64,000 bases of DNA, taken from contig NZ_JAQNDM010000002.1 in NCBI RefSeq assembly GCF_028368975.1, positions 1,922,001 to 1,986,000 of the forward strand, read 5' to 3'. The DNA is from Stigmatella ashevillena (GTDB lineage: Bacteria; Myxococcota; Myxococcia; Myxococcales; Myxococcaceae). The translations under genes were made by a program, and so were the position numbers. Below are positions 1-64,000 of this stretch, one piece after another; within the stretch, counting starts at the first letter, position 1; each line of letters starts with the position of its first letter. The notes under the pieces were generated by a model. It worked only from the letters and a program-made list of their open reading frames with translations, ran no database searches and was not told where the DNA came from.

Positions 1-367
1 CGCCCGCCGCCTCGAGCTCTCTCCAGAATTGATTCGAGGCCCCCCCGAGAGAGCCGAGCCAGTCCCGGATGACCCTCACCTTCACGCCCGCCCGCGCCCG
101 CTCCGAAAGGGCTTCCGCGAAGGCCCAACCGACTTCGTCCTCCTCGATGATGTAGTTCTCGAAGAGAACCGACTGCCCCGCGTGGCGAATGGCCTCGAGC
201 CAGGCGGAATAGTTCTCCTCGCCATCCAGCAGCACACGCACCGCGTTGCCTGAGATGAGCGGCGCCCCCGAGGCCCGGGAGAAAGCCTGCTCGGCGATGT
301 CATGAATGAGCCCCGGGGGGGCAGGCAGGACGGCCACCGCCAGGAGGCTACAGCCGACCGCGCACAC
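1..367 (-). CDS. Phospholipase D/cardiolipin synthase-like protein (3' part off the window)
   Basis: The minus strand reads through the left edge of the window. The visible 122 residues start with a hydrophobic N-terminus (CSLLAVAVLPAPPG), which could be a signal peptide or anchor. After it comes the typical opening of PLD-superfamily enzymes: AVRVLLDGEENYSAWLEAI, then SVLFENYIIEEDEVG, then RARAGVKVRVIRDWLGS. In cardiolipin synthases and related phosphodiesterases this segment precedes the first HxKxxxxD motif, which would lie beyond the window. No ATG is available in this frame. I chose GTG at 367, just 11 bp after the stop of the upstream secreted-protein gene, so the two are probably co-transcribed. 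Phosphatidyl transfer or hydrolysis at the envelope is inferred from the family only. Confidence 0.75.
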   Translation of the reverse strand, partial: MCAVGCSLLAVAVLPAPPGLIHDIAEQAFSRASGAPLISGNAVRVLLDGEENYSAWLEAIRHAGQSVLFENYIIEEDEVGWAFAEALSERARAGVKVRVIRDWLGSLGGASNQFWRELEAAG

Positions 368-377
368 AAGCCACCCG

Positions 378-932
378 TCAGTCGATCGCCAAAGCCACGA
401 GCGCGGACGTCCGCGCCAGTCCGCCCACGAGCAGACAGCCATTCACCATGTCCAGGGTGGAGTAGGCCCACGCCTGGGTGGCCAATGCACCCTTGAAGCG
501 CCCTTCGGTGACTGGACCCCTGAACGTCACGACGGTGGTCGTTCCCTGCATCTCCGTCCGCTCATAAACGAGGGTCAGCAACGACGTCTCGCCGGTGTCC
601 CAGGTCAACGTGAACTGCTTGGGCACGTGGGTTTGCGCCGTGCCGCAGGTCGCCCCCAGGAACGGATCCTCGGAGGAAGCCGTGGCGGAGATCCTCACCA
701 GGCTGCGGCGTGCCCAGCAACTTCCGTAATTGATGACGGTGGAGACGTTGGCGTCCTGGGGCGCGCCCCTGAGCGCGGGAGTGAAGCGCATCTCGCCCAC
801 TCCCGTGGGACAAGCCAGCAAGGAGCCTCCCGCCTGCGCCGCAGTACTTCCCCCGGCCAGAACGAAGGCCACCAGCAATCCGGTCACCTTGCCTCGCAGA
901 GACGAGGCATGGCCCATGGAACGTGTCTTCAT
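378..932 (-). CDS. Small secreted protein of unknown function
   Basis: 184 residues from ATG 932; a second in-frame ATG at 917 (MGHASSLRGK) is equally plausible, and neither has a clear ribosome binding site. A Sec signal peptide is obvious (KVTGLLVAFVLAGGSTAAQAG). The mature part has four or five cysteines and reads like a small beta-rich exported protein (TFRGPVTEGRFKGALATQ, STLDMVNGCLLVGG). I recognise no family. The reading frame stays open upstream to 1202, but that extension is low-complexity Ala/Arg and unlikely to be coding. The gene is followed after 11 bp by the PLD-like gene on the same strand. Confidence 0.7.
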   Translation of the reverse strand: MKTRSMGHASSLRGKVTGLLVAFVLAGGSTAAQAGGSLLACPTGVGEMRFTPALRGAPQDANVSTVINYGSCWARRSLVRISATASSEDPFLGATCGTAQTHVPKQFTLTWDTGETSLLTLVYERTEMQGTTTVVTFRGPVTEGRFKGALATQAWAYSTLDMVNGCLLVGGLARTSALVALAID

Positions 933-1096
933 TGCATTGAATTGCGTGTGGAGCACTCGAGCGGCAACACAGGCCTGGGTGCACACGGGATGTCTGGAGC
1001 ACGATACCAGGCGCAACCACTCACCCAGTGCCCGGCGGCCCCCCCCCTCCACCGCCGGGCACTGAATGAGCCGGATCCCGCTGAGCCTGCGCTGTT

Positions 1097-1318
1097 TCAA
1101 GGGAACAGCGGCGGCAGCGGAAACGGCAAGGGCAACGGAAGCGGCAAGGGCAAGGGCAAGGGCAGGGACAGCGGCGGCAGAATCCCCATCCGTGCCGGGC
1201 ACTTGCCCTCCACCGGCATGGCGGAAGCATCACCGCTCACCAGCGCCGCGAGAGCGATCCATGCCCCCATCAGCGTGCCTCGTAGGAACCGCACATGACC
1301 CATGTGGCACTTGCTCAT
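1097..1318 (-). CDS. Short secreted protein with a Leu-Pro repeat tail
   Basis: 73 residues from ATG 1318, or 68 from ATG 1303 (MGHVRFLRGTLMG). The N-terminus looks like a signal peptide (GAWIALAALVSGDASA). A short middle (MPVEGKCPARMGILPP) is followed by alternating Leu-Pro dipeptides to the stop. The tail is encoded by a degenerate 6-bp tandem repeat. The start MGH-x3-LRG resembles that of the next secreted protein downstream (MGHASSLRG). It may be a real exported peptide, or an ORF kept open by the microsatellite. No function can be assigned. Confidence 0.4.
   Translation of the reverse strand: MSKCHMGHVRFLRGTLMGAWIALAALVSGDASAMPVEGKCPARMGILPPLSLPLPLPLPLPLPLPFPLPPLFP
1109..1170. repeat. 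Degenerate hexanucleotide tandem repeat (GGCAAG-like)
   Basis: About ten copies of a 6-bp unit close to GGCAAG, with variants such as GGCAAC and GGAAGC. On the minus strand it encodes the Leu-Pro tail of the short secreted protein. Six is a multiple of three, so copy-number changes would lengthen or shorten the tail without a frameshift. Confidence 0.7.
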
Positions 1319-1515
1319 TCGGTACCGCCTTCCATCAGCACATTGAAATCGAAGACAGGACCGAATTCCACAGTACTCAGGTACAACATGATTGTCTGTT
1401 TTCGAGGGGAAGAAGACCCACCACCGGGGGTCACGCCGTGTCGACATTTGAAACACCGCGAGCCCCTTCGGCTGGTCGGCCGGAACTGAGCAGGCAGGCA
1501 CAGGCAAGAGGGTGC

Positions 1516-1569
1516 GGTGCCGCTCCCAGAAGGCGTGCGGCACCCTCATATCTGACGTGATCTGCGTCA
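1516..1569 (+). promoter_or_regulatory. Hairpin and TGACG/CGTCA palindrome before the repeat-protein gene
   Basis: Two symmetric elements lie just upstream of the gene at 1596. The first is a perfect 8-bp stem, GGTGCCGC (1516-1523) with GCGGCACC (1537-1544) and a 13-nt loop. The second is an inverted repeat, TGACG (1553-1557) and CGTCA (1565-1569), separated by 7 nt. They could be a 5'-leader hairpin and an operator. The symmetry is directly visible, but the function is a guess. The rest of 1319-1595 shows no gene. Confidence 0.3.
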
Positions 1570-1595
1570 CCCTTCGCGGGGCGGAGGACATCAAC

Positions 1596-1886
1596 ATGCG
1601 AAAGACACTCTTGGCCACATTGGCAGCCGCGATGGCTTGGGGAACTGCGGGCATCGCCGGTGCGCAGCAGAGCAGCACCTCTTTCCAACAACCCTTGGCT
1701 GGCAGCTACAGCCTCCAGCAACCCCTCGTCGGCAGTTACAACCTCCAGCAACCCCTCGTCGGCAGTTACAGCCTTCGGCAGCCGCTGGTGGGCAGTTACA
1801 GCCTCCAGCAACCGTCTGCCTCCAGCCATTACCTCCTTCCGCCACCGGCCAGCAGCACCTTCATCTATCAGGAGCCACGCCCGTAA
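1596..1886 (+). CDS. Secreted protein with five 10-residue tandem repeats
   Basis: 96 residues. The start is ATG 1596, preceded by GCGGAGGA at good spacing; the longer frame from 1512 lacks a ribosome binding site. A Sec signal peptide (KTLLATLAAAMAWGTAGIAGA) is followed by a mature chain built of near-identical decapeptides QQPLxGSYxL (residues 31-80), the last one degenerate, and a Pro/Ser-rich end. There is no cysteine in the mature part. I recognise no domain. The composition (Gln, Pro, Ser, Tyr, Gly) suggests an extended fibrous or surface-coating protein. Confidence 0.75.
   Translation: MRKTLLATLAAAMAWGTAGIAGAQQSSTSFQQPLAGSYSLQQPLVGSYNLQQPLVGSYSLRQPLVGSYSLQQPSASSHYLLPPPASSTFIYQEPRP
1686..1835 (+). 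repeat. Five 30-bp tandem repeats encoding QQPLVGSYSL-type units
   Basis: In-frame units start at 1686, 1716, 1746, 1776 and 1806. The second and third are almost identical at DNA level, pointing to recent duplication. The fourth (RQPLVGSYSL) and fifth (QQPSASSHYL) have diverged. Confidence 0.85.
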
Positions 1887-1949
1887 CGGCCCCCCCGTTC
1901 CCAACAGGGAGGGCGACCACATCGCGCGCCATCGTGGTACAGCAGTGCC

Positions 1950-4685
1950 ATGTCTGTTCGCCCTCCTTTGGATCCCGCCTACGATCTGCTGCATCAGCAG
2001 GCCCGTCATCCGCTGGATGCCCTCTTCTCGCCTCGAAGCGTGGCTGTCATTGGCGCCAGCGAGCGCCAGGGCAGCGTGGGGCGAACCCTGTTGTGGAACC
2101 TCATCAGCAATCCCTTCGGCGGGACCGTCTACCCCGTCAATCCGAAGCGGACGAATGTCCTCGGCATCCGGACCTGGCCTTCCATCTCCGCCATCCCAGA
2201 GCCTGTGGACTTGGCCGTCATCGTCACCCCCGCCCCCACGGTGCCAGCCGTTATCCGGGAGTGCGCCGACGCAGGGGTCAAGGGCGCCATCATCATCTCC
2301 GCCGGCTTCAAGGAGACAGGGGTGGAGGGCGCGCTGCTGGAGCAGGAAGTCCTGCGCGAGGCCCGACGGGGGCGCATGCGCATCATCGGCCCCAACTGCC
2401 TGGGATTGATGCGGCCGACCACCGGGCTCAATGCCACCTTCGCGGGCGCCATGGCCCGGCCCGGCAACGTGGCCTTCATCAGCCAGAGTGGTGCCCTGTT
2501 GACCGCCATCCTGGACTGGAGCCAGCGAGAGACGGTGGGCTTCAGCGCCTTCGTCTCCCTGGGCTCGATGCTGGACGTGGGCTGGGGAGACCTCATCGAC
2601 TACCTGGGCAATGATCCCCGCACGCGCAGCATCCTGCTCTACATGGAGTCCATCGGCGACGCGCGGGCCTTCCTCTCGGCGGCCCGCGAAGTGGCGCTCC
2701 AGAAGCCCATCATCGTCATCAAGGCGGGGCGGACCGAACAGGCGGCCAAGGCGGCGGCCTCCCACACCGGAACGCTCGCGGGCAGTGACGAGGTGCTGAC
2801 CGCCGCCTTCCGCCGTGCGGGCGTGCTGCGGGTGGACAGCATCGCGGACCTCTTCCACATGGCCGAGGTGCTGGCCAAACAGCCACGCCCCGAGGGACGA
2901 AGGCTCACGCTGGTCACGAACGCGGGCGGCCCGGGGGTGCTGGCCACGGATGCGCTGGTCTCCGGAGGGGGTGAGCTGGCAAAGCCCTCGGACAAGACCC
3001 TCTCGGCGCTCAATGGCTTCCTGCCGCCACAATGGAGCCACAGCAATCCCGTGGACATCCTGGGAGACGCGGATCCAGAGCGGTACGCGAAGGCATTGGA
3101 GGCCGCCGGCGCGGACGAGAACAGCGATGGGCTGCTCGTCATCCTCACCCCCCAGGACATGACGGAGCCCACCCAGACGGCGGATCGGCTCAAGCCCTAC
3201 GCCCGCCTGGGCAAGCCCGTGCTGGCCAGTTGGATGGGCGGCTCGGAAGTCGCCGCGGGGGAGCGCATCCTCAACGACGCGGGCATCCCCACGTTTGGCT
3301 ATCCCGACACGGCCGCCCGCATCTTCAATTACATGTGGCGCTACAGCTACTACCTGAGTGCCCTGTACGAGACGCCCACCCTGGCGGAGGAGTCCACCGG
3401 CAACGCACGGGAACAGGCCCGGGCCTTCATTGACGCCGCGCGGGCGGAAGGACGAACGCTCCTCACGGAGTACGAGTCCAAGCAGTTGCTGGCGGCGTAT
3501 GGCATCGCCACGGTAGAGACGCGGCTGGCGGCCACGGAGGACGAGGCGGTGTCTCAAGCCGACGCCCTGGGCTATCCGGTGGTGGTAAAGCTCCACTCCC
3601 GGACCATCTCCCACAAGACGGACGTGGGCGGAGTCCGGCTGAACCTGACAAGCGCCTCCCAGGTGCGCGAGGCCTTCTCCGGCATCCAACGGACCTTGCA
3701 CGGGCTGGGGCAGGCCGAATCCTTCCACGGCGTGACGGTGCAGCCCATGGTCCGGCTGGACGGGTACGAGCTCATCGTCGGCAGCAGCCTGGATGCCCAG
3801 TTCGGTCCCGTGCTGCTCTTCGGGGCCGGTGGCATCCTCGTCGAGGTGTTCCAGGACCGGGCCCTGGGCCTGCCGCCGTTGAACACCACCCTGGCGCGCC
3901 GGCTGATGGAGCGCACGCTCATCTACAAGGCCCTGCAAGGCGTCCGGGGACGGCCCCCGGTGGACCTGGCGGCGCTGGAGAAGCTGCTGGTCCGCTTCAG
4001 CAAGCTGGTGGTGGAGCAGCGGCTCATCAAGGAGGTGGACATCAACCCCTTGCTCGCCTCGGCCGAGCGGCTGCTCGCGCTGGACGCACGAGTGGTGCTG
4101 CATGAGCCCGGGGTGCCAGAGTCCTCGCTACCGCCCCTCGCCATCCACCCCTACCCCCACCAATACGAGGGGCGGCTGCGTACCCGGGATGGGACAGAGC
4201 TGATCGTCCGGCCCATCCGTCCCGAGGATGAGCCCAAGATGGAGGCGTTCCACCACGCCCTGTCCGAGCAGAGCGTCTTCATGCGCTACGCGGGGATGAT
4301 GCGGCTGGACCAGCGCGTGGCCCACGAGCGCCTGGCCCGCATCTGCTTCATCGACTATGCGCGGGAGATGGCCCTGCTGGCCGTGAGCCCCACGCCTGAA
4401 GGGGGCGAAATCGTCGGGGTGGGCCGGCTGACGCGCCTGCAAGGCACCGGTGACGGCGAGTTCGCCATGCTCATCAGCGACCGGATGCAGTACCAGGGAC
4501 TGGGGACCGAGATGCTCCAGCGGCTCGTGGCCATCGGCCGCGAGTGGGGGCTGGAGCGCATCGTCGCGGACATCCTGTCGCGCAACACCCCCATGCAGCG
4601 CGTCTGCCGGAAACTGGGCTTCGACATCATCGCCGATCCAGACCCCACCGAAGAGATGGTCCGGGCCGTGAAAGTCCTGGTTTGA
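1950..4685 (+). CDS. NDP-forming acyl-CoA synthetase/GNAT fusion, protein lysine acetyltransferase-like
   Basis: 911 residues, about the length of enterobacterial Pat/PatZ-type acetyltransferases. Domain order: CoA-binding Rossmann domain (about 20-145, opening [18 protein letters not shown]), succinyl-CoA-ligase-like domain (about 160-460, with [11 protein letters not shown] and [15 protein letters not shown]), ATP-grasp domain (about 480-705, ending EVDINPLLA), and a C-terminal GNAT domain (about 725-905). The GNAT acetyl-CoA loop is visible as [10 protein letters not shown]. In characterised relatives the GNAT domain acetylates lysines of acetyl-CoA synthetase and other proteins, while the large domain senses acetyl-CoA. 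The SHTG motif corresponds to the phospho-histidine region of active ADP-forming synthetases, so residual ligase activity cannot be excluded. It is cytoplasmic. The gene stands alone on the plus strand. Confidence 0.9.
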
Positions 4686-4757
4686 GGCGAATTGAATAAG
4701 CTGCGTCCCCTCGCGTCCTGACCTTTACCCCTTTGCCCTGCGAATGGAGGCACTCCC

Positions 4758-5090
4758 ATGCGGTCCCTGTGGATGGTTCTACCCCTGGCGCTCTTCTCTC
4801 TCCCAACGTTGGGGCATGCCGCTTCGCTCCGATGCGGGGCCAACCTCGTCTCGGACGGTGCCAGCCGGAACGAGGTGCTCGCCAAGTGTGGAGAACCTGC
4901 GGACAAAGCCGTTCGTAACGTGGCCCAGGAGACGAAGAAGCAGACCGGCGAGAACGAGTCCTCGAAAGAGATCGTCTACAAGACCTTCGAGGATTGGACA
5001 TACAACTTCGGCACCCAGCGGCTGATGCAGGTGGTGACGTTCGAGGACGGCAAGCTCATCGACGTCCAGAGCACCCGCCACGGCCATTAG
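4758..5090 (+). CDS. Secreted DUF2845 family protein
   Basis: 110 residues. ATG 4758 has GGAGG 9 nt upstream. A signal peptide (RSLWMVLPLALFSLPTLGHA) precedes a mature domain opening SLRCGANLVSDGASRNEVLAKCGEP, which matches the DUF2845 pattern of two cysteines flanking a small helical/beta unit. The C-terminus (FEDWTYNFG, LMQVVTFEDGKLIDVQS) fits the same family, which is related in fold to BamE/SmpA-like periplasmic domains. The function is unknown. The gene converges with the M28 peptidase gene, whose stop is 29 bp away. Confidence 0.8.
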   Translation: MRSLWMVLPLALFSLPTLGHAASLRCGANLVSDGASRNEVLAKCGEPADKAVRNVAQETKKQTGENESSKEIVYKTFEDWTYNFGTQRLMQVVTFEDGKLIDVQSTRHGH

Positions 5091-5118
5091 CCGTCACGAG
5101 GCGGAGACGACACAGGGA

Positions 5119-7386
5119 CTACAGCTTCAGGGAGCGAAGGGTCAGCGTGACGTCCCCGTTCTGGCTGGGCACGAAGTCCTTCCATTCCGCGCGGCGCGAG
5201 AATTTTCCCGGCGGCACTCCCGGGGACTCGTCGGAGAGAAATGCCTCGATGGGCTCACTGCCCTCCAGCACCACCTCCACGGAACACCCATCGGGCGAGT
5301 CCGTCACGCAGGAGATGGGCCGCCAGGGGCTGTAGAGTTTGCGGATTCGCTCCTTCTGCGCAGGTTGTGGCTGTCCATTCACCCGCACCGAGGTGATGCG
5401 CTCCCCGGGTGAAAACGCCACGTTCACGATGGGGGCCCCCCGTGTCGAGCGCACCTTCAAATGGAGAATGCGTCCCCCCGCGACCGTCTCGATGCGCGTG
5501 GGCTCCAGCTCCGGCGCGGTCAGCCCGGCGGAGGCCGTGGAGAGGAGCAGGGGCGAAGGCGTCTTCGCCCATGGGGTGGTCTTCTCCCGCATGCTCTGCC
5601 GGAACTCCGCAAGCGGCTCTGGCACCCGGCTCAGGTCTCCCTCCAAGGCCCAGAAGTCCCTCTGACGGTCCGAGTCGAACCGATAGACGATGTTCAGCCG
5701 CTGCGGCGCCTGGTCCGAGTAGGGCGAGAGGAAACTCGCCCAGAGCGACAGCCCCACGACCCCCACCGCGCAGACGCCGATCAGCATCCCGCCACGCGGC
5801 AGCCGGGCCGGCGCCAGCGGTAGGAGGGTGGCGAGCATCAGTCCAGCAACAAGTCCCACCAAGGTGAGCGCAGGCAGCCCCAGCGTGCTCTCCATGAAGA
5901 AGATCAAGGGAAGCAACAGAAGGCATGCCGCGAGGGTGCCCACCCCCACGGCCACGGCACGGCTCCCTCCACGAGGGGACAGCACCGCGACAAGCCCCAC
6001 CACGGGCACTGGGAGCAAGAGCGCAGGAATGGCATCGGGAAAGGCGAGCGAAAGCCCCACCATCAGCAATCCCCACCACGACCACACAGCGGTCCAGCGG
6101 GCCGTGCCGCTGGCCCTGCCCGCGATGAGTCGGCAGAGCAGGAGGAAGACCCACACCAGGAACAAGCCGAACGCGGCGAACGCAGGTCCGGGGTGAGCGA
6201 TCCACGGAGCAGAAGCGGCTCCCGTGAACTCCAGGAGCTTGAAGAAGGCAAAGCCCACCCCGGCGCACAGCAGAACCAATCCCCACCAGCCCAAGCTCGC
6301 CCACCCCAGTTGCCGCAGCGTGAGCGGCTCCTGCCGGGACCAACGCCAAGCCCCTGCGAACACGAGCAGCAGCCCCACCAGGGCGATGACGGGAGTCCAT
6401 CCCACGGGCCAGTGGAGGACACACAGGCCCATCAGGTCCACGAAAGCAGCATCCCCCAAGTGTTCCACGGAGAGATCCACCTCTCCCAGCGCCCGGATCA
6501 ACGATAGGGCCACATCGCCGTGGTGCTGGAGGGTCCTGGGATCCGAGTGCACCAGATCGTCATAAGGCGTGTGGTAGTGCACCACCCCATCGATGTTCGC
6601 GACGCCCAGCCCGTTCATGCCGTGGGCCTTGAACACGGTGAGATCCGTGTCGTTGGGCATTTTCTTGTAGACGGCGTAAGCAAGGGAGTTCGTCGCAGGC
6701 CGGTCAACGTGCTCCGCATAAAGATCCACGAGCCACGCATTGTTCACGCCCGTCTCGAACAAGTAGCTCAACCCCGATGTCCCCCGGGCCTCCACATTGA
6801 CGACAGCGGCCACCTCGCTCGCCCAGGGGTGCTTCGCGAAGGCGTGGGCACCGAGCAGACCGTATTCCTCCCCGTCCGTGATGAGCAGGATGATGTCATT
6901 GCGCGGCGCAGGGCCTGCCTTGAGGAGCCGGGCGATCTCCAACATGGCTGCCGTGCCATTGAAGTCGTCGGAGACGCCTGGGCCTGCCCCCACCGAGTCG
7001 TAGTGCACCGCGAGCATGACCGCGTGGCGCCCAGCGGCCCGGGGCCCCCGCCCAGGAATCCGGCCGAGGAGATTCGCCACCGTTGCGCAGGTCCCGTAAT
7101 CGGAGCACACAAAGGTGGACTGCACTTCCAGCGGCAAGCCCAGTTGCTGGAATTCCGACAGGAGACGCTCGCGAAGGACTCGCAGGGCTGGTTGCCCCAC
7201 GCGATGAGCCCCCATCCCGTCCATCAGCCGCGCGCGCAGCGCACTGGCCCGCTGCACGGAGAAACGGTCCTGAGATTCCTCGGCGCCTCGAACGGCAGGG
7301 GGTTGGCCCCGGAGCCAGACCAGCGGAAGCAGAACTCCAAGGAGCAAGAACCCCAGCAGCAATCCCCGTCCGGATGAGAGCGTCAT
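5119..7386 (-). CDS. M28 family metallopeptidase with C-terminal multi-pass membrane region
   Basis: 755 residues; ATG 7386 is preceded by AAAGGAG. A signal-anchor helix (LLLGFLLLGVLLPLVWL) leads into an M28 aminopeptidase domain (about 40-310). Metal ligands are readable: H128-Y-D130, D140/D141 in VSDDFNG, and E173-E174 in DGEEYGLLGA, with a distal His-rich VVHYHTPYDD segment. From about residue 325 to 560 there are roughly eight hydrophobic helices, then a soluble C-terminal beta-rich domain of about 180 residues. This layout resembles the endoplasmic Fxna/ERMP1-type M28 proteins. Likely role: a membrane-anchored zinc exopeptidase acting outside the cytoplasm. It lies 63 bp downstream of the PLP decarboxylase gene on the same strand and may share its transcript. 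Confidence 0.88.
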   Translation of the reverse strand: MTLSSGRGLLLGFLLLGVLLPLVWLRGQPPAVRGAEESQDRFSVQRASALRARLMDGMGAHRVGQPALRVLRERLLSEFQQLGLPLEVQSTFVCSDYGTCATVANLLGRIPGRGPRAAGRHAVMLAVHYDSVGAGPGVSDDFNGTAAMLEIARLLKAGPAPRNDIILLITDGEEYGLLGAHAFAKHPWASEVAAVVNVEARGTSGLSYLFETGVNNAWLVDLYAEHVDRPATNSLAYAVYKKMPNDTDLTVFKAHGMNGLGVANIDGVVHYHTPYDDLVHSDPRTLQHHGDVALSLIRALGEVDLSVEHLGDAAFVDLMGLCVLHWPVGWTPVIALVGLLLVFAGAWRWSRQEPLTLRQLGWASLGWWGLVLLCAGVGFAFFKLLEFTGAASAPWIAHPGPAFAAFGLFLVWVFLLLCRLIAGRASGTARWTAVWSWWGLLMVGLSLAFPDAIPALLLPVPVVGLVAVLSPRGGSRAVAVGVGTLAACLLLLPLIFFMESTLGLPALTLVGLVAGLMLATLLPLAPARLPRGGMLIGVCAVGVVGLSLWASFLSPYSDQAPQRLNIVYRFDSDRQRDFWALEGDLSRVPEPLAEFRQSMREKTTPWAKTPSPLLLSTASAGLTAPELEPTRIETVAGGRILHLKVRSTRGAPIVNVAFSPGERITSVRVNGQPQPAQKERIRKLYSPWRPISCVTDSPDGCSVEVVLEGSEPIEAFLSDESPGVPPGKFSRRAEWKDFVPSQNGDVTLTLRSLKL

Positions 7387-7449
7387 GGGCCCGCTCCTTT
7401 AACAACAAGAACGGGCCAAACTCCAGCGGATGAAACGCACCGCCTCCGA

Positions 7450-8850
7450 CTAACTGCCCTGGGGGGCCATCTCCCGCATCGCGGACCACGCGATCTCGAT
7501 GTCCCGCGACGTGGTCCGCCAATTGGAAAGGGCCGCACGAACCCCCTGGACTCCACCATAAACGGTCGGAGTGAGGAAGACCCGCCCATCGTCGCGGAGC
7601 CGATCCAGAAAGGTCCGGATGGCCTCCTGGGTCGCGCCTCCCTCCTGACGCAACGTGAAGCAGACGATGTTGAGCCGCACGGGCGCCAACAACCTGAAGG
7701 CCGTGGAGCCCTCGATGTGCTCGCCCAACATGCGCGCGAGTTGGCAGTTGCGTTCGATGATGTCCCGGTAGCCCTCCCGGCCATAGGCCATCAGTGTCAA
7801 CCACGCGGGAAGGGCCCGGAAACGGCGCGAGTTCTCCGGTCCCAGATCCGCGAACGAGGGAGGCCCCTGCCGCACATCGAGATAAGCGGCGCTGTTGCGG
7901 AAGACCTCGTGCAGCAAGTCCAGGTGGCGGGTGAACTGCAATGCGGAGTCATACGGAACGTTCAACCACTTGTGCGCGTCCACGGTCACCGAGTCCGCCA
8001 ACGCCATCCCCTGAGTCAGGTGGGCGAGCGCGGGCGAGCACGCCGCGAGACCTCCAAAGGCGCCATCGACATGCAACCAGAACGTGTAGTGTTCCTTGAG
8101 CTGGCCAATGGCCGCCAGGTTGTCGTAATCGCCGGTGTTCACCGTTCCAGCACTGGCCACGACAATGCAAGGCTGCCCCTTCAGGGCCTCGAGTTGGGCG
8201 CGAAGCGCATCGACATCCATGGCCTCCCGCCCCGGCTGACTGGCCACCTTGCGCAGACAACCACGCCCCATCCCGAGCATGGACAGGGCCTTGAGGGTAC
8301 TCGAATGCGGGCTGGCGCTGAGGACGATCATGGGTCCCAGCGAGTACAGCCCCTTCTCGGCCACGTCCACGTTGAGCTGGCGAGCCACCCACTGTCTCGC
8401 GCAGGCCATGCCCACGAAGTTCGACATGGTCGCCCCAGACACGAACCCGCCCGAGAAGGTCTCGGGCAAATCCAACAGCTCACGCAAGAGCTTGAGCGTC
8501 TCCAACTCCACCTGGGGAGCGGCTGAGCTTCCTGCACTGAACGGGTTCAGATCGAGCGTGCTCGCCATCCAATCCCCTGCAAGGGCCGCGGGCGTCGTCC
8601 CTCCCTGGACAAAACCAAAATAGCGGGGCCCCGTGCTCCCTCCCAGCTCCCGCCCATACCGGTCCATGAAGAGCCGCAAGGATTGCTCCGCGCCCAGTCC
8701 CTCCGCGGGCAACGACAGGGGTTCTTGGGCCGTGGCCTTCACTGCAGGAGGAAGACTGTCAAGTTGGCCCAGAAAGGATTGGGCCTCCGCCTTGGTCCGA
8801 TCCAACAACACAGCCATCCCCTCCAGATCCATCATCAGGCGTTTATCCAT
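7450..8850 (-). CDS. Pyridoxal-phosphate-dependent decarboxylase (group II)
   Basis: 466 residues from ATG 8850 (MDKRLMMDLEGM); the frame is open to 8958 but that stretch is unlike the family. The PLP lysine is K294 in VDAHKWLN, with the preceding Asp in WLHVDGAFGG. SGATMSNFVGMACAR and SASPHSSTLKALSMLG match aminotransferase-fold decarboxylases acting on aromatic amino acids, glutamate or related substrates. The substrate cannot be read from the sequence. It is divergent from the MATE-CapA-acyltransferase run across a 397-bp spacer. An amine product could feed the acyltransferase, but that is speculation. Confidence 0.88.
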   Translation of the reverse strand: MDKRLMMDLEGMAVLLDRTKAEAQSFLGQLDSLPPAVKATAQEPLSLPAEGLGAEQSLRLFMDRYGRELGGSTGPRYFGFVQGGTTPAALAGDWMASTLDLNPFSAGSSAAPQVELETLKLLRELLDLPETFSGGFVSGATMSNFVGMACARQWVARQLNVDVAEKGLYSLGPMIVLSASPHSSTLKALSMLGMGRGCLRKVASQPGREAMDVDALRAQLEALKGQPCIVVASAGTVNTGDYDNLAAIGQLKEHYTFWLHVDGAFGGLAACSPALAHLTQGMALADSVTVDAHKWLNVPYDSALQFTRHLDLLHEVFRNSAAYLDVRQGPPSFADLGPENSRRFRALPAWLTLMAYGREGYRDIIERNCQLARMLGEHIEGSTAFRLLAPVRLNIVCFTLRQEGGATQEAIRTFLDRLRDDGRVFLTPTVYGGVQGVRAALSNWRTTSRDIEIAWSAMREMAPQGS

Positions 8851-9247
8851 AGGCGGGCCTCTATATCGGAATGAGATCTGGCTGTCTCGACAGCCCTCTC
8901 TTCCCTCAAACGGACAGCGCGGCTCATTTCCTTTCAGCCCAGTAAGAATTTTACCCATCCATCGACTTTACTGTTTTGTTCATTTTTTCCAGCATTTACG
9001 AATTACACTGCCTGTCACATTCGTCTTGACGCGGGAGGACATCGCTTGATAAGAATTTATTGTGCATGTTTGCCCGCAAGCAGTCGTGCCGGGCTCCATG
9101 GCCAACGACAGACCCATCCCGTGAAGCGCGAGGCGCACGGGACTTCAGACGGGCTCTCCCACATGCAGGTGCTCTGAGGAGCAACAAAGAAGTCCGCGCT
9201 TGATCTGGCGCGGATTCGAATAGCCATACAACAAAGCAAGGTAGAGC
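8851..9247. promoter_or_regulatory. Divergent intergenic region between decarboxylase and MATE genes
   Basis: A 397-bp spacer without a convincing gene. It contains a conspicuously AT-rich stretch at about 8945-9060 (runs such as CTGTTTTGTTCATTTTTTCC), which stands out from the GC-rich surroundings and is a reasonable place for divergent promoters. I could not identify a specific sigma-factor motif. Confidence 0.4.
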
Positions 9248-10609
9248 GTGTCGACTAGATTTCCATCCATGGGAACGCTGCTGCGTTTTGCGCTCCCAGC
9301 CACAGCCGTGACGTTCTTGTCTGGGCTGTTCCTCGCCGTGGATACTTTCTTTATCGCCCGATTGGGAACGGTGGAGCTGGCCGGCGCAACGCTCATCTTT
9401 CCCGTCTTCATGATCATCCTGACCTCCCTCGGGGGAGGCATTGGCATTGGCATCTCCGCAATCATCTCGAAACGGATGGGAAGAGGCGGCCTCCAGGAGG
9501 CGCAGTCGTGTGTGGGAAGCTGTCTCGGGTTGGGTCTGCTCGTGCCGGTGTGCTTCGCAGGGGTCCATCTCCTATGGGGTGAGCGCTTGCTGCGCATGGC
9601 GAGCCCGGATGCCGCGGTGGTGAAGGCCGCCCTGGATTTCGCCGAGCCCATCTTCTTGGGCGCCCCCATCTTGGGTCTGTCCCTCACCCTCTCCAACCTC
9701 CTGCGTTCCGAGCGCAACCTCATCATCCCCGCAGTGATGACACTGGGGGGAGGCGCGGTGAATGCCTTGCTAGATCCGCTTCTGATGTTTGGAATGGGGC
9801 CTCTGCCCGCGCTCGGCATGCGCGGCGCGGGGTATGCCACGGTCCTGGGATTCGCGGTGTCGAGTCTGATCGGTCTCCGGGTGATGATGGGCCATTCCCG
9901 CCTCTCCCTCCTCCCGGGGCATCTCACCTGGAGCCCCGGCGACATGTGGGAGATCATCCGCATCGCCTTGCCGACCATCCTCACGTCACTGGTCAACAAC
10001 GTCGCCTACATGCTCCTGGCACTCTTCTGGGCTCACTTCGGCACTGCGGCGGTCGCGGGCTATGGATTGGCCAGCCGATTCGAGTACGTGCTCATCCTCA
10101 CGCTCTATGGCTTGGGCAGTGCAGTGGTCACATTCGGAGGAGAGCTATTGGGTGCGAGCCAGCCTCAGGGACTGCTCCGGGTGGCTCGCTCCGCGGGAAT
10201 GCTCGCCGCCGCCGTCGGTGCGCTGGGCGCGCTGGCGCTCATCTCTTTTCCCGAAGCGTGGTTTATCCTTTTCCAAGCGGAGCCAGCCGTGGTGGAGGCA
10301 GGCGGGGCCTATTTCCGGGTCGTCGCCCTGGCCTATCCCTTCTACGCGCTGGGGCTCGTGTACAACTATGGCTATCAGACTCTGGCCCGAGCGGAGTGGG
10401 GATTGCTCCTCGGGATTGGACGGGTAGGCCTGATCGCGCTGCCAGGAATCGCACTGACCCTCTGGTCAGACGGCTCTTCCCAATCCGCCGCCCTGGCGAT
10501 CGCCCTTTCCTTCATCGCTTACGGACTCACATCGTCCGGATTGTTTCCCCTCGCGCTCCGGTCCTGGGACACCACCGTGATGGTGCCCGCCCCCGGGCAA
10601 CCTTCCTGA
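9248..10609 (+). CDS. MATE family multidrug/metabolite exporter
   Basis: 453 residues with about twelve transmembrane helices in two similar halves, the MATE layout. Typical segments are LFLAVDTFFIARLGTVELAG near the N-terminus and its counterpart around AHFGTAAVAGYGLASRFEYV at the start of the second half. I chose GTG 9248 because AAGGTAGAG lies just upstream; ATG 9269 is the alternative and lacks a ribosome binding site. MATE proteins export cationic or amphipathic small molecules in exchange for Na+ or H+. It is the first gene of a run of four (MATE, CapA-like, acyltransferase, heme-oxygenase-like), with the next start 34 bp downstream, so it probably exports the product of that run. Confidence 0.9.
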   Translation: MSTRFPSMGTLLRFALPATAVTFLSGLFLAVDTFFIARLGTVELAGATLIFPVFMIILTSLGGGIGIGISAIISKRMGRGGLQEAQSCVGSCLGLGLLVPVCFAGVHLLWGERLLRMASPDAAVVKAALDFAEPIFLGAPILGLSLTLSNLLRSERNLIIPAVMTLGGGAVNALLDPLLMFGMGPLPALGMRGAGYATVLGFAVSSLIGLRVMMGHSRLSLLPGHLTWSPGDMWEIIRIALPTILTSLVNNVAYMLLALFWAHFGTAAVAGYGLASRFEYVLILTLYGLGSAVVTFGGELLGASQPQGLLRVARSAGMLAAAVGALGALALISFPEAWFILFQAEPAVVEAGGAYFRVVALAYPFYALGLVYNYGYQTLARAEWGLLLGIGRVGLIALPGIALTLWSDGSSQSAALAIALSFIAYGLTSSGLFPLALRSWDTTVMVPAPGQPS

Positions 10610-10643
10610 TCCCGGGACGTTCCACACCGTCCGCTCCACCCCC

Positions 10644-11717
10644 ATGCCCTCTCCCTACCCTTGGCATTACACCCTCCGCTGGCCGCTCTACTTTTATCGT
10701 CCTTCCATCTGGAACAGGACCCGGATCGGCACGCGTCCACTGGAGCACTCCTTCTTCCCCCACGAGGACGACGCGCCCCTGAGGCTGCTCTTCCTCGGTG
10801 ACATCATGTCTCTGCATGGGGATCGGATCTCCCGCCTGGACCCTGCCCTCACGAAACTGCTGTCAGAAGCGGATCTGGTGATTGGCAATTGCGAAGCCCC
10901 CGTGATGCGCCGACCGCTCAGCCCGGTCTCCCGCAATGGCTTCGTGTTTAACATGTCGCACGAGTATCTCCGCGGAATCGTCGAGCAGTTCGAGGTGAAG
11001 CCCGGACGGCTCATGTTGTCCGTGGCCAATAACCACACCTTCGATCAAGGCGAGGCGGGCTACGTCTCCACCCAGGAGTGCTTCGCGGAGCTGGGCATCC
11101 AGCCCCTGGGGTTGTGGAACGGCGGCACCTCCCCCATCTCACGCGTGGAGGTCCGGGGAATGGCGGTGGGCGTGGCGGCCTGGACCCAGTGGATGAACAT
11201 CGAGCCTGAACGGGCCGATCCGGGCGTCTGGCGGCAGTCTCATGTGAAGGACCTGGACGCGGAGGAACTCAAGCGTCGGCATGCCCTGGATCTGGTGGTG
11301 GCTTTTCCCCATTGGGAATATGAGTTCCAACACTTTCCGCACCCCTCGACCCGAGAGTTCGCGCGACATCTGAACGCCCGCCAGTTCAAGCTGATCGTGG
11401 GCTGTCACCCCCACGTGGTCCAGCCCATGGAGTGGTTCGACGGCGGCCTGTGCGCCTACAGCATTGGCAATTTTTGCGGCCTGGGGGTCGCCTGGTCGGT
11501 GAAACTCGTCTCATTGCTCGAGGTGAGGGTAGGAACTCAAGGCGAGTTCCGGGGCAAGGTCGTCGGCTACCGGCTGCACCCCTTCATCCAGTATCACGAG
11601 GGGGAGCGCATCTCACTTCTCCCCCTGGACAAGACTCCCGCCGTCCAACGCTCCGCCTGGGAGCAACGGCTCGGATTGGTCTACGCGCCGCCACAACAAC
11701 GCAGCCAGGCGGCCTGA
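10644..11717 (+). CDS. CapA family protein (metallophosphatase fold)
   Basis: 357 residues. Motifs of the CapA/PgsA poly-glutamate-synthesis family are clear: LLFLGDIMSLHGDR near residue 50, VIGNCEAPV, SVANNHTFDQGEAGY, VVAFPHWEYEF, VGCHPHVVQPMEWF and CAYSIGNFCGL. These correspond to metal-binding positions of a calcineurin-like phosphoesterase fold. There is no signal peptide or membrane helix, unlike classical CapA of capsule operons, so it is probably cytoplasmic. No capB or capC partner lies nearby. In this setting it may act in the metabolism of an amidated small molecule rather than capsule assembly. The function is not established. Confidence 0.85.
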   Translation: MPSPYPWHYTLRWPLYFYRPSIWNRTRIGTRPLEHSFFPHEDDAPLRLLFLGDIMSLHGDRISRLDPALTKLLSEADLVIGNCEAPVMRRPLSPVSRNGFVFNMSHEYLRGIVEQFEVKPGRLMLSVANNHTFDQGEAGYVSTQECFAELGIQPLGLWNGGTSPISRVEVRGMAVGVAAWTQWMNIEPERADPGVWRQSHVKDLDAEELKRRHALDLVVAFPHWEYEFQHFPHPSTREFARHLNARQFKLIVGCHPHVVQPMEWFDGGLCAYSIGNFCGLGVAWSVKLVSLLEVRVGTQGEFRGKVVGYRLHPFIQYHEGERISLLPLDKTPAVQRSAWEQRLGLVYAPPQQRSQAA

Positions 11718-11730
11718 AGCATCCTGTCTC

Positions 11731-12582
11731 ATGATTTTGGGGGAACACACCTTGCATATGCAAAAGCAGATTGCCGTTCATCGGGAGGCCGATTCAGCGC
11801 TGGCTCCCCCCGTTACCGAGGCGCCACGGCTTGAACTGGCCGCCGCGCCTGCGCCCAAACCCCATGAGTGGCGAGGGTGGGCGCATGCCCTCGCGCAAGG
11901 ACTGGGCCAACTCATTGTGCAAAAGCCCCGCACGGTGACATTGCGTTTTGGATTGGTGAGGACTCCCGAGGAACTCGCGGCGGTGGGGGCCATGCGTCTG
12001 CGCGTGTACCAGGCGAAGCTGCCCTACCTGCTCCAGGAGCTGTCGGAGAACGGGCTCGACGCCTATGACGCCCATTCGTTCATATTCGCCATCTGGCACG
12101 GAAACCAGGTGGTGGCGACCATCCGCGCCACGCGCTACCCCTATGAAACCTCGAAGTACGTGCCTGAGTCGGACCTCGCTCAATGGCTCGGGAAGAGATG
12201 GAATACGAAATATCTGGAGTGGGGTCGTCTGCTGGTAGAGACCACGTCAGGGGTCAACCGGCTCACCCCTGCGATCATCACCTACGCAGCGGTGTACCTG
12301 CACGCGAGCACGGGCTACCGCCACTATTTCGGCTACACGCGGCCTCATGTCCGCAGCTCCTTCGGTAAGTTCCAGGTGAGGACGGACGCATTGACGTTCC
12401 GTATTCCTGCGCGAGGTGAGCACTCCTACCAACTGCTCAAAGGCAGCTTCCTGTACAACGTGCTATATGAATTGCCCCGCTGGCTGAGCTCTTTCGCCAC
12501 GCAGATAGGACAGCGGATTGCCCAGCGCGCAGGGGCTCGGCGTCTCTCACCACCGCCATCCCCCAAAGCCGACCAATCCTGA
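11731..12582 (+). CDS. Autoinducer-synthase/FeeM-like N-acyltransferase (GNAT fold)
   Basis: 283 residues from ATG 11731; ATG 11758 (MQKQIAVHRE) is an alternative. The core (about 70-230) follows the acyl-homoserine-lactone synthase/FeeM pattern: a conserved Arg-x-Arg-x-Tyr (AMRLRVYQAKLP), an Asp-Tyr-Asp segment (GLDAYDAHSFIFAIW), a beta strand ending VVATIRATRYP, and EWGRLLVETTSG, then YRHYFGYTRPHVRSSFGKF. Such enzymes transfer acyl groups from acyl-ACP to an amino acid or similar amine. The N-terminal 60 residues are Ala/Pro-rich and the C-terminus is amphipathic. The gene lies 13 bp after CapA and 46 bp before the heme-oxygenase-like gene, in an apparent operon. The substrate is unknown, and a quorum-sensing role is not implied. 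Confidence 0.7.
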   Translation: MILGEHTLHMQKQIAVHREADSALAPPVTEAPRLELAAAPAPKPHEWRGWAHALAQGLGQLIVQKPRTVTLRFGLVRTPEELAAVGAMRLRVYQAKLPYLLQELSENGLDAYDAHSFIFAIWHGNQVVATIRATRYPYETSKYVPESDLAQWLGKRWNTKYLEWGRLLVETTSGVNRLTPAIITYAAVYLHASTGYRHYFGYTRPHVRSSFGKFQVRTDALTFRIPARGEHSYQLLKGSFLYNVLYELPRWLSSFATQIGQRIAQRAGARRLSPPPSPKADQS

Positions 12583-12628
12583 GCACTTCACCTTTCAACC
12601 CTCACCCTCACCCCCCAGGAGACACTTC

Positions 12629-13402
12629 ATGTCGCAAGCCATCCGTTCCGAATTCCGCACCCAGGTCGATGCCCTCCTCGATTCCATGATCGAGTCCATC
12701 TACAAAACCGTGCCCACGGTGCGCTACCTGGCCAACTCCGAGAAGGTGGACGTAGAGCTGTTCAAGCGCCACACCATCGAAACCATCCTGCGCATCCGCT
12801 TGGCCCGCATCGCCGACAGCAAGGCCGTCTACCTGTTCACCAAGAACGATCCCGTGGCCGCGCACAAGTGGTCCAAGTACATGGAGGAGGAGATGCTGCA
12901 CGACAAGCTCTTCCTCAAGGATCTGACGAACATGGGAGTGGAGGAAGCGGCTGTCTACGGAACGGACCCATTGCTCGCGACCAAGCTCCTGCAGGGCTAC
13001 CTCTATTACACCCTGGAGCACGAGGGGGCCCGCGGACTCATCACCAAGTCGTACTTCGTGGAGTACACCACCCGGAAGACGCAGCGCATCTGGAACGAGA
13101 ACATCAAGCGCTCGCTGGGTGACAAGTCCGTGCGCGGCGCAGAGGCCCACCTCAACTACGACGTGGACGAGGATCACTCCACCGACGTGTGGAACGTGCT
13201 GATGACGATGGTCAACAGTACCGAGGAGGAGGCACGGGTGATCTACCACCTCAACGTCTACGCGGGCCTGTTCAGCGCGTACTTCAACGAGCTGGCGAGC
13301 AAGACGAAGTCCGACCTGTTGGCGACCGCGAGCGGCGTCGCGGCGACCGTCGTCCTCTCAGCCCAGGATGCGAAGCAGAAGGAGTCCGCTGTCAAGGCGT
13401 AA
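12629..13402 (+). CDS. Heme-oxygenase-like (TenA/PqqC fold) putative diiron enzyme
   Basis: 257 residues. ATG 12629 follows AGGAGA at ideal spacing; the upstream part of the frame is non-coding. The protein is all-helical. Candidate metal ligands lie in KYMEEEMLHDKLFL, TLEHEGARG and AHLNYDVDEDHSTD, the arrangement expected for heme-oxygenase-like diiron oxidases (iron-containing redox enzymes), which carry out desaturations, C-C cleavage or N-oxygenation. I cannot verify the ligand set without an alignment. It is the last gene of the run starting with the MATE exporter. A second protein of the same general fold lies in the PKS cluster at 25320. Confidence 0.65.
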   Translation: MSQAIRSEFRTQVDALLDSMIESIYKTVPTVRYLANSEKVDVELFKRHTIETILRIRLARIADSKAVYLFTKNDPVAAHKWSKYMEEEMLHDKLFLKDLTNMGVEEAAVYGTDPLLATKLLQGYLYYTLEHEGARGLITKSYFVEYTTRKTQRIWNENIKRSLGDKSVRGAEAHLNYDVDEDHSTDVWNVLMTMVNSTEEEARVIYHLNVYAGLFSAYFNELASKTKSDLLATASGVAATVVLSAQDAKQKESAVKA

Positions 13403-13536
13403 CCCGGTGACCCGCCCTGCCCCTGAGCAACCCCACCGTGGCCCCCTGACGGGGCCACTCCTCACAGGGGCAGACAGGCGGTCCCACAGGCTCGTGATGA
13501 GCGCCCCCAGTCGCAAGAACAGGCTACGCTCCAGGA

Positions 13537-15297
13537 ATGAACCGCGCAGCCGTCGCCCTGGTGCTCATGCTCTCCACCTCTCCCGAGGCCGCTCCACCGT
13601 CCCCCTGGACCGAACAACACTCCCGCGAGATCCTGGAAAAGACGCAGACGATCCGGCTGGACACGGATCTGTCCCCGCTCGCGCCGGGCGAGCGTGCCGC
13701 GCTCTCCAAGCTCCTGGAAGTGGGCAAGATTTTCCAGGATATCTATGAAGAATCCCGGCATCCCAGGGCCCTGGCACTCCGCAAACAGATCGAATCCCAG
13801 CAGACACCGCTCGCCGAGCAGCAGCGGACGCTCTACCGCCTCTTCCAGGGCCCCATCGCCAATACGCTCCAGAACGAGCGGCTGCCCTTCCTGCCCACGG
13901 ACCCTGTCGTTCCCGGAAAGAACGTCTACCCCTGGGGCATCACCAAGGCGCAAGTCCAGGCCGTCCTGGAGAAGCATCCCGGCCTCCAGGCCTCGCTGCT
14001 GGCCCCCCGGACCCTCGTCCGCCGGGCGGATGCCACCTCCCTGCGGCAAGACCTGGGCACCCTGGAGCGCTACCCGGTCATCTCGGGGCTCCACCCAGGC
14101 CTGAGCGAGAAGCTTCGCGCCCTGGCCAAGAAGCCGGACTCGGCCCTGCTCTACGCCATCCCCTACTCCGTCGCCTACGCACCGCAGATGACCAAGGCCC
14201 ACGGGCTGCTCTGGGAGGCCGCCAATGCCGTGGAGGGTGACGACGCCGAGTTCGCGGGCTACCTCCGAAACCGCGCCCGGGACCTGCTCTCCGATGACTA
14301 TGAATCAGGGGACGCATCCTGGGTCCGAGGCCGGTTCCGGCGGCTCAACGCACAGATAGGCTCGTACGAGGTCTACGACGACGAGCTTTTCGGCGCGAAG
14401 ACGTTCTATTCCCTGAGCGTGCTGATCCGGGACGATGCCGCGACGGCCAAGTTGGAGAAGGGGCTCCAAGGGCTCCAGGCCCTCGAGGACAGCCTGCCCT
14501 ACGAGCCGCACAAGACGGTCAGCTCGGACATCCCCGTGGGGGTCTACAACGTCGTCGCCGACTTCGCTCAGGCGCGCAGCATCAACACGGCCTCCATCCT
14601 TCCCAATGACCCGCTGCATGCCCGCCGCTACGGCCGGACCATCCTGCTGCGCTCGAACGTCATGACCCACCCGAACCTGTTCTCGAACGGGCGGACCCTG
14701 TGGGAGGCGGTGGTGGCGGAGCCCTTCCGCGCCCACCTGGGCCCCAGCGGCGGCTTCAACCGCACGCTCTGGCACGAGGTGGGCCACTACCTGGGCGTAG
14801 ACCAGGATGTGAAGGGCCGCTCGGTCAACAGTGATGCCCTGGAGGAGAACTCGAGCGCCTTGGAGGAGATGAAGTCGGACCTCGTCTCGCTGTACATCGG
14901 CAAGCAACTCCGCGAGCGCGGCTTCTATGACGACACCACGCTGCGGGAGCTGTACGCCAGCGGCATCCTGCGCGTGTTGCAGGTCGTCCGCCCCCGGCGG
15001 GATCAGCCCTACCAGACCATGCAGCTCATGCAGCTGAACTACTTCCTCGATCAGGGGCTGCTGGAGCTTCGTCCGGACGGACTTCACATCCATTATGAGA
15101 AGTACCCCGAAGTCATCGGCAAGCTCCTGCGCGAGGTGCTGGCCATTCAGCGGGCGGGAGACAAGCCCGCCTCGGACCGCTTCATCGACCAGTACACACG
15201 CTGGGAGGAGACGGTCCACGGCGCCCTGGCGGCCCGGATGCGCGCCCAGCAAAAATACCGATACACCCTCGTGCGCTACTCCGCACTCGGCGAGTAG
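13537..15297 (+). CDS. Secreted M49/DPP III-like zinc peptidase
   Basis: 586 residues; ATG 13537 has an AGGA directly upstream. A short hydrophobic start (NRAAVALVLMLSTSPEAA) may be a signal peptide. The zinc motif is HEVGH (413-417), followed by SSALEEMKSDLVSLYIG, where the second Glu pair matches the EExRAE-type third ligand of peptidase family M49. Classical dipeptidyl-peptidase III has the longer HExxxH; here it is HExxH, as in a subset of bacterial M49-like proteins. The N-terminal half (about 30-290) is helical and resembles the M49 lobe that clamps peptide ends. The start of the next gene follows after 29 bp. It may belong to the preceding operon or be independent (134 bp spacer). Confidence 0.75.
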   Translation: MNRAAVALVLMLSTSPEAAPPSPWTEQHSREILEKTQTIRLDTDLSPLAPGERAALSKLLEVGKIFQDIYEESRHPRALALRKQIESQQTPLAEQQRTLYRLFQGPIANTLQNERLPFLPTDPVVPGKNVYPWGITKAQVQAVLEKHPGLQASLLAPRTLVRRADATSLRQDLGTLERYPVISGLHPGLSEKLRALAKKPDSALLYAIPYSVAYAPQMTKAHGLLWEAANAVEGDDAEFAGYLRNRARDLLSDDYESGDASWVRGRFRRLNAQIGSYEVYDDELFGAKTFYSLSVLIRDDAATAKLEKGLQGLQALEDSLPYEPHKTVSSDIPVGVYNVVADFAQARSINTASILPNDPLHARRYGRTILLRSNVMTHPNLFSNGRTLWEAVVAEPFRAHLGPSGGFNRTLWHEVGHYLGVDQDVKGRSVNSDALEENSSALEEMKSDLVSLYIGKQLRERGFYDDTTLRELYASGILRVLQVVRPRRDQPYQTMQLMQLNYFLDQGLLELRPDGLHIHYEKYPEVIGKLLREVLAIQRAGDKPASDRFIDQYTRWEETVHGALAARMRAQQKYRYTLVRYSALGE

Positions 15298-15326
15298 GCC
15301 GGTCCCTCATCCCCCCAAGTCCAGCC

Positions 15327-16331
15327 ATGCCCTCAGAACCGCTGATCTATACGTCCTCCGGTGAACCGATTGTCCCGTTCATCGAGCGCCACACGGAAGA
15401 GATCCAGGAAGGCCTGTTGCAGCACGGGGCCGTGCTGTTCAAGGGCTTTGGCATTGCGGATGCCCCGACGTTTGAACGGGCCGCGAAGCACATCGACCCC
15501 GAATTGAAAGACGATTACCTGGGGACCTCTCCCCGGAACAGGGTGAGCGGTCACGTCTTCTCAGCCAGCGAACTGCCCCCCCATTTTCCCATCATGCAGC
15601 ATTGCGAGATGAGCTTTCTGCCACGCGCGCCCCGCAAGCTGTTCTTCTGGTGCAAGATCGCCCCTGAGACAGGCGGAGAAACACCCATCTGCGATTTCGC
15701 GGCCGTTTACGACAGCCTGGATCCCGGCATCCGCCGTGAGTTCGAAGAGAAAGGCGTCACCACCCTCCGCAACTACTCAGGACCAGGCCAGAAGGGCAAC
15801 AGTGTCAAACAACTCAAGCCCTGGCCCGACATGTTCCTGACCACGGACAAAGACCGGGTCAACGCCATCTGCCGCGAGCACGAGTTGGAAGCCCACTGGC
15901 TGCCGGGAGACGCCTTGCGGCTCATCAACACCCGGCCGGCCGTCAAAGTCCATCCCCGCCATGGCAGAAAGGTCTGGTACAACCATACCCAGGTCTTCCA
16001 TTCAGCCTCCGCCCAACTGGAATACAGCCACATCGCCTCTCACCAGAAAACGCTGCGCAGCCACGGCCTGAAGCTGTTCTTGAAGCTGAATGACCTCTGG
16101 GAATCAGCCTCTCAAAAGCCTGAAGAACGTGCCATGCACGTGACCTTCGGAAATGGAGAGGAGATCCCAAAGACCTACGTGTCCCATTTGATGGATGTCA
16201 TTTGGAAGCACCTGTACATCACTCCCTGGCAAGCGGGCGACATGATCGCCATCGACAATGACCGCACCGCCCACGGGCGCTTGCCTTACACGGGCTCCCG
16301 GGAAGTAAACGTGTGCTGGGCCGCGGAGTGA
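15327..16331 (+). CDS. TauD/TfdA-type Fe(II)/2-oxoglutarate dioxygenase
   Basis: 334 residues. The iron-binding facial triad is visible as H92-x-E94 (MQHCEMSF) and H316 (RTAHGRLPYTG), with the 2-oxoglutarate Arg in the following GSREVNVCW. The sequence style (FFWCKIAPETGGETPICD, VYDSLDPGIRREFEEKGV) is that of clavaminate-synthase/SyrP-like members that hydroxylate amino acids or amino acids tethered to carrier proteins in natural-product pathways. The substrate is unknown. It is cytoplasmic. The gene sits 29 bp after the M49-like peptidase, and about 100 bp of non-coding sequence follows. Confidence 0.88.
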   Translation: MPSEPLIYTSSGEPIVPFIERHTEEIQEGLLQHGAVLFKGFGIADAPTFERAAKHIDPELKDDYLGTSPRNRVSGHVFSASELPPHFPIMQHCEMSFLPRAPRKLFFWCKIAPETGGETPICDFAAVYDSLDPGIRREFEEKGVTTLRNYSGPGQKGNSVKQLKPWPDMFLTTDKDRVNAICREHELEAHWLPGDALRLINTRPAVKVHPRHGRKVWYNHTQVFHSASAQLEYSHIASHQKTLRSHGLKLFLKLNDLWESASQKPEERAMHVTFGNGEEIPKTYVSHLMDVIWKHLYITPWQAGDMIAIDNDRTAHGRLPYTGSREVNVCWAAE

Positions 16332-16432
16332 GGACGGGGCCCCCCCGAGGCAGAGGGGTTGTGCTTTGGGAGGCGGACCTTCTATCATGGGAGAGGGTGC
16401 GCTTCGGTTTTGGGTACAATTGAGGTCTGCGA

Positions 16433-17149
16433 ATGGCTCGATTCGTTATACGTTGTTATACGCCAAAGGTTCTTGAGCTGGGAAATGAGCTGTCCTCGGC
16501 TCGGGCGAAACGGATGGTCGATGCCATTCATGAGGCCGGCGCGGCGAACGTCGACATTTTCGTGGGACCCGAGTACTTTTTTACCTATAACTCAGACAAG
16601 CTTCTTCATGGAACGGCATCAATTGCGTATTCGGCGGACGATGCGGACCTGGCACGGTCCCTGATCGCCACTGCAAGCGCACGCTGGCCGAAGATGCTCA
16701 TCATCCCAGGGACATTCTTCATGATTCAGGGGGTGTCCAACCCTCGCATTTTCAACACGGCATTCGTTTATCTCGGTGGGCAAAAGCTATCGGAGTGCAG
16801 CAAGTTCGATTCTGCGGCTGACCAAAATTACGCAGAGCGCTCCGGTCTCGACTTCTTCCCGGGCGAGACAGGGCGTGCCATCCCATTCAAGGGCAAATCG
16901 TTTTATCTCCAGATCTGCTCGGACGCCACGAACCCTCCGCCAGCCCCTTGCGACATGAGCATTGTGACGTCGTTTTGTCCCGGGGCCGCTGCCGCGACAA
17001 ACTTGGCGAAATTCGGAGGCCGCCGCGTCATCGCGGACGGCGAAGGAAAATCCTCCATGGCGTCGGGCTACGAACAGAAGACAGTCCTCAGGGTGCCACG
17101 ATGGGAGCACAACCTGAAGACCGTCGCCGACTACCAGATTGACCTCTGA
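16433..17149 (+). CDS. Carbon-nitrogen hydrolase (nitrilase superfamily)-like protein
   Basis: 238 residues; ATG 16433 follows GAGGT. Elements of the nitrilase catalytic triad can be placed: E47 in FVGPEYFF, a Lys in ECSKFDSAAD, and C162 in YLQICSDATNPP. The chain is shorter than the usual 260-300 residues and the region around the Lys is atypical, so it may be a divergent amidase or an inactive relative. The stretch is visibly less GC-rich than the neighbouring dioxygenase gene, which may indicate a separate origin. It converges with the sialidase-like gene, whose stop is 42 bp away. Confidence 0.55.
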   Translation: MARFVIRCYTPKVLELGNELSSARAKRMVDAIHEAGAANVDIFVGPEYFFTYNSDKLLHGTASIAYSADDADLARSLIATASARWPKMLIIPGTFFMIQGVSNPRIFNTAFVYLGGQKLSECSKFDSAADQNYAERSGLDFFPGETGRAIPFKGKSFYLQICSDATNPPPAPCDMSIVTSFCPGAAAATNLAKFGGRRVIADGEGKSSMASGYEQKTVLRVPRWEHNLKTVADYQIDL

Positions 17150-17191
17150 AGGGGGGCGAAGACTTGAGGCCAGTGTTGCCCGGAGGCCCGC

Positions 17192-18385
17192 TCAACGCCG
17201 CAGGACGCGGTTGGAGCCCAACCCGTCGATCACCACGATGACGTCGTTGAGGGCGCGCTCGAAGAGACCCGGGGTGTAGTTGCGCGAGGTCGCCGTCCAC
17301 ACGGGGCTCGCGCTGGACCAGGTCTCGAAGTTGGTGGTCGTGCTGACATAGCCGACATGGCAGTTGCGTTGATCCACCGGCGCGTTCGAGGCATCCGGCG
17401 GCCCCGCCTTGTCCTCGTCCGTGCAGAACGCGACCCCCACGGGCCCGTTGCCCACGCGGATGGCGTAAGGCACGTACGCGTTGTACCGCCGCCCCGAGCC
17501 CGGATCGATCCGCGCTTGGTAGACGGTGCGACGCAAGGAATCGTCCCATGTCTTGCCCCCGTCCCACGACTGCACCGCGTGGATCTCATTGGCGCGGGCG
17601 CCTCCGGTGGGGAACGACTCCACGCCCTCGACGACGGCCATGAGGCGATCTCCCCCGAGCTGCACGACCGTGGGCATGCCCTCGCGGTTGAGCGCCCCGG
17701 CGCGCTTGTCCCAGGAGACAGCCACGGTGCCATACGCCGTCCACGCGCCCGTGGTGCCCTGGCGGCCCTGCATCGCAATCCACTGGTGGCCTGGGTACCC
17801 CCGCTGCGCCGCGAGCAACTCCGAGTCGTAGTACACCTGAAGATCCCCGTTCGCTCGCTGGAAGAGGAACGGCGCGCCCACGAAATAGGTAGTGGGCCCC
17901 ACGACGGTGCTGTCGTAGACCCAACCATCCCCATCGTTGTCACTCCGGGTGACCGTGACGCGCCACTGTCCCCCGGAGTACTCACGGAAGGCACAGAAGA
18001 GGGTACGCGTGCCCGGGATGGCCCGCATCGTCACATCGCCGAACTCCACGTTCGGATTGCTGGCGACGGAGCCGTGGACGTACCAGCTCGCGCCATTGTC
18101 GCGGCTCGCCCAGACCGTGATGCCATGACCCGTGCTCGCCCCTCCGATCAGCAATCCATCCGAGCGGCGCGCGATGCTCCGGATCGGAGCCCCCCCATTC
18201 GCCATCAGCACGCTCCAGCCACCGCTCGGCAGGGCCGCTTCCACCTGCACAACCGGCTCAGGGGTGTCCCCGGAGGGTTCGCCGGGCGCACACGCGAACA
18301 CCGAAGCCAGGAGGAACGTCCACGCCGCCCACCTGGAGCGATGGGCGCGAAAGGAGACACGGCTCGTCGGTAGCAGAGGAGTCAT
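17192..18385 (-). CDS. Sialidase/BNR-repeat-like exported lipoprotein
   Basis: 397 residues from ATG 18385. A TTG at 18436 in the same frame has a better ribosome binding site (GGGGGAG, 9 nt spacing) and would add 17 residues. The N-terminus has a hydrophobic stretch ending LLASVFACAPGE, a possible lipobox. The rest is a beta-propeller of the sialidase superfamily with Asp-box-like turns (SRDNGASWYV, SDNDGDGWVYDS, SWDGGKTWDD). Many such myxobacterial proteins are annotated as exo-alpha-sialidases without proof of activity. The catalytic Asp/Glu/Tyr set of true sialidases cannot be assigned by eye. It is probably cell-surface or secreted. Confidence 0.7.
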   Translation of the reverse strand: MTPLLPTSRVSFRAHRSRWAAWTFLLASVFACAPGEPSGDTPEPVVQVEAALPSGGWSVLMANGGAPIRSIARRSDGLLIGGASTGHGITVWASRDNGASWYVHGSVASNPNVEFGDVTMRAIPGTRTLFCAFREYSGGQWRVTVTRSDNDGDGWVYDSTVVGPTTYFVGAPFLFQRANGDLQVYYDSELLAAQRGYPGHQWIAMQGRQGTTGAWTAYGTVAVSWDKRAGALNREGMPTVVQLGGDRLMAVVEGVESFPTGGARANEIHAVQSWDGGKTWDDSLRRTVYQARIDPGSGRRYNAYVPYAIRVGNGPVGVAFCTDEDKAGPPDASNAPVDQRNCHVGYVSTTTNFETWSSASPVWTATSRNYTPGLFERALNDVIVVIDGLGSNRVLRR

Positions 18386-18587
18386 GACGACAGCGTGCCG
18401 GAAGTCCCATCCCAGATTCAACGGCTTAATCGGCAAAACTCGTTTCTCCCCCTAACGCCGACGACGACACGACTTCGCGCGACCTCCATACCCTGCACCT
18501 GTGGGGCGAAGGCTAAGAGAGAGCGGCGAGTGCCAGCCCCCTCTCATTATGAAGAGGCCCGGGAGTTTCCCAGGAGAGGCCTCTCAC

Positions 18588-19223
18588 ATGGCAACCATTG
18601 GAATCATTGGCGCGGGACATATCGGCAGTTCACTGGCGAAGCATGCGATCGCCGTGGGATACGACGTGGTGCTGAGCAATTCACGAGGCCCGGAGACTCT
18701 CTCCGACCTCATTGCCACGCTCGGTCCGAAGGCCAGGGCGGGAACGCCCCAGGAGGCAGCTCAAGCAGGCGAGCTCGTCGTGGTCACGATTCCGCTCAAA
18801 AATTACAAGAAGGTTCCAGTTGAGCCCCTCGTGGGCAAGATCGTGATCGACACCAACAACTACTACCCCCAACGCGACGGCCAATTCCCCGAACTCGATG
18901 AAGAGAAGACCACCACCAGCGAGCTGTTGCAGGCACATCTGCCCAGATCGAAGGTGGTCAAAGCCTTCAACCACATCATGGCCACACACCTCACGGAGCA
19001 GGGGCAGCCCGCAGGCTCGCGGAATCGCCGTGCGCTGGCCATCGCGGGAGACGATGCCGAGTCCAAGCGGGTCGTGGCGGGCTTGATCGACGCGTTCGGC
19101 TTCGACGCGGTGGATGTCGGCCCGCTCTCGGAGGGATGGCGCTTCCAGCGTGACCGGCCAGCCTATGGTCCACGTCTCACCGCCGAGGAGATGAAGGACG
19201 CCCTCGGCAAGGCCCAGCGCTAA
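18588..19223 (+). CDS. NAD(P)-binding F420/NADP oxidoreductase-like protein
   Basis: 211 residues from ATG 18588, preceded by AGGAGAGG. The Rossmann motif is IGIIGAGHIGSSLAKHA, followed by DVVLSNSRGPETL, VVVTIPLKNYKKV and the product-side KVVKAFNHIMATHL. This is the layout of F420H2:NADP+ oxidoreductase-like and related NADP-binding domain proteins. In bacteria without F420 such proteins use other acceptors, so the reaction is unassigned. It is a single-gene unit. Confidence 0.82.
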   Translation: MATIGIIGAGHIGSSLAKHAIAVGYDVVLSNSRGPETLSDLIATLGPKARAGTPQEAAQAGELVVVTIPLKNYKKVPVEPLVGKIVIDTNNYYPQRDGQFPELDEEKTTTSELLQAHLPRSKVVKAFNHIMATHLTEQGQPAGSRNRRALAIAGDDAESKRVVAGLIDAFGFDAVDVGPLSEGWRFQRDRPAYGPRLTAEEMKDALGKAQR

Positions 19224-20067
19224 GCCGGGCCCGCGCAGTAGGCTCACTCAAGAGGGGGAGAACCGGGGCCGCGGGAGGGGAGCCCCCAGTTTCGTGAACA
19301 TCCAACGTGCCGAGCCTCGCCTCGTCAGGACGGCCAGCACCACGTGGGCTTCGGGAGGACGCGGGTGAGAAAAGCGGCGAGCGCCTCGACCTTGGCCAGG
19401 CGCACCGTCCATCCCGTTCACCGCTCGAGCAAGCGTCAGCATACATGCCTCCCCAGCAACGGAGCGGCACTTTCCACGCGGTGAAGAGCCCTGGAGGTGT
19501 CACGCCGGAGGCCTCACCGTCACAACGGGGCAGGGCGCACTCATCCTAATTACCTGCTGTCAGGGTGTCCCTCTATTTTGTGCGGACCTTTGCACTTCGA
19601 GACTCGGGGAGATGAGAGATGGCCAAGGTTCTTATTGTTCTCGACGGCTGTCTCCGTTTCTCCGAAGCAACCAGTCACCCGTGGGACTTGGGAGGTGGCG
19701 CTCCATGACGTACGGAATGTCACGTATCGGGCCCTGGTGCGACGTCGCCGAAGGCGATACCAATACGCCCCTCGCCACTCAGTGCGTGGACCGGATCCGT
19801 TGTTGGGGATGCGAATGAGATCACCATGGCAGGACAAGTCCCTCACAAAATGTCAGCAACAACATTGATCAATGGACTTGTTTGACAAACCTCTTATCGA
19901 AGCAGGCCGTGTCAGCCCCCTGATGTAGAGCGTAGATCAATGACTGCGTCATCCACTGCCACCCACGCCATGCGGGACTGGGTATCCGGTCCCCTCTCGC
20001 TTTCCAGGGACGCGCATGGCCGCGCCTGTGGTAGGAAGAGCCGGTCTCACCTCAAAGGAGATCACGC
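19224..20067. other. 844-bp region with no convincing gene
   Basis: Short overlapping ORFs exist on both strands, but none has a ribosome binding site, signal peptide or recognisable domain. The part around 19540-19900 is less GC-rich. A perfect 12-bp palindrome, CATTGATCAATG, lies at 19863-19874, about 190 bp before the thioesterase gene that opens the biosynthetic cluster; it may be an operator. The region also marks the boundary between housekeeping genes and the PKS cluster. Confidence 0.5.
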
Positions 20068-20481
20068 ATGTCGAACCCACTCCATGCATTCTTGATTGAC
20101 CAGTTCAATGAAGCACCGCTCAACAAGACGTTGGGTGTCACGCTCGAATACAACGCCCAGGGCGAGGCGGTCTGCCGTTGGAAGCGAAAGGCGGAGTTCG
20201 ACCACGGCGGCCAGGACACGCACGGCGGCATCCTTGTGACGCTGCTGGACATGGCCGGTTGGTTCACCGCAGCGGCGCAGAGCGGCGCCATCGTCGTCAC
20301 GTCGGACATCAACGTGCGCCTCCTCTCTCCTGCGAAGCAGCAGGACTTGGTGGCGACCGCGCGGGTCATCCGCGATGGCTCGAAGGCCGTCATCGCGGAG
20401 ATGACGGTCTCCTCCCCGAAGGGGCTGGTCGCTACGGCCAACGCCTCCTTCGCGAAGATCGGCGAGTTCCCCAAGGGCTGA
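20068..20481 (+). CDS. PaaI-like hotdog-fold thioesterase
   Basis: 137 residues; ATG 20068 follows AAAGGAG. The hotdog signature HGGQDTHGGILVTLLDMAGW is that of the PaaI/YdiI group of acyl-CoA or acyl-ACP thioesterases, followed by the second strand set VVTSDINVRLLSPAK. In these enzymes an Asp or Glu of the central helix activates water; the candidate here is D65 or nearby. It lies 100 bp before the FAAL fusion gene on the same strand, so it could be the editing thioesterase of the pathway, freeing stalled or wrong acyl chains. That link is inferred from position only. Confidence 0.85.
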   Translation: MSNPLHAFLIDQFNEAPLNKTLGVTLEYNAQGEAVCRWKRKAEFDHGGQDTHGGILVTLLDMAGWFTAAAQSGAIVVTSDINVRLLSPAKQQDLVATARVIRDGSKAVIAEMTVSSPKGLVATANASFAKIGEFPKG

Positions 20482-20581
20482 TCCCCTGACGGGGCCTGGC
20501 CCTTCGAAATCCTTCACCACCACCGCGGGAATGCCGCCGCGCCCCTAAGGGTGCGGCGGCATCGCCGCCCCACATGGAGTC

Positions 20582-23500
20582 ATGACGCACGTGCAGCCAG
20601 AACAACGGGTCATCGAGAATCCAACCGGGGTCGACCGCGAGAAGGTCATGGCCGACCATGCGAACGCGCTCCGGTTCTCCCCCACCCTCGTCCACACGCT
20701 GCGGCACTGGGCGCAGGTACAGCCGGGGAAGAACGCATACACCTTCCTGAGTGGCCGCGAGCTGCCCGAACAGCTCATCTCCTATGAGGAGCTGGCGCGG
20801 ACCGTGTTCGGTCTCGCCGCACACTTGCGCCGCGAGGGCCTCCACGGTGAGCGGGTCCTGCTCGTCATGAGGTCAGGGCTCGAATACATCGTGGGATTCC
20901 TGGCCTGCACCGCCGCCGGTGCCATCGCGGTTCCGCTCTACCCTCCGGCGAGCGACAAGGACGGCGTGAAGCTCCGCGCCGTGGTCCGCGACTGCCAGCC
21001 CAAGGCGATGCTCGTCCAGCGCGCCATCGAGGCCAGCCATGGTCCGCAGCTCGCCGGATTCCCGGGCTGCCGCGCCCTGGTGATCGAGGACCTGATCGCC
21101 GCGCACGGCGGCATGGACCCCGCGGCCGTCGAACTCACCCCGCCCCTCCCCGACGACCTCGCGTTCCTCCAGTACACGTCCGGGTCCACGGGCGATCCCA
21201 AGGGGGTGATGGTCACCCACCGCAGCATCGTCCACAACAACCGCATGGTCGCCGCGGCGATGGGGAATACCCGCGAGAGCGTCATCGTGACGTGGCTGCC
21301 GCTGTTCCACGACATGGGGTTGATCGGCATGATCCTCCAGTCGTTGTCGCTGGGCGCGCGCTCGGTGCTCATGGCCCCCAAGTCGTTCGTGCGCGACCCG
21401 GCGATGTGGCTGCAGGCCGTGTCCACGTACCGGGGCACCTGCGCGGGGGGTCCGAACTTCGCGTACGACCTCTGCATCGAGAAGGTGGACGACAAGGTCA
21501 TCGACACGCTGGACCTGTCGTCGTGGCGGTCCGCGTTCAACGGCGCAGAGCCCATCAAGGCACACACGCTGGAGCGCTTCCACCGCCGGTTCGAGCGGGC
21601 CGGCTTCCGGCGCGAGATGTTCTTCCCGTGCTACGGCCTCGCGGAGGCCACGCTGTTCGTCGCGGGCGGTCCGCGCAACGCACCTCCCACGACGTTCGAT
21701 GTCCAGCGCGACGCGGTCCACGGGGGAATGGTGGTCCCGGCCAGCGCGGACACCGGGGACGCGACGCGCATCCACACGCTCGTCGGCATGGCCATCGACG
21801 GGCGCGAGCAGGTCGTGAAGATCGTCGACCCGGGAAGCTGGACGGTGCAGCCCGACCTGCGCGTCGGTGAGATCTGGATCAAGAGCGACAGCGTGACGCG
21901 AGGCTACTGGAACAGGGCCAAGGCGACCGCCGACGCGTTCCACGCCTATACCACCGACACGGGCGAGGGTCCGTTCATGCGGACCGGCGACCTGGGCTTC
22001 GTCCGGGACGGCCGCCTCTTCATCACCGGCCGCATCAAGGAGCTCATCATCGTCAACGGCTTCAACCACTATCCCCAGGACATCGAGGAGACGGTGCAGG
22101 CGTTGTCGGACGACTTCCGGGTCCACTGCGGCGCCGCGTTCAGCTTCGACGAAGAGCGGCTGGGCATCGTCCAGGGGGTGGTGCGCGGCAAGGACGTGAC
22201 GGCACGCTTCGATGAACTCGTCGCCCAGATCCGCCGTGAGGTCCTGAAGGTGCACGGCGTGGCGCCCGCGTACATCGCCCTGGTCAACCCGGGCATGGTC
22301 CCCAAGACGAGCAGCGGGAAGATCCAGCGCGGCGAGGTGCGGCGATCGTTCCTCGACAAGCAGTTGGAGGTGCTCCATGCCTGGGAGGCCGAGCGTCCCC
22401 GCGAGACGCTCGCGCCGGTGCCCGCGCCCATCCACGGGGTTCCCGCGCCAACGAGCGCCCCCCGGGCAATCGTCGAGCAGAAGCTCGCCTGGATCCGCGA
22501 GTACTGCGCGACGCGGCTCAACTCCTATCTCATCGATGAGCGGCGCACGCTGCCGCCGTACATCGTCCTCGACTTCGGCAACCAGGGACTCTTCGGGATG
22601 CTGGTGCCCGAGTCGTATGGCGGGCTCGGCTTCTCCACCCGCGAATTCCTGAAGGTCATGGAGCTGCTTGGCAGCAAGGACATGACGCTGGCGTTGTTCG
22701 TCGGCCTGAACAACGTGCTGGGCGTCCGTCCGGTCCTGCGCTTTGGCAGCGAACGGCTCAAGGAGCAGTTCCTTCCGTCGCTGGCACGTGGCCGCGAGCT
22801 GGCCGCGTTTGCCCTGACAGAGCTGGGTGCCGGTTCAAATCCCCAGGCCATCGAAGCGACCGCGCGTGCCTCCGGTGAGGGGTACCGGGTGAACGGGACG
22901 AAGATCTGGAGCGGCTCCGCGGCCTGGTCGGGGTTGATGAACGTGTTCGCGAAGAACGTGGACGCCAATGGGCACCCGGCGGGCATCACCGCGTTCGCCA
23001 TCCCGCAGACGAGCGCTGGCGTGCGACAGGGGCCCGAGGCGCTCACCATGGGCCTCCGGGGGATGATCCAGAACACGGTCTCCTTCGAGGACGTCGCGGT
23101 CGAACCGTGGCAGGTGCTCGGAGAGCTCGGGCAGGGCATGACCGTGGCGCAGGACACCCTGTGCTACGGGCGCCTGGCCATCGCGTCACTGTGCCTGGGC
23201 GCCACCCGGCTGTGCATCCAACTGATGCTCCAGTACGCCGGTGGTCGGCGCGTGGCCACGGGCAACCTCCTCCACAACCCCTACACCCGCTCGGTGCTCA
23301 CCGAGGCGATGCACCAGATCGCCGGCATCGAGGCGTTGATCGACGGGGCCGCGACGCGCGTCGACGCCGGCCATGCGGTGGCTCCGGAAGTGCTCGCCGT
23401 GTGCAAGTCGGTGTCCACCGAGATGCTGTGGACCACCATCGATCGCACGATGCAGCTCGCGGGCGGACGGGGCTACATCGAGTCCAACTTCATCCCCCAG

Positions 23501-24367
23501 CTGTTCCGGGACGCGCGAATCTTCCGCATCTTCGAGGGACCCACGGAGACACTCAACCACTTCGTCGGCACGTCGGTGCTGCGCGGCCGGCCGGTCATCC
23601 GTGCCTACCTGCGGGAGCTGCTGGACGAGGACACGGTCAGGACCCACTACGATGCGGTCCTCGGCCCGCTCCTGGCCGCGCAGCCAGGCGAGCGCGACGC
23701 GTCCCTGGAGGACTGGCAGGGGCAGCTGATTGGCGAGTACGTCAATCACCTGGTGCTGTACGCCGCCGCAGCTGGACGCGGCGGCAACGCGGCGGCAACG
23801 CGCTGGCTGCTCGAGCGGCTCCAGACGGCCCGGGCCCGGGTCGACAGCGCGGCGCGCGCCTTCCCCGCCCTGGCCAGCGTCGACGCGCTCCGTGCCTTCG
23901 GTGACACCGTGGACCGCGAGTTCGGGCGCCGCGAGAACCTCATGGCGATGCCGAACACGTCGCTCGACGCGCTCTTCGCGGCCACCCCGGTCAGCGCGGT
24001 GAAGCCTCCTCCCGCCGAACCGCCGCGACAGACCTTCACGCCGCCGGTGGCTGAACCGCCACGTCCCCCCACGATGCACGTGGTGGCAAGACCTGGCCTG
24101 GTAAGCCGTCCAGAAATCGAAGCCTTCATCCGCCAGTGGATCTCCGGCCGGAGCTCCCAGCCCATCGCATCGCTCAGCGCCGACGTCGAGTTCGCCATGC
24201 TCGGACTGGGCTCGGTGGACTCTATCGACCTGGGCGCCGCGCTGTCGGAGGAATACGCGCTGACGGTCGATCCTTCTGTGCTCTTCAGTTACCCAAACAT
24301 CAGGGAACTCGCCGGCTTCCTCCTGGGCAAGCTGAACAAGCGAACCGGCTCGACGGTGGCCGAGTAG
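20582..24367 (+). CDS. Fatty acyl-AMP ligase/acyl-CoA dehydrogenase/ACP trifunctional fusion
   Basis: 1261 residues with GGAG before ATG 20582. Domain 1 (about 30-600) is a fatty acyl-AMP ligase: FLQYTSGSTGDPKGVM, FFPCYGLAEATLFVAGG and TGDLGFVRDGRLFITGRIKE, the last in the FAAL rather than CoA-ligase style. Domain 2 (about 640-1060) is an acyl-CoA dehydrogenase with FALTELGAGSNPQ (FAD/acyl site) and the catalytic-Glu segment IFRIFEGPTETLNHF. A Pro-rich linker leads to a C-terminal carrier domain whose phosphopantetheine serine is S1217 (GLGSVDSIDLG). Expected role: activate a fatty acid as its AMP ester, load it on the ACP, and introduce a C=C bond while it is tethered. Separate FAAL, dehydrogenase and ACP proteins work this way in the tambjamine alkylamine pathway; here they are one chain. 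It opens the assembly line. Confidence 0.9.
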   Translation: MTHVQPEQRVIENPTGVDREKVMADHANALRFSPTLVHTLRHWAQVQPGKNAYTFLSGRELPEQLISYEELARTVFGLAAHLRREGLHGERVLLVMRSGLEYIVGFLACTAAGAIAVPLYPPASDKDGVKLRAVVRDCQPKAMLVQRAIEASHGPQLAGFPGCRALVIEDLIAAHGGMDPAAVELTPPLPDDLAFLQYTSGSTGDPKGVMVTHRSIVHNNRMVAAAMGNTRESVIVTWLPLFHDMGLIGMILQSLSLGARSVLMAPKSFVRDPAMWLQAVSTYRGTCAGGPNFAYDLCIEKVDDKVIDTLDLSSWRSAFNGAEPIKAHTLERFHRRFERAGFRREMFFPCYGLAEATLFVAGGPRNAPPTTFDVQRDAVHGGMVVPASADTGDATRIHTLVGMAIDGREQVVKIVDPGSWTVQPDLRVGEIWIKSDSVTRGYWNRAKATADAFHAYTTDTGEGPFMRTGDLGFVRDGRLFITGRIKELIIVNGFNHYPQDIEETVQALSDDFRVHCGAAFSFDEERLGIVQGVVRGKDVTARFDELVAQIRREVLKVHGVAPAYIALVNPGMVPKTSSGKIQRGEVRRSFLDKQLEVLHAWEAERPRETLAPVPAPIHGVPAPTSAPRAIVEQKLAWIREYCATRLNSYLIDERRTLPPYIVLDFGNQGLFGMLVPESYGGLGFSTREFLKVMELLGSKDMTLALFVGLNNVLGVRPVLRFGSERLKEQFLPSLARGRELAAFALTELGAGSNPQAIEATARASGEGYRVNGTKIWSGSAAWSGLMNVFAKNVDANGHPAGITAFAIPQTSAGVRQGPEALTMGLRGMIQNTVSFEDVAVEPWQVLGELGQGMTVAQDTLCYGRLAIASLCLGATRLCIQLMLQYAGGRRVATGNLLHNPYTRSVLTEAMHQIAGIEALIDGAATRVDAGHAVAPEVLAVCKSVSTEMLWTTIDRTMQLAGGRGYIESNFIPQLFRDARIFRIFEGPTETLNHFVGTSVLRGRPVIRAYLRELLDEDTVRTHYDAVLGPLLAAQPGERDASLEDWQGQLIGEYVNHLVLYAAAAGRGGNAAATRWLLERLQTARARVDSAARAFPALASVDALRAFGDTVDREFGRRENLMAMPNTSLDALFAATPVSAVKPPPAEPPRQTFTPPVAEPPRPPTMHVVARPGLVSRPEIEAFIRQWISGRSSQPIASLSADVEFAMLGLGSVDSIDLGAALSEEYALTVDPSVLFSYPNIRELAGFLLGKLNKRTGSTVAE

Positions 24368-24427
24368 TCCGGCCGAAACCCACGCGGTGGTGCTCCGCCG
24401 TCTGTGATTCTTTTCACGAGGCATGCC

Positions 24428-25258
24428 ATGCGGAACAAGCTGATCCCCTACCCGGCGGACGCCTGGGCGGTCCTCCTGATCGTCGCGACTTTCGCCGGTC
24501 AGCTGGCCCTGTATCTCTTTGTCGACAACGTCTGGTGGTTGGTGGCCGGCGCGTTCTCGCTGGTGCCGTTCTGTCTTTCGGTCGTCGCGTACAACCACAA
24601 TCACATGCATGTGCGGACGTTCGCGAACCAGCCACTCAACCGACTCCTCGAACTCCTCATCTTCCTGGAGACAGGGTCCTCCCCCTTCAGCGGGACGCTC
24701 AACCACATCGTGGGTCACCATGCCAGTTACGACCAGCCAGAGCTGGACACACTCAACTGGCGGCGGCGCGACGGTTCGACGATGGGGCGCCACGAGTTCG
24801 CGGTCCGGTGCATGTTCTGGCATTACCCCTCCTGCTTCGTGCTGGGCAGGAAGAACCCCCGCCTCATGACGGAGTTCCTGGTCTACCTGGCGCTCGGGGG
24901 GATCTGCCTCGCTGGGTTGCTGGTCTACCGCCCCATTCCGGCGCTCATCGTGTTCGTCGCGCCCATGTTGTTGATGCTCTACGCGCTGAAGTGGTCCGCG
25001 TATGCCCATCACAGCAACCTGCCGTATGGCGATGACTACACGGCATCACGGACCCACACCGGCCAGTTCTACAACTGGTTCACGTGGAACGCGGGCTACC
25101 ACGCCGCGCACCACTTCAAGCAGGCGCTGCACTGGACGCTCCTGCCCGAGTACCACCAGGGCACCCTGGCATCGAAGATCCCCGCCGAGTTGCAAGGGCC
25201 CGGCTGGGGCGAGGACCTGAAGCGGCGAAAGCCGACGCCCGCCGCCCAGCGCGGGTGA
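24428..25258 (+). CDS. Membrane fatty-acid desaturase-like di-iron enzyme
   Basis: 276 residues from ATG 24428, which follows GAGG at 6 nt; an in-frame GTG at 24404 is less likely. Three histidine clusters of the membrane desaturase/hydroxylase superfamily are present: HNHMH (in AYNHNHMHVRTF), HIVGHHASY, and YHAAHHF near the C-terminus. Four hydrophobic segments flank them (VLLIVATFAGQLALYLF, WLVAGAFSLVPFCLSVVAY, and two near EFLVYLALGGICLAGLLVY and LIVFVAPMLLMLY). Relatives such as JamB act on ACP-bound fatty acids. It lies directly after the FAAL fusion, so the natural substrate is probably the acyl chain on that ACP, with desaturation, hydroxylation or acetylenation as possible outcomes. 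Confidence 0.85.
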   Translation: MRNKLIPYPADAWAVLLIVATFAGQLALYLFVDNVWWLVAGAFSLVPFCLSVVAYNHNHMHVRTFANQPLNRLLELLIFLETGSSPFSGTLNHIVGHHASYDQPELDTLNWRRRDGSTMGRHEFAVRCMFWHYPSCFVLGRKNPRLMTEFLVYLALGGICLAGLLVYRPIPALIVFVAPMLLMLYALKWSAYAHHSNLPYGDDYTASRTHTGQFYNWFTWNAGYHAAHHFKQALHWTLLPEYHQGTLASKIPAELQGPGWGEDLKRRKPTPAAQRG

Positions 25259-25319
25259 CACGACGGACGGCGCTCGAATCCCGAAACAAAGACAAACCTT
25301 CCAGCAGCAGGAGACCGAC

Positions 25320-26162
25320 ATGACCTTTCCAATCGAAAACCCCAGGGACGTATCCCGCCGCATCGTGCGTGAGTCCATTGCCGCGGAACTCTGGCGCGAC
25401 AACGAGGCCTTCACGCAAAAGCTCGACCGCACCATCAAGGCCTCACGCCTGTTCAACCATCCGGTCATCGCGTCGTTCGCCCGGAAGGAATTCACGCTCA
25501 AGTCGATGGGCATCGTGCACTCGGAGGTGCGGTACGCCTTCGCCGAGCACTTCGGCGACGCGCTCATCCGCCTGATGGAAACCACCGGCTCGCTCGAGCG
25601 CAAGCTGGGGGCCAAACCCAAGATGGCGGCGCGCTTCCTAATCCAGCTCAACGTCCTCGAGGAGCTGGGCTACAAGCCGACGCCGCGTGGAAAGACGGGC
25701 TTCGTCGGGCACCCGGGATTCTCCCACTACTGGCAGCTCACCGACACCCTGACGGCGGTGGGCCATCCGGAGGAGAGCTGGGCCTCGTATGCGGCGTCGC
25801 CGGAAGCGGCCGTGGTGCGCAAGTCGCTCCTGGACAGCTTCGATGATCACCTCCGCCTCGCGGTGGTGCTCGCTGGCATCGAGACCGCGTTCATCCCCTA
25901 CTACGGCCCGTGGGCGGACAACACCATCGCCGTGTGTCCGACGGACATCTCGGAGGGCTACCACAGCATCCACGTCGAGGCTGACGACGGCACGGTCGTC
26001 GACCACGACCACTCCGAAGACAGCTGGTACATCGTCCGCCAAGCGCTGACGCGGGACCGCTACGCGGAGATCGAAGCCTTCCTCAACGACGTCGTGGAGG
26101 AGTGGGCTCGCTTCGTCGACATGCTGGCGGCGAAGGACCGCGACGTGAAGCGCGCGGCCTGA
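25320..26162 (+). CDS. Heme-oxygenase-like protein, putative tailoring oxidase
   Basis: 280 residues; ATG 25320 follows GCAGGAG. The helical pattern (KEFTLKSMGIVHSEVRYAF, SFDDHLRLAVVLAGIETAF, ending AFLNDVVEEWARFVDMLA) fits the TenA/heme-oxygenase-like fold. Possible metal ligands are E and H residues in IVHSEVRYAFAEHF and IHVEADDGTVVDHDH. Members of this fold in biosynthetic clusters include non-heme diiron oxidases that desaturate, decarboxylate or N-oxygenate. I am unsure whether this one binds metal. Its position between the desaturase and the first KS-AT argues for a step on the fatty-acyl starter. Confidence 0.6.
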   Translation: MTFPIENPRDVSRRIVRESIAAELWRDNEAFTQKLDRTIKASRLFNHPVIASFARKEFTLKSMGIVHSEVRYAFAEHFGDALIRLMETTGSLERKLGAKPKMAARFLIQLNVLEELGYKPTPRGKTGFVGHPGFSHYWQLTDTLTAVGHPEESWASYAASPEAAVVRKSLLDSFDDHLRLAVVLAGIETAFIPYYGPWADNTIAVCPTDISEGYHSIHVEADDGTVVDHDHSEDSWYIVRQALTRDRYAEIEAFLNDVVEEWARFVDMLAAKDRDVKRAA

Positions 26163-26234
26163 AGCGCCGCAGGGCCCGCACCGGAGTCCGGTGCGGGCTC
26201 ATGCAGGCATTGGGGACGAGACCTGGATCGGGAC

Positions 26235-29099
26235 ATGGGACAGCGCATGACATCGGCCGAGCAGAGCAAGGTCGCCGTCGTCGGAGCCGCGGGGCGGTTT
26301 CCCGGCGCCGCGAGCCTGGGGGACTACTGGCGGCTCCTCCTGGAGGGGCGTGTGGCAGCGGCGGAGCCAGACGCCTCGCGCAGCGACCTGTGGAAGGCCG
26401 CGCATGACCCAGTCCTGGGCCAGAAGATCACGACGCTTCGCGCCGGCTATCTCTCCGACGTGGCGGGCTTCGACGCCGAGTACTTCAGCGTGTCGCCACG
26501 CGAGGCGCCCAAGCTCGATCCCCAGCAGCGCCTCCTCCTGGAGGTGACGCACGACGCGCTGGAGGACGGTGGCATCACACGGGCGGAGCTGCAACGCTCG
26601 AACGTCGGCGTGTTCATCGGGGTCGGCAGCTCGGACTACATGAGCCTGGACTCCGGCCAGAAGCAGCACGTGGACGGGTATTTCGGCATCGGCAACTCGC
26701 ACAACCTGCTGGCCGGACGCATCTCCTACTTCCTCAACCTCAAGGGCCCCAGTCTGGCCATCGACACGGCATGCTCGTCGTCGCTCACCGCGCTGCACTT
26801 CGCGATGCAGTCGCTGCGCGGCGGTGAAATCGACATGGCGATCGTCGGTGGGGTCAACGTCATCTTGTCGCCCGACCTGCCGCTCGCGTTCTCGCAGGCG
26901 AAGATGCTTTCACCCAGTGGACGCTGCAAGACGTTCAGCGCCGAGGCCGACGGCTACGGACGCGCCGAAGGCGTGGCGGTCGTCATCCTGCGCCGCGTGG
27001 CCAGCGATGCGCTCGCGCCGCATCCCGTGCGGTGCTTCATCGCCTCAACGGCGATCAACCAGGACGGCCGCAGCAATGGGATCGCCGCCCCCAACGGGGC
27101 CAGCCAGATCCGGGTGATCCGTTCCGCGCTCGAGCGCGCCGGACTGTCGCCCTCGGACATCGCGTACGTGGAGGCACACGGGACCGGGACGCCGCTGGGC
27201 GATGCGATTGAACTCAACGCGCTCCAGGAGGTTTTCGGCGGGGCCCCCGGAGCGCCGTGCTTCGTGGGTTCGGCGAAGGCCAGCATCGGCCACGCCGAAG
27301 CGGCGGCAGGAATCTGTGGGCTGTTGAAAGGCATGCTGATTCTCCAGCACGGAGTGATTCCGCCGCACCCGGTCCAGCGCCCGCATACGCCCTTTTTCCG
27401 CGCGGACGACTGCGCGTTGCGGATCGCCGAGCAGGCCCAGCCGCTGCCGGGGAACCTGCGCCATGTCGGCATCAGCTCGTTCGGCTTCGGAGGTTCCAAC
27501 GCCCACGTGGTGCTTGAGCGCCACGTCGTCCAGGGCCAAGCCGCCGGGGAGACCGGACGCCCGGTGTTGTTGCCGCTGTCGAGCCACTTCGCTGGCGGCC
27601 TGACGGAGGACGCGGCCACGCTCGCATCTCACCTCGCCGCATCAGGGGGCGCGCTCGAACCCCTCTCGGACACGTTGATGTTCGCGCGGGAGCACCTGGC
27701 GCACCGCCGGAGCTGCGTCGCGCGGACCCGTGCCGAGGCCATCGAAGCCCTTCGGAAGGAGCACGCCGGAGCCGAACCGCTCCCGATCGCAGCGGGCGAG
27801 AAACCGAAGGTGGCCTTCATGTTCACCGGCCAGGGCTCGCAGTACTTCGGGATGGGCCGCGAGCTCTACGAGGCGTCCGAGCCGTTCCGAGCTGCGTTCG
27901 ATCGCTGTGACGCGATGATCGTCCAGCGCGCGGGGGTATCGATGGCACGGCTCGTGTACGGGCCGACCGACGGCGGCGACGAGCGCCTGACCGGTGATAC
28001 ACACGCCGCCCAGCTGTCCCTGTTCGCCTTCGAGTACGCACTTGCGAGCCTGTGGACCGCGCTAGGGGTCACGCCGGCGTTCGGCATCGGGCACAGCGTG
28101 GGCGAACTCGTGGCGCACACCGTCTCCGGCTCGTTGTCTCTCGCCGATGGCGTGGCACTCGTCGACGAACGCGGGCGGCTGATGCAATCGGTCTCCCACG
28201 ACGGCGCGATGGTCGCGGTGTCCATGGACCTGACGTCACTGACGGCCCTGCTCCGCGAGCTGGGAGAACCACTCCACGTGGCTGCCATCAACGGTAGACA
28301 GCGCGTCGTGGTCAGCGGGGAGCGCCAAGCGGTCGAGCGCCTCGGCAAGCGTCTGGAGCGGGAGCAGGTGCGGTTCCGCGCGCTGCGAACACGGCACGCC
28401 TTCCATTCCCCCACCTTCGACGATGCCGCGGCCCAGCTCGCGGAGCGTTCCCGGAACCTCGCCATCGGAGCGGGGGCGTTCCCGGTGGTCGGCAACATCG
28501 AGGGCGCGGTGGTGCCGTCAGGCGCGCTGGGCGGTGACTACTGGGGCCGACACATCGCGATGCCCGTGCAGTTCTCCAGGGGAATCGAGACGCTGACCGG
28601 GCTGGGCGCGCAGATCTTCCTCGAAATCGGTCCCGACCGGGTGCTGTCGCAGCTCGTCGCCGCCGACCACGGCGCTCGCGTGCGTGCGCTGAGCAGCGTC
28701 GTGCGCGACCGGGATGCCCAGGAGTCGCTGCTCCGCGCGGTCAGCGCGATGTACGAGCTGGGGTTCGATCTCGACTTCGCGCCGCTGGGCCACGCCGCAC
28801 CGCCAAGCCGGGTCTCGCTCCCAGCGCGCCGCCTCGCGCGCAAACACTACTGGACCGCGAGCAGCGCCGAGTTCAGCACGCCAGTGCCAAGCTCGGAGCC
28901 CGTCGCTCGAAGCGCGCTGGAGGTGCCCGCCCTTCGTGGGCCTCCAGTGCACGTGACGCCCGCCCACCGTCCTCCGCGCGAGCGGGCCGCGATTCCCGAA
29001 GCGGAGACGAACGATGAGCCGGATGCCTCCGTGCATGCCCTTATCGATCAACAGATCAACGTCATGCGACAGCAGCTCGCGCTGCTGGACGACCAATAG
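26235..29099 (+). CDS. Polyketide synthase KS-AT protein
   Basis: 954 residues; ATG 26235, with ATG 26247 as alternative. The ketosynthase (about 10-430) has active-site C180 (IDTACSSSLTAL), the first His in EAHGTGTPLGD and the second in KASIGHAEAAAG, so it should be active. The acyltransferase (about 520-830) has FTGQGSQYFGMG, S621 in GHSVGEL, and the specificity motif HAFH (RTRHAFHSP), which predicts malonyl-CoA. No reductive or carrier domain follows. The last 30 residues form a helical tail (DEPDASVHALIDQQINVMRQ) that probably docks with the ACP-aminotransferase protein encoded next. Predicted role: extend the fatty acyl starter by two carbons to a beta-keto thioester. Confidence 0.93.
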   Translation: MGQRMTSAEQSKVAVVGAAGRFPGAASLGDYWRLLLEGRVAAAEPDASRSDLWKAAHDPVLGQKITTLRAGYLSDVAGFDAEYFSVSPREAPKLDPQQRLLLEVTHDALEDGGITRAELQRSNVGVFIGVGSSDYMSLDSGQKQHVDGYFGIGNSHNLLAGRISYFLNLKGPSLAIDTACSSSLTALHFAMQSLRGGEIDMAIVGGVNVILSPDLPLAFSQAKMLSPSGRCKTFSAEADGYGRAEGVAVVILRRVASDALAPHPVRCFIASTAINQDGRSNGIAAPNGASQIRVIRSALERAGLSPSDIAYVEAHGTGTPLGDAIELNALQEVFGGAPGAPCFVGSAKASIGHAEAAAGICGLLKGMLILQHGVIPPHPVQRPHTPFFRADDCALRIAEQAQPLPGNLRHVGISSFGFGGSNAHVVLERHVVQGQAAGETGRPVLLPLSSHFAGGLTEDAATLASHLAASGGALEPLSDTLMFAREHLAHRRSCVARTRAEAIEALRKEHAGAEPLPIAAGEKPKVAFMFTGQGSQYFGMGRELYEASEPFRAAFDRCDAMIVQRAGVSMARLVYGPTDGGDERLTGDTHAAQLSLFAFEYALASLWTALGVTPAFGIGHSVGELVAHTVSGSLSLADGVALVDERGRLMQSVSHDGAMVAVSMDLTSLTALLRELGEPLHVAAINGRQRVVVSGERQAVERLGKRLEREQVRFRALRTRHAFHSPTFDDAAAQLAERSRNLAIGAGAFPVVGNIEGAVVPSGALGGDYWGRHIAMPVQFSRGIETLTGLGAQIFLEIGPDRVLSQLVAADHGARVRALSSVVRDRDAQESLLRAVSAMYELGFDLDFAPLGHAAPPSRVSLPARRLARKHYWTASSAEFSTPVPSSEPVARSALEVPALRGPPVHVTPAHRPPRERAAIPEAETNDEPDASVHALIDQQINVMRQQLALLDDQ

Positions 29100-29140
29100 C
29101 TTTCCGCCAGCGTCGCTCGCCGACCCTTTGTGCAGCACAG

Positions 29141-32100
29141 ATGGGAACTGACATGAGCCTCGAAACGTCAAACAACGACGCGGTGTCCCGGATCACGGAT
29201 TCGGTGCTCCGCGAGGTTGCGTACTGTCTCAAGCAAGCACCGGAGAACATCAACCCTCACCTGTCGTTCGCCGATATGGGGGCCGATTCGCTCGTCCTCC
29301 TGGAGGCGCTCCAGGAGATCAACGCACGTTTTCACGTGTCGCTCACGGTCCTAGATCTCTACGAGCGGGTCAACACGATCGCCAAGGTCGCGCGCCACAT
29401 CCACGAGCAGGGCGCCTCCCCGGAGCCCCCCACGGCCGCCGAGCCAGCACCGGAGCCCCGTGCCCTCCCCGAGCTCACGTTGGCGAGCCTGGCGCCGCGA
29501 GGCGACGGCAACCGCCAGGGCATCGAGGACATCGTCCGGCAGCAGCTCGACTTGATGGCGCGGCAGCTGAGCCTCTTCGGCAAGCGGGCGACGGGTGGTG
29601 CAGCAAATGAGCGCACACCGGAGCGAACCGCGCCCACGCCGCCTCAGCGCGTGAACACGCCGGAACGCACCGCGCCGGTCCGCGCCGTACCCGTGGCCAC
29701 TCAAGGCAAGTCCGAAGCCGACCGGTTCAGTGCGTTCTCGGTGAAGCTGGGGAAGGACGAGCGCGAGGACGACGCGGAGAAGGTCACACACATCCAGCAG
29801 CTGATCACGAGCGTGACGACCAAGGCACCGCAGTCCAAGCGGCTGGCCCAACACTATCGACAAGTTCTCGCCGACAACCGGGTCTCCGCCGGATTCCGGC
29901 CCCTCCTGAAGGAGATGGTCTTTCCGATCGTCGCGGAGAAGGCACAGGGCGCGCACGTCACCGACGTCGATGGCAATTCGTATCTCGACTTCACGATGGG
30001 CTTCGGAGCTCACTTCTTCGGCCACTCCCCCGACTTCGTCACCAATGCCGTCAAGGCACAGATCGAACGCGGGATGCCGATTGGCCCCCAGTCGCCGCTG
30101 GCGGGGCGAGTCGCCGAGCTGATCTGTGAGCTGACGGGCCACGCTCGCGTGACGTTCTGCAACACCGGCACCGAAGCAACGATGACGGCGGTGCGGCTCG
30201 CCCGGGCGAAGACCGGACGGGACAAGGTGGTCATCTTCCGGAACTCGTATCACGGCACGTTCGACGCATTCCTCGCTCGAGGCAGCGCGTCCAGCGACGA
30301 GAGCCGACCGGCCAGCCTGGGAACGCCGGGCTCTCTGGTCAAGGACACCGTGGTGCTCGACTACTGCGAGCAGAGCGCCCTCGACTACATCGAACGCCAC
30401 GCGAAGGAGATCGCCGCGGTGTTGGCGGAGCCGGTGCAGAGCCGCGCGCCGAGCATGCAGCCCGCGGCGTTTCTGCGCCAGCTCCGAAAGCTGACCCAGG
30501 AGCGCGACATCGCGCTGATCTTCGACGAGGTGATCGCTGGCTTCCGCTGCGCCCGGGGCGGCGCACAGCAACTGTTCGACGTCCGCGCCGACATCTGCAC
30601 CTACGGCAAGGTCGTGGGTGGCGGGATGCCCATCGGTGTCGTCGCCGGCAGTGCCGCGTACATGGACGTGCTGGACGGTGGATTCTGGCAGTACGGCGAT
30701 GCGAGCTTCCCCGGCACGCCCACCATCTTCTTCGCCGGAACGTTCACCAAGCATCCGCTGGCCATGGCGGCCTCGCTCGCCGTGCTCGAACACATCAAGG
30801 GGCTGGACGACCAGCTCTACCGGTCGATGAACGAGCGGACCGAGCGGCTCAGCGCCCAGCTCAACGCCGCGTTCGAGGCCGAGGGTGCGGACGTCAAGGT
30901 CGAGCACTTCTCCTCGCTCTTCCGGTTCTCCACCAAGGGGAATCTCGATGTCTTCTATTACCGTCTCCTGGAGGCGGGGTACTTCATCTGGGAAGGGCGC
31001 AACTGCTTCCTGTCGACCGAGCACACCGACGCGGAGCTGAGCCGCTTCGTCGAATCCGTGCGGAAGATCGCCCACGAGCTCGTCGCGCACCGGCTCCTCC
31101 CGGTGCGCGATGCAAGCCATGCCAGTGCGCTGGCGGAGCGCCCCATCGCCGATGCGCAGCGGCGCTTCCATGAGCTCATGCGGAGCGGGCCCGACGGGTC
31201 GGTCGCTTGCAACCTCTGCTACGGACTGCGCTTCGACGAGGCGGTGGACACCGACCGGCTGTCGGCGGCGATCGTCTCGGTCCTGAGCGGACAGGAAGCA
31301 TTGTGGTACCGCTTTGACCTCGAGCGGCGGACGCAGAAGCTGCTTCCCGCCCCCGAGCGTCGCGTCCACATCGAGCGCGTCGAGTCGCCCGAGCGCGCGA
31401 GCGCGCCCGGACTCATCGAGCGACTGATGGCGGCTGAACAGAAGACGCCGCTCGCTCCTGATGCAGGCGCGAATGTTCGCGTCAACATCACACGATTCGC
31501 GGACGGCGCCACACTTGTCAGTCTTTGTGTGCACCACTTGGTCTGCGACGGCTGGGCACTCGTTTCGGTATTCGAGCGCATCGCGGCGCTCTACAGCGGG
31601 GGCCCGGCCTCCGGCGCGAGCGCGACGAACGTGCCGTACGCTCGGTGGAGCGAGCACGAAGCGCACTACCGCCAGGGCGAGCAGTACGCGAGCGACAAGC
31701 GCTTCTGGCAGGGGGCCATCGACACCATCGCGGGCTACCAACGCGGTCATGCCTTCGGTCCGCTCCGGCACCGAGGTACCGTCGGTGGCCGTCCGGGAGG
31801 CCGTGCGCGGCTGAGCATCGGGGAGGAACTCACCTCGCTGTTCAAGGCGCAGGCGAAGGCCGACGGCGTGACGCTGTTCACCGCGCTGCTCGCGGGCTTC
31901 CAGGCATTCCTTCACCTGGCCTACCGGACGCGACTGCCCGTCATTGGCATCCCGTTCGCCAACCGCACGACGCGAGACCTCAAGCAGATTGTCGGAACGT
32001 GCGTGAACCTGCTGCCCCTGGTCCCCACTCATGGCCAGGACACAGCGTTCGACGCGATCCTGGCACGCACCCGGAATGACATGACGGAGATGTTCAAGCA

Positions 32101-32455
32101 CTCGATGTTCCCGTACGCAGAGATGTGCGAGCAGTATCGCGCGGCGACGTCAGAGCCCCAGGGGACGCCGGTCGAGGTGACGTTCAATGTGGAGCCGGTG
32201 AGTCAGCTGCCGCGCTTCGGCAGTCATCAACCGGCGCTGGTATCCGCGGTGAACGACCGGATCGAGTTCGACCTCAGCTGCAACGTCTTCGTGCTCCCGA
32301 CGGACATCACTCTCGAGTTGGACTACGACACCGGGTTGTTCGCCGAGGATGCCGTGTACGGCCTTCTCAATCTGTACTCGAAGATCGTAGAGAACTACGC
32401 GAAGCGGGCCGATGCGGCGCGCAGGGCGAACACACCCGCCCGGGGGGCCGCATGA
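29141..32455 (+). CDS. ACP / class III aminotransferase / condensation domain protein
   Basis: 1104 residues; ATG 29141, though ATG 29153 has the better ribosome binding site (GGGAA). Domains: ACP (about 10-85, serine S50 in MGADSLVLLEA); linker with a helix resembling the KS-AT tail; PLP class III aminotransferase of the glutamate-semialdehyde type (about 230-650, NTGTEATMTAVRLARA, FDEVIAGFR, PLP lysine K490 in CTYGKVVGGGMP); and a full NRPS condensation domain (about 670-1090, HHLVCDG at 798-804). Aminotransferases embedded like this, as in mycosubtilin MycA, convert a beta-keto acyl-ACP to a beta-amino acyl-ACP. The condensation domain would then form an amide. No adenylation domain follows. 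The stop overlaps the start of the free ACP gene (ATGA), indicating translational coupling. Confidence 0.92.
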   Translation: MGTDMSLETSNNDAVSRITDSVLREVAYCLKQAPENINPHLSFADMGADSLVLLEALQEINARFHVSLTVLDLYERVNTIAKVARHIHEQGASPEPPTAAEPAPEPRALPELTLASLAPRGDGNRQGIEDIVRQQLDLMARQLSLFGKRATGGAANERTPERTAPTPPQRVNTPERTAPVRAVPVATQGKSEADRFSAFSVKLGKDEREDDAEKVTHIQQLITSVTTKAPQSKRLAQHYRQVLADNRVSAGFRPLLKEMVFPIVAEKAQGAHVTDVDGNSYLDFTMGFGAHFFGHSPDFVTNAVKAQIERGMPIGPQSPLAGRVAELICELTGHARVTFCNTGTEATMTAVRLARAKTGRDKVVIFRNSYHGTFDAFLARGSASSDESRPASLGTPGSLVKDTVVLDYCEQSALDYIERHAKEIAAVLAEPVQSRAPSMQPAAFLRQLRKLTQERDIALIFDEVIAGFRCARGGAQQLFDVRADICTYGKVVGGGMPIGVVAGSAAYMDVLDGGFWQYGDASFPGTPTIFFAGTFTKHPLAMAASLAVLEHIKGLDDQLYRSMNERTERLSAQLNAAFEAEGADVKVEHFSSLFRFSTKGNLDVFYYRLLEAGYFIWEGRNCFLSTEHTDAELSRFVESVRKIAHELVAHRLLPVRDASHASALAERPIADAQRRFHELMRSGPDGSVACNLCYGLRFDEAVDTDRLSAAIVSVLSGQEALWYRFDLERRTQKLLPAPERRVHIERVESPERASAPGLIERLMAAEQKTPLAPDAGANVRVNITRFADGATLVSLCVHHLVCDGWALVSVFERIAALYSGGPASGASATNVPYARWSEHEAHYRQGEQYASDKRFWQGAIDTIAGYQRGHAFGPLRHRGTVGGRPGGRARLSIGEELTSLFKAQAKADGVTLFTALLAGFQAFLHLAYRTRLPVIGIPFANRTTRDLKQIVGTCVNLLPLVPTHGQDTAFDAILARTRNDMTEMFKHSMFPYAEMCEQYRAATSEPQGTPVEVTFNVEPVSQLPRFGSHQPALVSAVNDRIEFDLSCNVFVLPTDITLELDYDTGLFAEDAVYGLLNLYSKIVENYAKRADAARRANTPARGAA

Positions 32456-32871
32456 ATTCCCTTCTCGGTCTCCGCGACCGTCTCACCGCCGCGTCTCCTG
32501 CTGCGCGGACGAACATGCTCGTGGAGTCGATCCTGCGCGCCCTCTGTGACGAACTGGGCGTCGACGAGAGCGAGCTCCATCCACGGTCGCGCTTCGAGCA
32601 CCTAGGCGTCGACTCGAAGCGGGCGCTGGAGTTCAAGGAACTCCTCGAGGAAGAGCTGGGGTGCCCGCTCCGCACGACACTCCTGTTCGACTATCCCAGC
32701 CCGGAAAGCCTGGCCGCGTACGTCGTGAGCGTCGCGTTTGGAGATACGGAAGGCGACGCACGGGCCTCCGGCGAGGAAGCCATTCGCGCGCCGCAGGACG
32801 ACGGGGCGCCCGCCTCGCTGGAATCCATCGAGGAGCAACTCCGAAAGAAGCTGGAGAAGTACGAGGCCTGA
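32452..32871 (+). CDS. Free-standing acyl/peptidyl carrier protein
   Basis: 139 residues; ATG 32452 overlaps the preceding stop by 4 bp (ATGA). A carrier domain spans about 20-95, with the phosphopantetheine serine S55 in HLGVDSKRALEFKEL. Lys follows the Ser where Leu or Met is usual. The C-terminus (SLESIEEQLRKKLEKYEA) is a charged amphipathic helix typical of docking elements, and the last PKS starts with a matching coiled coil. It probably accepts the acyl or aminoacyl group from the stand-alone AMP ligase encoded next, partners the condensation domain upstream, and hands the chain to the terminal PKS module. Confidence 0.85.
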   Translation: MNSLLGLRDRLTAASPAARTNMLVESILRALCDELGVDESELHPRSRFEHLGVDSKRALEFKELLEEELGCPLRTTLLFDYPSPESLAAYVVSVAFGDTEGDARASGEEAIRAPQDDGAPASLESIEEQLRKKLEKYEA

Positions 32872-32918
32872 ATCGTCCGGCCCCCACGCATCGCGCACGC
32901 CCAAGAGAGCAAGCCATC

Positions 32919-34499
32919 ATGCTGGAGCACTACGACGCCGTCGCGACCCTGGCCGACATCCCGGGCCTCCATGCACGCGCGACCCCTGAACACACCGCGC
33001 TCATCGCCGACGGGCGCCACGTTTCGTACGCCGCCCTGGAGGAGCGCAGCAACCGCGTCGCGAACGCGCTCATCGCCGAAGGGCTCCCGCGTCAGTCACG
33101 CGTCGCGATGCTAGGGACGGACAGCGAGTCCGCGTACGAGCTGCTCCTTGGGTGTGCGAAGGCCGGGATGGTGATGCTCAGCATCAACTGGCGGCTCGAG
33201 GAGAGAGAGATCGCCTACATCGTCCAGGACTCGGAGGCCGAGTTGCTGTTCATCACCCCGGAGGTGGCACCCATGGTGGAGTCCTTCCTGCCATCGTGCC
33301 CCCGGCTGAAGCGCATCATCGTGCTCGATGGGTCCTCCGAGCGTTACCCGGTCTACCCAGCCTGGCGCGATGCGCACTCCGAACAGCACGTGGCGGGCCG
33401 GGTCGACAAGGATCAGGCGGTCGTGCAGGTCTACACCAGCGGCACCAGTGGGAGGCCCAAGGGCGTGGTGCTGTCGCATGGATGTTTCCTCGACGTCATT
33501 CGCGAGGTCGTGCGCTCCGGTGACGAGCTGATCCACTGGAGGAACGGCGACATCACGCTGCTCGCGCTGCCCACGTTCCACGTCGGGGGTCTGTGGTTCG
33601 GGGTCCACGGCCTGGTCAACGGCGCGACGAACGTGATCATGAAGGCGTTCACCGGCGCCGCCGCGCTTGAGCTCATCGAAAAGTACACCATCACCAAGGT
33701 CGCCTTCGTCCCAGCGATGATCCGCTTCATGTTGTCGGAGCCGGGCAGCCGGACCGCGAACCTGTCTTCGGTCGACCAACTGGTGTACGGCGGATCGCCC
33801 ATGCCCCGTCCGCTCCTCGAGCGTGCACAAGGGCTCTTCAAGTGCCGCTTCACGCAGAACTACGGCCTGTCCGAGACCACCAACATGGCGGTGTTCCTGC
33901 CCTCGGCGGAGCACCTGGACCCGGCCAACCCGCGGCTCAAGTCGGCGGGTCGGCCGCTGCGGGGCGTGTCTGTGCGGATCCTCGGCCCGGATGGAAGCAG
34001 CCTGCCTCCCGGGCAGGTCGGAGAGATCGCGTTCAAGACGGCGGGGCACATGCTCGAGTACTGGAAGCTCCCCGAGGAAACCCGCAAGACGCTCGTGGAT
34101 GGTTGGCTCCACACGGGTGACGCTGGATACGTGGACGAGGACGGCTTCGTCTACGTCACCGACCGCATCAAGGATCTGATCATCTCCGCCGGTGAGAACA
34201 TCTATCCCGCGGAACTCGAGCGCATCCTCGTCCAGCACGAGGAGCTCGCGGACGTGGCCGTGATTGGAATCCCCGACGACCGTTGGGGAGAGCTGCCGAT
34301 CGCGATCGTGGTGCGGCGCCCCGGTTCGACGGTCACCAAAGCCGACGTCATGGCGTTCGCGCGCAAGCATCTCGCGAGCTTCAAGATGCTGCGAACAGTG
34401 GAGTTCGTCGATGTGCTGCCGAGAAACCCGAGCGGCAAGGTGCTGAAGCGCGTCCTGCGCGAGCCGTACTGGGCAGGCCGAGAGAAGCGCGTCAACTGA
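32919..34499 (+). CDS. Stand-alone AMP-dependent acyl ligase
   Basis: 526 residues; ATG 32919, the upstream frame being non-coding overlap with the ACP gene. Class I adenylate-forming motifs: VYTSGTSGRPKGVVLSHG (A3), QNYGLSETTN (A5), HTGDAGYVDEDGFVYVTDR (A7-A8), SAGENIYPAELE, and the catalytic Lys near the end (NPSGKVLKR). The overall length and the GENIYPAE motif are those of acyl-CoA synthetases and aryl or alkanoyl ligases rather than NRPS A domains. The substrate cannot be read. Its place directly after a free ACP suggests it loads that ACP. It might instead prepare a CoA thioester. Confidence 0.88.
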   Translation: MLEHYDAVATLADIPGLHARATPEHTALIADGRHVSYAALEERSNRVANALIAEGLPRQSRVAMLGTDSESAYELLLGCAKAGMVMLSINWRLEEREIAYIVQDSEAELLFITPEVAPMVESFLPSCPRLKRIIVLDGSSERYPVYPAWRDAHSEQHVAGRVDKDQAVVQVYTSGTSGRPKGVVLSHGCFLDVIREVVRSGDELIHWRNGDITLLALPTFHVGGLWFGVHGLVNGATNVIMKAFTGAAALELIEKYTITKVAFVPAMIRFMLSEPGSRTANLSSVDQLVYGGSPMPRPLLERAQGLFKCRFTQNYGLSETTNMAVFLPSAEHLDPANPRLKSAGRPLRGVSVRILGPDGSSLPPGQVGEIAFKTAGHMLEYWKLPEETRKTLVDGWLHTGDAGYVDEDGFVYVTDRIKDLIISAGENIYPAELERILVQHEELADVAVIGIPDDRWGELPIAIVVRRPGSTVTKADVMAFARKHLASFKMLRTVEFVDVLPRNPSGKVLKRVLREPYWAGREKRVN

Positions 34500-34530
34500 C
34501 CCCATCCCAGGCACGCAGGAGCATCACGTC

Positions 34531-37500
34531 ATGTCGCAGACTGTCCGGGATTCAGAGAAGGTCCTCCGCATCATCGAGCGGCTGGAGAACGAGGTCTCGG
34601 TCCTGCGAAGAACCCAGGACGAGCCGATCGCTATCGTCGGGCTGAGCTGCCGGTTTCCCGGCGCGGAGGGCCCGGATGCATACTGGTCCCTGCTCCACCG
34701 TGGCGAGCCGAGCATCACGGAGGTGCCCACGGAGCGCTGGAACATCCATGCGCTCTACGACGCGGACCCTGACGCGCCGGGCAAGATGTCGACGCGCTAT
34801 GGCGGATTCCTCGATCAGGTCGATCGGTTCGATGCGCCGTTCTTCGGCATCTCACCACGCGAGGCGGCGCTCATGGACCCGCAGCAGCGCCTCCTGCTTG
34901 AACTGTCGTGGGAGGCACTCGAGAACGCCGGGTTGTCGCCGGACGCGCTGTACGGCTCGCCGAGCGGCGTGTTCGTCGGCGTGTGCACGTCCGACTACTG
35001 CCGGATGGCGCTCCAGAACGTCGAGAACGTCACGGCCTACCTGGGGACGGGGAACGCCACGAGCGTCGCCGCCGGGAGACTCGCGTACACCTTCGGCTTC
35101 AACGGGCCGTGCCTGTCACTCGATACGGCGTGCTCGTCGGCACTGGTCGCGGTGCACTACGCGGGCGAAAGCCTGCGCAGGGGTGAGTGCCGGGTCGCGC
35201 TCGCGGCCAGCGTGAACCTGATCCTCGCGCCTGAAATCACCGCTGCCTTCTCCAAGGCGCGAATGATGGCACCGGACGGTCGATGCAAGACGTTCGACGA
35301 GCTCGCCGATGGCTACGTGCGCTCGGAGGGAGTCGCGGTCCTCGTGCTCAAGACACTGTCCTCGGCCAAGGCGGACGGCGACCGCATCCTGGCAGTCATC
35401 CGGGGGTCGGCCATCAACCAGGACGGTGCGAGTTCCGGTCTGACGGTCCCCAATGGCCCGATGCAGGCAGCCCTCGTGCGCCGTGCGCTGGCGCGTGCTG
35501 GTGTGAAACCGGGAGAGGTCGACTATGTCGAGACCCACGGCACCGGCACCGCGCTGGGAGACCCCATCGAGGTGGGCGCGCTGGCGGAAGTCTTCGGTCC
35601 CGGCCGCCCCGAGGACCGGCCGCTCCTGCTGGGTTCGGCGAAGACGATCGTGGGCCACACGGAAATCGCCGCCGGCATGGCGGGGCTCTTCAAAGTCATC
35701 CTGTCGCTCCAGCACGAGACCGTCCCGGGTTATCCGACCCTGGGAGCGCTGAGCAGCCGCATCCCGTGGAAGGACCTTCCGGTGGCCGTCCCGCGCCAGC
35801 CGGTCGTGTGGCCCCGAGGCAAGCGGGCGCGCATCGCCGGAGTCAGCTCCTTCGGGTTCAGCGGCACCAACGCGCATGTCGTCATCGAGGAGCCACCCCG
35901 CCCTCCCCCTGCTGCCCCTGAGAATCCGTCAGCGCACCTGCTGTGCCTGTCGGCTCGGACGCCAGAGGCGCTTGCCGCGATGGCAGGGCGCTATGCGGCC
36001 TGGTTGGAGCAACACCCCGGGGCGTCACTCGACGCTGTGACATGGACGGCGAACACCGGGCGCGCACGATTCTCGCAGCGCCTCGCGGTGGTGGCGGAGG
36101 GGCCGTCCTCCTTGCGCGACAAGCTCTCGGCGTTCGCGCGGACACGGGCGGCCTCTGGGAAGGACGTGCAGTTGGGCGTAGCACCGGCGATGGAGGGGCG
36201 GCTTGCGTTTCTCTTCACCGGCCAGGGGTCGCAATTCGCGGGGATGGGCAGGGAGCTTCATGACCTGCACCCGGCTTTCCGCGCGACGCTGCTGCGCTGC
36301 GAGGAACTGCTCGCGGCGCACCTCGATCTTCCGCTCCGAGAGGTCCTGTGGGGGGAACACAGCGGGCTGCTGAACCAGACGAAGTACACGCAGCCAGCGC
36401 TGTTCGCGCTCGAAGTGGCGATGGCGAACCTCTGGCAATCGTGGGGCGTCCGGCCGTCGTTCGTCATGGGTCACAGCGTGGGAGAGCTTGCGGCGGCGTG
36501 CGTGGCAGGCTTGTTCGACCTGGAAGACGGCCTGAAGCTCATCGCCGCGCGGGGCCGGTTGATGCAGTCGCTGCCCAGCGGCGGTGCGATGGCGGTGGTC
36601 CTCGCCGGGCGGGATGCGGTGGCGCCGGTGGTCGCAGCCTGGGGCGAGCGGCTTTCGATCGCGGCGTTCAACGCGCCCGACCAGACAGTCATCTCGGGTG
36701 AGAGGGATGCGGTCCTCGCTGTGTGCGAACACCTGGGTCAACAGGGCATCCGCAACCGCGGGCTGCTCGACGTTTCACATGCGTTCCACTCAGCGTTGAT
36801 GCGGCCGATCCTCGATGAGCTGCGGGCGGTCGCCGAGACGGTGACGTTCCGTCGCCCGACGCTCGGCATCATCTCGAATGTGACCGGCACGGTCGCGGGC
36901 GAGGAGCTGGCCACGCCCGCGTACTGGGTGGAGCACGTGCTCGCGCCAGTCGACTTCATGGCTGGCGTGCGGGCACTGGAGGCGAACCGTGTGGCAGCGC
37001 TGCTCGAGGTGGGACCAAGCGCGACACTCGTGGGTCTGGCGACCGCATGTGTTGAGCCAGGCCGCTTCGTCACGGTGGCGAGCCTGCGGGCCAAGGCGAC
37101 ACCGTGGCAACAGATGCTGGAAGCCGCCGCGAAGCTGTTCACGCACGGCTTGGCCGTGGACCTCGGCAAGGCAGGCAGGTGCGACCAGCCTCCGCCGTCC
37201 CGGATGGCGCTGCCGACGTACCCATTCCAGCGTCAGAGCTATTGGATCCACCGCGCCGACGGCACGACGCCAATGGCGATGCCCGGCGAACATCATCCGC
37301 TCCTCGGGAGGAAGCTGCGGAACGCCGCGCTGCCGCCGGGGGAGCTCCTCTTCGAGAGCGCGCTGTCCGCGAGCAGCCCGGCGTACCTCCGCCACCACCG
37401 CGTCTACGACAAGGTCGTCGTCCCGGCAGCGGGCTACGTGGCGATGGCCTTGGCAGGTCTCTGGCAAGAGGACCCGCAAGCGAGCCTTTCACTCAGCAAC

Positions 37501-40500
37501 GTGGCGGTGCAGGCGGCGCTGGTACTGACGCCCGATGCCGAAACCGTGGTGCAGACGCACCTCGCTGGCGCGGGCGACCACCGCTATCGCTTCAAGATCC
37601 TCAGCGCGGCCTCCGAGGAGTCCTCGACCTGGCGGACCCACGTGACCGGCGAAATCGAAGTGACACCGTCGGGTGGACAGACCCTGGCCCCTGTCGATGC
37701 AGCCCGCGTGCACCAGCGATTCAACGAGGGCAGTGAGCAACTGGACACGAATGCGTTCTACGCGCGCTACGCCACGCTCGGCCTGGGTTACAGCGGCGAG
37801 TTCCGAGCCGTCGTGGACCTCCGCCGCCTCGCGGGTGAAGGCGTGCAGTCCCCGGAGATCCTCGCAAGGATCCAGCCCCCTGGCGTGTCTCGCGACGATG
37901 CGGCGGCCCATGCGATCCATCCCGCCGTCCTCGATGGCTGCTTCCAGGCAGTCGGCGCGATGGTGGCGGAGCCAGCCGACGTGGTCTGCCTCCCTGTCGG
38001 CATTGATGCGCTGCACCTGTTGCGCGCGGTGCCTGAAGCGCTGTGGGCGCATGCCCTCCTCCGGCGCACGCCCTCCCCTGGCGATCCGCGCATCATCGCC
38101 GACATTCACCTGTTGGACGATGCGGGCAACGTGGTGTGTGTGGTGGAGGGACTTCAGGCCATGCGTGTCGACCGCCGCGCACTCACGTACGCGACGGCCA
38201 CGTGGAAGGACAAGCTCTATTCTCTGACGTGGACGCCTCAGAACCTTCCGGAGGCTCCTGCCTCGGCGGATGTGGCCTCTGCCCAGAGGCGCTGGCTCCT
38301 GATTGGAGATCGCGGAGGCGCTGGAGCCCGGTTGCAGGCACTGCTCGAAGCGCGCAGTGAAGCCTGCACGCTTATTCGCGAAGGCGATGTCGATCCGCTC
38401 GACAAGGCCGCCTGGTCCCGCATGCTCGCGAACCACGCCGCAGCAAGCCCCCTGCCCCTCGCGGGCATCGTGCACCTCTGGGCGCTGGACGACGGGCTCG
38501 AAGACATTCCCAGCGATGCACCCGCCGACGGCCCTGCCGCACAAGAACGGTCACTCGCGCATTCGTGTGGAAGCACGCTGGCGCTCGTCCAGGCGTTGAT
38601 GGACGTCCCTGGACAGCGCCTTCCGCGCCTGTACCTCATCACTCGCGGCGCGCAACCCCTCTCGGAGGGAGAGCGGGTGAGCGCGACACAGGCAGCGCTG
38701 TGGGGACTGGGGCGCACGATCGCGCTCGAACACCCTTCGCTCGGTTGCACCTGCGTGGATGTAGACGGCGGCGACCTCGCTCCCCTTGCAGCCGAAGTCC
38801 TCCAGCCGGACGCTGAACTTCAGGTCGCGGTCCGCAACGGCAAACGGCACGTGGCGCGGTGGGCCCACGCCACGGCACAGTCTCGGGGGCAGCTCACGAT
38901 CCCGGGTGAAAGCTACCGGCTGCGCACGTCCGCGTATGGCGCGCTGGACCGGCTGACGTTGGTGCCAACCGAGCGGCGCGAGCCGACGGACGGCGAGGTC
39001 GAGCTGGAGGTGTATGCGTCTGCGATCAACTTCAAGGACGTGCTGTACTGCCTCGGAATGCTCGAGGACTTCAGCCGGAAGGCGGGCATCCTCCGCGCCG
39101 TCGACCAGCCGCTCGGGTTCGAGTGCGCGGGGCGCGTCGTCCGCGTGGGCCCGGGCGTCACGGAGCTCACCGTCGGCGACGAGGTCTTCACGATGGCGCC
39201 CTCCGCGCTGTCGAGCCACGTCACGATCGACCACCGGCTCGTGCACCGGAAGCCAGACAACCTGTCGTTCGCGCAGGCGGCCTCGATTCCCGCCGCGTTC
39301 ATGACCGCCATCTACAGCCTGGAGAAACTCGCGCGGCTGCGCCCTGGCGAGACGGTGTTGATTCACGCCTGCGCAGGAGGTGTCGGCCAGGCGGCCGTCC
39401 AGATCGCACGGGCGCGCGGCGCGACAGTGTTCGGGACGGCAAGCCCTGGGAAGTGGGAGCACGTCAAGAAGTACGGGGTCACCCACGTGATGAACTCGCG
39501 CACCCTCGACTTCGCGGACGAGGTGCTGCGCATCACCGGGGGCCGGGGGGTCGACGTCGTCCTCAACAGCTTGACCGGCGAGTACATCCCCCGAAGCGCC
39601 GATGTGCTGGCCAAGGGCGGCCGGTTCGTCGAGATCGGCAAGATTGGTATCTGGAGCACTGCCGAGATGGCGGCGCACCGGCCCGACGTGGTGTACTTCT
39701 CCTTCGACCTGGGGGACGTGGACGGCAACGCCGGTCTCCAGGTGGAACTTCTCGCTGACGCGGTCCGAGGCCTCGAGGGCGGCCGCCTCGAGCCGCTCCC
39801 CGTCAAGACCTTTCCCCTCCGACAGGCCGAGGCCGGGTTCCGCCATCTCGCGCAGGCCAAGAACATCGGCAAAGTCGTGCTGACATTCCCCGCGAGCGAG
39901 CGGGCAACAGGCGCGGTGCGTGCCGACAGGAGCTACTGGATCACGGGAGGCCTCGGTGCGCTGGGCCTGCACATCGCGCGGAGCCTGGTCGCGAGCGGCG
40001 CGCGGCAGTTGGTGCTCTCGGGCCGCTCCGAGCCGGGTGACAGCGCGCGCGCGGCCGTCGAGTCCTTGTGCGCGGCGGGCGCGGAGATCGTCATCGAGCG
40101 GGTAGACGTCGCGGATGCAGGTCAGGTCGAGTCGGTCATCCAGCGCATCGCGCGGAAGCTCCGGCCGCTCGGAGGCATCGTGCACGCGGCGGGCGTGCTC
40201 GACGACGGCGTCCTCGTCAAGCAGACATGGCCGCGCTTCGCACGGGTGCTGGCTCCCAAGGTCGACGGTGCGTGGAACCTGCACGTGGCCACCCGGTCAC
40301 TGGAGCTCGACTTCTTCGTGATGTTCTCGTCGATCGCGGCGGTGCTGGGTGCACCAGGCCAGGGCAACTACGCCGCAGCCAACGCGTTCATGGATGGGCT
40401 CGCCGCGCTGCGCAGAAGCCAGGGGCTTGCGGCGACGAGCCTCCAATGGGGACCGTGGGCGGCGGGTGGCATGGCGGAGACAGCGCGCGCCGCCAACCGT

Positions 40501-41967
40501 GCACGCTTCGAGTCGCTGGGCCTCGGGCGCATGTCCGCCAGCGACAACGTGGAGGTGTTCGAACACCTGCTGCACGGCGCATTCACGACGGTGGCCGTCG
40601 CCGACATGGACTGGAAGAAGTTCCTGAAGACCTTCTCCAGCCCAGGGGCTTCCAGGCTCTACTCCCTGCTGAGCCAGGGTGCGACGCGAACCGAACCACC
40701 GCAGGCCGGTGCGCTGCTGGCCCAACTGACGCGGGAGCCCGCGGAACAGCGCGAGGCCACCCTCATCGAGTTCCTGCGCCGCCAGGTGGCAAGCGTCGTG
40801 GGGCTCGCGGCGGCCGATGCGGTCGAGGTCTCTCAGCCCTTGCTCGAGTTGGGATTCGACTCGCTGATGGCGGTCGAGCTGAAGAACCGCGTCGAATCGA
40901 GCCTCGGCTGCACGCTCAGTCCGGCGCTGTTGTTCGATCACCCGACCCTGCAGCAACTGGGACGCCATCTGCTGGTGGACATCCTGAAGCTGGGGACGGC
41001 GGACGGCACCCGCACGCGCTCCGTCACGGCCGTGTCCGTCGAGGAAGAGGCGCCAGACGCGGAGGTCCCGCTGGCGATGCTCCGCGAGTCATTCATCCCG
41101 GCCAGCGACCGCACGAAGCTCTGTGTCTGCGAATGGGGGCCCGCGGACGCCCCCCTCGTGGTCTGCGTGCACGGCATCCTCGACCAAGCCGCGAGCTGGG
41201 ATGAACTGGCAGTCGGCCTGGTCGAGCGCGGATACCGCGTGGTGGCGCTGGATCTCCGCGGGCACGGCCGGTCCGGGCATCCCCCGTCGAACGTCGCGCT
41301 CACCGTCGTCGACTTCTTGTGGGACTTGATCCGGGTCACGGCGCGAGAGACGCGCCCGTTCACCCTTCTCGGGCATTCCATGGGAGGGGCGGTGGCCACG
41401 CTGTTCGCGGCGGCATACCCCCAGCAGGTCGAGCGGCTGGTCCTGGTCGAGCCGGTCATCCCGCACCTGCGAGAGCAGCACGGCGCACTGGACCTGCTGA
41501 AGAACGACCTGCGGTACCTGACGGAGCCGCCAGCACACACACACTACCCCGACCTCACGACCGCCGCGCGCATGCTCACCCTGAGCCATGGGGGACTGAG
41601 CACGGCCAGGGCACTCAAACTCGCGCAGCGGATCACCGAGCCCTGCGAGGGTGGCCTGCGCTGGTCGTGGGACGCCCGGCTGCGAAACCCGCTGGGCGTC
41701 GACCTCGGCTTCTCGCGCGAGCACTATCTCATGCTCCTCGGCGGGCTCACCGTCCCGTCGCTGCGACTCTACGGCACGACCAGCCAGTTCGCGGGGACCC
41801 CGGTGCTGGTCGCCCCCGACCTCCCCCTGCCGCGTTCGCACAGCGTCAGCATCCTTGGCGGGCACAACCTCCATACCGACAACGCGGCGGCGCTGCTGAG
41901 AGAGGTGCTGGAGCAGCAACCGGTTTATAAGCCCGTCACCGCGCTGGATGGGCGCTGCATCAGTTGA
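34531..41967 (+). CDS. Fully reducing type I PKS module with terminal alpha/beta-hydrolase (KS-AT-DH-ER-KR-ACP-TE)
   Basis: 2478 residues. An N-terminal coiled coil (1-32) is a docking helix. KS (about 35-460): C201 in [11 protein letters not shown], [15 protein letters not shown] His, and HTEIAAG. AT (about 555-850): S649 in GHSVGEL, HAFH, so malonyl-specific. DH (about 925-1210): H956 in [10 protein letters not shown] and the Asp motif [12 protein letters not shown] structural subdomain about 1225-1440. ER (about 1450-1780): NADPH motif [10 protein letters not shown] near 1615. KR (about 1795-1985): [14 protein letters not shown] at 1890-1892 (B-type), Y1947. ACP: S2111 in [11 protein letters not shown]. 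The C-terminal alpha/beta-hydrolase (about 2165-2470) has nucleophile S2283 in GHSMGG and a late His in GGHNLHTD. It adds a two-carbon unit, reduces it, and probably releases the product by hydrolysis. The 3' end overlaps the mannanase gene. Confidence 0.95.
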
Positions 41968-43600
41968 CGGTGCAGGTCAGGGTTGGCGAGGTGTTGGAAC
42001 CAGAATACGCAGCCTGGAATCCGAAGGTCGTGTTGCTCCCTGGCTGAATGACACCGTTATAGCCCACGTTCCGCGCCGTCACGCTCGCGCCGGATTGGGT
42101 CGGTGTGGCGCTCCACATGTTGGTGATCTGCTGGTTGCCACCGAAGGTCCAGCTGACCGTCCAGCCCTGGGTCACAGTGGTCCCGGTGTTCGTCACCGTC
42201 ACGGTGGCGCCAAAGCCGGTGCCCCACTCGCTCGCGACCTGATAGGTCGCCGTGCAGCCACCGGTTTCCCCTCCGGAGGACTGGGTCGTCGCGGAAACAG
42301 TGTTGGACACCTCGCTCACGTTCCCAGCGGCATCACGTGCATACACCGTGTATTTGTAGGTCGTGTTCGCCGACAGCCCTGTGTCCTTGTACGACAGCAT
42401 GCTGCTGGGCAGCGTCGCCACTCGCAAAGCCCCGCGGTAGACATCGTAACCGGTCACCGCGACGTTGTCGGTCGAGGCACTCCACGCGAGCGACACGCTG
42501 CTCAACGTTGTACCTGTCGCCCCCAGGTTGCCGGGCGCGGTCGGGCGCTGCGTGTCGCCCACCCCTCCCCCAAAAACCGAGGCCTCGACGGAGGTGGCCT
42601 CAAGACCATTGGCACTCGTGATGAGCCAAGTGCCCCAGTCCGTGCGACTGGCCGAGTTGAAGTTGTTGACCATGTCGAGGTATTCGACACCTCCTCCATT
42701 GCCGCTCCACGACCAGCCGATGTAGCCGAGCCCCAGTGATGTGGTGTGCTCCGTGACTGTCAACTCATCCGGATCACCGTCGGAGTGGTACCACCCGAAC
42801 TCGCCAACGAGGATGGGCAGGCCACGGCTGGTAAACGAGTCGAGGTAGGCCTTGACCTTCGATGGGGTGTTGTAGACGCCGTACATGTGGACGCTGAAGA
42901 TGGAGTTGCGCAGCGCATCGGCCTCCCAGATCGTCTGGGCGTTGTCCCGCATGGTGTTGGACCAGTCCTGCCCCCAGTTCGGCGCGTCAATCATCAAGGT
43001 GTGCGTCAGCCCGGCGCTCCGCAGGCGCCGGATGGCATCCAGGGTCGCCGCGACCCACTCCGTGGGATTGGTATTGCCATACGGCTCATTGCCGATGTTG
43101 ATGATGATGTAGGCCTCCTGGCCAACGAGCGCACTGCGGATGCTCAGCCAGTAGTCGACGGCCTGAGAGAGGCTGTAGGCGCCACTCGCCTCCCCGTAAC
43201 CCGTCGTGTCGTGGTTCTCGAGCACGCAGATGAGCCGGTTCTGCTTGCAGAGCGAGATGACGTTTGCCACGTCGCTGGCCGTGCTGACCGGCCACCGGCC
43301 ACCGCTCAGCACGACACGGACGCTGTTGGCTCCTACCACCTTGATGTCAGCGAACGATTGGGTCCTCTGCGAGTACCACGCGTGCGGGTGGCTGATGCCG
43401 CGGATGATGAAGTCGTTGCCGTTCGCGTCGAAGAGCCGACCGTTGACGATGTGGAAGCCGCCGTCAGCAGCATGGGCGGCACGGAGGGGCGCGAGGACGG
43501 AGAGCGCAGCAATCAGCACCGCAGCTGTCGTGGTGGTGAAGAGCCTTCGCCACCCAAACAATTCACTGCGAGTATCAGCGTGGTGACTCTGTCGGGACAT
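41960..43600 (-). CDS. Secreted GH5 beta-mannanase-like enzyme with FN3 and CBM2 modules
   Basis: 546 residues from ATG 43600, which follows GGAG at 7 nt; the frame upstream to 43771 is not coding-like. A long signal peptide (TTTTAAVLIAALSVLAPLRAAHA) precedes a GH5 catalytic domain (about 50-340) opening FHIVNGRLFDANGNDFIIRG, as in subfamily-8 mannan endo-mannosidases. Acid/base E172 (NIGNEPYG) and nucleophile E267 (LVGEFGWYHSDGD) are in place. An FN3 domain (about 350-435) and a C-terminal CBM2 (about 440-546, CTATYQVASEWGTGF, WTVSWTF) follow. Likely secreted mannan or glucomannan degradation. It shares a promoter region with the divergent GH10 xylanase gene. Its last 8 bp overlap the end of the PKS gene. 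Confidence 0.9.
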   Translation of the reverse strand: MSRQSHHADTRSELFGWRRLFTTTTAAVLIAALSVLAPLRAAHAADGGFHIVNGRLFDANGNDFIIRGISHPHAWYSQRTQSFADIKVVGANSVRVVLSGGRWPVSTASDVANVISLCKQNRLICVLENHDTTGYGEASGAYSLSQAVDYWLSIRSALVGQEAYIIINIGNEPYGNTNPTEWVAATLDAIRRLRSAGLTHTLMIDAPNWGQDWSNTMRDNAQTIWEADALRNSIFSVHMYGVYNTPSKVKAYLDSFTSRGLPILVGEFGWYHSDGDPDELTVTEHTTSLGLGYIGWSWSGNGGGVEYLDMVNNFNSASRTDWGTWLITSANGLEATSVEASVFGGGVGDTQRPTAPGNLGATGTTLSSVSLAWSASTDNVAVTGYDVYRGALRVATLPSSMLSYKDTGLSANTTYKYTVYARDAAGNVSEVSNTVSATTQSSGGETGGCTATYQVASEWGTGFGATVTVTNTGTTVTQGWTVSWTFGGNQQITNMWSATPTQSGASVTARNVGYNGVIQPGSNTTFGFQAAYSGSNTSPTLTCTVN

Positions 43601-44248
43601 CAGGTGTCTCCAGAAGTGAGTGTTCGAGGCGTGATCCACAACTTCGGCCGATGAAACTCGACGGCCCAGCACAGGGGCACGGTCCAATCCCTTGCACGAC
43701 GGCAATGTCTGACTCAGTCCTTGGCCGTGACAAAACAAGACAACTCCCAGTGGCGGGCTTGGCCCCGCCATGGGTCTGCAATTACGGCCCGCTCGACGAC
43801 TCCTGCGCGGACGCGGACAGGAGCGGGAGAACGAATCGTAACGTTGTCATTTTAGGATAAAAGAAAATTCCGTTCCTACAGCAACAAGACACATCCTCTC
43901 AGTGGTTCCAGGGAGTTGGGGGCGCGACCGCTGAGTCCCCTCAACATGCAAAACGCCAATGACAGTAACTGTACCCAGACTGTGGAGGAATTCAAGCGAA
44001 ACCGTCTCTTCCGGAGAATAGCGAGTACAGGACAGTTCTTTGGGGGAAGGAGAGCGATTCAGATTCATATGTAATGAGGGAGCGGTGCGTCAAAACCTCC
44101 CGTCCCTGAAAACAATTGAAACCATTTGACGGGCAGTGAAGTCGAGAATTATTATTCTGTCTCGAATTGACGCGAATGGATGATGACGCTTGGCCATTGC
44201 GGCCGAGGACCGTTTCGTCCCGCGCATGTTCAATCACAAGAAAGGGAT
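43601..44248. promoter_or_regulatory. Divergent intergenic region between mannanase and xylanase genes
   Basis: 648 bp without a convincing gene, becoming AT-rich between about 43850 and 44180. An inverted repeat TCGAGA (44142-44147) / TCTCGA (44160-44165) with an AT-rich centre lies about 84 bp before the xylanase start and is a candidate operator. The long spacer between two plant-polysaccharide hydrolase genes suggests joint control, but I cannot name a regulator. Confidence 0.4.
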
Positions 44249-46564
44249 ATGAAACCCATGAAGAACAAGCCTGTCCTGAAAGTGCTTCAGGGCCTCCTGG
44301 TATCGTCCTTGGCTCTGCTGCTCTTCTCGCCGCCCCCCGCGCATGCTCAAAACACCCTGCTCCTCCAAACCCATTTCGAGGATGGAACGACGCAGGGCTG
44401 GACCGGACGCGGCGGTGTGGAAACGTTGGCGGCCGCATCGGAGGCGGCCCGCAGCGGCTCGTACGGATTGAGGGTGGGCAATTTCAAGCAGTCCTGGCAC
44501 GGGCCGACGCTGGATGTCACGGCATACCTGGAGCCGGGCCAGACCTACGTGTTCTCGGGGTGGATCAAGCTGCCACCCGGAGTCTCGAACACGACCGTCT
44601 ACATGACGATGCAGCGCAAGGTGCCGAGCACCACCTACTACGAGAGGCTGTATTTCGATACGGCCACGTCCAGCAACTGGGTGAATTTCAAGGCCCAGTA
44701 CAAGCTGCTCGAGGCGGCGGACAATCTATCCGTCTACTTCGAGGCATCGAACAACGCCACGCTGGTGCTGCATCTCGACGACTTCCGCCTGGAGAAGCTG
44801 CCGGACCTCGGGCCCATCGTCATCGAAGACCAGATCCCCTCGCTCAAGGACGTCTTCGCCAGCGACTTCTTGCTCGGAACCGCGTTCTCCAACGATGAGC
44901 TCATCGCGGAGGCGGACAGGAAGCTGCTCGCCAAGCATTTCAACAGCGTGACCCCGGGCAACGTCTTGAAGTGGGACAGCACGGAGCCTCAAGAGGGTGT
45001 ATTCGACTTCAGCCGCTCGGATGCAGCCGTTCAGTTCGCGATCCAGAACGGACAGCAGGTCCGGGGACACACCCTGGTCTGGCACTCGCAAACGCCGGAC
45101 TGGGTCTTCCGGGATGCGAGCGGAAATCTGGCGAGCAAGGAGCTCTTGTTCCAACGGATGAGAAAGCACATCACCGAGGTCATGGGCCGCTACCAGGGCC
45201 AGATATCCGCCTGGGACGTGGTCAACGAGGTCATCGATGCCTCGCAGCCCGACGGATTGCGCCGCAGCACGTGGTACCAGATCGCCGGGGAGGAGTTCAT
45301 CGAAAAGGCGTTCCTGTATGCCCGCGAAGCGGACCCGAGTGCCGCGTTGTTCATCAACGATTACAACACGCACGAAGCAGGCAAGAGCCAGGCCCTGTAC
45401 AACCTGATCCAGCGGTTGAAGGCCAAGGGGATTCCCGTGGATGGCGTCGGACACCAGACGCACATCAGCCTCTTCTATCCAACGATCCAGGAGATCGAGC
45501 GGTCCATCATCAAGTTCGCCGATTTGGGGGTCGAAACGCACATCACCGAGCTGGATGTGAGCGTGTACTCCCAGTCTTCGCAGAGGTACGACACGTTCCC
45601 GGAGGATTTGAAGCAGAAGCAGGCCGCGCTCTACAAGCAACTGTTCGACGTCTTCAAAATGCACAAGAACCAGGTCACCAGCGTCACGCTGTGGGGCAAG
45701 GATGATGCCAACACCTGGTTGCGGACGTTCCCGGTGGCTCGCAACGACTGGCCGCTCCTGTTCGATGAGCGTCTGCAATCCAAGCTGGCCTACTGGGCCA
45801 TCGTGAACGCGACACCGATTCCCAGTCCCCCCACCGGCCTGACCGCAACGGCAGGCAATGGAAGAGTCGGGTTGGGCTGGATCGCCTCGAGCAGTGCCAC
45901 CTCGTACAACGTCAAGCGCGCGACGGTGGCTGGGGGCCCGTACACCCCCCTGGCGACGGTCAGCAGCACGAGCTACTCCGACACGTCGGTGACGAACGGA
46001 ACGACGTACCATTATGTCGTCAGCGCCAGGAACAGCGCGGGAGAGAGCGCGAACTCGGCCCAGCTCAGCGCAACCCCGCAGGGCACGTCGACGCCACCGC
46101 CTCAGGGCACGCTCGTGGTGCAGTACCGTGCGGCGGACACCCACGCGGGCGACAACGGCATCAAGCCGCACTTCAAGATCCAGAACCATGGCAGCGACCC
46201 CGTGATGTTGAGCGAGCTGGCCATCCGCTATTGGTTCACGATCGATGGGGAAAAGCCGCTTGCCTTCGACTGCGACTATGCGCGCGTTGGCAGCTCGAAC
46301 GTCACCGGCAGGTATGTGACGCTGAGCACGGGGAAGACAGGGGCGGACCACGCTCTGGAGATCACCTTCAACTCCTCCGCGGGGAGCATTCCGGCCGGTG
46401 GCGATTCGGGGGAAATCCAGACCCGCACCCACAAGACCGATTGGTCAAACTTCAACGAGTCCGATGACTACTCCTTCGAGCTCTCCAAGACCTCCTTCTC
46501 CCATTGGGAGCGCGTGACGCTGTACCGAAACGGCCAGCTCGTCTGGGGGACAGAGCCTCCATGA
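44249..46564 (+). CDS. Secreted GH10 endo-1,4-beta-xylanase with N-terminal CBM, FN3 and CBM3
   Basis: 771 residues from ATG 44249, preceded by AAAGGG. Signal peptide LLVSSLALLLFSPPPAHA. A CBM4/9/22-type beta-sandwich (about 30-180, YVFSGWIKLPPGVSNTTVYM) comes before the GH10 barrel (about 195-530). Catalytic acid/base E327 (WDVVNEVID) and nucleophile E434 (HITELDVSVYS) are present, as are HTLVWHSQTPDWVF and VTLWGKDDANTW. An FN3 domain (about 530-615) follows, then a C-terminal CBM3 cellulose-binding module (about 625-771, VQYRAADTHAGDNGIKPHF, HKTDWSNFNESDDYSF). A complete secreted xylan-degrading enzyme that can anchor to cellulose. Confidence 0.93.
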   Translation: MKPMKNKPVLKVLQGLLVSSLALLLFSPPPAHAQNTLLLQTHFEDGTTQGWTGRGGVETLAAASEAARSGSYGLRVGNFKQSWHGPTLDVTAYLEPGQTYVFSGWIKLPPGVSNTTVYMTMQRKVPSTTYYERLYFDTATSSNWVNFKAQYKLLEAADNLSVYFEASNNATLVLHLDDFRLEKLPDLGPIVIEDQIPSLKDVFASDFLLGTAFSNDELIAEADRKLLAKHFNSVTPGNVLKWDSTEPQEGVFDFSRSDAAVQFAIQNGQQVRGHTLVWHSQTPDWVFRDASGNLASKELLFQRMRKHITEVMGRYQGQISAWDVVNEVIDASQPDGLRRSTWYQIAGEEFIEKAFLYAREADPSAALFINDYNTHEAGKSQALYNLIQRLKAKGIPVDGVGHQTHISLFYPTIQEIERSIIKFADLGVETHITELDVSVYSQSSQRYDTFPEDLKQKQAALYKQLFDVFKMHKNQVTSVTLWGKDDANTWLRTFPVARNDWPLLFDERLQSKLAYWAIVNATPIPSPPTGLTATAGNGRVGLGWIASSSATSYNVKRATVAGGPYTPLATVSSTSYSDTSVTNGTTYHYVVSARNSAGESANSAQLSATPQGTSTPPPQGTLVVQYRAADTHAGDNGIKPHFKIQNHGSDPVMLSELAIRYWFTIDGEKPLAFDCDYARVGSSNVTGRYVTLSTGKTGADHALEITFNSSAGSIPAGGDSGEIQTRTHKTDWSNFNESDDYSFELSKTSFSHWERVTLYRNGQLVWGTEPP

Positions 46565-46617
46565 GGTGCTCACCACCGCGCCCCGCTCGCGCAGCCTGAG
46601 GGCCCAGCGGATTCTGA

Positions 46618-48405
<1,788 letters not shown>

Positions 48406-48691
48406 AGCGCACCTGCTGGACCTCCATGCCCCATGGGCGCACCCTTCGGTCGCGGGTCTGGATTATCCAAGATTGAGAAACCCAGTGTCGGGAAAAACAG
48501 ACACTCCAGTTTAAAATTAAAAAGTATGAAATCCTTGATTCTGGTTTGATGGGTCCCTAAATTATGAAGACGGCCGGGCAGCCAAACACCTGTCTGTCGT
48601 CAGGCCGTGGGGCACCCGCTCGCAGCGAGGTGATGGCTCTGGACGTGTGCTTCATGACGCATCATCCACCCGATCATTCCCGGAGGTCAGA
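48406..48691 (+). promoter_or_regulatory. AT-rich leader/promoter region of the GCIS-repeat peptide locus
   Basis: 286 bp between the monooxygenase and the small peptide gene. A stem with 6-bp arms (AGTGTC 48484-48489, GACACT 48500-48505) is followed by a markedly AT-rich tract around 48509-48560 (TTTAAAATTAAAAAG), unusual for this GC-rich window and likely to hold the promoter. GGAGG lies just before the peptide start at 48692. No specific -10/-35 could be assigned. Confidence 0.45.
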
Positions 48692-48868
48692 ATGAAACAC
48701 CTGATTCGCCAGATTGCCCAAGATCGTCTCTGGAACCAGTGGGTCGAAGCCAACTCGGCTGGTGAGCCGACCCGCGATGCCGGGTGCATCTCGGGTCCCG
48801 CGAAGGCCGGATGTATCTCTGCCCCCGCGAAGGCTGGTTGTATCTCCAAGTCCGGATGCATCAGCTGA
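48692..48868 (+). CDS. Putative multi-core ribosomal peptide precursor with four GCIS repeats
   Basis: 58 residues; ATG 48692 has GGAGG at ideal spacing. Residues 1-29 form a helical, leader-like segment (HLIRQIAQDRLWNQWVEAN). Residues 30-58 are a repeat array: AGCISGPAK, AGCISAPAK, AGCISKS, GCIS-stop, period nine residues at first. The four GCIS units use different codons (Gly GGG/GGA/GGT/GGA, Cys TGC/TGT/TGT/TGC, Ser TCG/TCT/TCC/AGC), so the repeat is kept at protein level and is not a recent DNA duplication. There is no signal peptide. The layout (leader, repeated Cys/Ser core, then enzyme and exporter genes) is that of a RiPP precursor, but no known class matches. Could instead be a small metal-binding or regulatory peptide. 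Confidence 0.75.
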   Translation: MKHLIRQIAQDRLWNQWVEANSAGEPTRDAGCISGPAKAGCISAPAKAGCISKSGCIS

Positions 48869-48884
48869 TAGAGTCGTCCGGGTT

Positions 48885-48938
48885 GCGAGCGAGACAGGAA
48901 AATCATTGATCATTCCTGTGGTTTCCTGACTCGCTCGC
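48885..48938 (+). terminator. Strong stem-loop between precursor gene and enzyme operon
   Basis: Arms 48885-48901 and 48922-48938 are complementary at 16 of 17 positions, with a 20-nt loop. It starts 16 nt after the peptide stop codon. No T-run follows immediately, so it is not a textbook intrinsic terminator. It more likely acts as an attenuator or 3'-end stabiliser giving more precursor than enzyme mRNA, as is common in peptide pathways. Confidence 0.65.
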
Positions 48939-49004
48939 GCCCGCTCCGAGAGGTTGTGCAACGCTTTTTGATGATCCATTCGACCGTCCCCCACGACTCA
49001 ACCG

Positions 49005-50276
49005 ATGGACGCCCATAGACAGCCGCTTGCCGAGATGATCGACCACGTCAGGGACATCCCTCTCTATCGCCAGTCGATCGAGCAGGGTTTCTTCCCGATC
49101 CTGGAGAAGCCGGAAATCGCCAGGGGGTTCCCGGACAATTGGATGACTCCGAGGCTTGCTGAAGCGTTGAAGGTGGGTGAGGCGGAGTTCGTGCTCTCGA
49201 CCGGAACCAATCACGCGCGGATGCAGATCATCCGTCCGCCTTTTTTCCTGTTGAAGTCCTACTACCAGTTGTGGAGCGAGCATCCCGACATCGCTGTCAC
49301 CTGGCAGCAGAACTGTCAGCGTGTCTCCATCACCACGGTGCTGGCAACGGAGCATGTGGCGCGGCTCAACGCGAGGAAGCGCGGCGCCGAGGTACCGGCA
49401 CTTCCGAGTCTCGAGGAGCGTCGACTCGACTCACGCACGCTCTATCTCAACTTGCGACTCGACCCGGCGCTCTGGGATCGCGGTGATGTGGAGCGGATGC
49501 TCGATGAAATGACCGTTGTCCAGCAGGCGCATCCGCGGGGTTGGTATCACCTCGACTGCGACAGCTACCACCTCGCTCACCTGGTGCGGAAGGCCCTGGA
49601 CGGGGGCGCGTGGCAGCGCTTTCCGAAGCCGACCAGCATCATCCACGCCTACGAGTACACGCCGAAGAACGTACAACGGTTCTTGCAGCAGCACTTCGAG
49701 TGCCCGATCATCGACCTGTTTGGCAGCACCGAACTGGGGTACCTGTATTACAGTGATCGCCACGGACAATACTGGCCCTATCTCGACAAGATGCACCTGG
49801 AGCTCATCCCAGTCGAAAAGGGCAGCACGATCTACAGCATTATTGTCTCGAGCTTGCGTAACCCACACATGCCGCTGATTCGCTATCGCTCCGGTGATTG
49901 CGCCGAAACGATCGATGGCTCCCCCGATCCGCTTCGGATTCGCCGGTTCTGCGGCCGGGAGAGAGAGTTGCTGCGGCTCGAGCGCGGAGGAGTGATCTCC
50001 CAGGCCGATCTCGACGACTGGGTCGCTGAAGCCACGCCGTCCATTTTTCTCTATCAGCTTCACCTGAAGGCGCCGCAGCAGGCGCGATTACTGTACACGA
50101 CCTTCGACAACAGGCCCGTCGATCCGGCAGCGGCGCGCGAGCTGCAACAAAGGATCCTGGAGGGCACCGGGCTCGACTGCGTCCTCGACCCTCGTGAGCA
50201 CATCGCGATCGGCAAGTCCGGGAAGTACGCCTGGCTGGTACAAGATCACGAGATGACTGGACAAGGTGGGTTGTGA
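49005..50276 (+). CDS. PaaK/coenzyme-F390-synthetase-like adenylate-forming enzyme
   Basis: 423 residues. The nucleotide loop is LSTGTNHARMQI, equivalent to the Ser/Thr/Gly-rich loop of phenylacetate-CoA ligases. IIDLFGSTELGYLYYS corresponds to the A5 motif, and MPLIRYRSGDCAE to the A7 motif with the ribose-binding Asp. KSGKYAWLVQ near the end may carry the C-terminal-domain Lys. The family activates carboxylates as AMP esters for transfer to CoA, amines or thiols. ATG 49005 has no clear ribosome binding site; an in-frame stop lies shortly upstream. Next to the GCIS-repeat peptide it could activate the peptide C-terminus, or a small acid for attachment to Lys, Cys or Ser. The following gene overlaps by one base (TGATG). 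Confidence 0.78.
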   Translation: MDAHRQPLAEMIDHVRDIPLYRQSIEQGFFPILEKPEIARGFPDNWMTPRLAEALKVGEAEFVLSTGTNHARMQIIRPPFFLLKSYYQLWSEHPDIAVTWQQNCQRVSITTVLATEHVARLNARKRGAEVPALPSLEERRLDSRTLYLNLRLDPALWDRGDVERMLDEMTVVQQAHPRGWYHLDCDSYHLAHLVRKALDGGAWQRFPKPTSIIHAYEYTPKNVQRFLQQHFECPIIDLFGSTELGYLYYSDRHGQYWPYLDKMHLELIPVEKGSTIYSIIVSSLRNPHMPLIRYRSGDCAETIDGSPDPLRIRRFCGRERELLRLERGGVISQADLDDWVAEATPSIFLYQLHLKAPQQARLLYTTFDNRPVDPAAARELQQRILEGTGLDCVLDPREHIAIGKSGKYAWLVQDHEMTGQGGL

Positions 50277-50818
50277 TGTTCAATCCCTTGAAGGTGACGA
50301 CCCCCTCGCTGAAGGCCTTGCTCGATGACGCGCTCTTCACCGGCGTGGTGCGACACTTCGCGCGGACCACCGGCAAGGAGCCTGCGTACGTCGAGCGTCA
50401 AGTCATTGAATGCCTGAAGTACCTGTACCTGATCTCCTGCTACCCAAAGCAATTGGCCGGGCTGTTCTTGCCCGTAGAGCAGGCGATTGACGAGGTCTGG
50501 CACTATCTCATCTTGCAGACCCGAGAGTACCGGGAGCTGTGCGAGGAGCGTCTGCCGGGACGCTTCTTCATCCATCACCGCAGCCTGCCGTACGAGGATT
50601 ACCAGCAGCGCCAGCCCAGCCGGGAGCAGATGCTCGAGGAGGCATTGCGCTGGCTGCCGCTGTATCGCAAGGAGTTCGGCCCCTTCGACGAGGGCGCACT
50701 GCCCCACTGGACCATGGTGCGCTTCCTCCACCAGCGCCTGGGCCTTTCCCTGGACGACATCGCGGCGCTCGAAGCAGAGGCCCCCTCCGCACAACCCGAT
50801 GCGGAGCACGTTCGTTGA
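50276..50818 (+). CDS. GRDP-like protein (short glycine-rich-domain-protein-like family)
   Basis: 180 residues. ATG 50276 shares a base with the preceding stop (TGATG); a GTG at 50273 is the only longer start. The core fits the N-terminal domain of the plant/bacterial GRDP-like family: DEVWH (72-76), TREYRELC (82-89) and FFIHH (97-101), a set of conserved Trp, His, Cys and His-His residues that could bind a metal. It is helical throughout and soluble. No biochemical function is known to me. The overlap with the adenylating-enzyme gene and the 4-bp overlap with the MFS gene show that the three are made together, so it is probably a modification enzyme or its helper in the GCIS-peptide pathway. 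Confidence 0.65.
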   Translation: MFNPLKVTTPSLKALLDDALFTGVVRHFARTTGKEPAYVERQVIECLKYLYLISCYPKQLAGLFLPVEQAIDEVWHYLILQTREYRELCEERLPGRFFIHHRSLPYEDYQQRQPSREQMLEEALRWLPLYRKEFGPFDEGALPHWTMVRFLHQRLGLSLDDIAALEAEAPSAQPDAEHVR

Positions 50819-52020
50819 CTTTTCGCGCTCGGCAGGCCGCGCCCGTGACGACGATCAACACGCGGGTCCTTCTGCTGTGTCAGGTGGTGGGGATCGCCAG
50901 CGTGGTCTCGATCCAGTTCGTCGGCAGCCTGGTGGGCAAGTGGCTCGCGGTGGATATGCGGCTCGCGACGCTCCCGGTGGCCGTGCTGGTACTGTCCTCC
51001 GCCCTGGGCACCTGGCCTGCCAGCCAATTGATGCGCCACTTTGGGCGCAAACCCTGCTTCATCGCCGCGGCGCTGCTGTCCGCCGGCTGCATGGTGCTCG
51101 CGGCACAAGCGGTGCACCGATTCGACTTCTGGCTGTTTTGCGCAGCCGTTATCGGCGTCGGTCTACAAGGTGCCTTCGTGCAGCAGTATCGTTTTGCAAT
51201 CCTCGAAGGACAGCAAGGCAGCAAGGCGCCGCGCTTGCTGACCCTGATCCTGCTCGCCAGCGCCGCAGGCATCGTTCCCGGCGTCTCGCTCTTCGGCCTG
51301 CTGGAGGCGAGGACGTCAGACTATGTGCCTTGGGCCCTGCTGATCCTGGCGATGCTCCAAGTGCTGGCCGCGCTCTCGTTGGTGCTGTACCGGCAGCAAG
51401 GCGAGGTCGTCGCTGAGGTTTCCGCCCCCCCCGACGCACGTGCTCGCGCGTTGTATTGGCCGATGGTGGCCCTGGGCGCGGGTGCATTCCTGGTGATGAG
51501 CCTGCTCATGGTGCCAACGCCCTTGCAGATGTGCGGCATCGAGCAATACATGATTCATCAGGCGAGCTGGGTCATCCAAGCGCACCTGCTGAGCATGTAC
51601 CTGCCTTCGCTGTCCATCGGCGCCCTGTTGAAAAGAATGTCGATCGCGCAGGTGCAGGGGTTGGGGCTGCTGTTCCTGCTCGTGGGGTTCCTGGTCAGTT
51701 GGGTTCAGGGCTTTGGAGGTCACCTGGTGGGGCTGGTGCTGGTGGGGGTTGGATGGTGTTTCGTGTTCGTGACCGCGACGACCCTGGTGGCACGAAGCCG
51801 CTCGGGCTCCGAGCGTTTTCGTGCACAGGGCATCAATGACTTGTGCGTGTTTGCCGCCAGCGGCGTGGCGTCGCTGACGTCCGGGGCGCTCCTGTCGATA
51901 CTGGGATGGAGCGGTCTGGTACGCCTCGGCCTGCTGCTGGTTCTGGGGTTGATGGCATTCGCATGGTACGTCCACCTCCTTCGCGTCCCACGCGAGGCCG
52001 ACCCCTGTGCGAGCCCTTGA
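50815..52020 (+). CDS. MFS family exporter of the GCIS-peptide locus
   Basis: 401 residues from TTG 50815, which overlaps the preceding stop (TTGA) and has GGAG 9 nt upstream; GTG 50845 is the alternative. About twelve transmembrane helices; the helix 2-3 loop reads LMRHFGRKPCF, an MFS motif A-like stretch, and helix 1 is LLLCQVVGIASVVSIQFVG. The central loop (about 190-215) is charged and short. Drug:H+ antiporter-like export of the matured product is the natural inference. It converges with the kinase gene, 31 bp from its stop. Confidence 0.8.
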   Translation: MTFRARQAAPVTTINTRVLLLCQVVGIASVVSIQFVGSLVGKWLAVDMRLATLPVAVLVLSSALGTWPASQLMRHFGRKPCFIAAALLSAGCMVLAAQAVHRFDFWLFCAAVIGVGLQGAFVQQYRFAILEGQQGSKAPRLLTLILLASAAGIVPGVSLFGLLEARTSDYVPWALLILAMLQVLAALSLVLYRQQGEVVAEVSAPPDARARALYWPMVALGAGAFLVMSLLMVPTPLQMCGIEQYMIHQASWVIQAHLLSMYLPSLSIGALLKRMSIAQVQGLGLLFLLVGFLVSWVQGFGGHLVGLVLVGVGWCFVFVTATTLVARSRSGSERFRAQGINDLCVFAASGVASLTSGALLSILGWSGLVRLGLLLVLGLMAFAWYVHLLRVPREADPCASP

Positions 52021-52051
52021 AGGAGGGGGCTCGGCCCACTCCGGCCCCCGC

Positions 52052-55000
52052 TCAAGGCAGGGGCCCCGTGCTGCGCCGGGCCAGCCACGCCTCCAACTCG
52101 CGGCGCAAGGGCTCGGCGGCATGGCGCTCCCGGTCGAACTGCCGCTTCGCCTCACGCGCGAGCGCCAGGGCCCGCTGACGGTCTCCGCCGGACTCCCACA
52201 GGGCCCGCGCCAACGCGAACTGGGCCTTTCCCCGGTCCACCGGCGGCAGCTCCACCTTCTCCGCCAGCGCGACCGCCTCTTCCAGAGGCGCCAGCGCCAC
52301 CTTCGAGCCCTGGTACCTTCGCGTGGCCTCTCCCAACAGCGTCAGCGACACCACCACCTTGGGGTGCTCACGGCCCAGCGCCTTGCGCCGCATCTCCAAC
52401 GCCCGCTGGAAGCCCACGAGCGCCGCAGGGAGCCTGCCCTCCTCCAGGTCCACCTTCGCCAGGTTCTGCACCACCGAGGCCACCTTGGGGTGCTCGGCGC
52501 CCAGCGCCTTCTCCCACAACTCCTGGGCCACGAGCAGCAGGCGCCGCGCCTCCGCGTAGTCCTTCTCGTCCAGCTTCACCGAGCCCAGGTTGTTGTAGGT
52601 GAGCGCCAGGTCCGGGTGCTCGGGGCCGAGAAACCGCTGCTGCAACGCCAGCGCTTCCGCATAGGTCCTCCCGGCCAGCGCCAATTGGCCCAGGTCCGCG
52701 TGAGCGTTTCCCATGCTCGTCAACACCGCGGTCACCCGCGGGTGGGCATCCCCATGGATCCGCCGCAGGCCGGGCAGCACCCGCTCGTAATGCGCCAACG
52801 CCTCGTGCAGCTTGCCTTGGCGCTGCAGCGCATCCCCCAGGTTCAACCGCACCATGAGCGTCGCCGGGTGCTCGCTCCCCTGGATGCGCTCGCTCAGCGC
52901 CAGCGCTTGCGCGTACCGGGCCACCGCCTCCTCCACGCGCCCGTGTAGCCGCAGCGAGGTGGCGATGTTGTTGAGGGCGTTGACACACCGGGGGTGCTCG
53001 GCCCCGTAGGCGCGCTCCAGCACTCGCAGGGTGCGCTCGTGGTACGTGAGCGCCTCTGCGTAGCGCCCCTGGCCATTGAGCACGAGCCCCACGCTGGAGA
53101 GGGGCCCGACGAGTCGCGGGTGCTCCGCGCCAAACGCTGTCTCCCAGAGCGCCAGGGCGGCGCGGAAGTCGGCGAGGGCGGCCTCGTGCTCGCCCTTGCG
53201 GTGGCGGAGGTGCCCACGGGCCTGACGGAACTCGCCAGCGGTTCCCGGCGTCAGCGCCACATCCATCCGCTCCAGCGCCGCCTCCGCGAGCTGGGCGGCC
53301 TGTTCGGCCTCCGGGTAGCGCGCCTTGCCATGGAGTTCCGCGTTGACGAGCCCCGTCAACGCGCGCACCAACATGTCGTCATCCCGGCCCGCCAGCGCCG
53401 CGCGCTGTGACTCCCGGAAAGCCGCCTCCGAGCCGATGAAGTTTCCCTGGGCCTCCTCCACGTACCCCAGCAGCAACTGCGCGGCAGCCTCATCGGGCCG
53501 ATAACCGATCTCTCGCGCCCCCTCCAGCACGTGCCGCCCCAGGGCCAGGGCCTGCTCCTGCTGTCCCGCCTCGTGGTACGCCGTCGCCTCCGCGAGGCGG
53601 GCCTGGAGCACCTCCCGCTGCTGGCGGACCTCTGGGGACTCGGGCGGCGGCACCACGCTGGCCAGGGCCCCTCGGTCCGCGCAGGGCAGCAGGTCCGGCA
53701 AGGCGTGCGCGGACTCGGGCGCCCGCTCCAGCACGGCCGGGTCCGCGCGGAGCATGAGCTCCACCGAGGCATGGAGGGCCCCTCGCCGCCGCGTCAGGCA
53801 GGCGCTTCGCAGATCCAGCATCCGCTCGGACTGCTCGGCGCGCACATGTGTGGCCTCGCAGGAGTCGCGCTCCATCTCCACCAGCGCGGCAGCATAGGCA
53901 TCCAGCCGCCGGGAGGTGAGCCCCCAGACCTGCTCCGCCCGCGGTCCTCCCCAGGCCCGGAAGGTGGCCTCCAGCTTCGCCCTGCGGCCTTCGTCCCAGA
54001 TCCCCACCAGTCCGCGCTCAGCCCCCGTGCAGCGCGTGGTCTCCCGCAGCCAGAAACCGGACGCCACCCCCACCACCGCGGCGACACCGGCGCAGGCGCC
54101 TGCCCACCGCCAGCGCTCCCAGCGGGGCTTGTGGCTGAGGGCGGACAGCAGCGCCTCCAGGGAGGGGTGGCGCGCCTCCGGAGCGGCGGCCAGCCCCTGG
54201 AGCAAGGCCCGCCGAATCCTGGAGGGCACACGGCTGCCAACCACCGGCGCGGGAGGAGCCTCGCGAATGGCCTGGCAGAGCGCCTGCGGCGTGGCCCCCG
54301 TGAAGGGGCGCTGACCATAGAGCCCCTCGTAGAGCGCGACGCAGAAGCTGAACTGGTCGCTGCGCGCGTCCGCGGCCTTCCCCTCCAACTGCTCGGGAGA
54401 CATGTACGCCACCGTGCCCAACAAGACCCCCTGCTGGGTCACCTCGTGGGAGCGCCAGGCGGGCGCGGCCGTCTCCGAGGCCGCCTCTGCCCGCTCGGGC
54501 TCCCGGCAGATGCGGGCCAGCCCGAAGTCGGTGACGCGCACCCGGCCATCCAGGCCCACCAGGACATTGTCTGGCTTGAAGTCCCGGTGCACCAGCCCTG
54601 CCGCATGGGCGGCCGCCAACCCGCGGCCCGCCTGGAGGAAACACTCCAGCACCTCCATCCACTGCCGGGACGCCGCCCGCAGCCACCGCCGCAGGGTGGT
54701 GCCCTCCACGAAATCCATGGCGATGAAGAGGCTGTCCTCATGCACCCCCACGTCATGCACCGCGACGGCGTGGGGGTGGGACAGACGGGCCAGCGCCTGC
54801 GCCTCGCGTCCCAGCCGCGCCCGCGCCTCCGCAGCGCTGCTCCAGTCCGAGCGCAGCAGCTTGAGGGCCACCTTGCGGTCCAGCTCCGGGTCATGCGCGG
54901 CGAAGACGACCCCCATGCCCCCCAGGCCAATGTGCTCCAAAAGCACATAACGCCCCACCTTCGAGCCCCGCGTGAGCCGTGCCTCCGCGCCAGCGGCCAG

Positions 55001-55198
55001 CGCCGAGCGGCTCGCGGCGCCCTCGCCTCCCGCGAGCACCACCACCACCTGACGGCAGGTGGCGCAGCCATCCAGGTGGGCCTCCAGCGCGGCCAGCGCC
55101 TCCCCCTCCCACAGTCCTTGCACCAGGTCGGCCAGCTCGCCCTCGTCCGGGCAGCCCGTCCCCCGGAACGAATCGCGAGAATCATGAGAGCGAGTCAT
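52052..55198 (-). CDS. Ser/Thr protein kinase with N-terminal zinc-finger-like segment and C-terminal TPR array
   Basis: 1048 residues from ATG 55198. The N-terminus (CPDEGELADLVQG, AHLDGCATCRQ) resembles the His/Cys zinc finger of anti-sigma factors. Kinase domain (about 80-350): GLGGMGVVF, VALKLL, HRDFKPDNVLVG, DFGLARI and GTVAYMSPEQLEG, all catalytic residues present. One transmembrane helix (about 368-388, AGVAAVVGVASGFWL) separates it from about 640 residues outside, mostly tetratricopeptide repeats of the kinesin-light-chain type (ALxxYERVLPGLRRIHG-like, period 42). A membrane receptor kinase of typical myxobacterial design. It is divergent, with a 53-bp spacer, from the sigma-factor gene. 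Confidence 0.92.
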   Translation of the reverse strand: MTRSHDSRDSFRGTGCPDEGELADLVQGLWEGEALAALEAHLDGCATCRQVVVVLAGGEGAASRSALAAGAEARLTRGSKVGRYVLLEHIGLGGMGVVFAAHDPELDRKVALKLLRSDWSSAAEARARLGREAQALARLSHPHAVAVHDVGVHEDSLFIAMDFVEGTTLRRWLRAASRQWMEVLECFLQAGRGLAAAHAAGLVHRDFKPDNVLVGLDGRVRVTDFGLARICREPERAEAASETAAPAWRSHEVTQQGVLLGTVAYMSPEQLEGKAADARSDQFSFCVALYEGLYGQRPFTGATPQALCQAIREAPPAPVVGSRVPSRIRRALLQGLAAAPEARHPSLEALLSALSHKPRWERWRWAGACAGVAAVVGVASGFWLRETTRCTGAERGLVGIWDEGRRAKLEATFRAWGGPRAEQVWGLTSRRLDAYAAALVEMERDSCEATHVRAEQSERMLDLRSACLTRRRGALHASVELMLRADPAVLERAPESAHALPDLLPCADRGALASVVPPPESPEVRQQREVLQARLAEATAYHEAGQQEQALALGRHVLEGAREIGYRPDEAAAQLLLGYVEEAQGNFIGSEAAFRESQRAALAGRDDDMLVRALTGLVNAELHGKARYPEAEQAAQLAEAALERMDVALTPGTAGEFRQARGHLRHRKGEHEAALADFRAALALWETAFGAEHPRLVGPLSSVGLVLNGQGRYAEALTYHERTLRVLERAYGAEHPRCVNALNNIATSLRLHGRVEEAVARYAQALALSERIQGSEHPATLMVRLNLGDALQRQGKLHEALAHYERVLPGLRRIHGDAHPRVTAVLTSMGNAHADLGQLALAGRTYAEALALQQRFLGPEHPDLALTYNNLGSVKLDEKDYAEARRLLLVAQELWEKALGAEHPKVASVVQNLAKVDLEEGRLPAALVGFQRALEMRRKALGREHPKVVVSLTLLGEATRRYQGSKVALAPLEEAVALAEKVELPPVDRGKAQFALARALWESGGDRQRALALAREAKRQFDRERHAAEPLRRELEAWLARRSTGPLP

Positions 55199-55251
55199 GG
55201 CTGCCCCCGGGAGTCCAAACGGACCACGGCTTCCTGGTAGAGTTTGACCTC

Positions 55252-56139
55252 ATGACCGGTGAGCTGGCCTTGAGCGAGGCGTTTCTCTCCGCGGCTCCGT
55301 CCGGCTGCACCCCGGGTCTGCGCGCGCTGCCCGGCCTGGAAGAAACCCTGGGCGCGCTCGTCGCGCAGGCCCGGCAGGCCCACCCCACCCTCGCGTTCGA
55401 GCCCGCGGACTTCCTGCGCCACCTCGCCGCCCATCTGCCCACACGAGGGAACGTGGGCGCGGCGCTGGACTGCGTGCGTGCCGATGAGCTGCTGCTGGCC
55501 TTTGCCTGCGCCCGGAACGAGCCCCTCGCGCTCGCCCTCCTGGAGCGTCAGGTGTTCTCGCAGGTAGAGGTGTGGCTCCCCGGAGAGGACTCCGCCGTCG
55601 TCGCGGAAGTCCGCCAGCGCCTGCGCCAGCGCCTGCTGCTCGCCGGGAACAAGCGCCCCCCGAGGATTGCCACCTTCTCCGGACGCGGGACGCTGGCGCG
55701 ATGGGCACGAGCCATCGCCACCCGGCTGCTCATCGATCTCAAGCAGGAGAGCCCGGCCCATGTCTCCCTGGAGGAGGCCTCCCCGGAGGCCGAAGCCCTC
55801 ATGGGACGCGACCCGGAGCTCAGCTTCATCCGGAGCCGCTACCAGGAGGACTTCCGCCAAGCCTTCCAAGAGGCGCTGGGGACGCTCACCCCCCGCGAGC
55901 GAAGCCTGCTGCGGCTGCACCATGTGGACAACCTCTCGGTGGACTCGGTGGGCATCATGTACCAGATGTCACGCTCCACCGCCGCCCGATGGATTGTCCA
56001 GGCACGCGAGCACCTCATCGAGCGCACCCGTGAGGCGCTCGCCGCGCGGCTCAAGCTGGAGCCTCCGGAACTGGAGAGCTTGTTGGGGCTGTTGCGCAGC
56101 CACCTGGAAGTGAGCCTCCACCGGCTGCTCCAGTCCTGA
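55252..56139 (+). CDS. Sigma-70 family RNA polymerase sigma factor, Myxococcales type
   Basis: 295 residues from ATG 55252. The N-terminal 130 residues are an unusual helical domain (FEPADFLRHLAAHLP, DELLLAFACARNEPLALALLE). They are followed by region-2-like sequence (TFSGRGTLARWARAIATRLLID) and a region-4 helix-turn-helix (LTPRERSLLRLHHVDNLS, YQMSRSTAARWIVQAREHL). This matches a lineage-specific sigma group of myxobacteria often found beside kinase genes. Its divergent kinase neighbour carries an anti-sigma-like zinc finger, so direct control of one by the other is plausible. Confidence 0.85.
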   Translation: MTGELALSEAFLSAAPSGCTPGLRALPGLEETLGALVAQARQAHPTLAFEPADFLRHLAAHLPTRGNVGAALDCVRADELLLAFACARNEPLALALLERQVFSQVEVWLPGEDSAVVAEVRQRLRQRLLLAGNKRPPRIATFSGRGTLARWARAIATRLLIDLKQESPAHVSLEEASPEAEALMGRDPELSFIRSRYQEDFRQAFQEALGTLTPRERSLLRLHHVDNLSVDSVGIMYQMSRSTAARWIVQAREHLIERTREALAARLKLEPPELESLLGLLRSHLEVSLHRLLQS

Positions 56140-56154
56140 GCCGCAGCCGCGCGA

Positions 56155-57690
56155 CTAGCACTTGCTGTTGTAGCGGCGGGGCACGTAGCAGGCGGAGAAG
56201 TAGGCCCACTCGCGGTTGATGTGGACCGCGCGGTCGAAGTTGTTGGACAGCGTCGCCTCCCACATGAAGATGCCGTTGCTCGTGTAGTAGTCGAACATCA
56301 CCACGTGGGAGTCCGCGCAGTTGAGGATGTCACCCTTGGCCAGGCTGCTGCGATTGGGGAGCACCCAGGAGATGTTGGGCAGAGTGGAGGTGCCGTGCTT
56401 GCCGGGAGTGCCCCAGGCGTGGGAGACATAGCCTGAGCAGTCCACCCCCACCGAGCAGCTCTCCACGGCCGCCGTGTGGATGTCTCCCGCCGTCTTGTTC
56501 GCATACAGGGCGCTGTCGTAGGAGGCCACGGTATCGAAGCCACCCCAGTCATACGCCACGCCCCTGTAGGCGGTGTTGGCGTTGACAAGGAAGGTGGGCT
56601 TGGTGCGGCCATCGCAGGACCCGCTGATGTTGGTGGCACTGTAGCCGCGGACGAAGTCGGCGAAGTGGTTGCCAGCGAGCGCCATGTCCTCGGCGCCACG
56701 ACAGGCCAGCGGGTGGGCCTCGAGCCGCTCCGGCACGGGGCGCTCCCGGACGACGGGAAGGATAGAGGGCAGCGTCTGGCGGAAAACAAGCCGCTGGATC
56801 TCCGCGCCCTCGCGAGTGGTGTGGAGAATGAAGGCGTCCCCGTCCGGGGCCGTGGCCACATTCGCCTGCACGTAGGTGTAGCGCTCCGCGAGCGGCACGC
56901 GGGCCATGCCCAGCAAGCGGCCCTCACGATCATACCGGCGCACCGTCTGGTCCACACGGAAGTCGGAGACGAGCGCCACCTCGTCCAACTTCGCGAAGAA
57001 GCCTCCATCGCTGCCGACGCTCAGCACCCGCAGGCCCCCCAAGTCATTGGGTACGGAGACCGATACGGTGCGCCCCCCCACCGTCAGCGTCCCGGTGTGC
57101 GCCTCGTTCTGGGACAGGTCCGCGGGGCTCGCCTGATAGGAGACCCCTTCACGGCTCAGCCCCGCCACCGCCGCGCGGGCCACGCGCCCATCGCGGTCCA
57201 GCAGTTGCTCGAAGCGGGCGCCGTAGTCGCTCTCGACCAGCAGGTTGCCGCGCTCGCCGAGCGCCACGCCGGTGACACGCCTGTCCACGACATGGCGGCC
57301 GTGCTCGACGCCGCTCAGGCCCAAGTGCAGCACGGTGGGCTCGGCGGCCGACACGTCCAGGACATAGAGGCTGTCCTTGGAGACAGCCAGCGCCGTGATA
57401 CCGACCACATCCTTGGGCTCGATGACGCCGAGTTGCTGACAGTCACGGCCATAGTGGAGCAGCCTCCGGGCCGCCGTGTCCGCGATCCAGTAGGTGCCGT
57501 CCGGAGCGATGGCGAAACCGCCCGGGCCCCAGGCCATGGCCTCCCGGGTGTCCTCGTTGGCGAACGTGATGTGCGTGCCCCCCCGAGGGAGGCGGCACAC
57601 CACTTCATTGGCACTGGCCAGCGCGGAGGATCCAATCAGGCTGGCGGATGCCACCGCCGCGCACTTCAGGAAACGTCCAAACACTCTCAT
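56155..57690 (-). CDS. Secreted NlpC/P60-like protein with N-terminal beta-propeller-like region
   Basis: 511 residues from ATG 57690, which follows GAGG. Signal peptide KCAAVASASLIGSSALASA. Residues about 30-320 contain repeated beta-sheet blades (FAIAPDGTYWIADTAARRLL, GITALAVSKDSLYVLDV, GGLRVLSVGSDGGFFAKL) like NHL/SMP-30 propellers. The C-terminal about 160 residues are a papain-like amidase domain with nucleophile Cys in VDCSGYVSHAWG and the His in DSHVVMFDYY, the NlpC/P60 pattern. Possible cell-wall or amide hydrolase. Its upstream region carries the same 35-bp promoter-like element as the glycosidase-like gene. Confidence 0.8.
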   Translation of the reverse strand: MRVFGRFLKCAAVASASLIGSSALASANEVVCRLPRGGTHITFANEDTREAMAWGPGGFAIAPDGTYWIADTAARRLLHYGRDCQQLGVIEPKDVVGITALAVSKDSLYVLDVSAAEPTVLHLGLSGVEHGRHVVDRRVTGVALGERGNLLVESDYGARFEQLLDRDGRVARAAVAGLSREGVSYQASPADLSQNEAHTGTLTVGGRTVSVSVPNDLGGLRVLSVGSDGGFFAKLDEVALVSDFRVDQTVRRYDREGRLLGMARVPLAERYTYVQANVATAPDGDAFILHTTREGAEIQRLVFRQTLPSILPVVRERPVPERLEAHPLACRGAEDMALAGNHFADFVRGYSATNISGSCDGRTKPTFLVNANTAYRGVAYDWGGFDTVASYDSALYANKTAGDIHTAAVESCSVGVDCSGYVSHAWGTPGKHGTSTLPNISWVLPNRSSLAKGDILNCADSHVVMFDYYTSNGIFMWEATLSNNFDRAVHINREWAYFSACYVPRRYNSKC

Positions 57691-57761
57691 GGCGAACCTC
57701 GGCGAAGCCCACCGATGGAACATCGGTGGGTTGGAGCAAGCCCTCGATGGGCTGCCATTTG

Positions 57762-57795
57762 AGAGACAGCGGGAGACGTTTTTCGTCCCATTTCC
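57762..57795 (-). promoter_or_regulatory. ECF-type promoter candidate upstream of NlpC/P60-like gene
   Basis: Minus strand: GGGACG (57784-57789), 16-bp spacer, GTCTCT (57762-57767), ending 71 bp before the start codon. Block GGAAATGGGACGAAAA is identical to the one upstream of the gene starting at 59345. The spacing and GGGAC/GTC cores fit an extracytoplasmic-function sigma promoter. Confidence 0.6.
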
Positions 57796-59345
57796 TACTC
57801 ACCGGCACGGGCACGGCTGGCGGCGTCCTCGAAATCGGTCAGGACGGTGCTCCAAGCCCACTCATCGAAGGAGCCCTCGGCGTTGGGTCGTAGCGCGCTC
57901 ATGTCCCACTGGTCCCGAGGGCCCGACTCCCAATCCAGCCACAGGCAGCCCGTCAGGCGGGGATCATCGTGGAGCTGCGCGTAGTTCTCCGAGAGAGCGC
58001 GCTTCGTGCCCGCCTTGTCGACCTGTCCCTGGGCGTTGGCCCGGAAATAGTCAGGACCGGCCCCCCCCTCCGTGGAGAGCGCGGTGAGCGAACGCCCGAG
58101 AAGGTTCTGCGCGATGTCCTCGTAGGCGTGGGAGGTCGCGGGGCCCCAGCCCATCTGCCCCCGCGCGTTGTGGCCGTGGGGAAATTCCCCCTTCCAGCCT
58201 GGGCCCGCCGGGTCGGCATCGTTCCAGGTGTACGTGTGCGTCGAAATCCAGTCGACGATGGGGCCTTGCGTGTCCCGCTCCCGCTGGGCGACGGCGCCCA
58301 CCATGTCCGAGAAGTACTGCCCGGGCTCGAAGGTGAAGAAGGAATTCGAGGCCCCCGCGGCCATGGGGGGCAAGCCCACCTGGGCATCGAGCGCCGGTGT
58401 GTGGCCGGTGAGGGTGGCCTTCACCTGTGCAAGCGCTTCGACTTGATTGGCGATGGAAGCATCGTGGAACTGCTGGCGCCGCTTCTCAAGGGTGTCGCGG
58501 ATGGCCTGCGGGATGTCGCGCTCGGAGATCTCCCGCCGCTCGAGCCGGTCCACCCAGCCGCGCTCCTCGTCCGTGAGCTGCTCACGCAGCCCCGTCTCGA
58601 TGTTGGGCTCGTTGCCAATCTGGATGAGATCCACACCGGCCTCTGCGAGCAACACCGCAGCCTCCGTCATGCGGCTGACATGAGATTGATCCCATTGGCC
58701 CGAAGGCGCGCCCTCGTAGATGCGGACGACGGGGGTGATGGGCGGCGCGTGGTGGTTCAGCTTGTCGAAGAGGGCCTGGTATGCCTGGGGGCTGCCTTTC
58801 AGCGCGTCCAGAGAGACATTGAGTGTGGTGTAGCCCGCCCCCAGTTCGGAGGCCCGGCCGATGATGGCGTCCACCTGCGCTGCGTCGTTGACGTCGAAGT
58901 GAACCGGCCAGTGCACGCCCAGCCGACCCGCCACCTGGGCATCACCCGCGACGGTGAATGGCGTCTGGTAGAGAGAACCCGACTGCCCGGCGGGAACGGG
59001 CGCGAGCGTTCGGATGTCCACCTCCGGCCGTAGGGATTCCGGGCCAGGAGCCGCTTCCGCGCGGGTGCCCTGGGAGACAAGCCTCTGGGCGCCGGACAAA
59101 GAGGGGGACTCATGTGAAGAGGCAAGTTGGGGACGCTGGGGGCTGGCGGACGCGGAGGACCGCGGGGCCGACTCGAAGCTGCTGCGGGAGAACATCTCCC
59201 TCAGCGAACGCTCACCCAGGTTCTTTCGGGGAGACTCCTCCGCGGAGCCCCGGGAACCTGCTGGCTTCGAGGACGGCCCCGAAGCCGATGAGGAAACGGT
59301 GCGGGCGCTGCTTGGATTCACAGAGGAACGAGAGATCCTGCTCAT
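57795..59345 (-). CDS. Glycoside-hydrolase-like TIM-barrel protein with Ser-rich N-terminus
   Basis: 516 residues from ATG 59345, which has GGAGG at good spacing; the frame upstream to 59438 includes the promoter element and is not translated. The first about 120 residues are Ser/Ala/Arg-rich and disordered, with no signal peptide. From about 150 the chain looks like a clan-A glycosidase: WPVHFDVNDAAQVDAII, LIQIGNEPN (acid/base Glu) and ALSTEGGAG (nucleophile Glu), ending GCLWLDWESGP. The exact GH family cannot be named. The lack of a Sec signal with a Ser-rich start recalls substrates of type III or other non-Sec secretion. Confidence 0.7.
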   Translation of the reverse strand: MSRISRSSVNPSSARTVSSSASGPSSKPAGSRGSAEESPRKNLGERSLREMFSRSSFESAPRSSASASPQRPQLASSHESPSLSGAQRLVSQGTRAEAAPGPESLRPEVDIRTLAPVPAGQSGSLYQTPFTVAGDAQVAGRLGVHWPVHFDVNDAAQVDAIIGRASELGAGYTTLNVSLDALKGSPQAYQALFDKLNHHAPPITPVVRIYEGAPSGQWDQSHVSRMTEAAVLLAEAGVDLIQIGNEPNIETGLREQLTDEERGWVDRLERREISERDIPQAIRDTLEKRRQQFHDASIANQVEALAQVKATLTGHTPALDAQVGLPPMAAGASNSFFTFEPGQYFSDMVGAVAQRERDTQGPIVDWISTHTYTWNDADPAGPGWKGEFPHGHNARGQMGWGPATSHAYEDIAQNLLGRSLTALSTEGGAGPDYFRANAQGQVDKAGTKRALSENYAQLHDDPRLTGCLWLDWESGPRDQWDMSALRPNAEGSFDEWAWSTVLTDFEDAASRARAGE

Positions 59346-59407
59346 GTAAGGCCTCCCCGAGGCTGTCAACGGCGCCCTGGTTTGCAAGGTCGCCAAGGAC
59401 CGTTCCT

Positions 59408-59442
59408 CAGAGACAGGAGCGGGCGATTTTCGTCCCATTTCC
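59408..59442 (-). promoter_or_regulatory. ECF-type promoter candidate upstream of glycosidase-like gene
   Basis: Minus strand: GGGACG (59431-59436), 16-bp spacer, GTCTCT (59409-59414), 63 bp before the start codon. Over 35 bp it matches the element at 57762-57795 at 28 positions, including 16 consecutive bases around GGGACG and 8 around the GTCTCT box. Confidence 0.6.
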
Positions 59443-59449
59443 CCACGTT

Positions 59450-60100
59450 TTACTCGCGCTCGAAGCGCTCGATTTCATCGAGCAGCGCCTGCGCACGGTT
59501 GATGCTTCGCCCCGCGTTTTCGCGATCGACCCATTCGCCCCAGTGGGCACGTGCGGGCGAATGCAGCCAGCGGAACAACCCGACGGTGACCACGATGCCG
59601 ATGCCGCCGATCAGCAGGTTCGCGAGCAGCCAGTCCGTAGGCAGGTCGCGACCGCTCGCGCTCCGGAACAGCACTTCGGCGACGGCGGCCCAGAGCACCC
59701 AGAACGCAACGCCAAGCCAAGGCGTCCAGCGCGTGCGCCAGCGACGCAGCAGCGCCAACGTCTTCTGTAGGACAAGCAGGGGCTGGGCGTAGTGGGCGCG
59801 GGCCAGCAGCACCAGTTGCACGCCCGCCGAGACCACCAGGGCCACGCTCCACAGATGGAGCAGCAAGCCGCTGACCATCGGCAGTGGCTGACCGGCATGG
59901 CCGATCCAGAAGCGCGCGAAGAACATGGCCAGCCCGATGCCGACGGCAAGCTGGACGGCCTGCCCCCACAGCAGCGGGTGCAGGGTGGACCGGGCGCGGC
60001 GGGCACGGTCCTCATTGAAAAGGTGGTGGCTGAGGGTGGTCTGGCGCTCCAGCCGCTGTTCCAGCGACTGCCAGGCGAGTTTCATCTGATCGAGTTCCAT
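59450..60100 (-). CDS. Membrane protein partner of the ECF sigma factor
   Basis: 216 residues. A soluble N-terminus (MELDQMKLAWQSLEQRLERQ) is followed by four hydrophobic helices (LWGQAVQLAVGIGLAMFFARF, GLLLHLWSVALVVSAGVQLVLL, WTPWLGVAFWVLWAAVAEVLF, LLANLLIGGIGIVVTVGLF) and a charged C-terminus. The gene follows the ECF sigma gene after 29 bp. Proteins of this shape are regularly encoded next to ECF sigma factors in proteobacteria and may act as membrane anti-sigma factors. No zinc-finger motif is present, so that role is inferred from context. Confidence 0.7.
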   Translation of the reverse strand: MELDQMKLAWQSLEQRLERQTTLSHHLFNEDRARRARSTLHPLLWGQAVQLAVGIGLAMFFARFWIGHAGQPLPMVSGLLLHLWSVALVVSAGVQLVLLARAHYAQPLLVLQKTLALLRRWRTRWTPWLGVAFWVLWAAVAEVLFRSASGRDLPTDWLLANLLIGGIGIVVTVGLFRWLHSPARAHWGEWVDRENAGRSINRAQALLDEIERFERE

Positions 60101-60129
60101 GGCGAGCTCCGGTTCGGCGGGGTGTGGGG

Positions 60130-60636
60130 TCAGAGTTCGCCGCGGATGCGCTGTTTCAGGCGGCCGATCTTGGTGGAGACGTTGCTCTCGCTGATGCCGA
60201 GGATCTCGGCGATCTCACGGTGCGGGCGCTCATCGAGGTAAAGCAGCATCAGCGCACGGTCGAGCGGCTTGAGCTGGGCAATGAAGGCGTACAGCAAGCG
60301 CACCTGCCGCTCGCGCTCGGGATCCGTGGCGTGCGGGTCGGCGATGTCCGGCTGCTCGTCCAGCGGCAGCGTCGGCTGGCGGTGGGTGCGGCCCCGCAAG
60401 TCGCTGATCGCCACGTTGAGGGCGATCCGGTAGGCCCAGGTGGAAAAGGAGCGGGACGCGTCGTAGCCGGGGAAGGCGCGCCACAGCTGCGCGGCGATCT
60501 CCTGAGCCAACTCGCTGCGGTCGTCGGGATGGCGGCAGTAGCTGGCCGCGACCTTCACGACGATGCCGCGATGCCGATCGAGCAGCTCGGTGAAGGCTTG
60601 CCGGAGATCGCTGTGGGCAGTGGCGCGGGAGGGCAT
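60130..60636 (-). CDS. ECF-type RNA polymerase sigma factor
   Basis: 168 residues from ATG 60636; a GTG at 60693 would add 19 residues. Region 2: ELAQEIAAQLWRAFPGYD, then SRSFSTWAYRIALNVAISDL. Region 4 helix-turn-helix: HREIAEILGISESNVSTKIG followed by RLKQRIRGEL. Length and layout are those of group 4 (ECF) sigma factors answering envelope or environmental signals. It is co-transcribed with the membrane protein downstream. It is one candidate for recognising the GGGACG-N16-GTCTCT promoters at 57.8 and 59.4 kb; the other is the sigma factor at 55252. Confidence 0.88.
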   Translation of the reverse strand: MPSRATAHSDLRQAFTELLDRHRGIVVKVAASYCRHPDDRSELAQEIAAQLWRAFPGYDASRSFSTWAYRIALNVAISDLRGRTHRQPTLPLDEQPDIADPHATDPERERQVRLLYAFIAQLKPLDRALMLLYLDERPHREIAEILGISESNVSTKIGRLKQRIRGEL

Positions 60637-60806
60637 GGGCGAGACGAAAAGGGAGGACACCCAGATGATTCGCAGCCCGGGGCGAATCCTCACACCTGAT
60701 TCTTCTTTTGAGGCATCGCCGGGGGACGGCGGGGGCGCCTGGCTCCCTTCTTGGCTCTTGTCCGTCGAGTGGACCGCCCGGGCTCACGCCCCAGGCGGCC
60801 AGCCCC

Positions 60807-60950
60807 TCACTGCTTGTTCTGGGTGAAGATGTCCTCGGCGATGGTCTGGTGGGTGGAGCTGACCTTGATGATGGGAATGCTGGCGAACGCCGAGCCTGCG
60901 GTGAAACACGCAGCCAGGACGGTGCCTTTCAGGAAGGACGAGCGCCTCAT
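60807..60950 (-). CDS. 47-residue secreted peptide
   Basis: ATG 60950 follows AGAGG at good spacing. A textbook Sec signal peptide (RRSSFLKGTVLAACFTAGSAFA) should release a 23-residue mature peptide beginning SIPIIKV and ending IFTQNKQ. There is no cysteine in the mature part. I recognise no family. It could be a signalling peptide or a very small envelope component. It lies between the ECF sigma locus and the histidine-kinase gene, all on the minus strand. Confidence 0.55.
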   Translation of the reverse strand: MRRSSFLKGTVLAACFTAGSAFASIPIIKVSSTHQTIAEDIFTQNKQ

Positions 60951-61060
60951 GTGCGACCTCTGAGTGTAGGTGGAAGAGCCGTGAGCCCCCGTGCTCCTCG
61001 GAGCTCCACCCCACAACGGACTGAGCCGCGGATCTTCCCGACGGCTCACGCCATGACCGG

Positions 61061-62560
61061 TCAGCGTGCCTGAAACACCTCTGGCGACACGGCGGCATGG
61101 CGCTCCGAGCCACAGGGGAGCGACACCGTGAAGGTGGAACCCTGCCCCACCCGGGAGTCCACCTGGAGGGTGCCCCCCATCGCCTCCACCAACATCCGGC
61201 TGATGTAGAGCCCCAACCCCAGCCCCCCGTAATGCCTCGCCGGCACCGCCCTCTCGAACTTCCGGAACAGCCGGGCCTGAGCCTCGGAGGAGATGCCTAT
61301 CCCCTGGTCCTTCACCGCCAGGGAGACACGATTGCCATTGCGCTGAAGCAGGATGTGGATGGGTTTGCCAGCCCCATACTTGGCTGCATTCGACAGGAGG
61401 TTTACCACCACTTGGTCCAGCCGCATCGGATCCCACTGGCCCTGGGCTTCGCTCTCGGCCTCCAGGCGCACCTCACAGCCAGCGCGCTCGAAGTCGGGAG
61501 CAAGCCGCTCCACGGCCTCTTCGATCAACGAAGAGAGATCCACCCACTGGAAGTCCATGTGCATCCGCCCGCCGTCCAGCGTCGCCACGTCCAGGAGGCT
61601 GCCATTGAGGGCCTGGAGCCGCTGAATCTGCCGCTCCATGGTCCGCAGCTTGGACACCAGCCGCTGAAGCAGCGCGCTGTCGGCTCCCGCCATCGCCCCT
61701 TTCACCAACTCCAACTGGAGCTTGAGCGAGGTCAGCGGCGTCTTGAGTTCATGAGAGGCCATGGACAGGAACTCGTCCCGCGCACGCACCGCGGCCAGGG
61801 CTTCCTGCTCTGCGCGGTTGCGCACCTGGAGCGACGCCTCGAGCGCGGCCGTGCGCTCCCTCACGCGCAGATCCAACTGCGCGTTGGTCTGGAACAGTTC
61901 CTCCTTCGCCTTCTTCAGGGTCGAGCTCTCCAGCACCTCCCACTGCGCCTCGTGGCGGGCCAGCGAGAGCTGGTGGTTGCGCACCACATCGAGGATGCCC
62001 TCAGGTCGGCACTGGCTCAGGCAGATGCTGCACAGAGAGATGATTTCATGCCGCGGAAAAACCTCGTTGACCTTCGCCTCGTAGGTCACGAAGTCCGACC
62101 ACTCCAGGAACTCCAGCCAGCAGGGGCCACCCGTGAGCCGCAGCCCGTCGCGGCCCCGCGCCAAGGCCTGCTCCTTGTAGCCCAGCCACGCATGGATCTT
62201 CTCCTGGGCGCTCAAGTGACGGTGGCGCAGAGACCACTCCTGGTGTCCGAGGATCTCGATCCTCCCCTCTTGGAGGTAAGCCTCCAGTTGGGGCACTTCC
62301 TTGCGCAACGCCTCCTTGGCGACCGAGACCCCCAGGACATCCTCCGTCACCCACAAGCACTGCTCATTGCGCTCGAGCCCCGCCTTGAAGAACGGGACGA
62401 GCAGTTCCACCAGTTCCTCCGCCGTCGAGTAGAACTGGCAGAAATGGCTTCCCCACGGAATGGCACCAATTGCCGGAATGCCACTGGGCGTGAGCGACGG
62501 AGAGAACAATGGGAAAGCCCTCGTGCCGGATGAATGAGAACGCCTGAACGTGACGGCCAC
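61061..62560 (-). CDS. MEDS-domain sensor histidine kinase
   Basis: 499 residues. The N-terminal sensor (about 35-195) opens WGSHFCQFYSTAEELVELL and contains CLWVTEDVLG and SLCSICLSQC, the MEDS (DcmR-like) sensory domain. A coiled coil (about 200-250) leads to the HisKA phospho-acceptor motif FLSMASHELKTPLTSL, then HATPase motifs NLLSNAAKYG, KDQGIGIS and GGLGLGLYISR. There are no transmembrane helices, so it is a cytoplasmic sensor kinase. The several Cys residues of the sensor domain suggest a redox or ligand signal. No response-regulator gene is adjacent, as is common for orphan kinases in myxobacteria. Confidence 0.9.
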   Translation of the reverse strand: MAVTFRRSHSSGTRAFPLFSPSLTPSGIPAIGAIPWGSHFCQFYSTAEELVELLVPFFKAGLERNEQCLWVTEDVLGVSVAKEALRKEVPQLEAYLQEGRIEILGHQEWSLRHRHLSAQEKIHAWLGYKEQALARGRDGLRLTGGPCWLEFLEWSDFVTYEAKVNEVFPRHEIISLCSICLSQCRPEGILDVVRNHQLSLARHEAQWEVLESSTLKKAKEELFQTNAQLDLRVRERTAALEASLQVRNRAEQEALAAVRARDEFLSMASHELKTPLTSLKLQLELVKGAMAGADSALLQRLVSKLRTMERQIQRLQALNGSLLDVATLDGGRMHMDFQWVDLSSLIEEAVERLAPDFERAGCEVRLEAESEAQGQWDPMRLDQVVVNLLSNAAKYGAGKPIHILLQRNGNRVSLAVKDQGIGISSEAQARLFRKFERAVPARHYGGLGLGLYISRMLVEAMGGTLQVDSRVGQGSTFTVSLPCGSERHAAVSPEVFQAR

Positions 62561-62779
62561 GGAGTGGGCTCTCTCTTCTTATGAAGCCCAACAGTCACAC
62601 GGGAGCCCCCCTGAAAATGAGGCGTTGGGATGCCCTCCGCTCAACAGAGCAGGGTGGCGCACACTCGGCACGAAGCGTCTCCAGGTAGCCAAAGGCAGGC
62701 ACGGGTGGACAGCGTCGAACGCCTCGGACGCTTGCCCGCGCGCTCGCCTGGGAAAACGCGGTTTGCGGCCGAGTGGCCG

Positions 62780-64000
62780 CTAGCGTCGGCCCGGTGCGGG
62801 GGGCACGGAGCGAGGCGGCGAGGAGGCGGGCGGCGGCGTCGAATTGCCTCCCAGGCGCACGGCGCTCAGCACCGCGGCCTGCCCGGGCTCGTCGAGGTGA
62901 ATGGGGACCTGGATGAAGAATTCCTGGATGCGCTGCCGGAACAGGGGCATCCGGCACTGCTCGCCGACCAGGAGCACCTCATCCACATCCCCTGGGAACA
63001 TCGTCTTCTGGCTGAGCACCTGTTCGCACAGGCGCAACGCCGAGTCGATGAGCGGCTTGGCCATCGCGTCCAGGTCCTTCCGGGTCAGGACCGTGTCGAA
63101 GTCTCCTGCCTGCCCTGCGGCGTTCACCGTGGCCAGGGGGACCCGGATCCGGGTCTCCGTCTGCTCAGAGAGCTGGATCTTCGCGAACTCCGCAGCGCCT
63201 GCCAGCCGGTAGAGGGCCGCCGGGTTGGTGCGGTCCGCCGCCAGCCGAACGCCCTGAGGAAACGAGCGCAGCAACCGCTCCAGCACGCGCTTGTCCAGTT
63301 CGAAGCCACACAGGGACACGTTGCCATCCGTGGCGAGCACCTGGCACTGGCGGGAGGAATACCGCACCAGGGACGCCTGGAAGTGGCCACCGCCCCAATC
63401 GCACACGATGGCGGTGCGCTCGGCCTTGCCGGGCCGCCGCGGGAAGGCGCCCAAGGCCACGGCGGTGGGCTCGGAGATGACACGCTCCAGGTGCAACCCC
63501 GCCAGGGCCGCCGCCGCCGCCATCGTCTGAGGCAGTGGGTCCTCCTTGCGCGTGGGCGGCACGGTGACCACCGCACGGTAAACGGGCTGGCTCAGGAAGT
63601 TCTGAGCCCGCTCACGCGCCTCGACGAGCAGCATGGCGGCCAGTTCCCGCGCGGCGAAGGTGCGGTTGCCCAGAACGGCCGCGGGCAGTCCGTCATCCCC
63701 TTTGACGAGCTGGCAGCGCAGCTGGTCGTACAGCCAGCGCATCTTCGGATCCCCGAAGGGAGCCGCCAGCAGCCCCTTGATGCCCCACGTGGCCAGCGCG
63801 GGCACGGAGGCCTGCTGCTGGCGGGCAGCGGCCCCCGTCACCACGCGGCCCCCGGGGCCGAGCGCCACGAACGAGGGCGTCCCATCCGAGCGCCCAGTGG
63901 GGACGCACACGGCCGCCCCCTGCTTGAGGACGGCGACGCGGCACGTCGTCGTCCCCAGGTCCACGGCGATGACGGGACCGAGGGAACGGGTCGAAGCTTC
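62780..64000 (-). CDS. Hsp70/DnaK-like ATPase (5' end off the window)
   Basis: At least 406 residues. The frame runs open to the right edge, and the residues before VDLGTTTCRVAV (TRSLGPVIA) look like normal Hsp70 N-terminal sequence, so the internal GTG at 63964 is not the true start. Nucleotide-binding features: VDLGTTTCRVAV (phosphate 1), VVTVPPTRKED, ISEPTAVALGA, VCDWGGGHFQASLV (phosphate 2, where DLGGG is canonical) and VDEVLLVGEQCRMPL (adenosine site). The C-terminus ends shortly after the ATPase domain in a Pro/Ser-rich tail, so the substrate-binding domain of DnaK is missing. Probably a specialised actin-fold ATPase rather than a general chaperone. Confidence 0.85.
   Translation of the reverse strand, partial: EASTRSLGPVIAVDLGTTTCRVAVLKQGAAVCVPTGRSDGTPSFVALGPGGRVVTGAAARQQQASVPALATWGIKGLLAAPFGDPKMRWLYDQLRCQLVKGDDGLPAAVLGNRTFAARELAAMLLVEARERAQNFLSQPVYRAVVTVPPTRKEDPLPQTMAAAAALAGLHLERVISEPTAVALGAFPRRPGKAERTAIVCDWGGGHFQASLVRYSSRQCQVLATDGNVSLCGFELDKRVLERLLRSFPQGVRLAADRTNPAALYRLAGAAEFAKIQLSEQTETRIRVPLATVNAAGQAGDFDTVLTRKDLDAMAKPLIDSALRLCEQVLSQKTMFPGDVDEVLLVGEQCRMPLFRQRIQEFFIQVPIHLDEPGQAAVLSAVRLGGNSTPPPASSPPRSVPPAPGRR

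Follow-up and report, generated by a model that had tools for sequence, protein, structure and literature searches.

Two sets of described enzymes come closest to the locus considered here. In the synthesis of nosiheptide, an aryl acid is adenylated by the ligase NosI and is thought to reach a Cys thiol of the precursor peptide NosM; in vitro, the study saw no transfer to this precursor (PMC5585349). The likeness of this NosI/NosJ/NosK system to our locus lies in the AMP ester made by a ligase, with a Cys thiol of the precursor as proposed acceptor. By contrast, the nosiheptide system has a carrier protein and a transferase of the alpha/beta-hydrolase fold, neither of which was recognised in the present cluster (PMC5585349). 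Outside peptide chemistry, excerpts of two reports have NatL2 making an ester from an acyl-AMP, being thought locked against CoA (PMC7204872), and ClxA forming amides and phenyl esters (PMC12519233). There an acyl-AMP is coupled to a hydroxyl or an amine, comparable to the acyl transfer that we propose for our ligase, but the acceptors are aryl acids or phenols and the excerpts give no peptide partner (PMC7204872, PMC12519233). What NatL2, ClxA and AjiA1 share with our ligase is the fold (Z 19.5-23), at an identity of only 14-18%. AjiA1 is presumably a benzoxazole enzyme. Thiopeptides have YcaO and dehydratase as their core enzymes; these are not among the four enzymes of our locus, nor are the class enzymes of the lanthipeptide, YcaO, radical SAM, graspetide, lasso and MNIO families.

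The window, that is, the whole stretch of 64,000 nucleotides of Stigmatella ashevillena DNA that was analysed, carries a gene set (Table 1) that suggests a family of peptides, made by the ribosome and modified by enzymes (RiPPs), which has not been described before. Two traits of such peptides were found at each of the 82 loci collected, namely a ribosomally encoded precursor, conserved in its leader and variable in its core, and a candidate modifying enzyme, the ligase, encoded alongside it. Among the matches listed in a search of the open-licence PubMed Central literature, no title or start of an abstract describes the peptide, its partners or the gene set.

The precursor and its locus

Table 1. 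Features of the GCIS-repeat locus, in window positions
Feature	Position	Strand	Remark
FMO: class B flavin monooxygenase (Baeyer-Villiger type)	46762..48405	+	Probable tailoring enzyme; outside the coordinates of the preliminary description
Precursor peptide, GCIS-repeat, 58 aa	48692..48868	+	Leader at about residues 1-29, then four units
GCIS units (four)	48782-48793, 48809-48820, 48836-48847, 48854-48865	+	At residues 31, 40, 49 and 55
Hairpin between precursor and ligase genes	48885..48938	+	Folding z-score; arms located
PaaK-like adenylate-forming ligase, 423 aa	49005..50276	+	Fold model and motifs
GRDP-like all-helical partner protein, 180 aa	50276..50818	+	Motif DEVWHYLILQT..Y...C; predicted model
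MFS transporter, 401 aa, probable exporter	50815..52020	+	MFS_1 over cut-off; probable TTG start

A preliminary description of this DNA had read a 58-residue peptide with four GCIS units, followed by ligase, GRDP-like and MFS genes in that order. Both the reading frame and the gene order stand, with a 1-bp overlap of the GRDP-like ATG at 50276 with the ligase stop and a 4-bp overlap of the GRDP-like stop with the TTG at 50815, where the MFS gene probably starts. The extent then given, 48692-52020, was too narrow: an FMO gene had been missed, which adjoins the cluster in all seven myxobacterial loci. In the window this gene starts at MSDLQ, preceded by a GGAGGTGAG site, while a Shine-Dalgarno-like GGAGG lies upstream of the precursor ATG and 136 bp separate the precursor from the ligase gene. 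The intergenic region between these two (48866-49010) folds with a z-score of -3.6, and 14 other regions in the same place range from -1.2 to -6.0, 12 of them at or below -2.3. The strong hairpin found here is probably a partial terminator that would keep the precursor transcript in excess. A consensus scan of 48350-49100 gave no T-run terminator, and as promoter-like site a single one, on the minus strand, no better than in shuffles.

Across the 82 loci the unit follows the consensus K-x-G-C-[IV]-S, repeated one to six times per peptide, with Lys at position -2 in 242 of 249 units; in the seven myxobacterial precursors the first unit either lacks this Lys (six cases, with DA or EA) or is a degenerate GGVA (one case). 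Cys is confined to the units, the exception being the second Cys of GCIC in one precursor (L073). Degenerate units (GYIS, GRAS, GGVA, GCIC) occur singly, as expected if units are modified separately. In the window the units are written GGGTGCATCTCG, GGATGTATCTCT, GGTTGTATCTCC and GGATGCATCAGC, with four distinct Ser codons. This had been taken as a sign of selection on the amino-acid repeat, an argument that keeps its force within the window, but in the family 33 of 81 multi-unit precursors contain two units identical over 12 nt.

The leader consensus is approximately MEQLIKKMAQDxVWxxWVAANSA, with M1, L4, W14, W17 and N21 invariant in an alignment of 47 of the 82 precursors, hand-picked for spread. 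It varies more at synonymous than at non-synonymous sites (pS 0.35 vs pN 0.21; of 3321 pairs, the 2884 whose pS lay between 0 and 0.6, both limits excluded, were counted). The helical leader of the preliminary description finds no support as an amphipathic helix (mean z -0.34 against shuffles; z above 1 in 6 of 82); it may still be a plain helix. Pfam/NCBIfam profiles gave weak matches to PF18566 Ldi in 32 of the 47 precursors (best E 5e-4) and to SicP in 13 (best E 0.004), both of which we take as chance.

Distribution and partner proteins

Co-occurrence strongly supports what the preliminary description had proposed, a dedicated precursor with PaaK-like and GRDP-like partners, apparently outside the familiar RiPP classes. 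A GC[IV]S precursor lies immediately 5' of the ligase gene at 82 of 82 loci, so that at none of them is the Cys-repeat reading frame missing, and the cluster spans Streptomycetaceae, Pseudonocardiaceae and relatives, and Myxococcota, with the variation in repeat number that had been looked for across genera. At least 78 of the loci came from exact matches to short peptides of the ligase, which biases the set towards close relatives. One precursor search accounted for 79 of 81 loci, the precursors of L086 and L138 coming from other searches; L138 has one unit and no GRDP-like match. In a draw of 295 Streptomyces genomes, centred on a cluster-bearing one (G059), separate searches placed the precursor in 37 genomes and the ligase in 36, each of which also has the precursor (hypergeometric p about 1.6e-45, relatedness ignored). 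Scoring took a limited number of first-pass candidates per genome, up to 23 for the precursor, up to six for the ligase, and up to 23 and 35 in two further searches, so absences are not exhaustive. At the one locus with a precursor and no ligase the DNA ends 27 bp past the precursor. Each of 13 genomes out of 13 carries a single precursor.

Ligase homologues at 27-34% identity occur in other relatives. At five such loci (L058-L062, outside the 82) GRDP-like protein, MFS and monooxygenase gave no match, and the genomes concerned yielded no strong precursor: among 59 genomes, E at or below 1e-20 was reached only in G000, G013, G033 and G034. Precursor matches at E up to 1 in 57 of these 59 we take as noise; in G032 a match at E 0.001 sits on a different contig. 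The GRDP-like profile matches two of 39 relatives, both carrying the cluster, and no plasmid gave a ligase match at E up to 1e-10. Frames with internal stops in a crude extension were left out, which kept 84 of 87 ligases, 67 of the 79 GRDP-like proteins detected, 51 of 57 MFS proteins and 13 of 14 monooxygenases; the ligase tree holds 79 of the 82.

The model of the ligase (pLDDT 88.7) has the PaaK type of fold, with 4r1l at Z 24.0 (rmsd 3.6, 355 residues aligned), PaaK1 (2y27) at Z 23.8, and PaaK, ClxA, AjiA1 and NatL2 as nearest relatives in fold. In 76 sequences aligned after a length filter, STGT (S65-T68), FGSTELGY (F239-Y246), RYRSGD (R293-D298) and a C-terminal SGK (K407) are invariant or nearly so; we take them to be the P-loop, A5, A7 and C-terminal Lys of PaaK/ANL enzymes. 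Identity to solved enzymes is 12-18% for the 15 best matches, and the substrate class is therefore not predicted. An ordinary phenylacetate-CoA ligase (TIGR02155) was rejected at 13.6 bits against a cut-off of 646.3, even though the fold remains that of PaaK. The best NCBIfam match is the DVU_1553-family AMP-dependent CoA ligase (NF045666), yet it covers the protein in part and scores 40.5 bits where the cut-off is 300.

The GRDP-like protein accompanies the ligase in 79 of 82 loci, and in two of the three loci that miss it the DNA stops 24 and 126 bp beyond the ligase gene. Its label, carried over from the preliminary description, has weak backing from profiles: the protein of the window matches no Pfam family at E up to 1, and PF07173, the GRDP-like domain of bacteria and plants, is touched by three of 57 length-filtered members, below significance (best E 0.14). 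The visible DxxWH...Y...C motif presumably resembles that domain. The predicted model (pLDDT 85.5) found no close solved fold, with no sequence match in the PDB at E up to 10, a best Foldseek E of 0.99 and a best VIA-align Z of 2.5 among 159 chains; these misses are no evidence of a fold new in nature. Possibly the protein represents a type of RiPP partner not met before.

The MFS protein of the window, scanned from 50845, passes the MFS_1 cut-off (36.9 bits against 33.4), and an MFS gene was detected in 57 of 82 loci, four of the 25 misses being loci that end within 3.3 kb of the ligase. The FMO, scanned from 46654, exceeds the Pfam Pyr_redox_3 / FMO-like cut-off; its NCBIfam match, PtlE-type, reaches 298 bits, below the cut-off of 1100. 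Either this enzyme, or a carbonic anhydrase and/or a SulP transporter, recurs at the edge of the cluster in several arrangements. The FMO does so in 14 of 82 loci, in four positions or orientations. The association with carbonic anhydrase and SulP had escaped the preliminary description. Searched with one Streptomyces query each, both are missing from 36 of the 82 loci, those with short flanks included, and a different carbonic anhydrase stands beside the cluster in one Sorangium. Carbonic anhydrase is a zinc enzyme. A tree of 40 of 185 carbonic anhydrase matches, with the So ce26 enzyme added, joins 12 cluster-adjacent Streptomyces enzymes in one 19-row group (98/98), together with seven non-adjacent ones; the So ce26 enzyme falls outside this group, in a tree with long branches and some unsure placements.

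A proposed pathway and its alternatives

That the cluster is a dedicated system for modifying a precursor seems to us highly probable. We propose that the precursor is made in excess, helped by the hairpin past its stop codon, and that its leader would be recognised by the ligase, the GRDP-like protein or both. The substrate of the ligase would be a small carboxylic acid, probably aromatic, which it would activate as an acyl-AMP and transfer to a nucleophile on each unit, in the manner of NatL2 and ClxA. This nucleophile would most likely be the Cys thiol, yielding a thioester, from which the group might be relayed to the amine of a nearby Lys or the hydroxyl of a nearby Ser. The FMO might oxidise the product afterwards in some lineages, and the MFS protein would export either the whole peptide or cleaved fragments. 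Among the routes put forward earlier, attachment of an acid to Cys, Ser or Lys, or as a thioester, is the one we favour. Acylation of precursor side chains by the ligase is in our judgement evenly poised, and Cys as the first acceptor is a tentative choice; the identity of acid, acceptor and product we infer. Taken as a whole, this reading, a RiPP-like class whose units are acylated by the ligase with a small activated acid, Cys being the likeliest site, stands at about an even chance. In the other loci, where genes were sorted by clustering only, the widely recurring ones are ligase, GRDP-like protein, MFS, monooxygenase, carbonic anhydrase and SulP. In the recurring gene families, the flanks being partly annotated, we recognised neither a protease nor a carrier protein nor an acyltransferase, and in the window cluster no gene for synthesis of the acid.

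Rather unlikely, though fitting the sequence just as well, is a role of the peptide as carrier or scaffold, the ligase loading thioesters on the Cys units, where a small molecule would be built, oxidised by the FMO and released, the peptide being recycled. The near-identical Cys sites repeat, as such a carrier would ask for, a monooxygenase does adjoin some of the loci, and CoA ligases of the PaaK fold hand their acyl group to a thiol. No enzyme for release, or other enzyme of small-molecule biosynthesis, was recognised among the recurring gene families, however incomplete their annotation. A thioester carrier is used in nosiheptide chemistry (PMC5585349).

The carboxylate at the end of the peptide offers another target, already considered in the preliminary description: the ligase would adenylate the last Ser and cap or cyclise the peptide. 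Seventy-four of the 82 precursors do end in GC[IV]S, but the other eight weaken the idea, seven of them running one to seven residues past the last unit (R in three loci, then RSQSRSS, RSQNRGS, KG and WGADG) and one ending in a degenerate GRAS. Trimming could rescue them, yet the repeats and the internal Cys residues are left unexplained, and we hold this unlikely.

Equally improbable is a peptide whose unacylated Cys residues bind zinc, copper or electrophiles, the ligase making a cap or a separate molecule and the carbonic anhydrase belonging to the same response. Nearly every unit has its Cys, and at least 24 of 36 Streptomyces genomes have a carbonic anhydrase no more than 3.8 kb from the ligase. 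The metal site would be poor, however, with one Cys per unit, several residues apart, and no second Cys or His within the unit; one precursor, from Sinosporangium, offers just one unit, and Rfam gave no match within 46000-53000 of the window. We give the same low credence to a more specific version of the preferred acylation pathway, a new RiPP class built on an ANL ligase and a helical partner with no solved relative, decorating repeated K-x-G-C-I-S by transfer of thioester or acyl groups, with a product acting on CO2/bicarbonate metabolism; were it true, the carbonic anhydrase and SulP, recruited several times in Streptomyces, and the different carbonic anhydrase of the one Sorangium would provide self-protection or accessory functions. 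A chance reading frame beside an ordinary acyl-CoA ligase is refuted: the frame is small and 28 of 200,000 shuffles of the window peptide repeat some tetrapeptide at least three times, but frame, leader and units are conserved from Actinomycetota to Myxococcota, and all 36 ligase-bearing Streptomyces genomes of the draw have the precursor. Conservation of frame and units at every one of the 82 loci is stronger evidence against chance than the shuffle test.

If the acylation pathway holds, several acyl groups could be placed on a peptide in a simple and programmable way, by pairing a six-residue acceptor repeat with an ATP-dependent ligase. The precursor occurs in about one eighth of the Streptomyces genomes drawn, and the cluster gives a direct handle for a product search in, among others, strains of S. 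griseus (locus L106), S. noursei (L080) and S. rimosus (L084).

The precursor and its partner genes

The 58-residue peptide with four GCIS units and four differing serine codons, from which a new ribosomal-peptide pathway had been proposed, is present in the window sequence as first described, as are the PaaK-like, GRDP-like and MFS genes with their 1- and 4-bp overlaps. In this 10.95 Mb genome the peptide gene is preceded by a good ribosome-binding site and separated from the ligase gene by 136 bp, within which lies a strong hairpin (17-base arms, one mismatch). Folding of this region gave z -3.6; z was -2.3 or lower in 12 of the 14 intergenic regions folded from related loci, the exceptions being L124 (-1.8) and L085 (-1.2). 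The flanking genes look unrelated to the cluster: upstream a secreted GH10 xylanase bearing CBM domains, downstream a TPR-repeat protein kinase.

Coordinates of features in the window and in other loci
Feature	Sequence	Position	Strand
GCIS-repeat precursor	window	48692-48868	+
Flavin monooxygenase	window	~46762-48405	+
GH10 xylanase, upstream flank	window	44180-46564	
TPR protein kinase, downstream flank	window	52052-55198	-
One-unit precursor, Sinosporangium	L138	just upstream of 6001	
Run with remote ligase homologue	L058 (G005:C1:660000-669500)	1477-8243	-
Beta-carbonic anhydrase, Sorangium So ce26	L063	10844-11500	
Three carbonic anhydrase copies, Streptomyces	G161:C1	910167, 1355662, 4758320	

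In a search of 59 whole genomes, that of the window among them, strong peptide matches (E 5e-36 to 2e-22) occurred only in G000, G013, G033 and G034. Those four are also the genomes with a ligase at 84% identity or above. A ligase-based scan of genome contigs gave 78 further loci, from Streptomyces (68), Sorangium (3), Amycolatopsis (2), Kutzneria, Actinokineospora, another Pseudonocardiaceae, Sinosporangium and Kitasatospora (1 each), which with those of the window, G013, G033 and G034 make 82. A GC[IV]S precursor lies directly upstream of the ligase, on the same strand, in all 82 (one locus scan gave 79/81; the precursors of L086 and L138 were found separately). Neither ligase homologues devoid of the small ORF nor a frameshifted ORF, which the preliminary description had named as telling against a pathway, were thus encountered at these loci. 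Because the contig scan had started from the ligase, 295 Streptomyces genomes, drawn around one known beforehand to be positive (G059), were searched separately with the precursor and ligase profiles. Among the candidates scored per genome, up to a fixed number, the precursor was found in 37 genomes and a ligase in 36 of these and in no others; 258 gave neither, a co-occurrence of p ~1.6e-45 when kinship of the genomes is ignored. In the sole precursor genome lacking a ligase, G152, the locus ends 27 bp past the precursor (others continue 1,500), presumably where the contig itself ends. A dedicated precursor, its unit and its partner gene are established.

The 82 loci encode 81 distinct peptides, with one (n = 1), two (9), three (61), four (8), five (2) or six (1) units. 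Lysine stands at -2 in 242 of the 249 exact GC[IV]S units, so that the unit reads K-x-G-C-[IV]-S, and cysteine is found in units alone, bar the second one of GCIC in L073. Leader positions M1, L4, W14, W17 and N21 are invariant across 47 aligned precursors. Single units have decayed while others were kept (GYIS in L090, GRAS in L112, GGVA in L064), a pattern of one-at-a-time loss that fits independent sites. Eight of the 82 precursors (L068, L101, L103, L112, L113, L128, L132, L138) terminate in something other than GC[IV]S, which argues against an obligatory role of the last serine carboxylate. L138 retains a one-unit precursor and the ligase, GRDP-like and MFS matches not being found at the locus; it may be a minimal or decaying version of the cluster. 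Weak Pfam matches to PF18566 (linalool dehydratase/isomerase) in 32 of 47 precursors, best E 5e-4, are probably due to chance.

Ligase, GRDP-like protein and a candidate mechanism

Scores of the ligase against curated families are low, and its model (pLDDT 88.7) shows a PaaK-type fold, with Z 23-24 against PaaK-type ligases, 23 against ClxA, 20.7 against AjiA1 and 19.5-20 against NatL2 entries. Adenylation motifs, including the C-terminal lysine, are conserved in the family. NatL2 converts an acyl-AMP to an ester, its closed form being thought to lock it against attack by CoA (PMC7204872), and ClxA, a known amide former, also makes phenyl benzoate esters (PMC12519233). Outside the 82-locus set, a remote ligase homologue (30-34%) lies in L058. 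Its neighbours, all on one strand, encode glutamate-cysteine ligase (GCS2), class V aminotransferase, C26 peptidase/amidotransferase, radical SAM/SPASM and RimK-like ATP-grasp proteins; the run looks like another, distinct peptide or amino-acid pathway using this kind of ligase.

The GRDP-like gene was detected in 79/82 loci. Its product is modelled as all-helical (pLDDT 85.5), with 44 invariant columns in 57 sequences, D72, E73, W75, H76, C89 and H101 among them; PF07173 scores are marginal, and no solved relative was detected by sequence or structure comparison. The GRDP-like profile matches two of 39 relatives, both carrying the cluster.

The leader would be recognised, the ligase would form an acyl-AMP, the acyl group would move to side chains of the units, cysteine first, and the product would be exported. 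As no recurring carrier protein was recognised in the cluster loci, transfer would fall to the ligase itself or to the GRDP-like protein. Nosiheptide offers a precedent in which an aryl acid is activated and finally attached to a cysteine of the precursor: NosI forms the AMP ester, NosJ serves as carrier and NosK is the presumed transferase to the Cys8 thiol, transfer to the precursor not having been observed in vitro (PMC5585349).

The cluster is a real, conserved RiPP-like system, a RiPP by its layout, and its enzyme set, as judged by the four enzymes in the window, is unlike the RiPP classes known to us. Among the listed titles and abstract openings of open-licence full-text literature, none described the peptide or gene set; the supplement of the decRiPPter study (PMC7794033) may include this family.

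Distribution and neighbouring genes

The cluster has apparently spread horizontally. In a draw of 296 genomes from the class, centred on an Amycolatopsis genome, five carried it, two of which were known beforehand. A draw of 195 genomes from the phylum of the window gave seven, counting that of the window itself; the six same-genus genomes of that draw (G001-G006) showed none among the candidates scored. In the ligase tree seven myxobacterial rows form one group (support 100/99), nested with five Pseudonocardiaceae rows in a supported group (100/99). This nesting, together with the patchy distribution, suggests horizontal transfer between phyla, its direction hanging on a midpoint root.

The MFS gene was detected in 57/82 loci and the flavin monooxygenase in 14/82, up- or downstream of the cluster and on either strand. 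A carbonic anhydrase and/or a SulP transporter accompanies 46/82 loci (both in 34), representatives scoring well over the Pfam cut-offs for Pro_CA and Sulfate_transp; with neither in the other 36, the association is not general, and one Streptomyces query each matched nothing around the window cluster (40001-60000). In at least 24 of the 36 ligase-bearing Streptomyces genomes of the draw, the ligase has a beta-carbonic anhydrase gene no more than 3.8 kb away (same strand: 13 downstream, 5 upstream; inverted: 6, all upstream), where chance would place one in ~0.7% per genome, although related genomes have synteny in common. On the ligase tree, 15 changes of the arrangement label are required. 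Cluster-side carbonic anhydrases of Streptomyces fall into several lineages within one subfamily, and that of Sorangium So ce26 differs from them in type. From these multiple arrangements, lineages and types, we read carbonic anhydrase and SulP as recruited repeatedly and hence functionally linked to the cluster. The So ce26 gene lies directly 3' of the cluster monooxygenase (Pro_CA 125.8 bits). The cluster-bearing Streptomyces G161 has, among the matches listed, three equal-scoring carbonic anhydrase copies, which suggests recent duplication.
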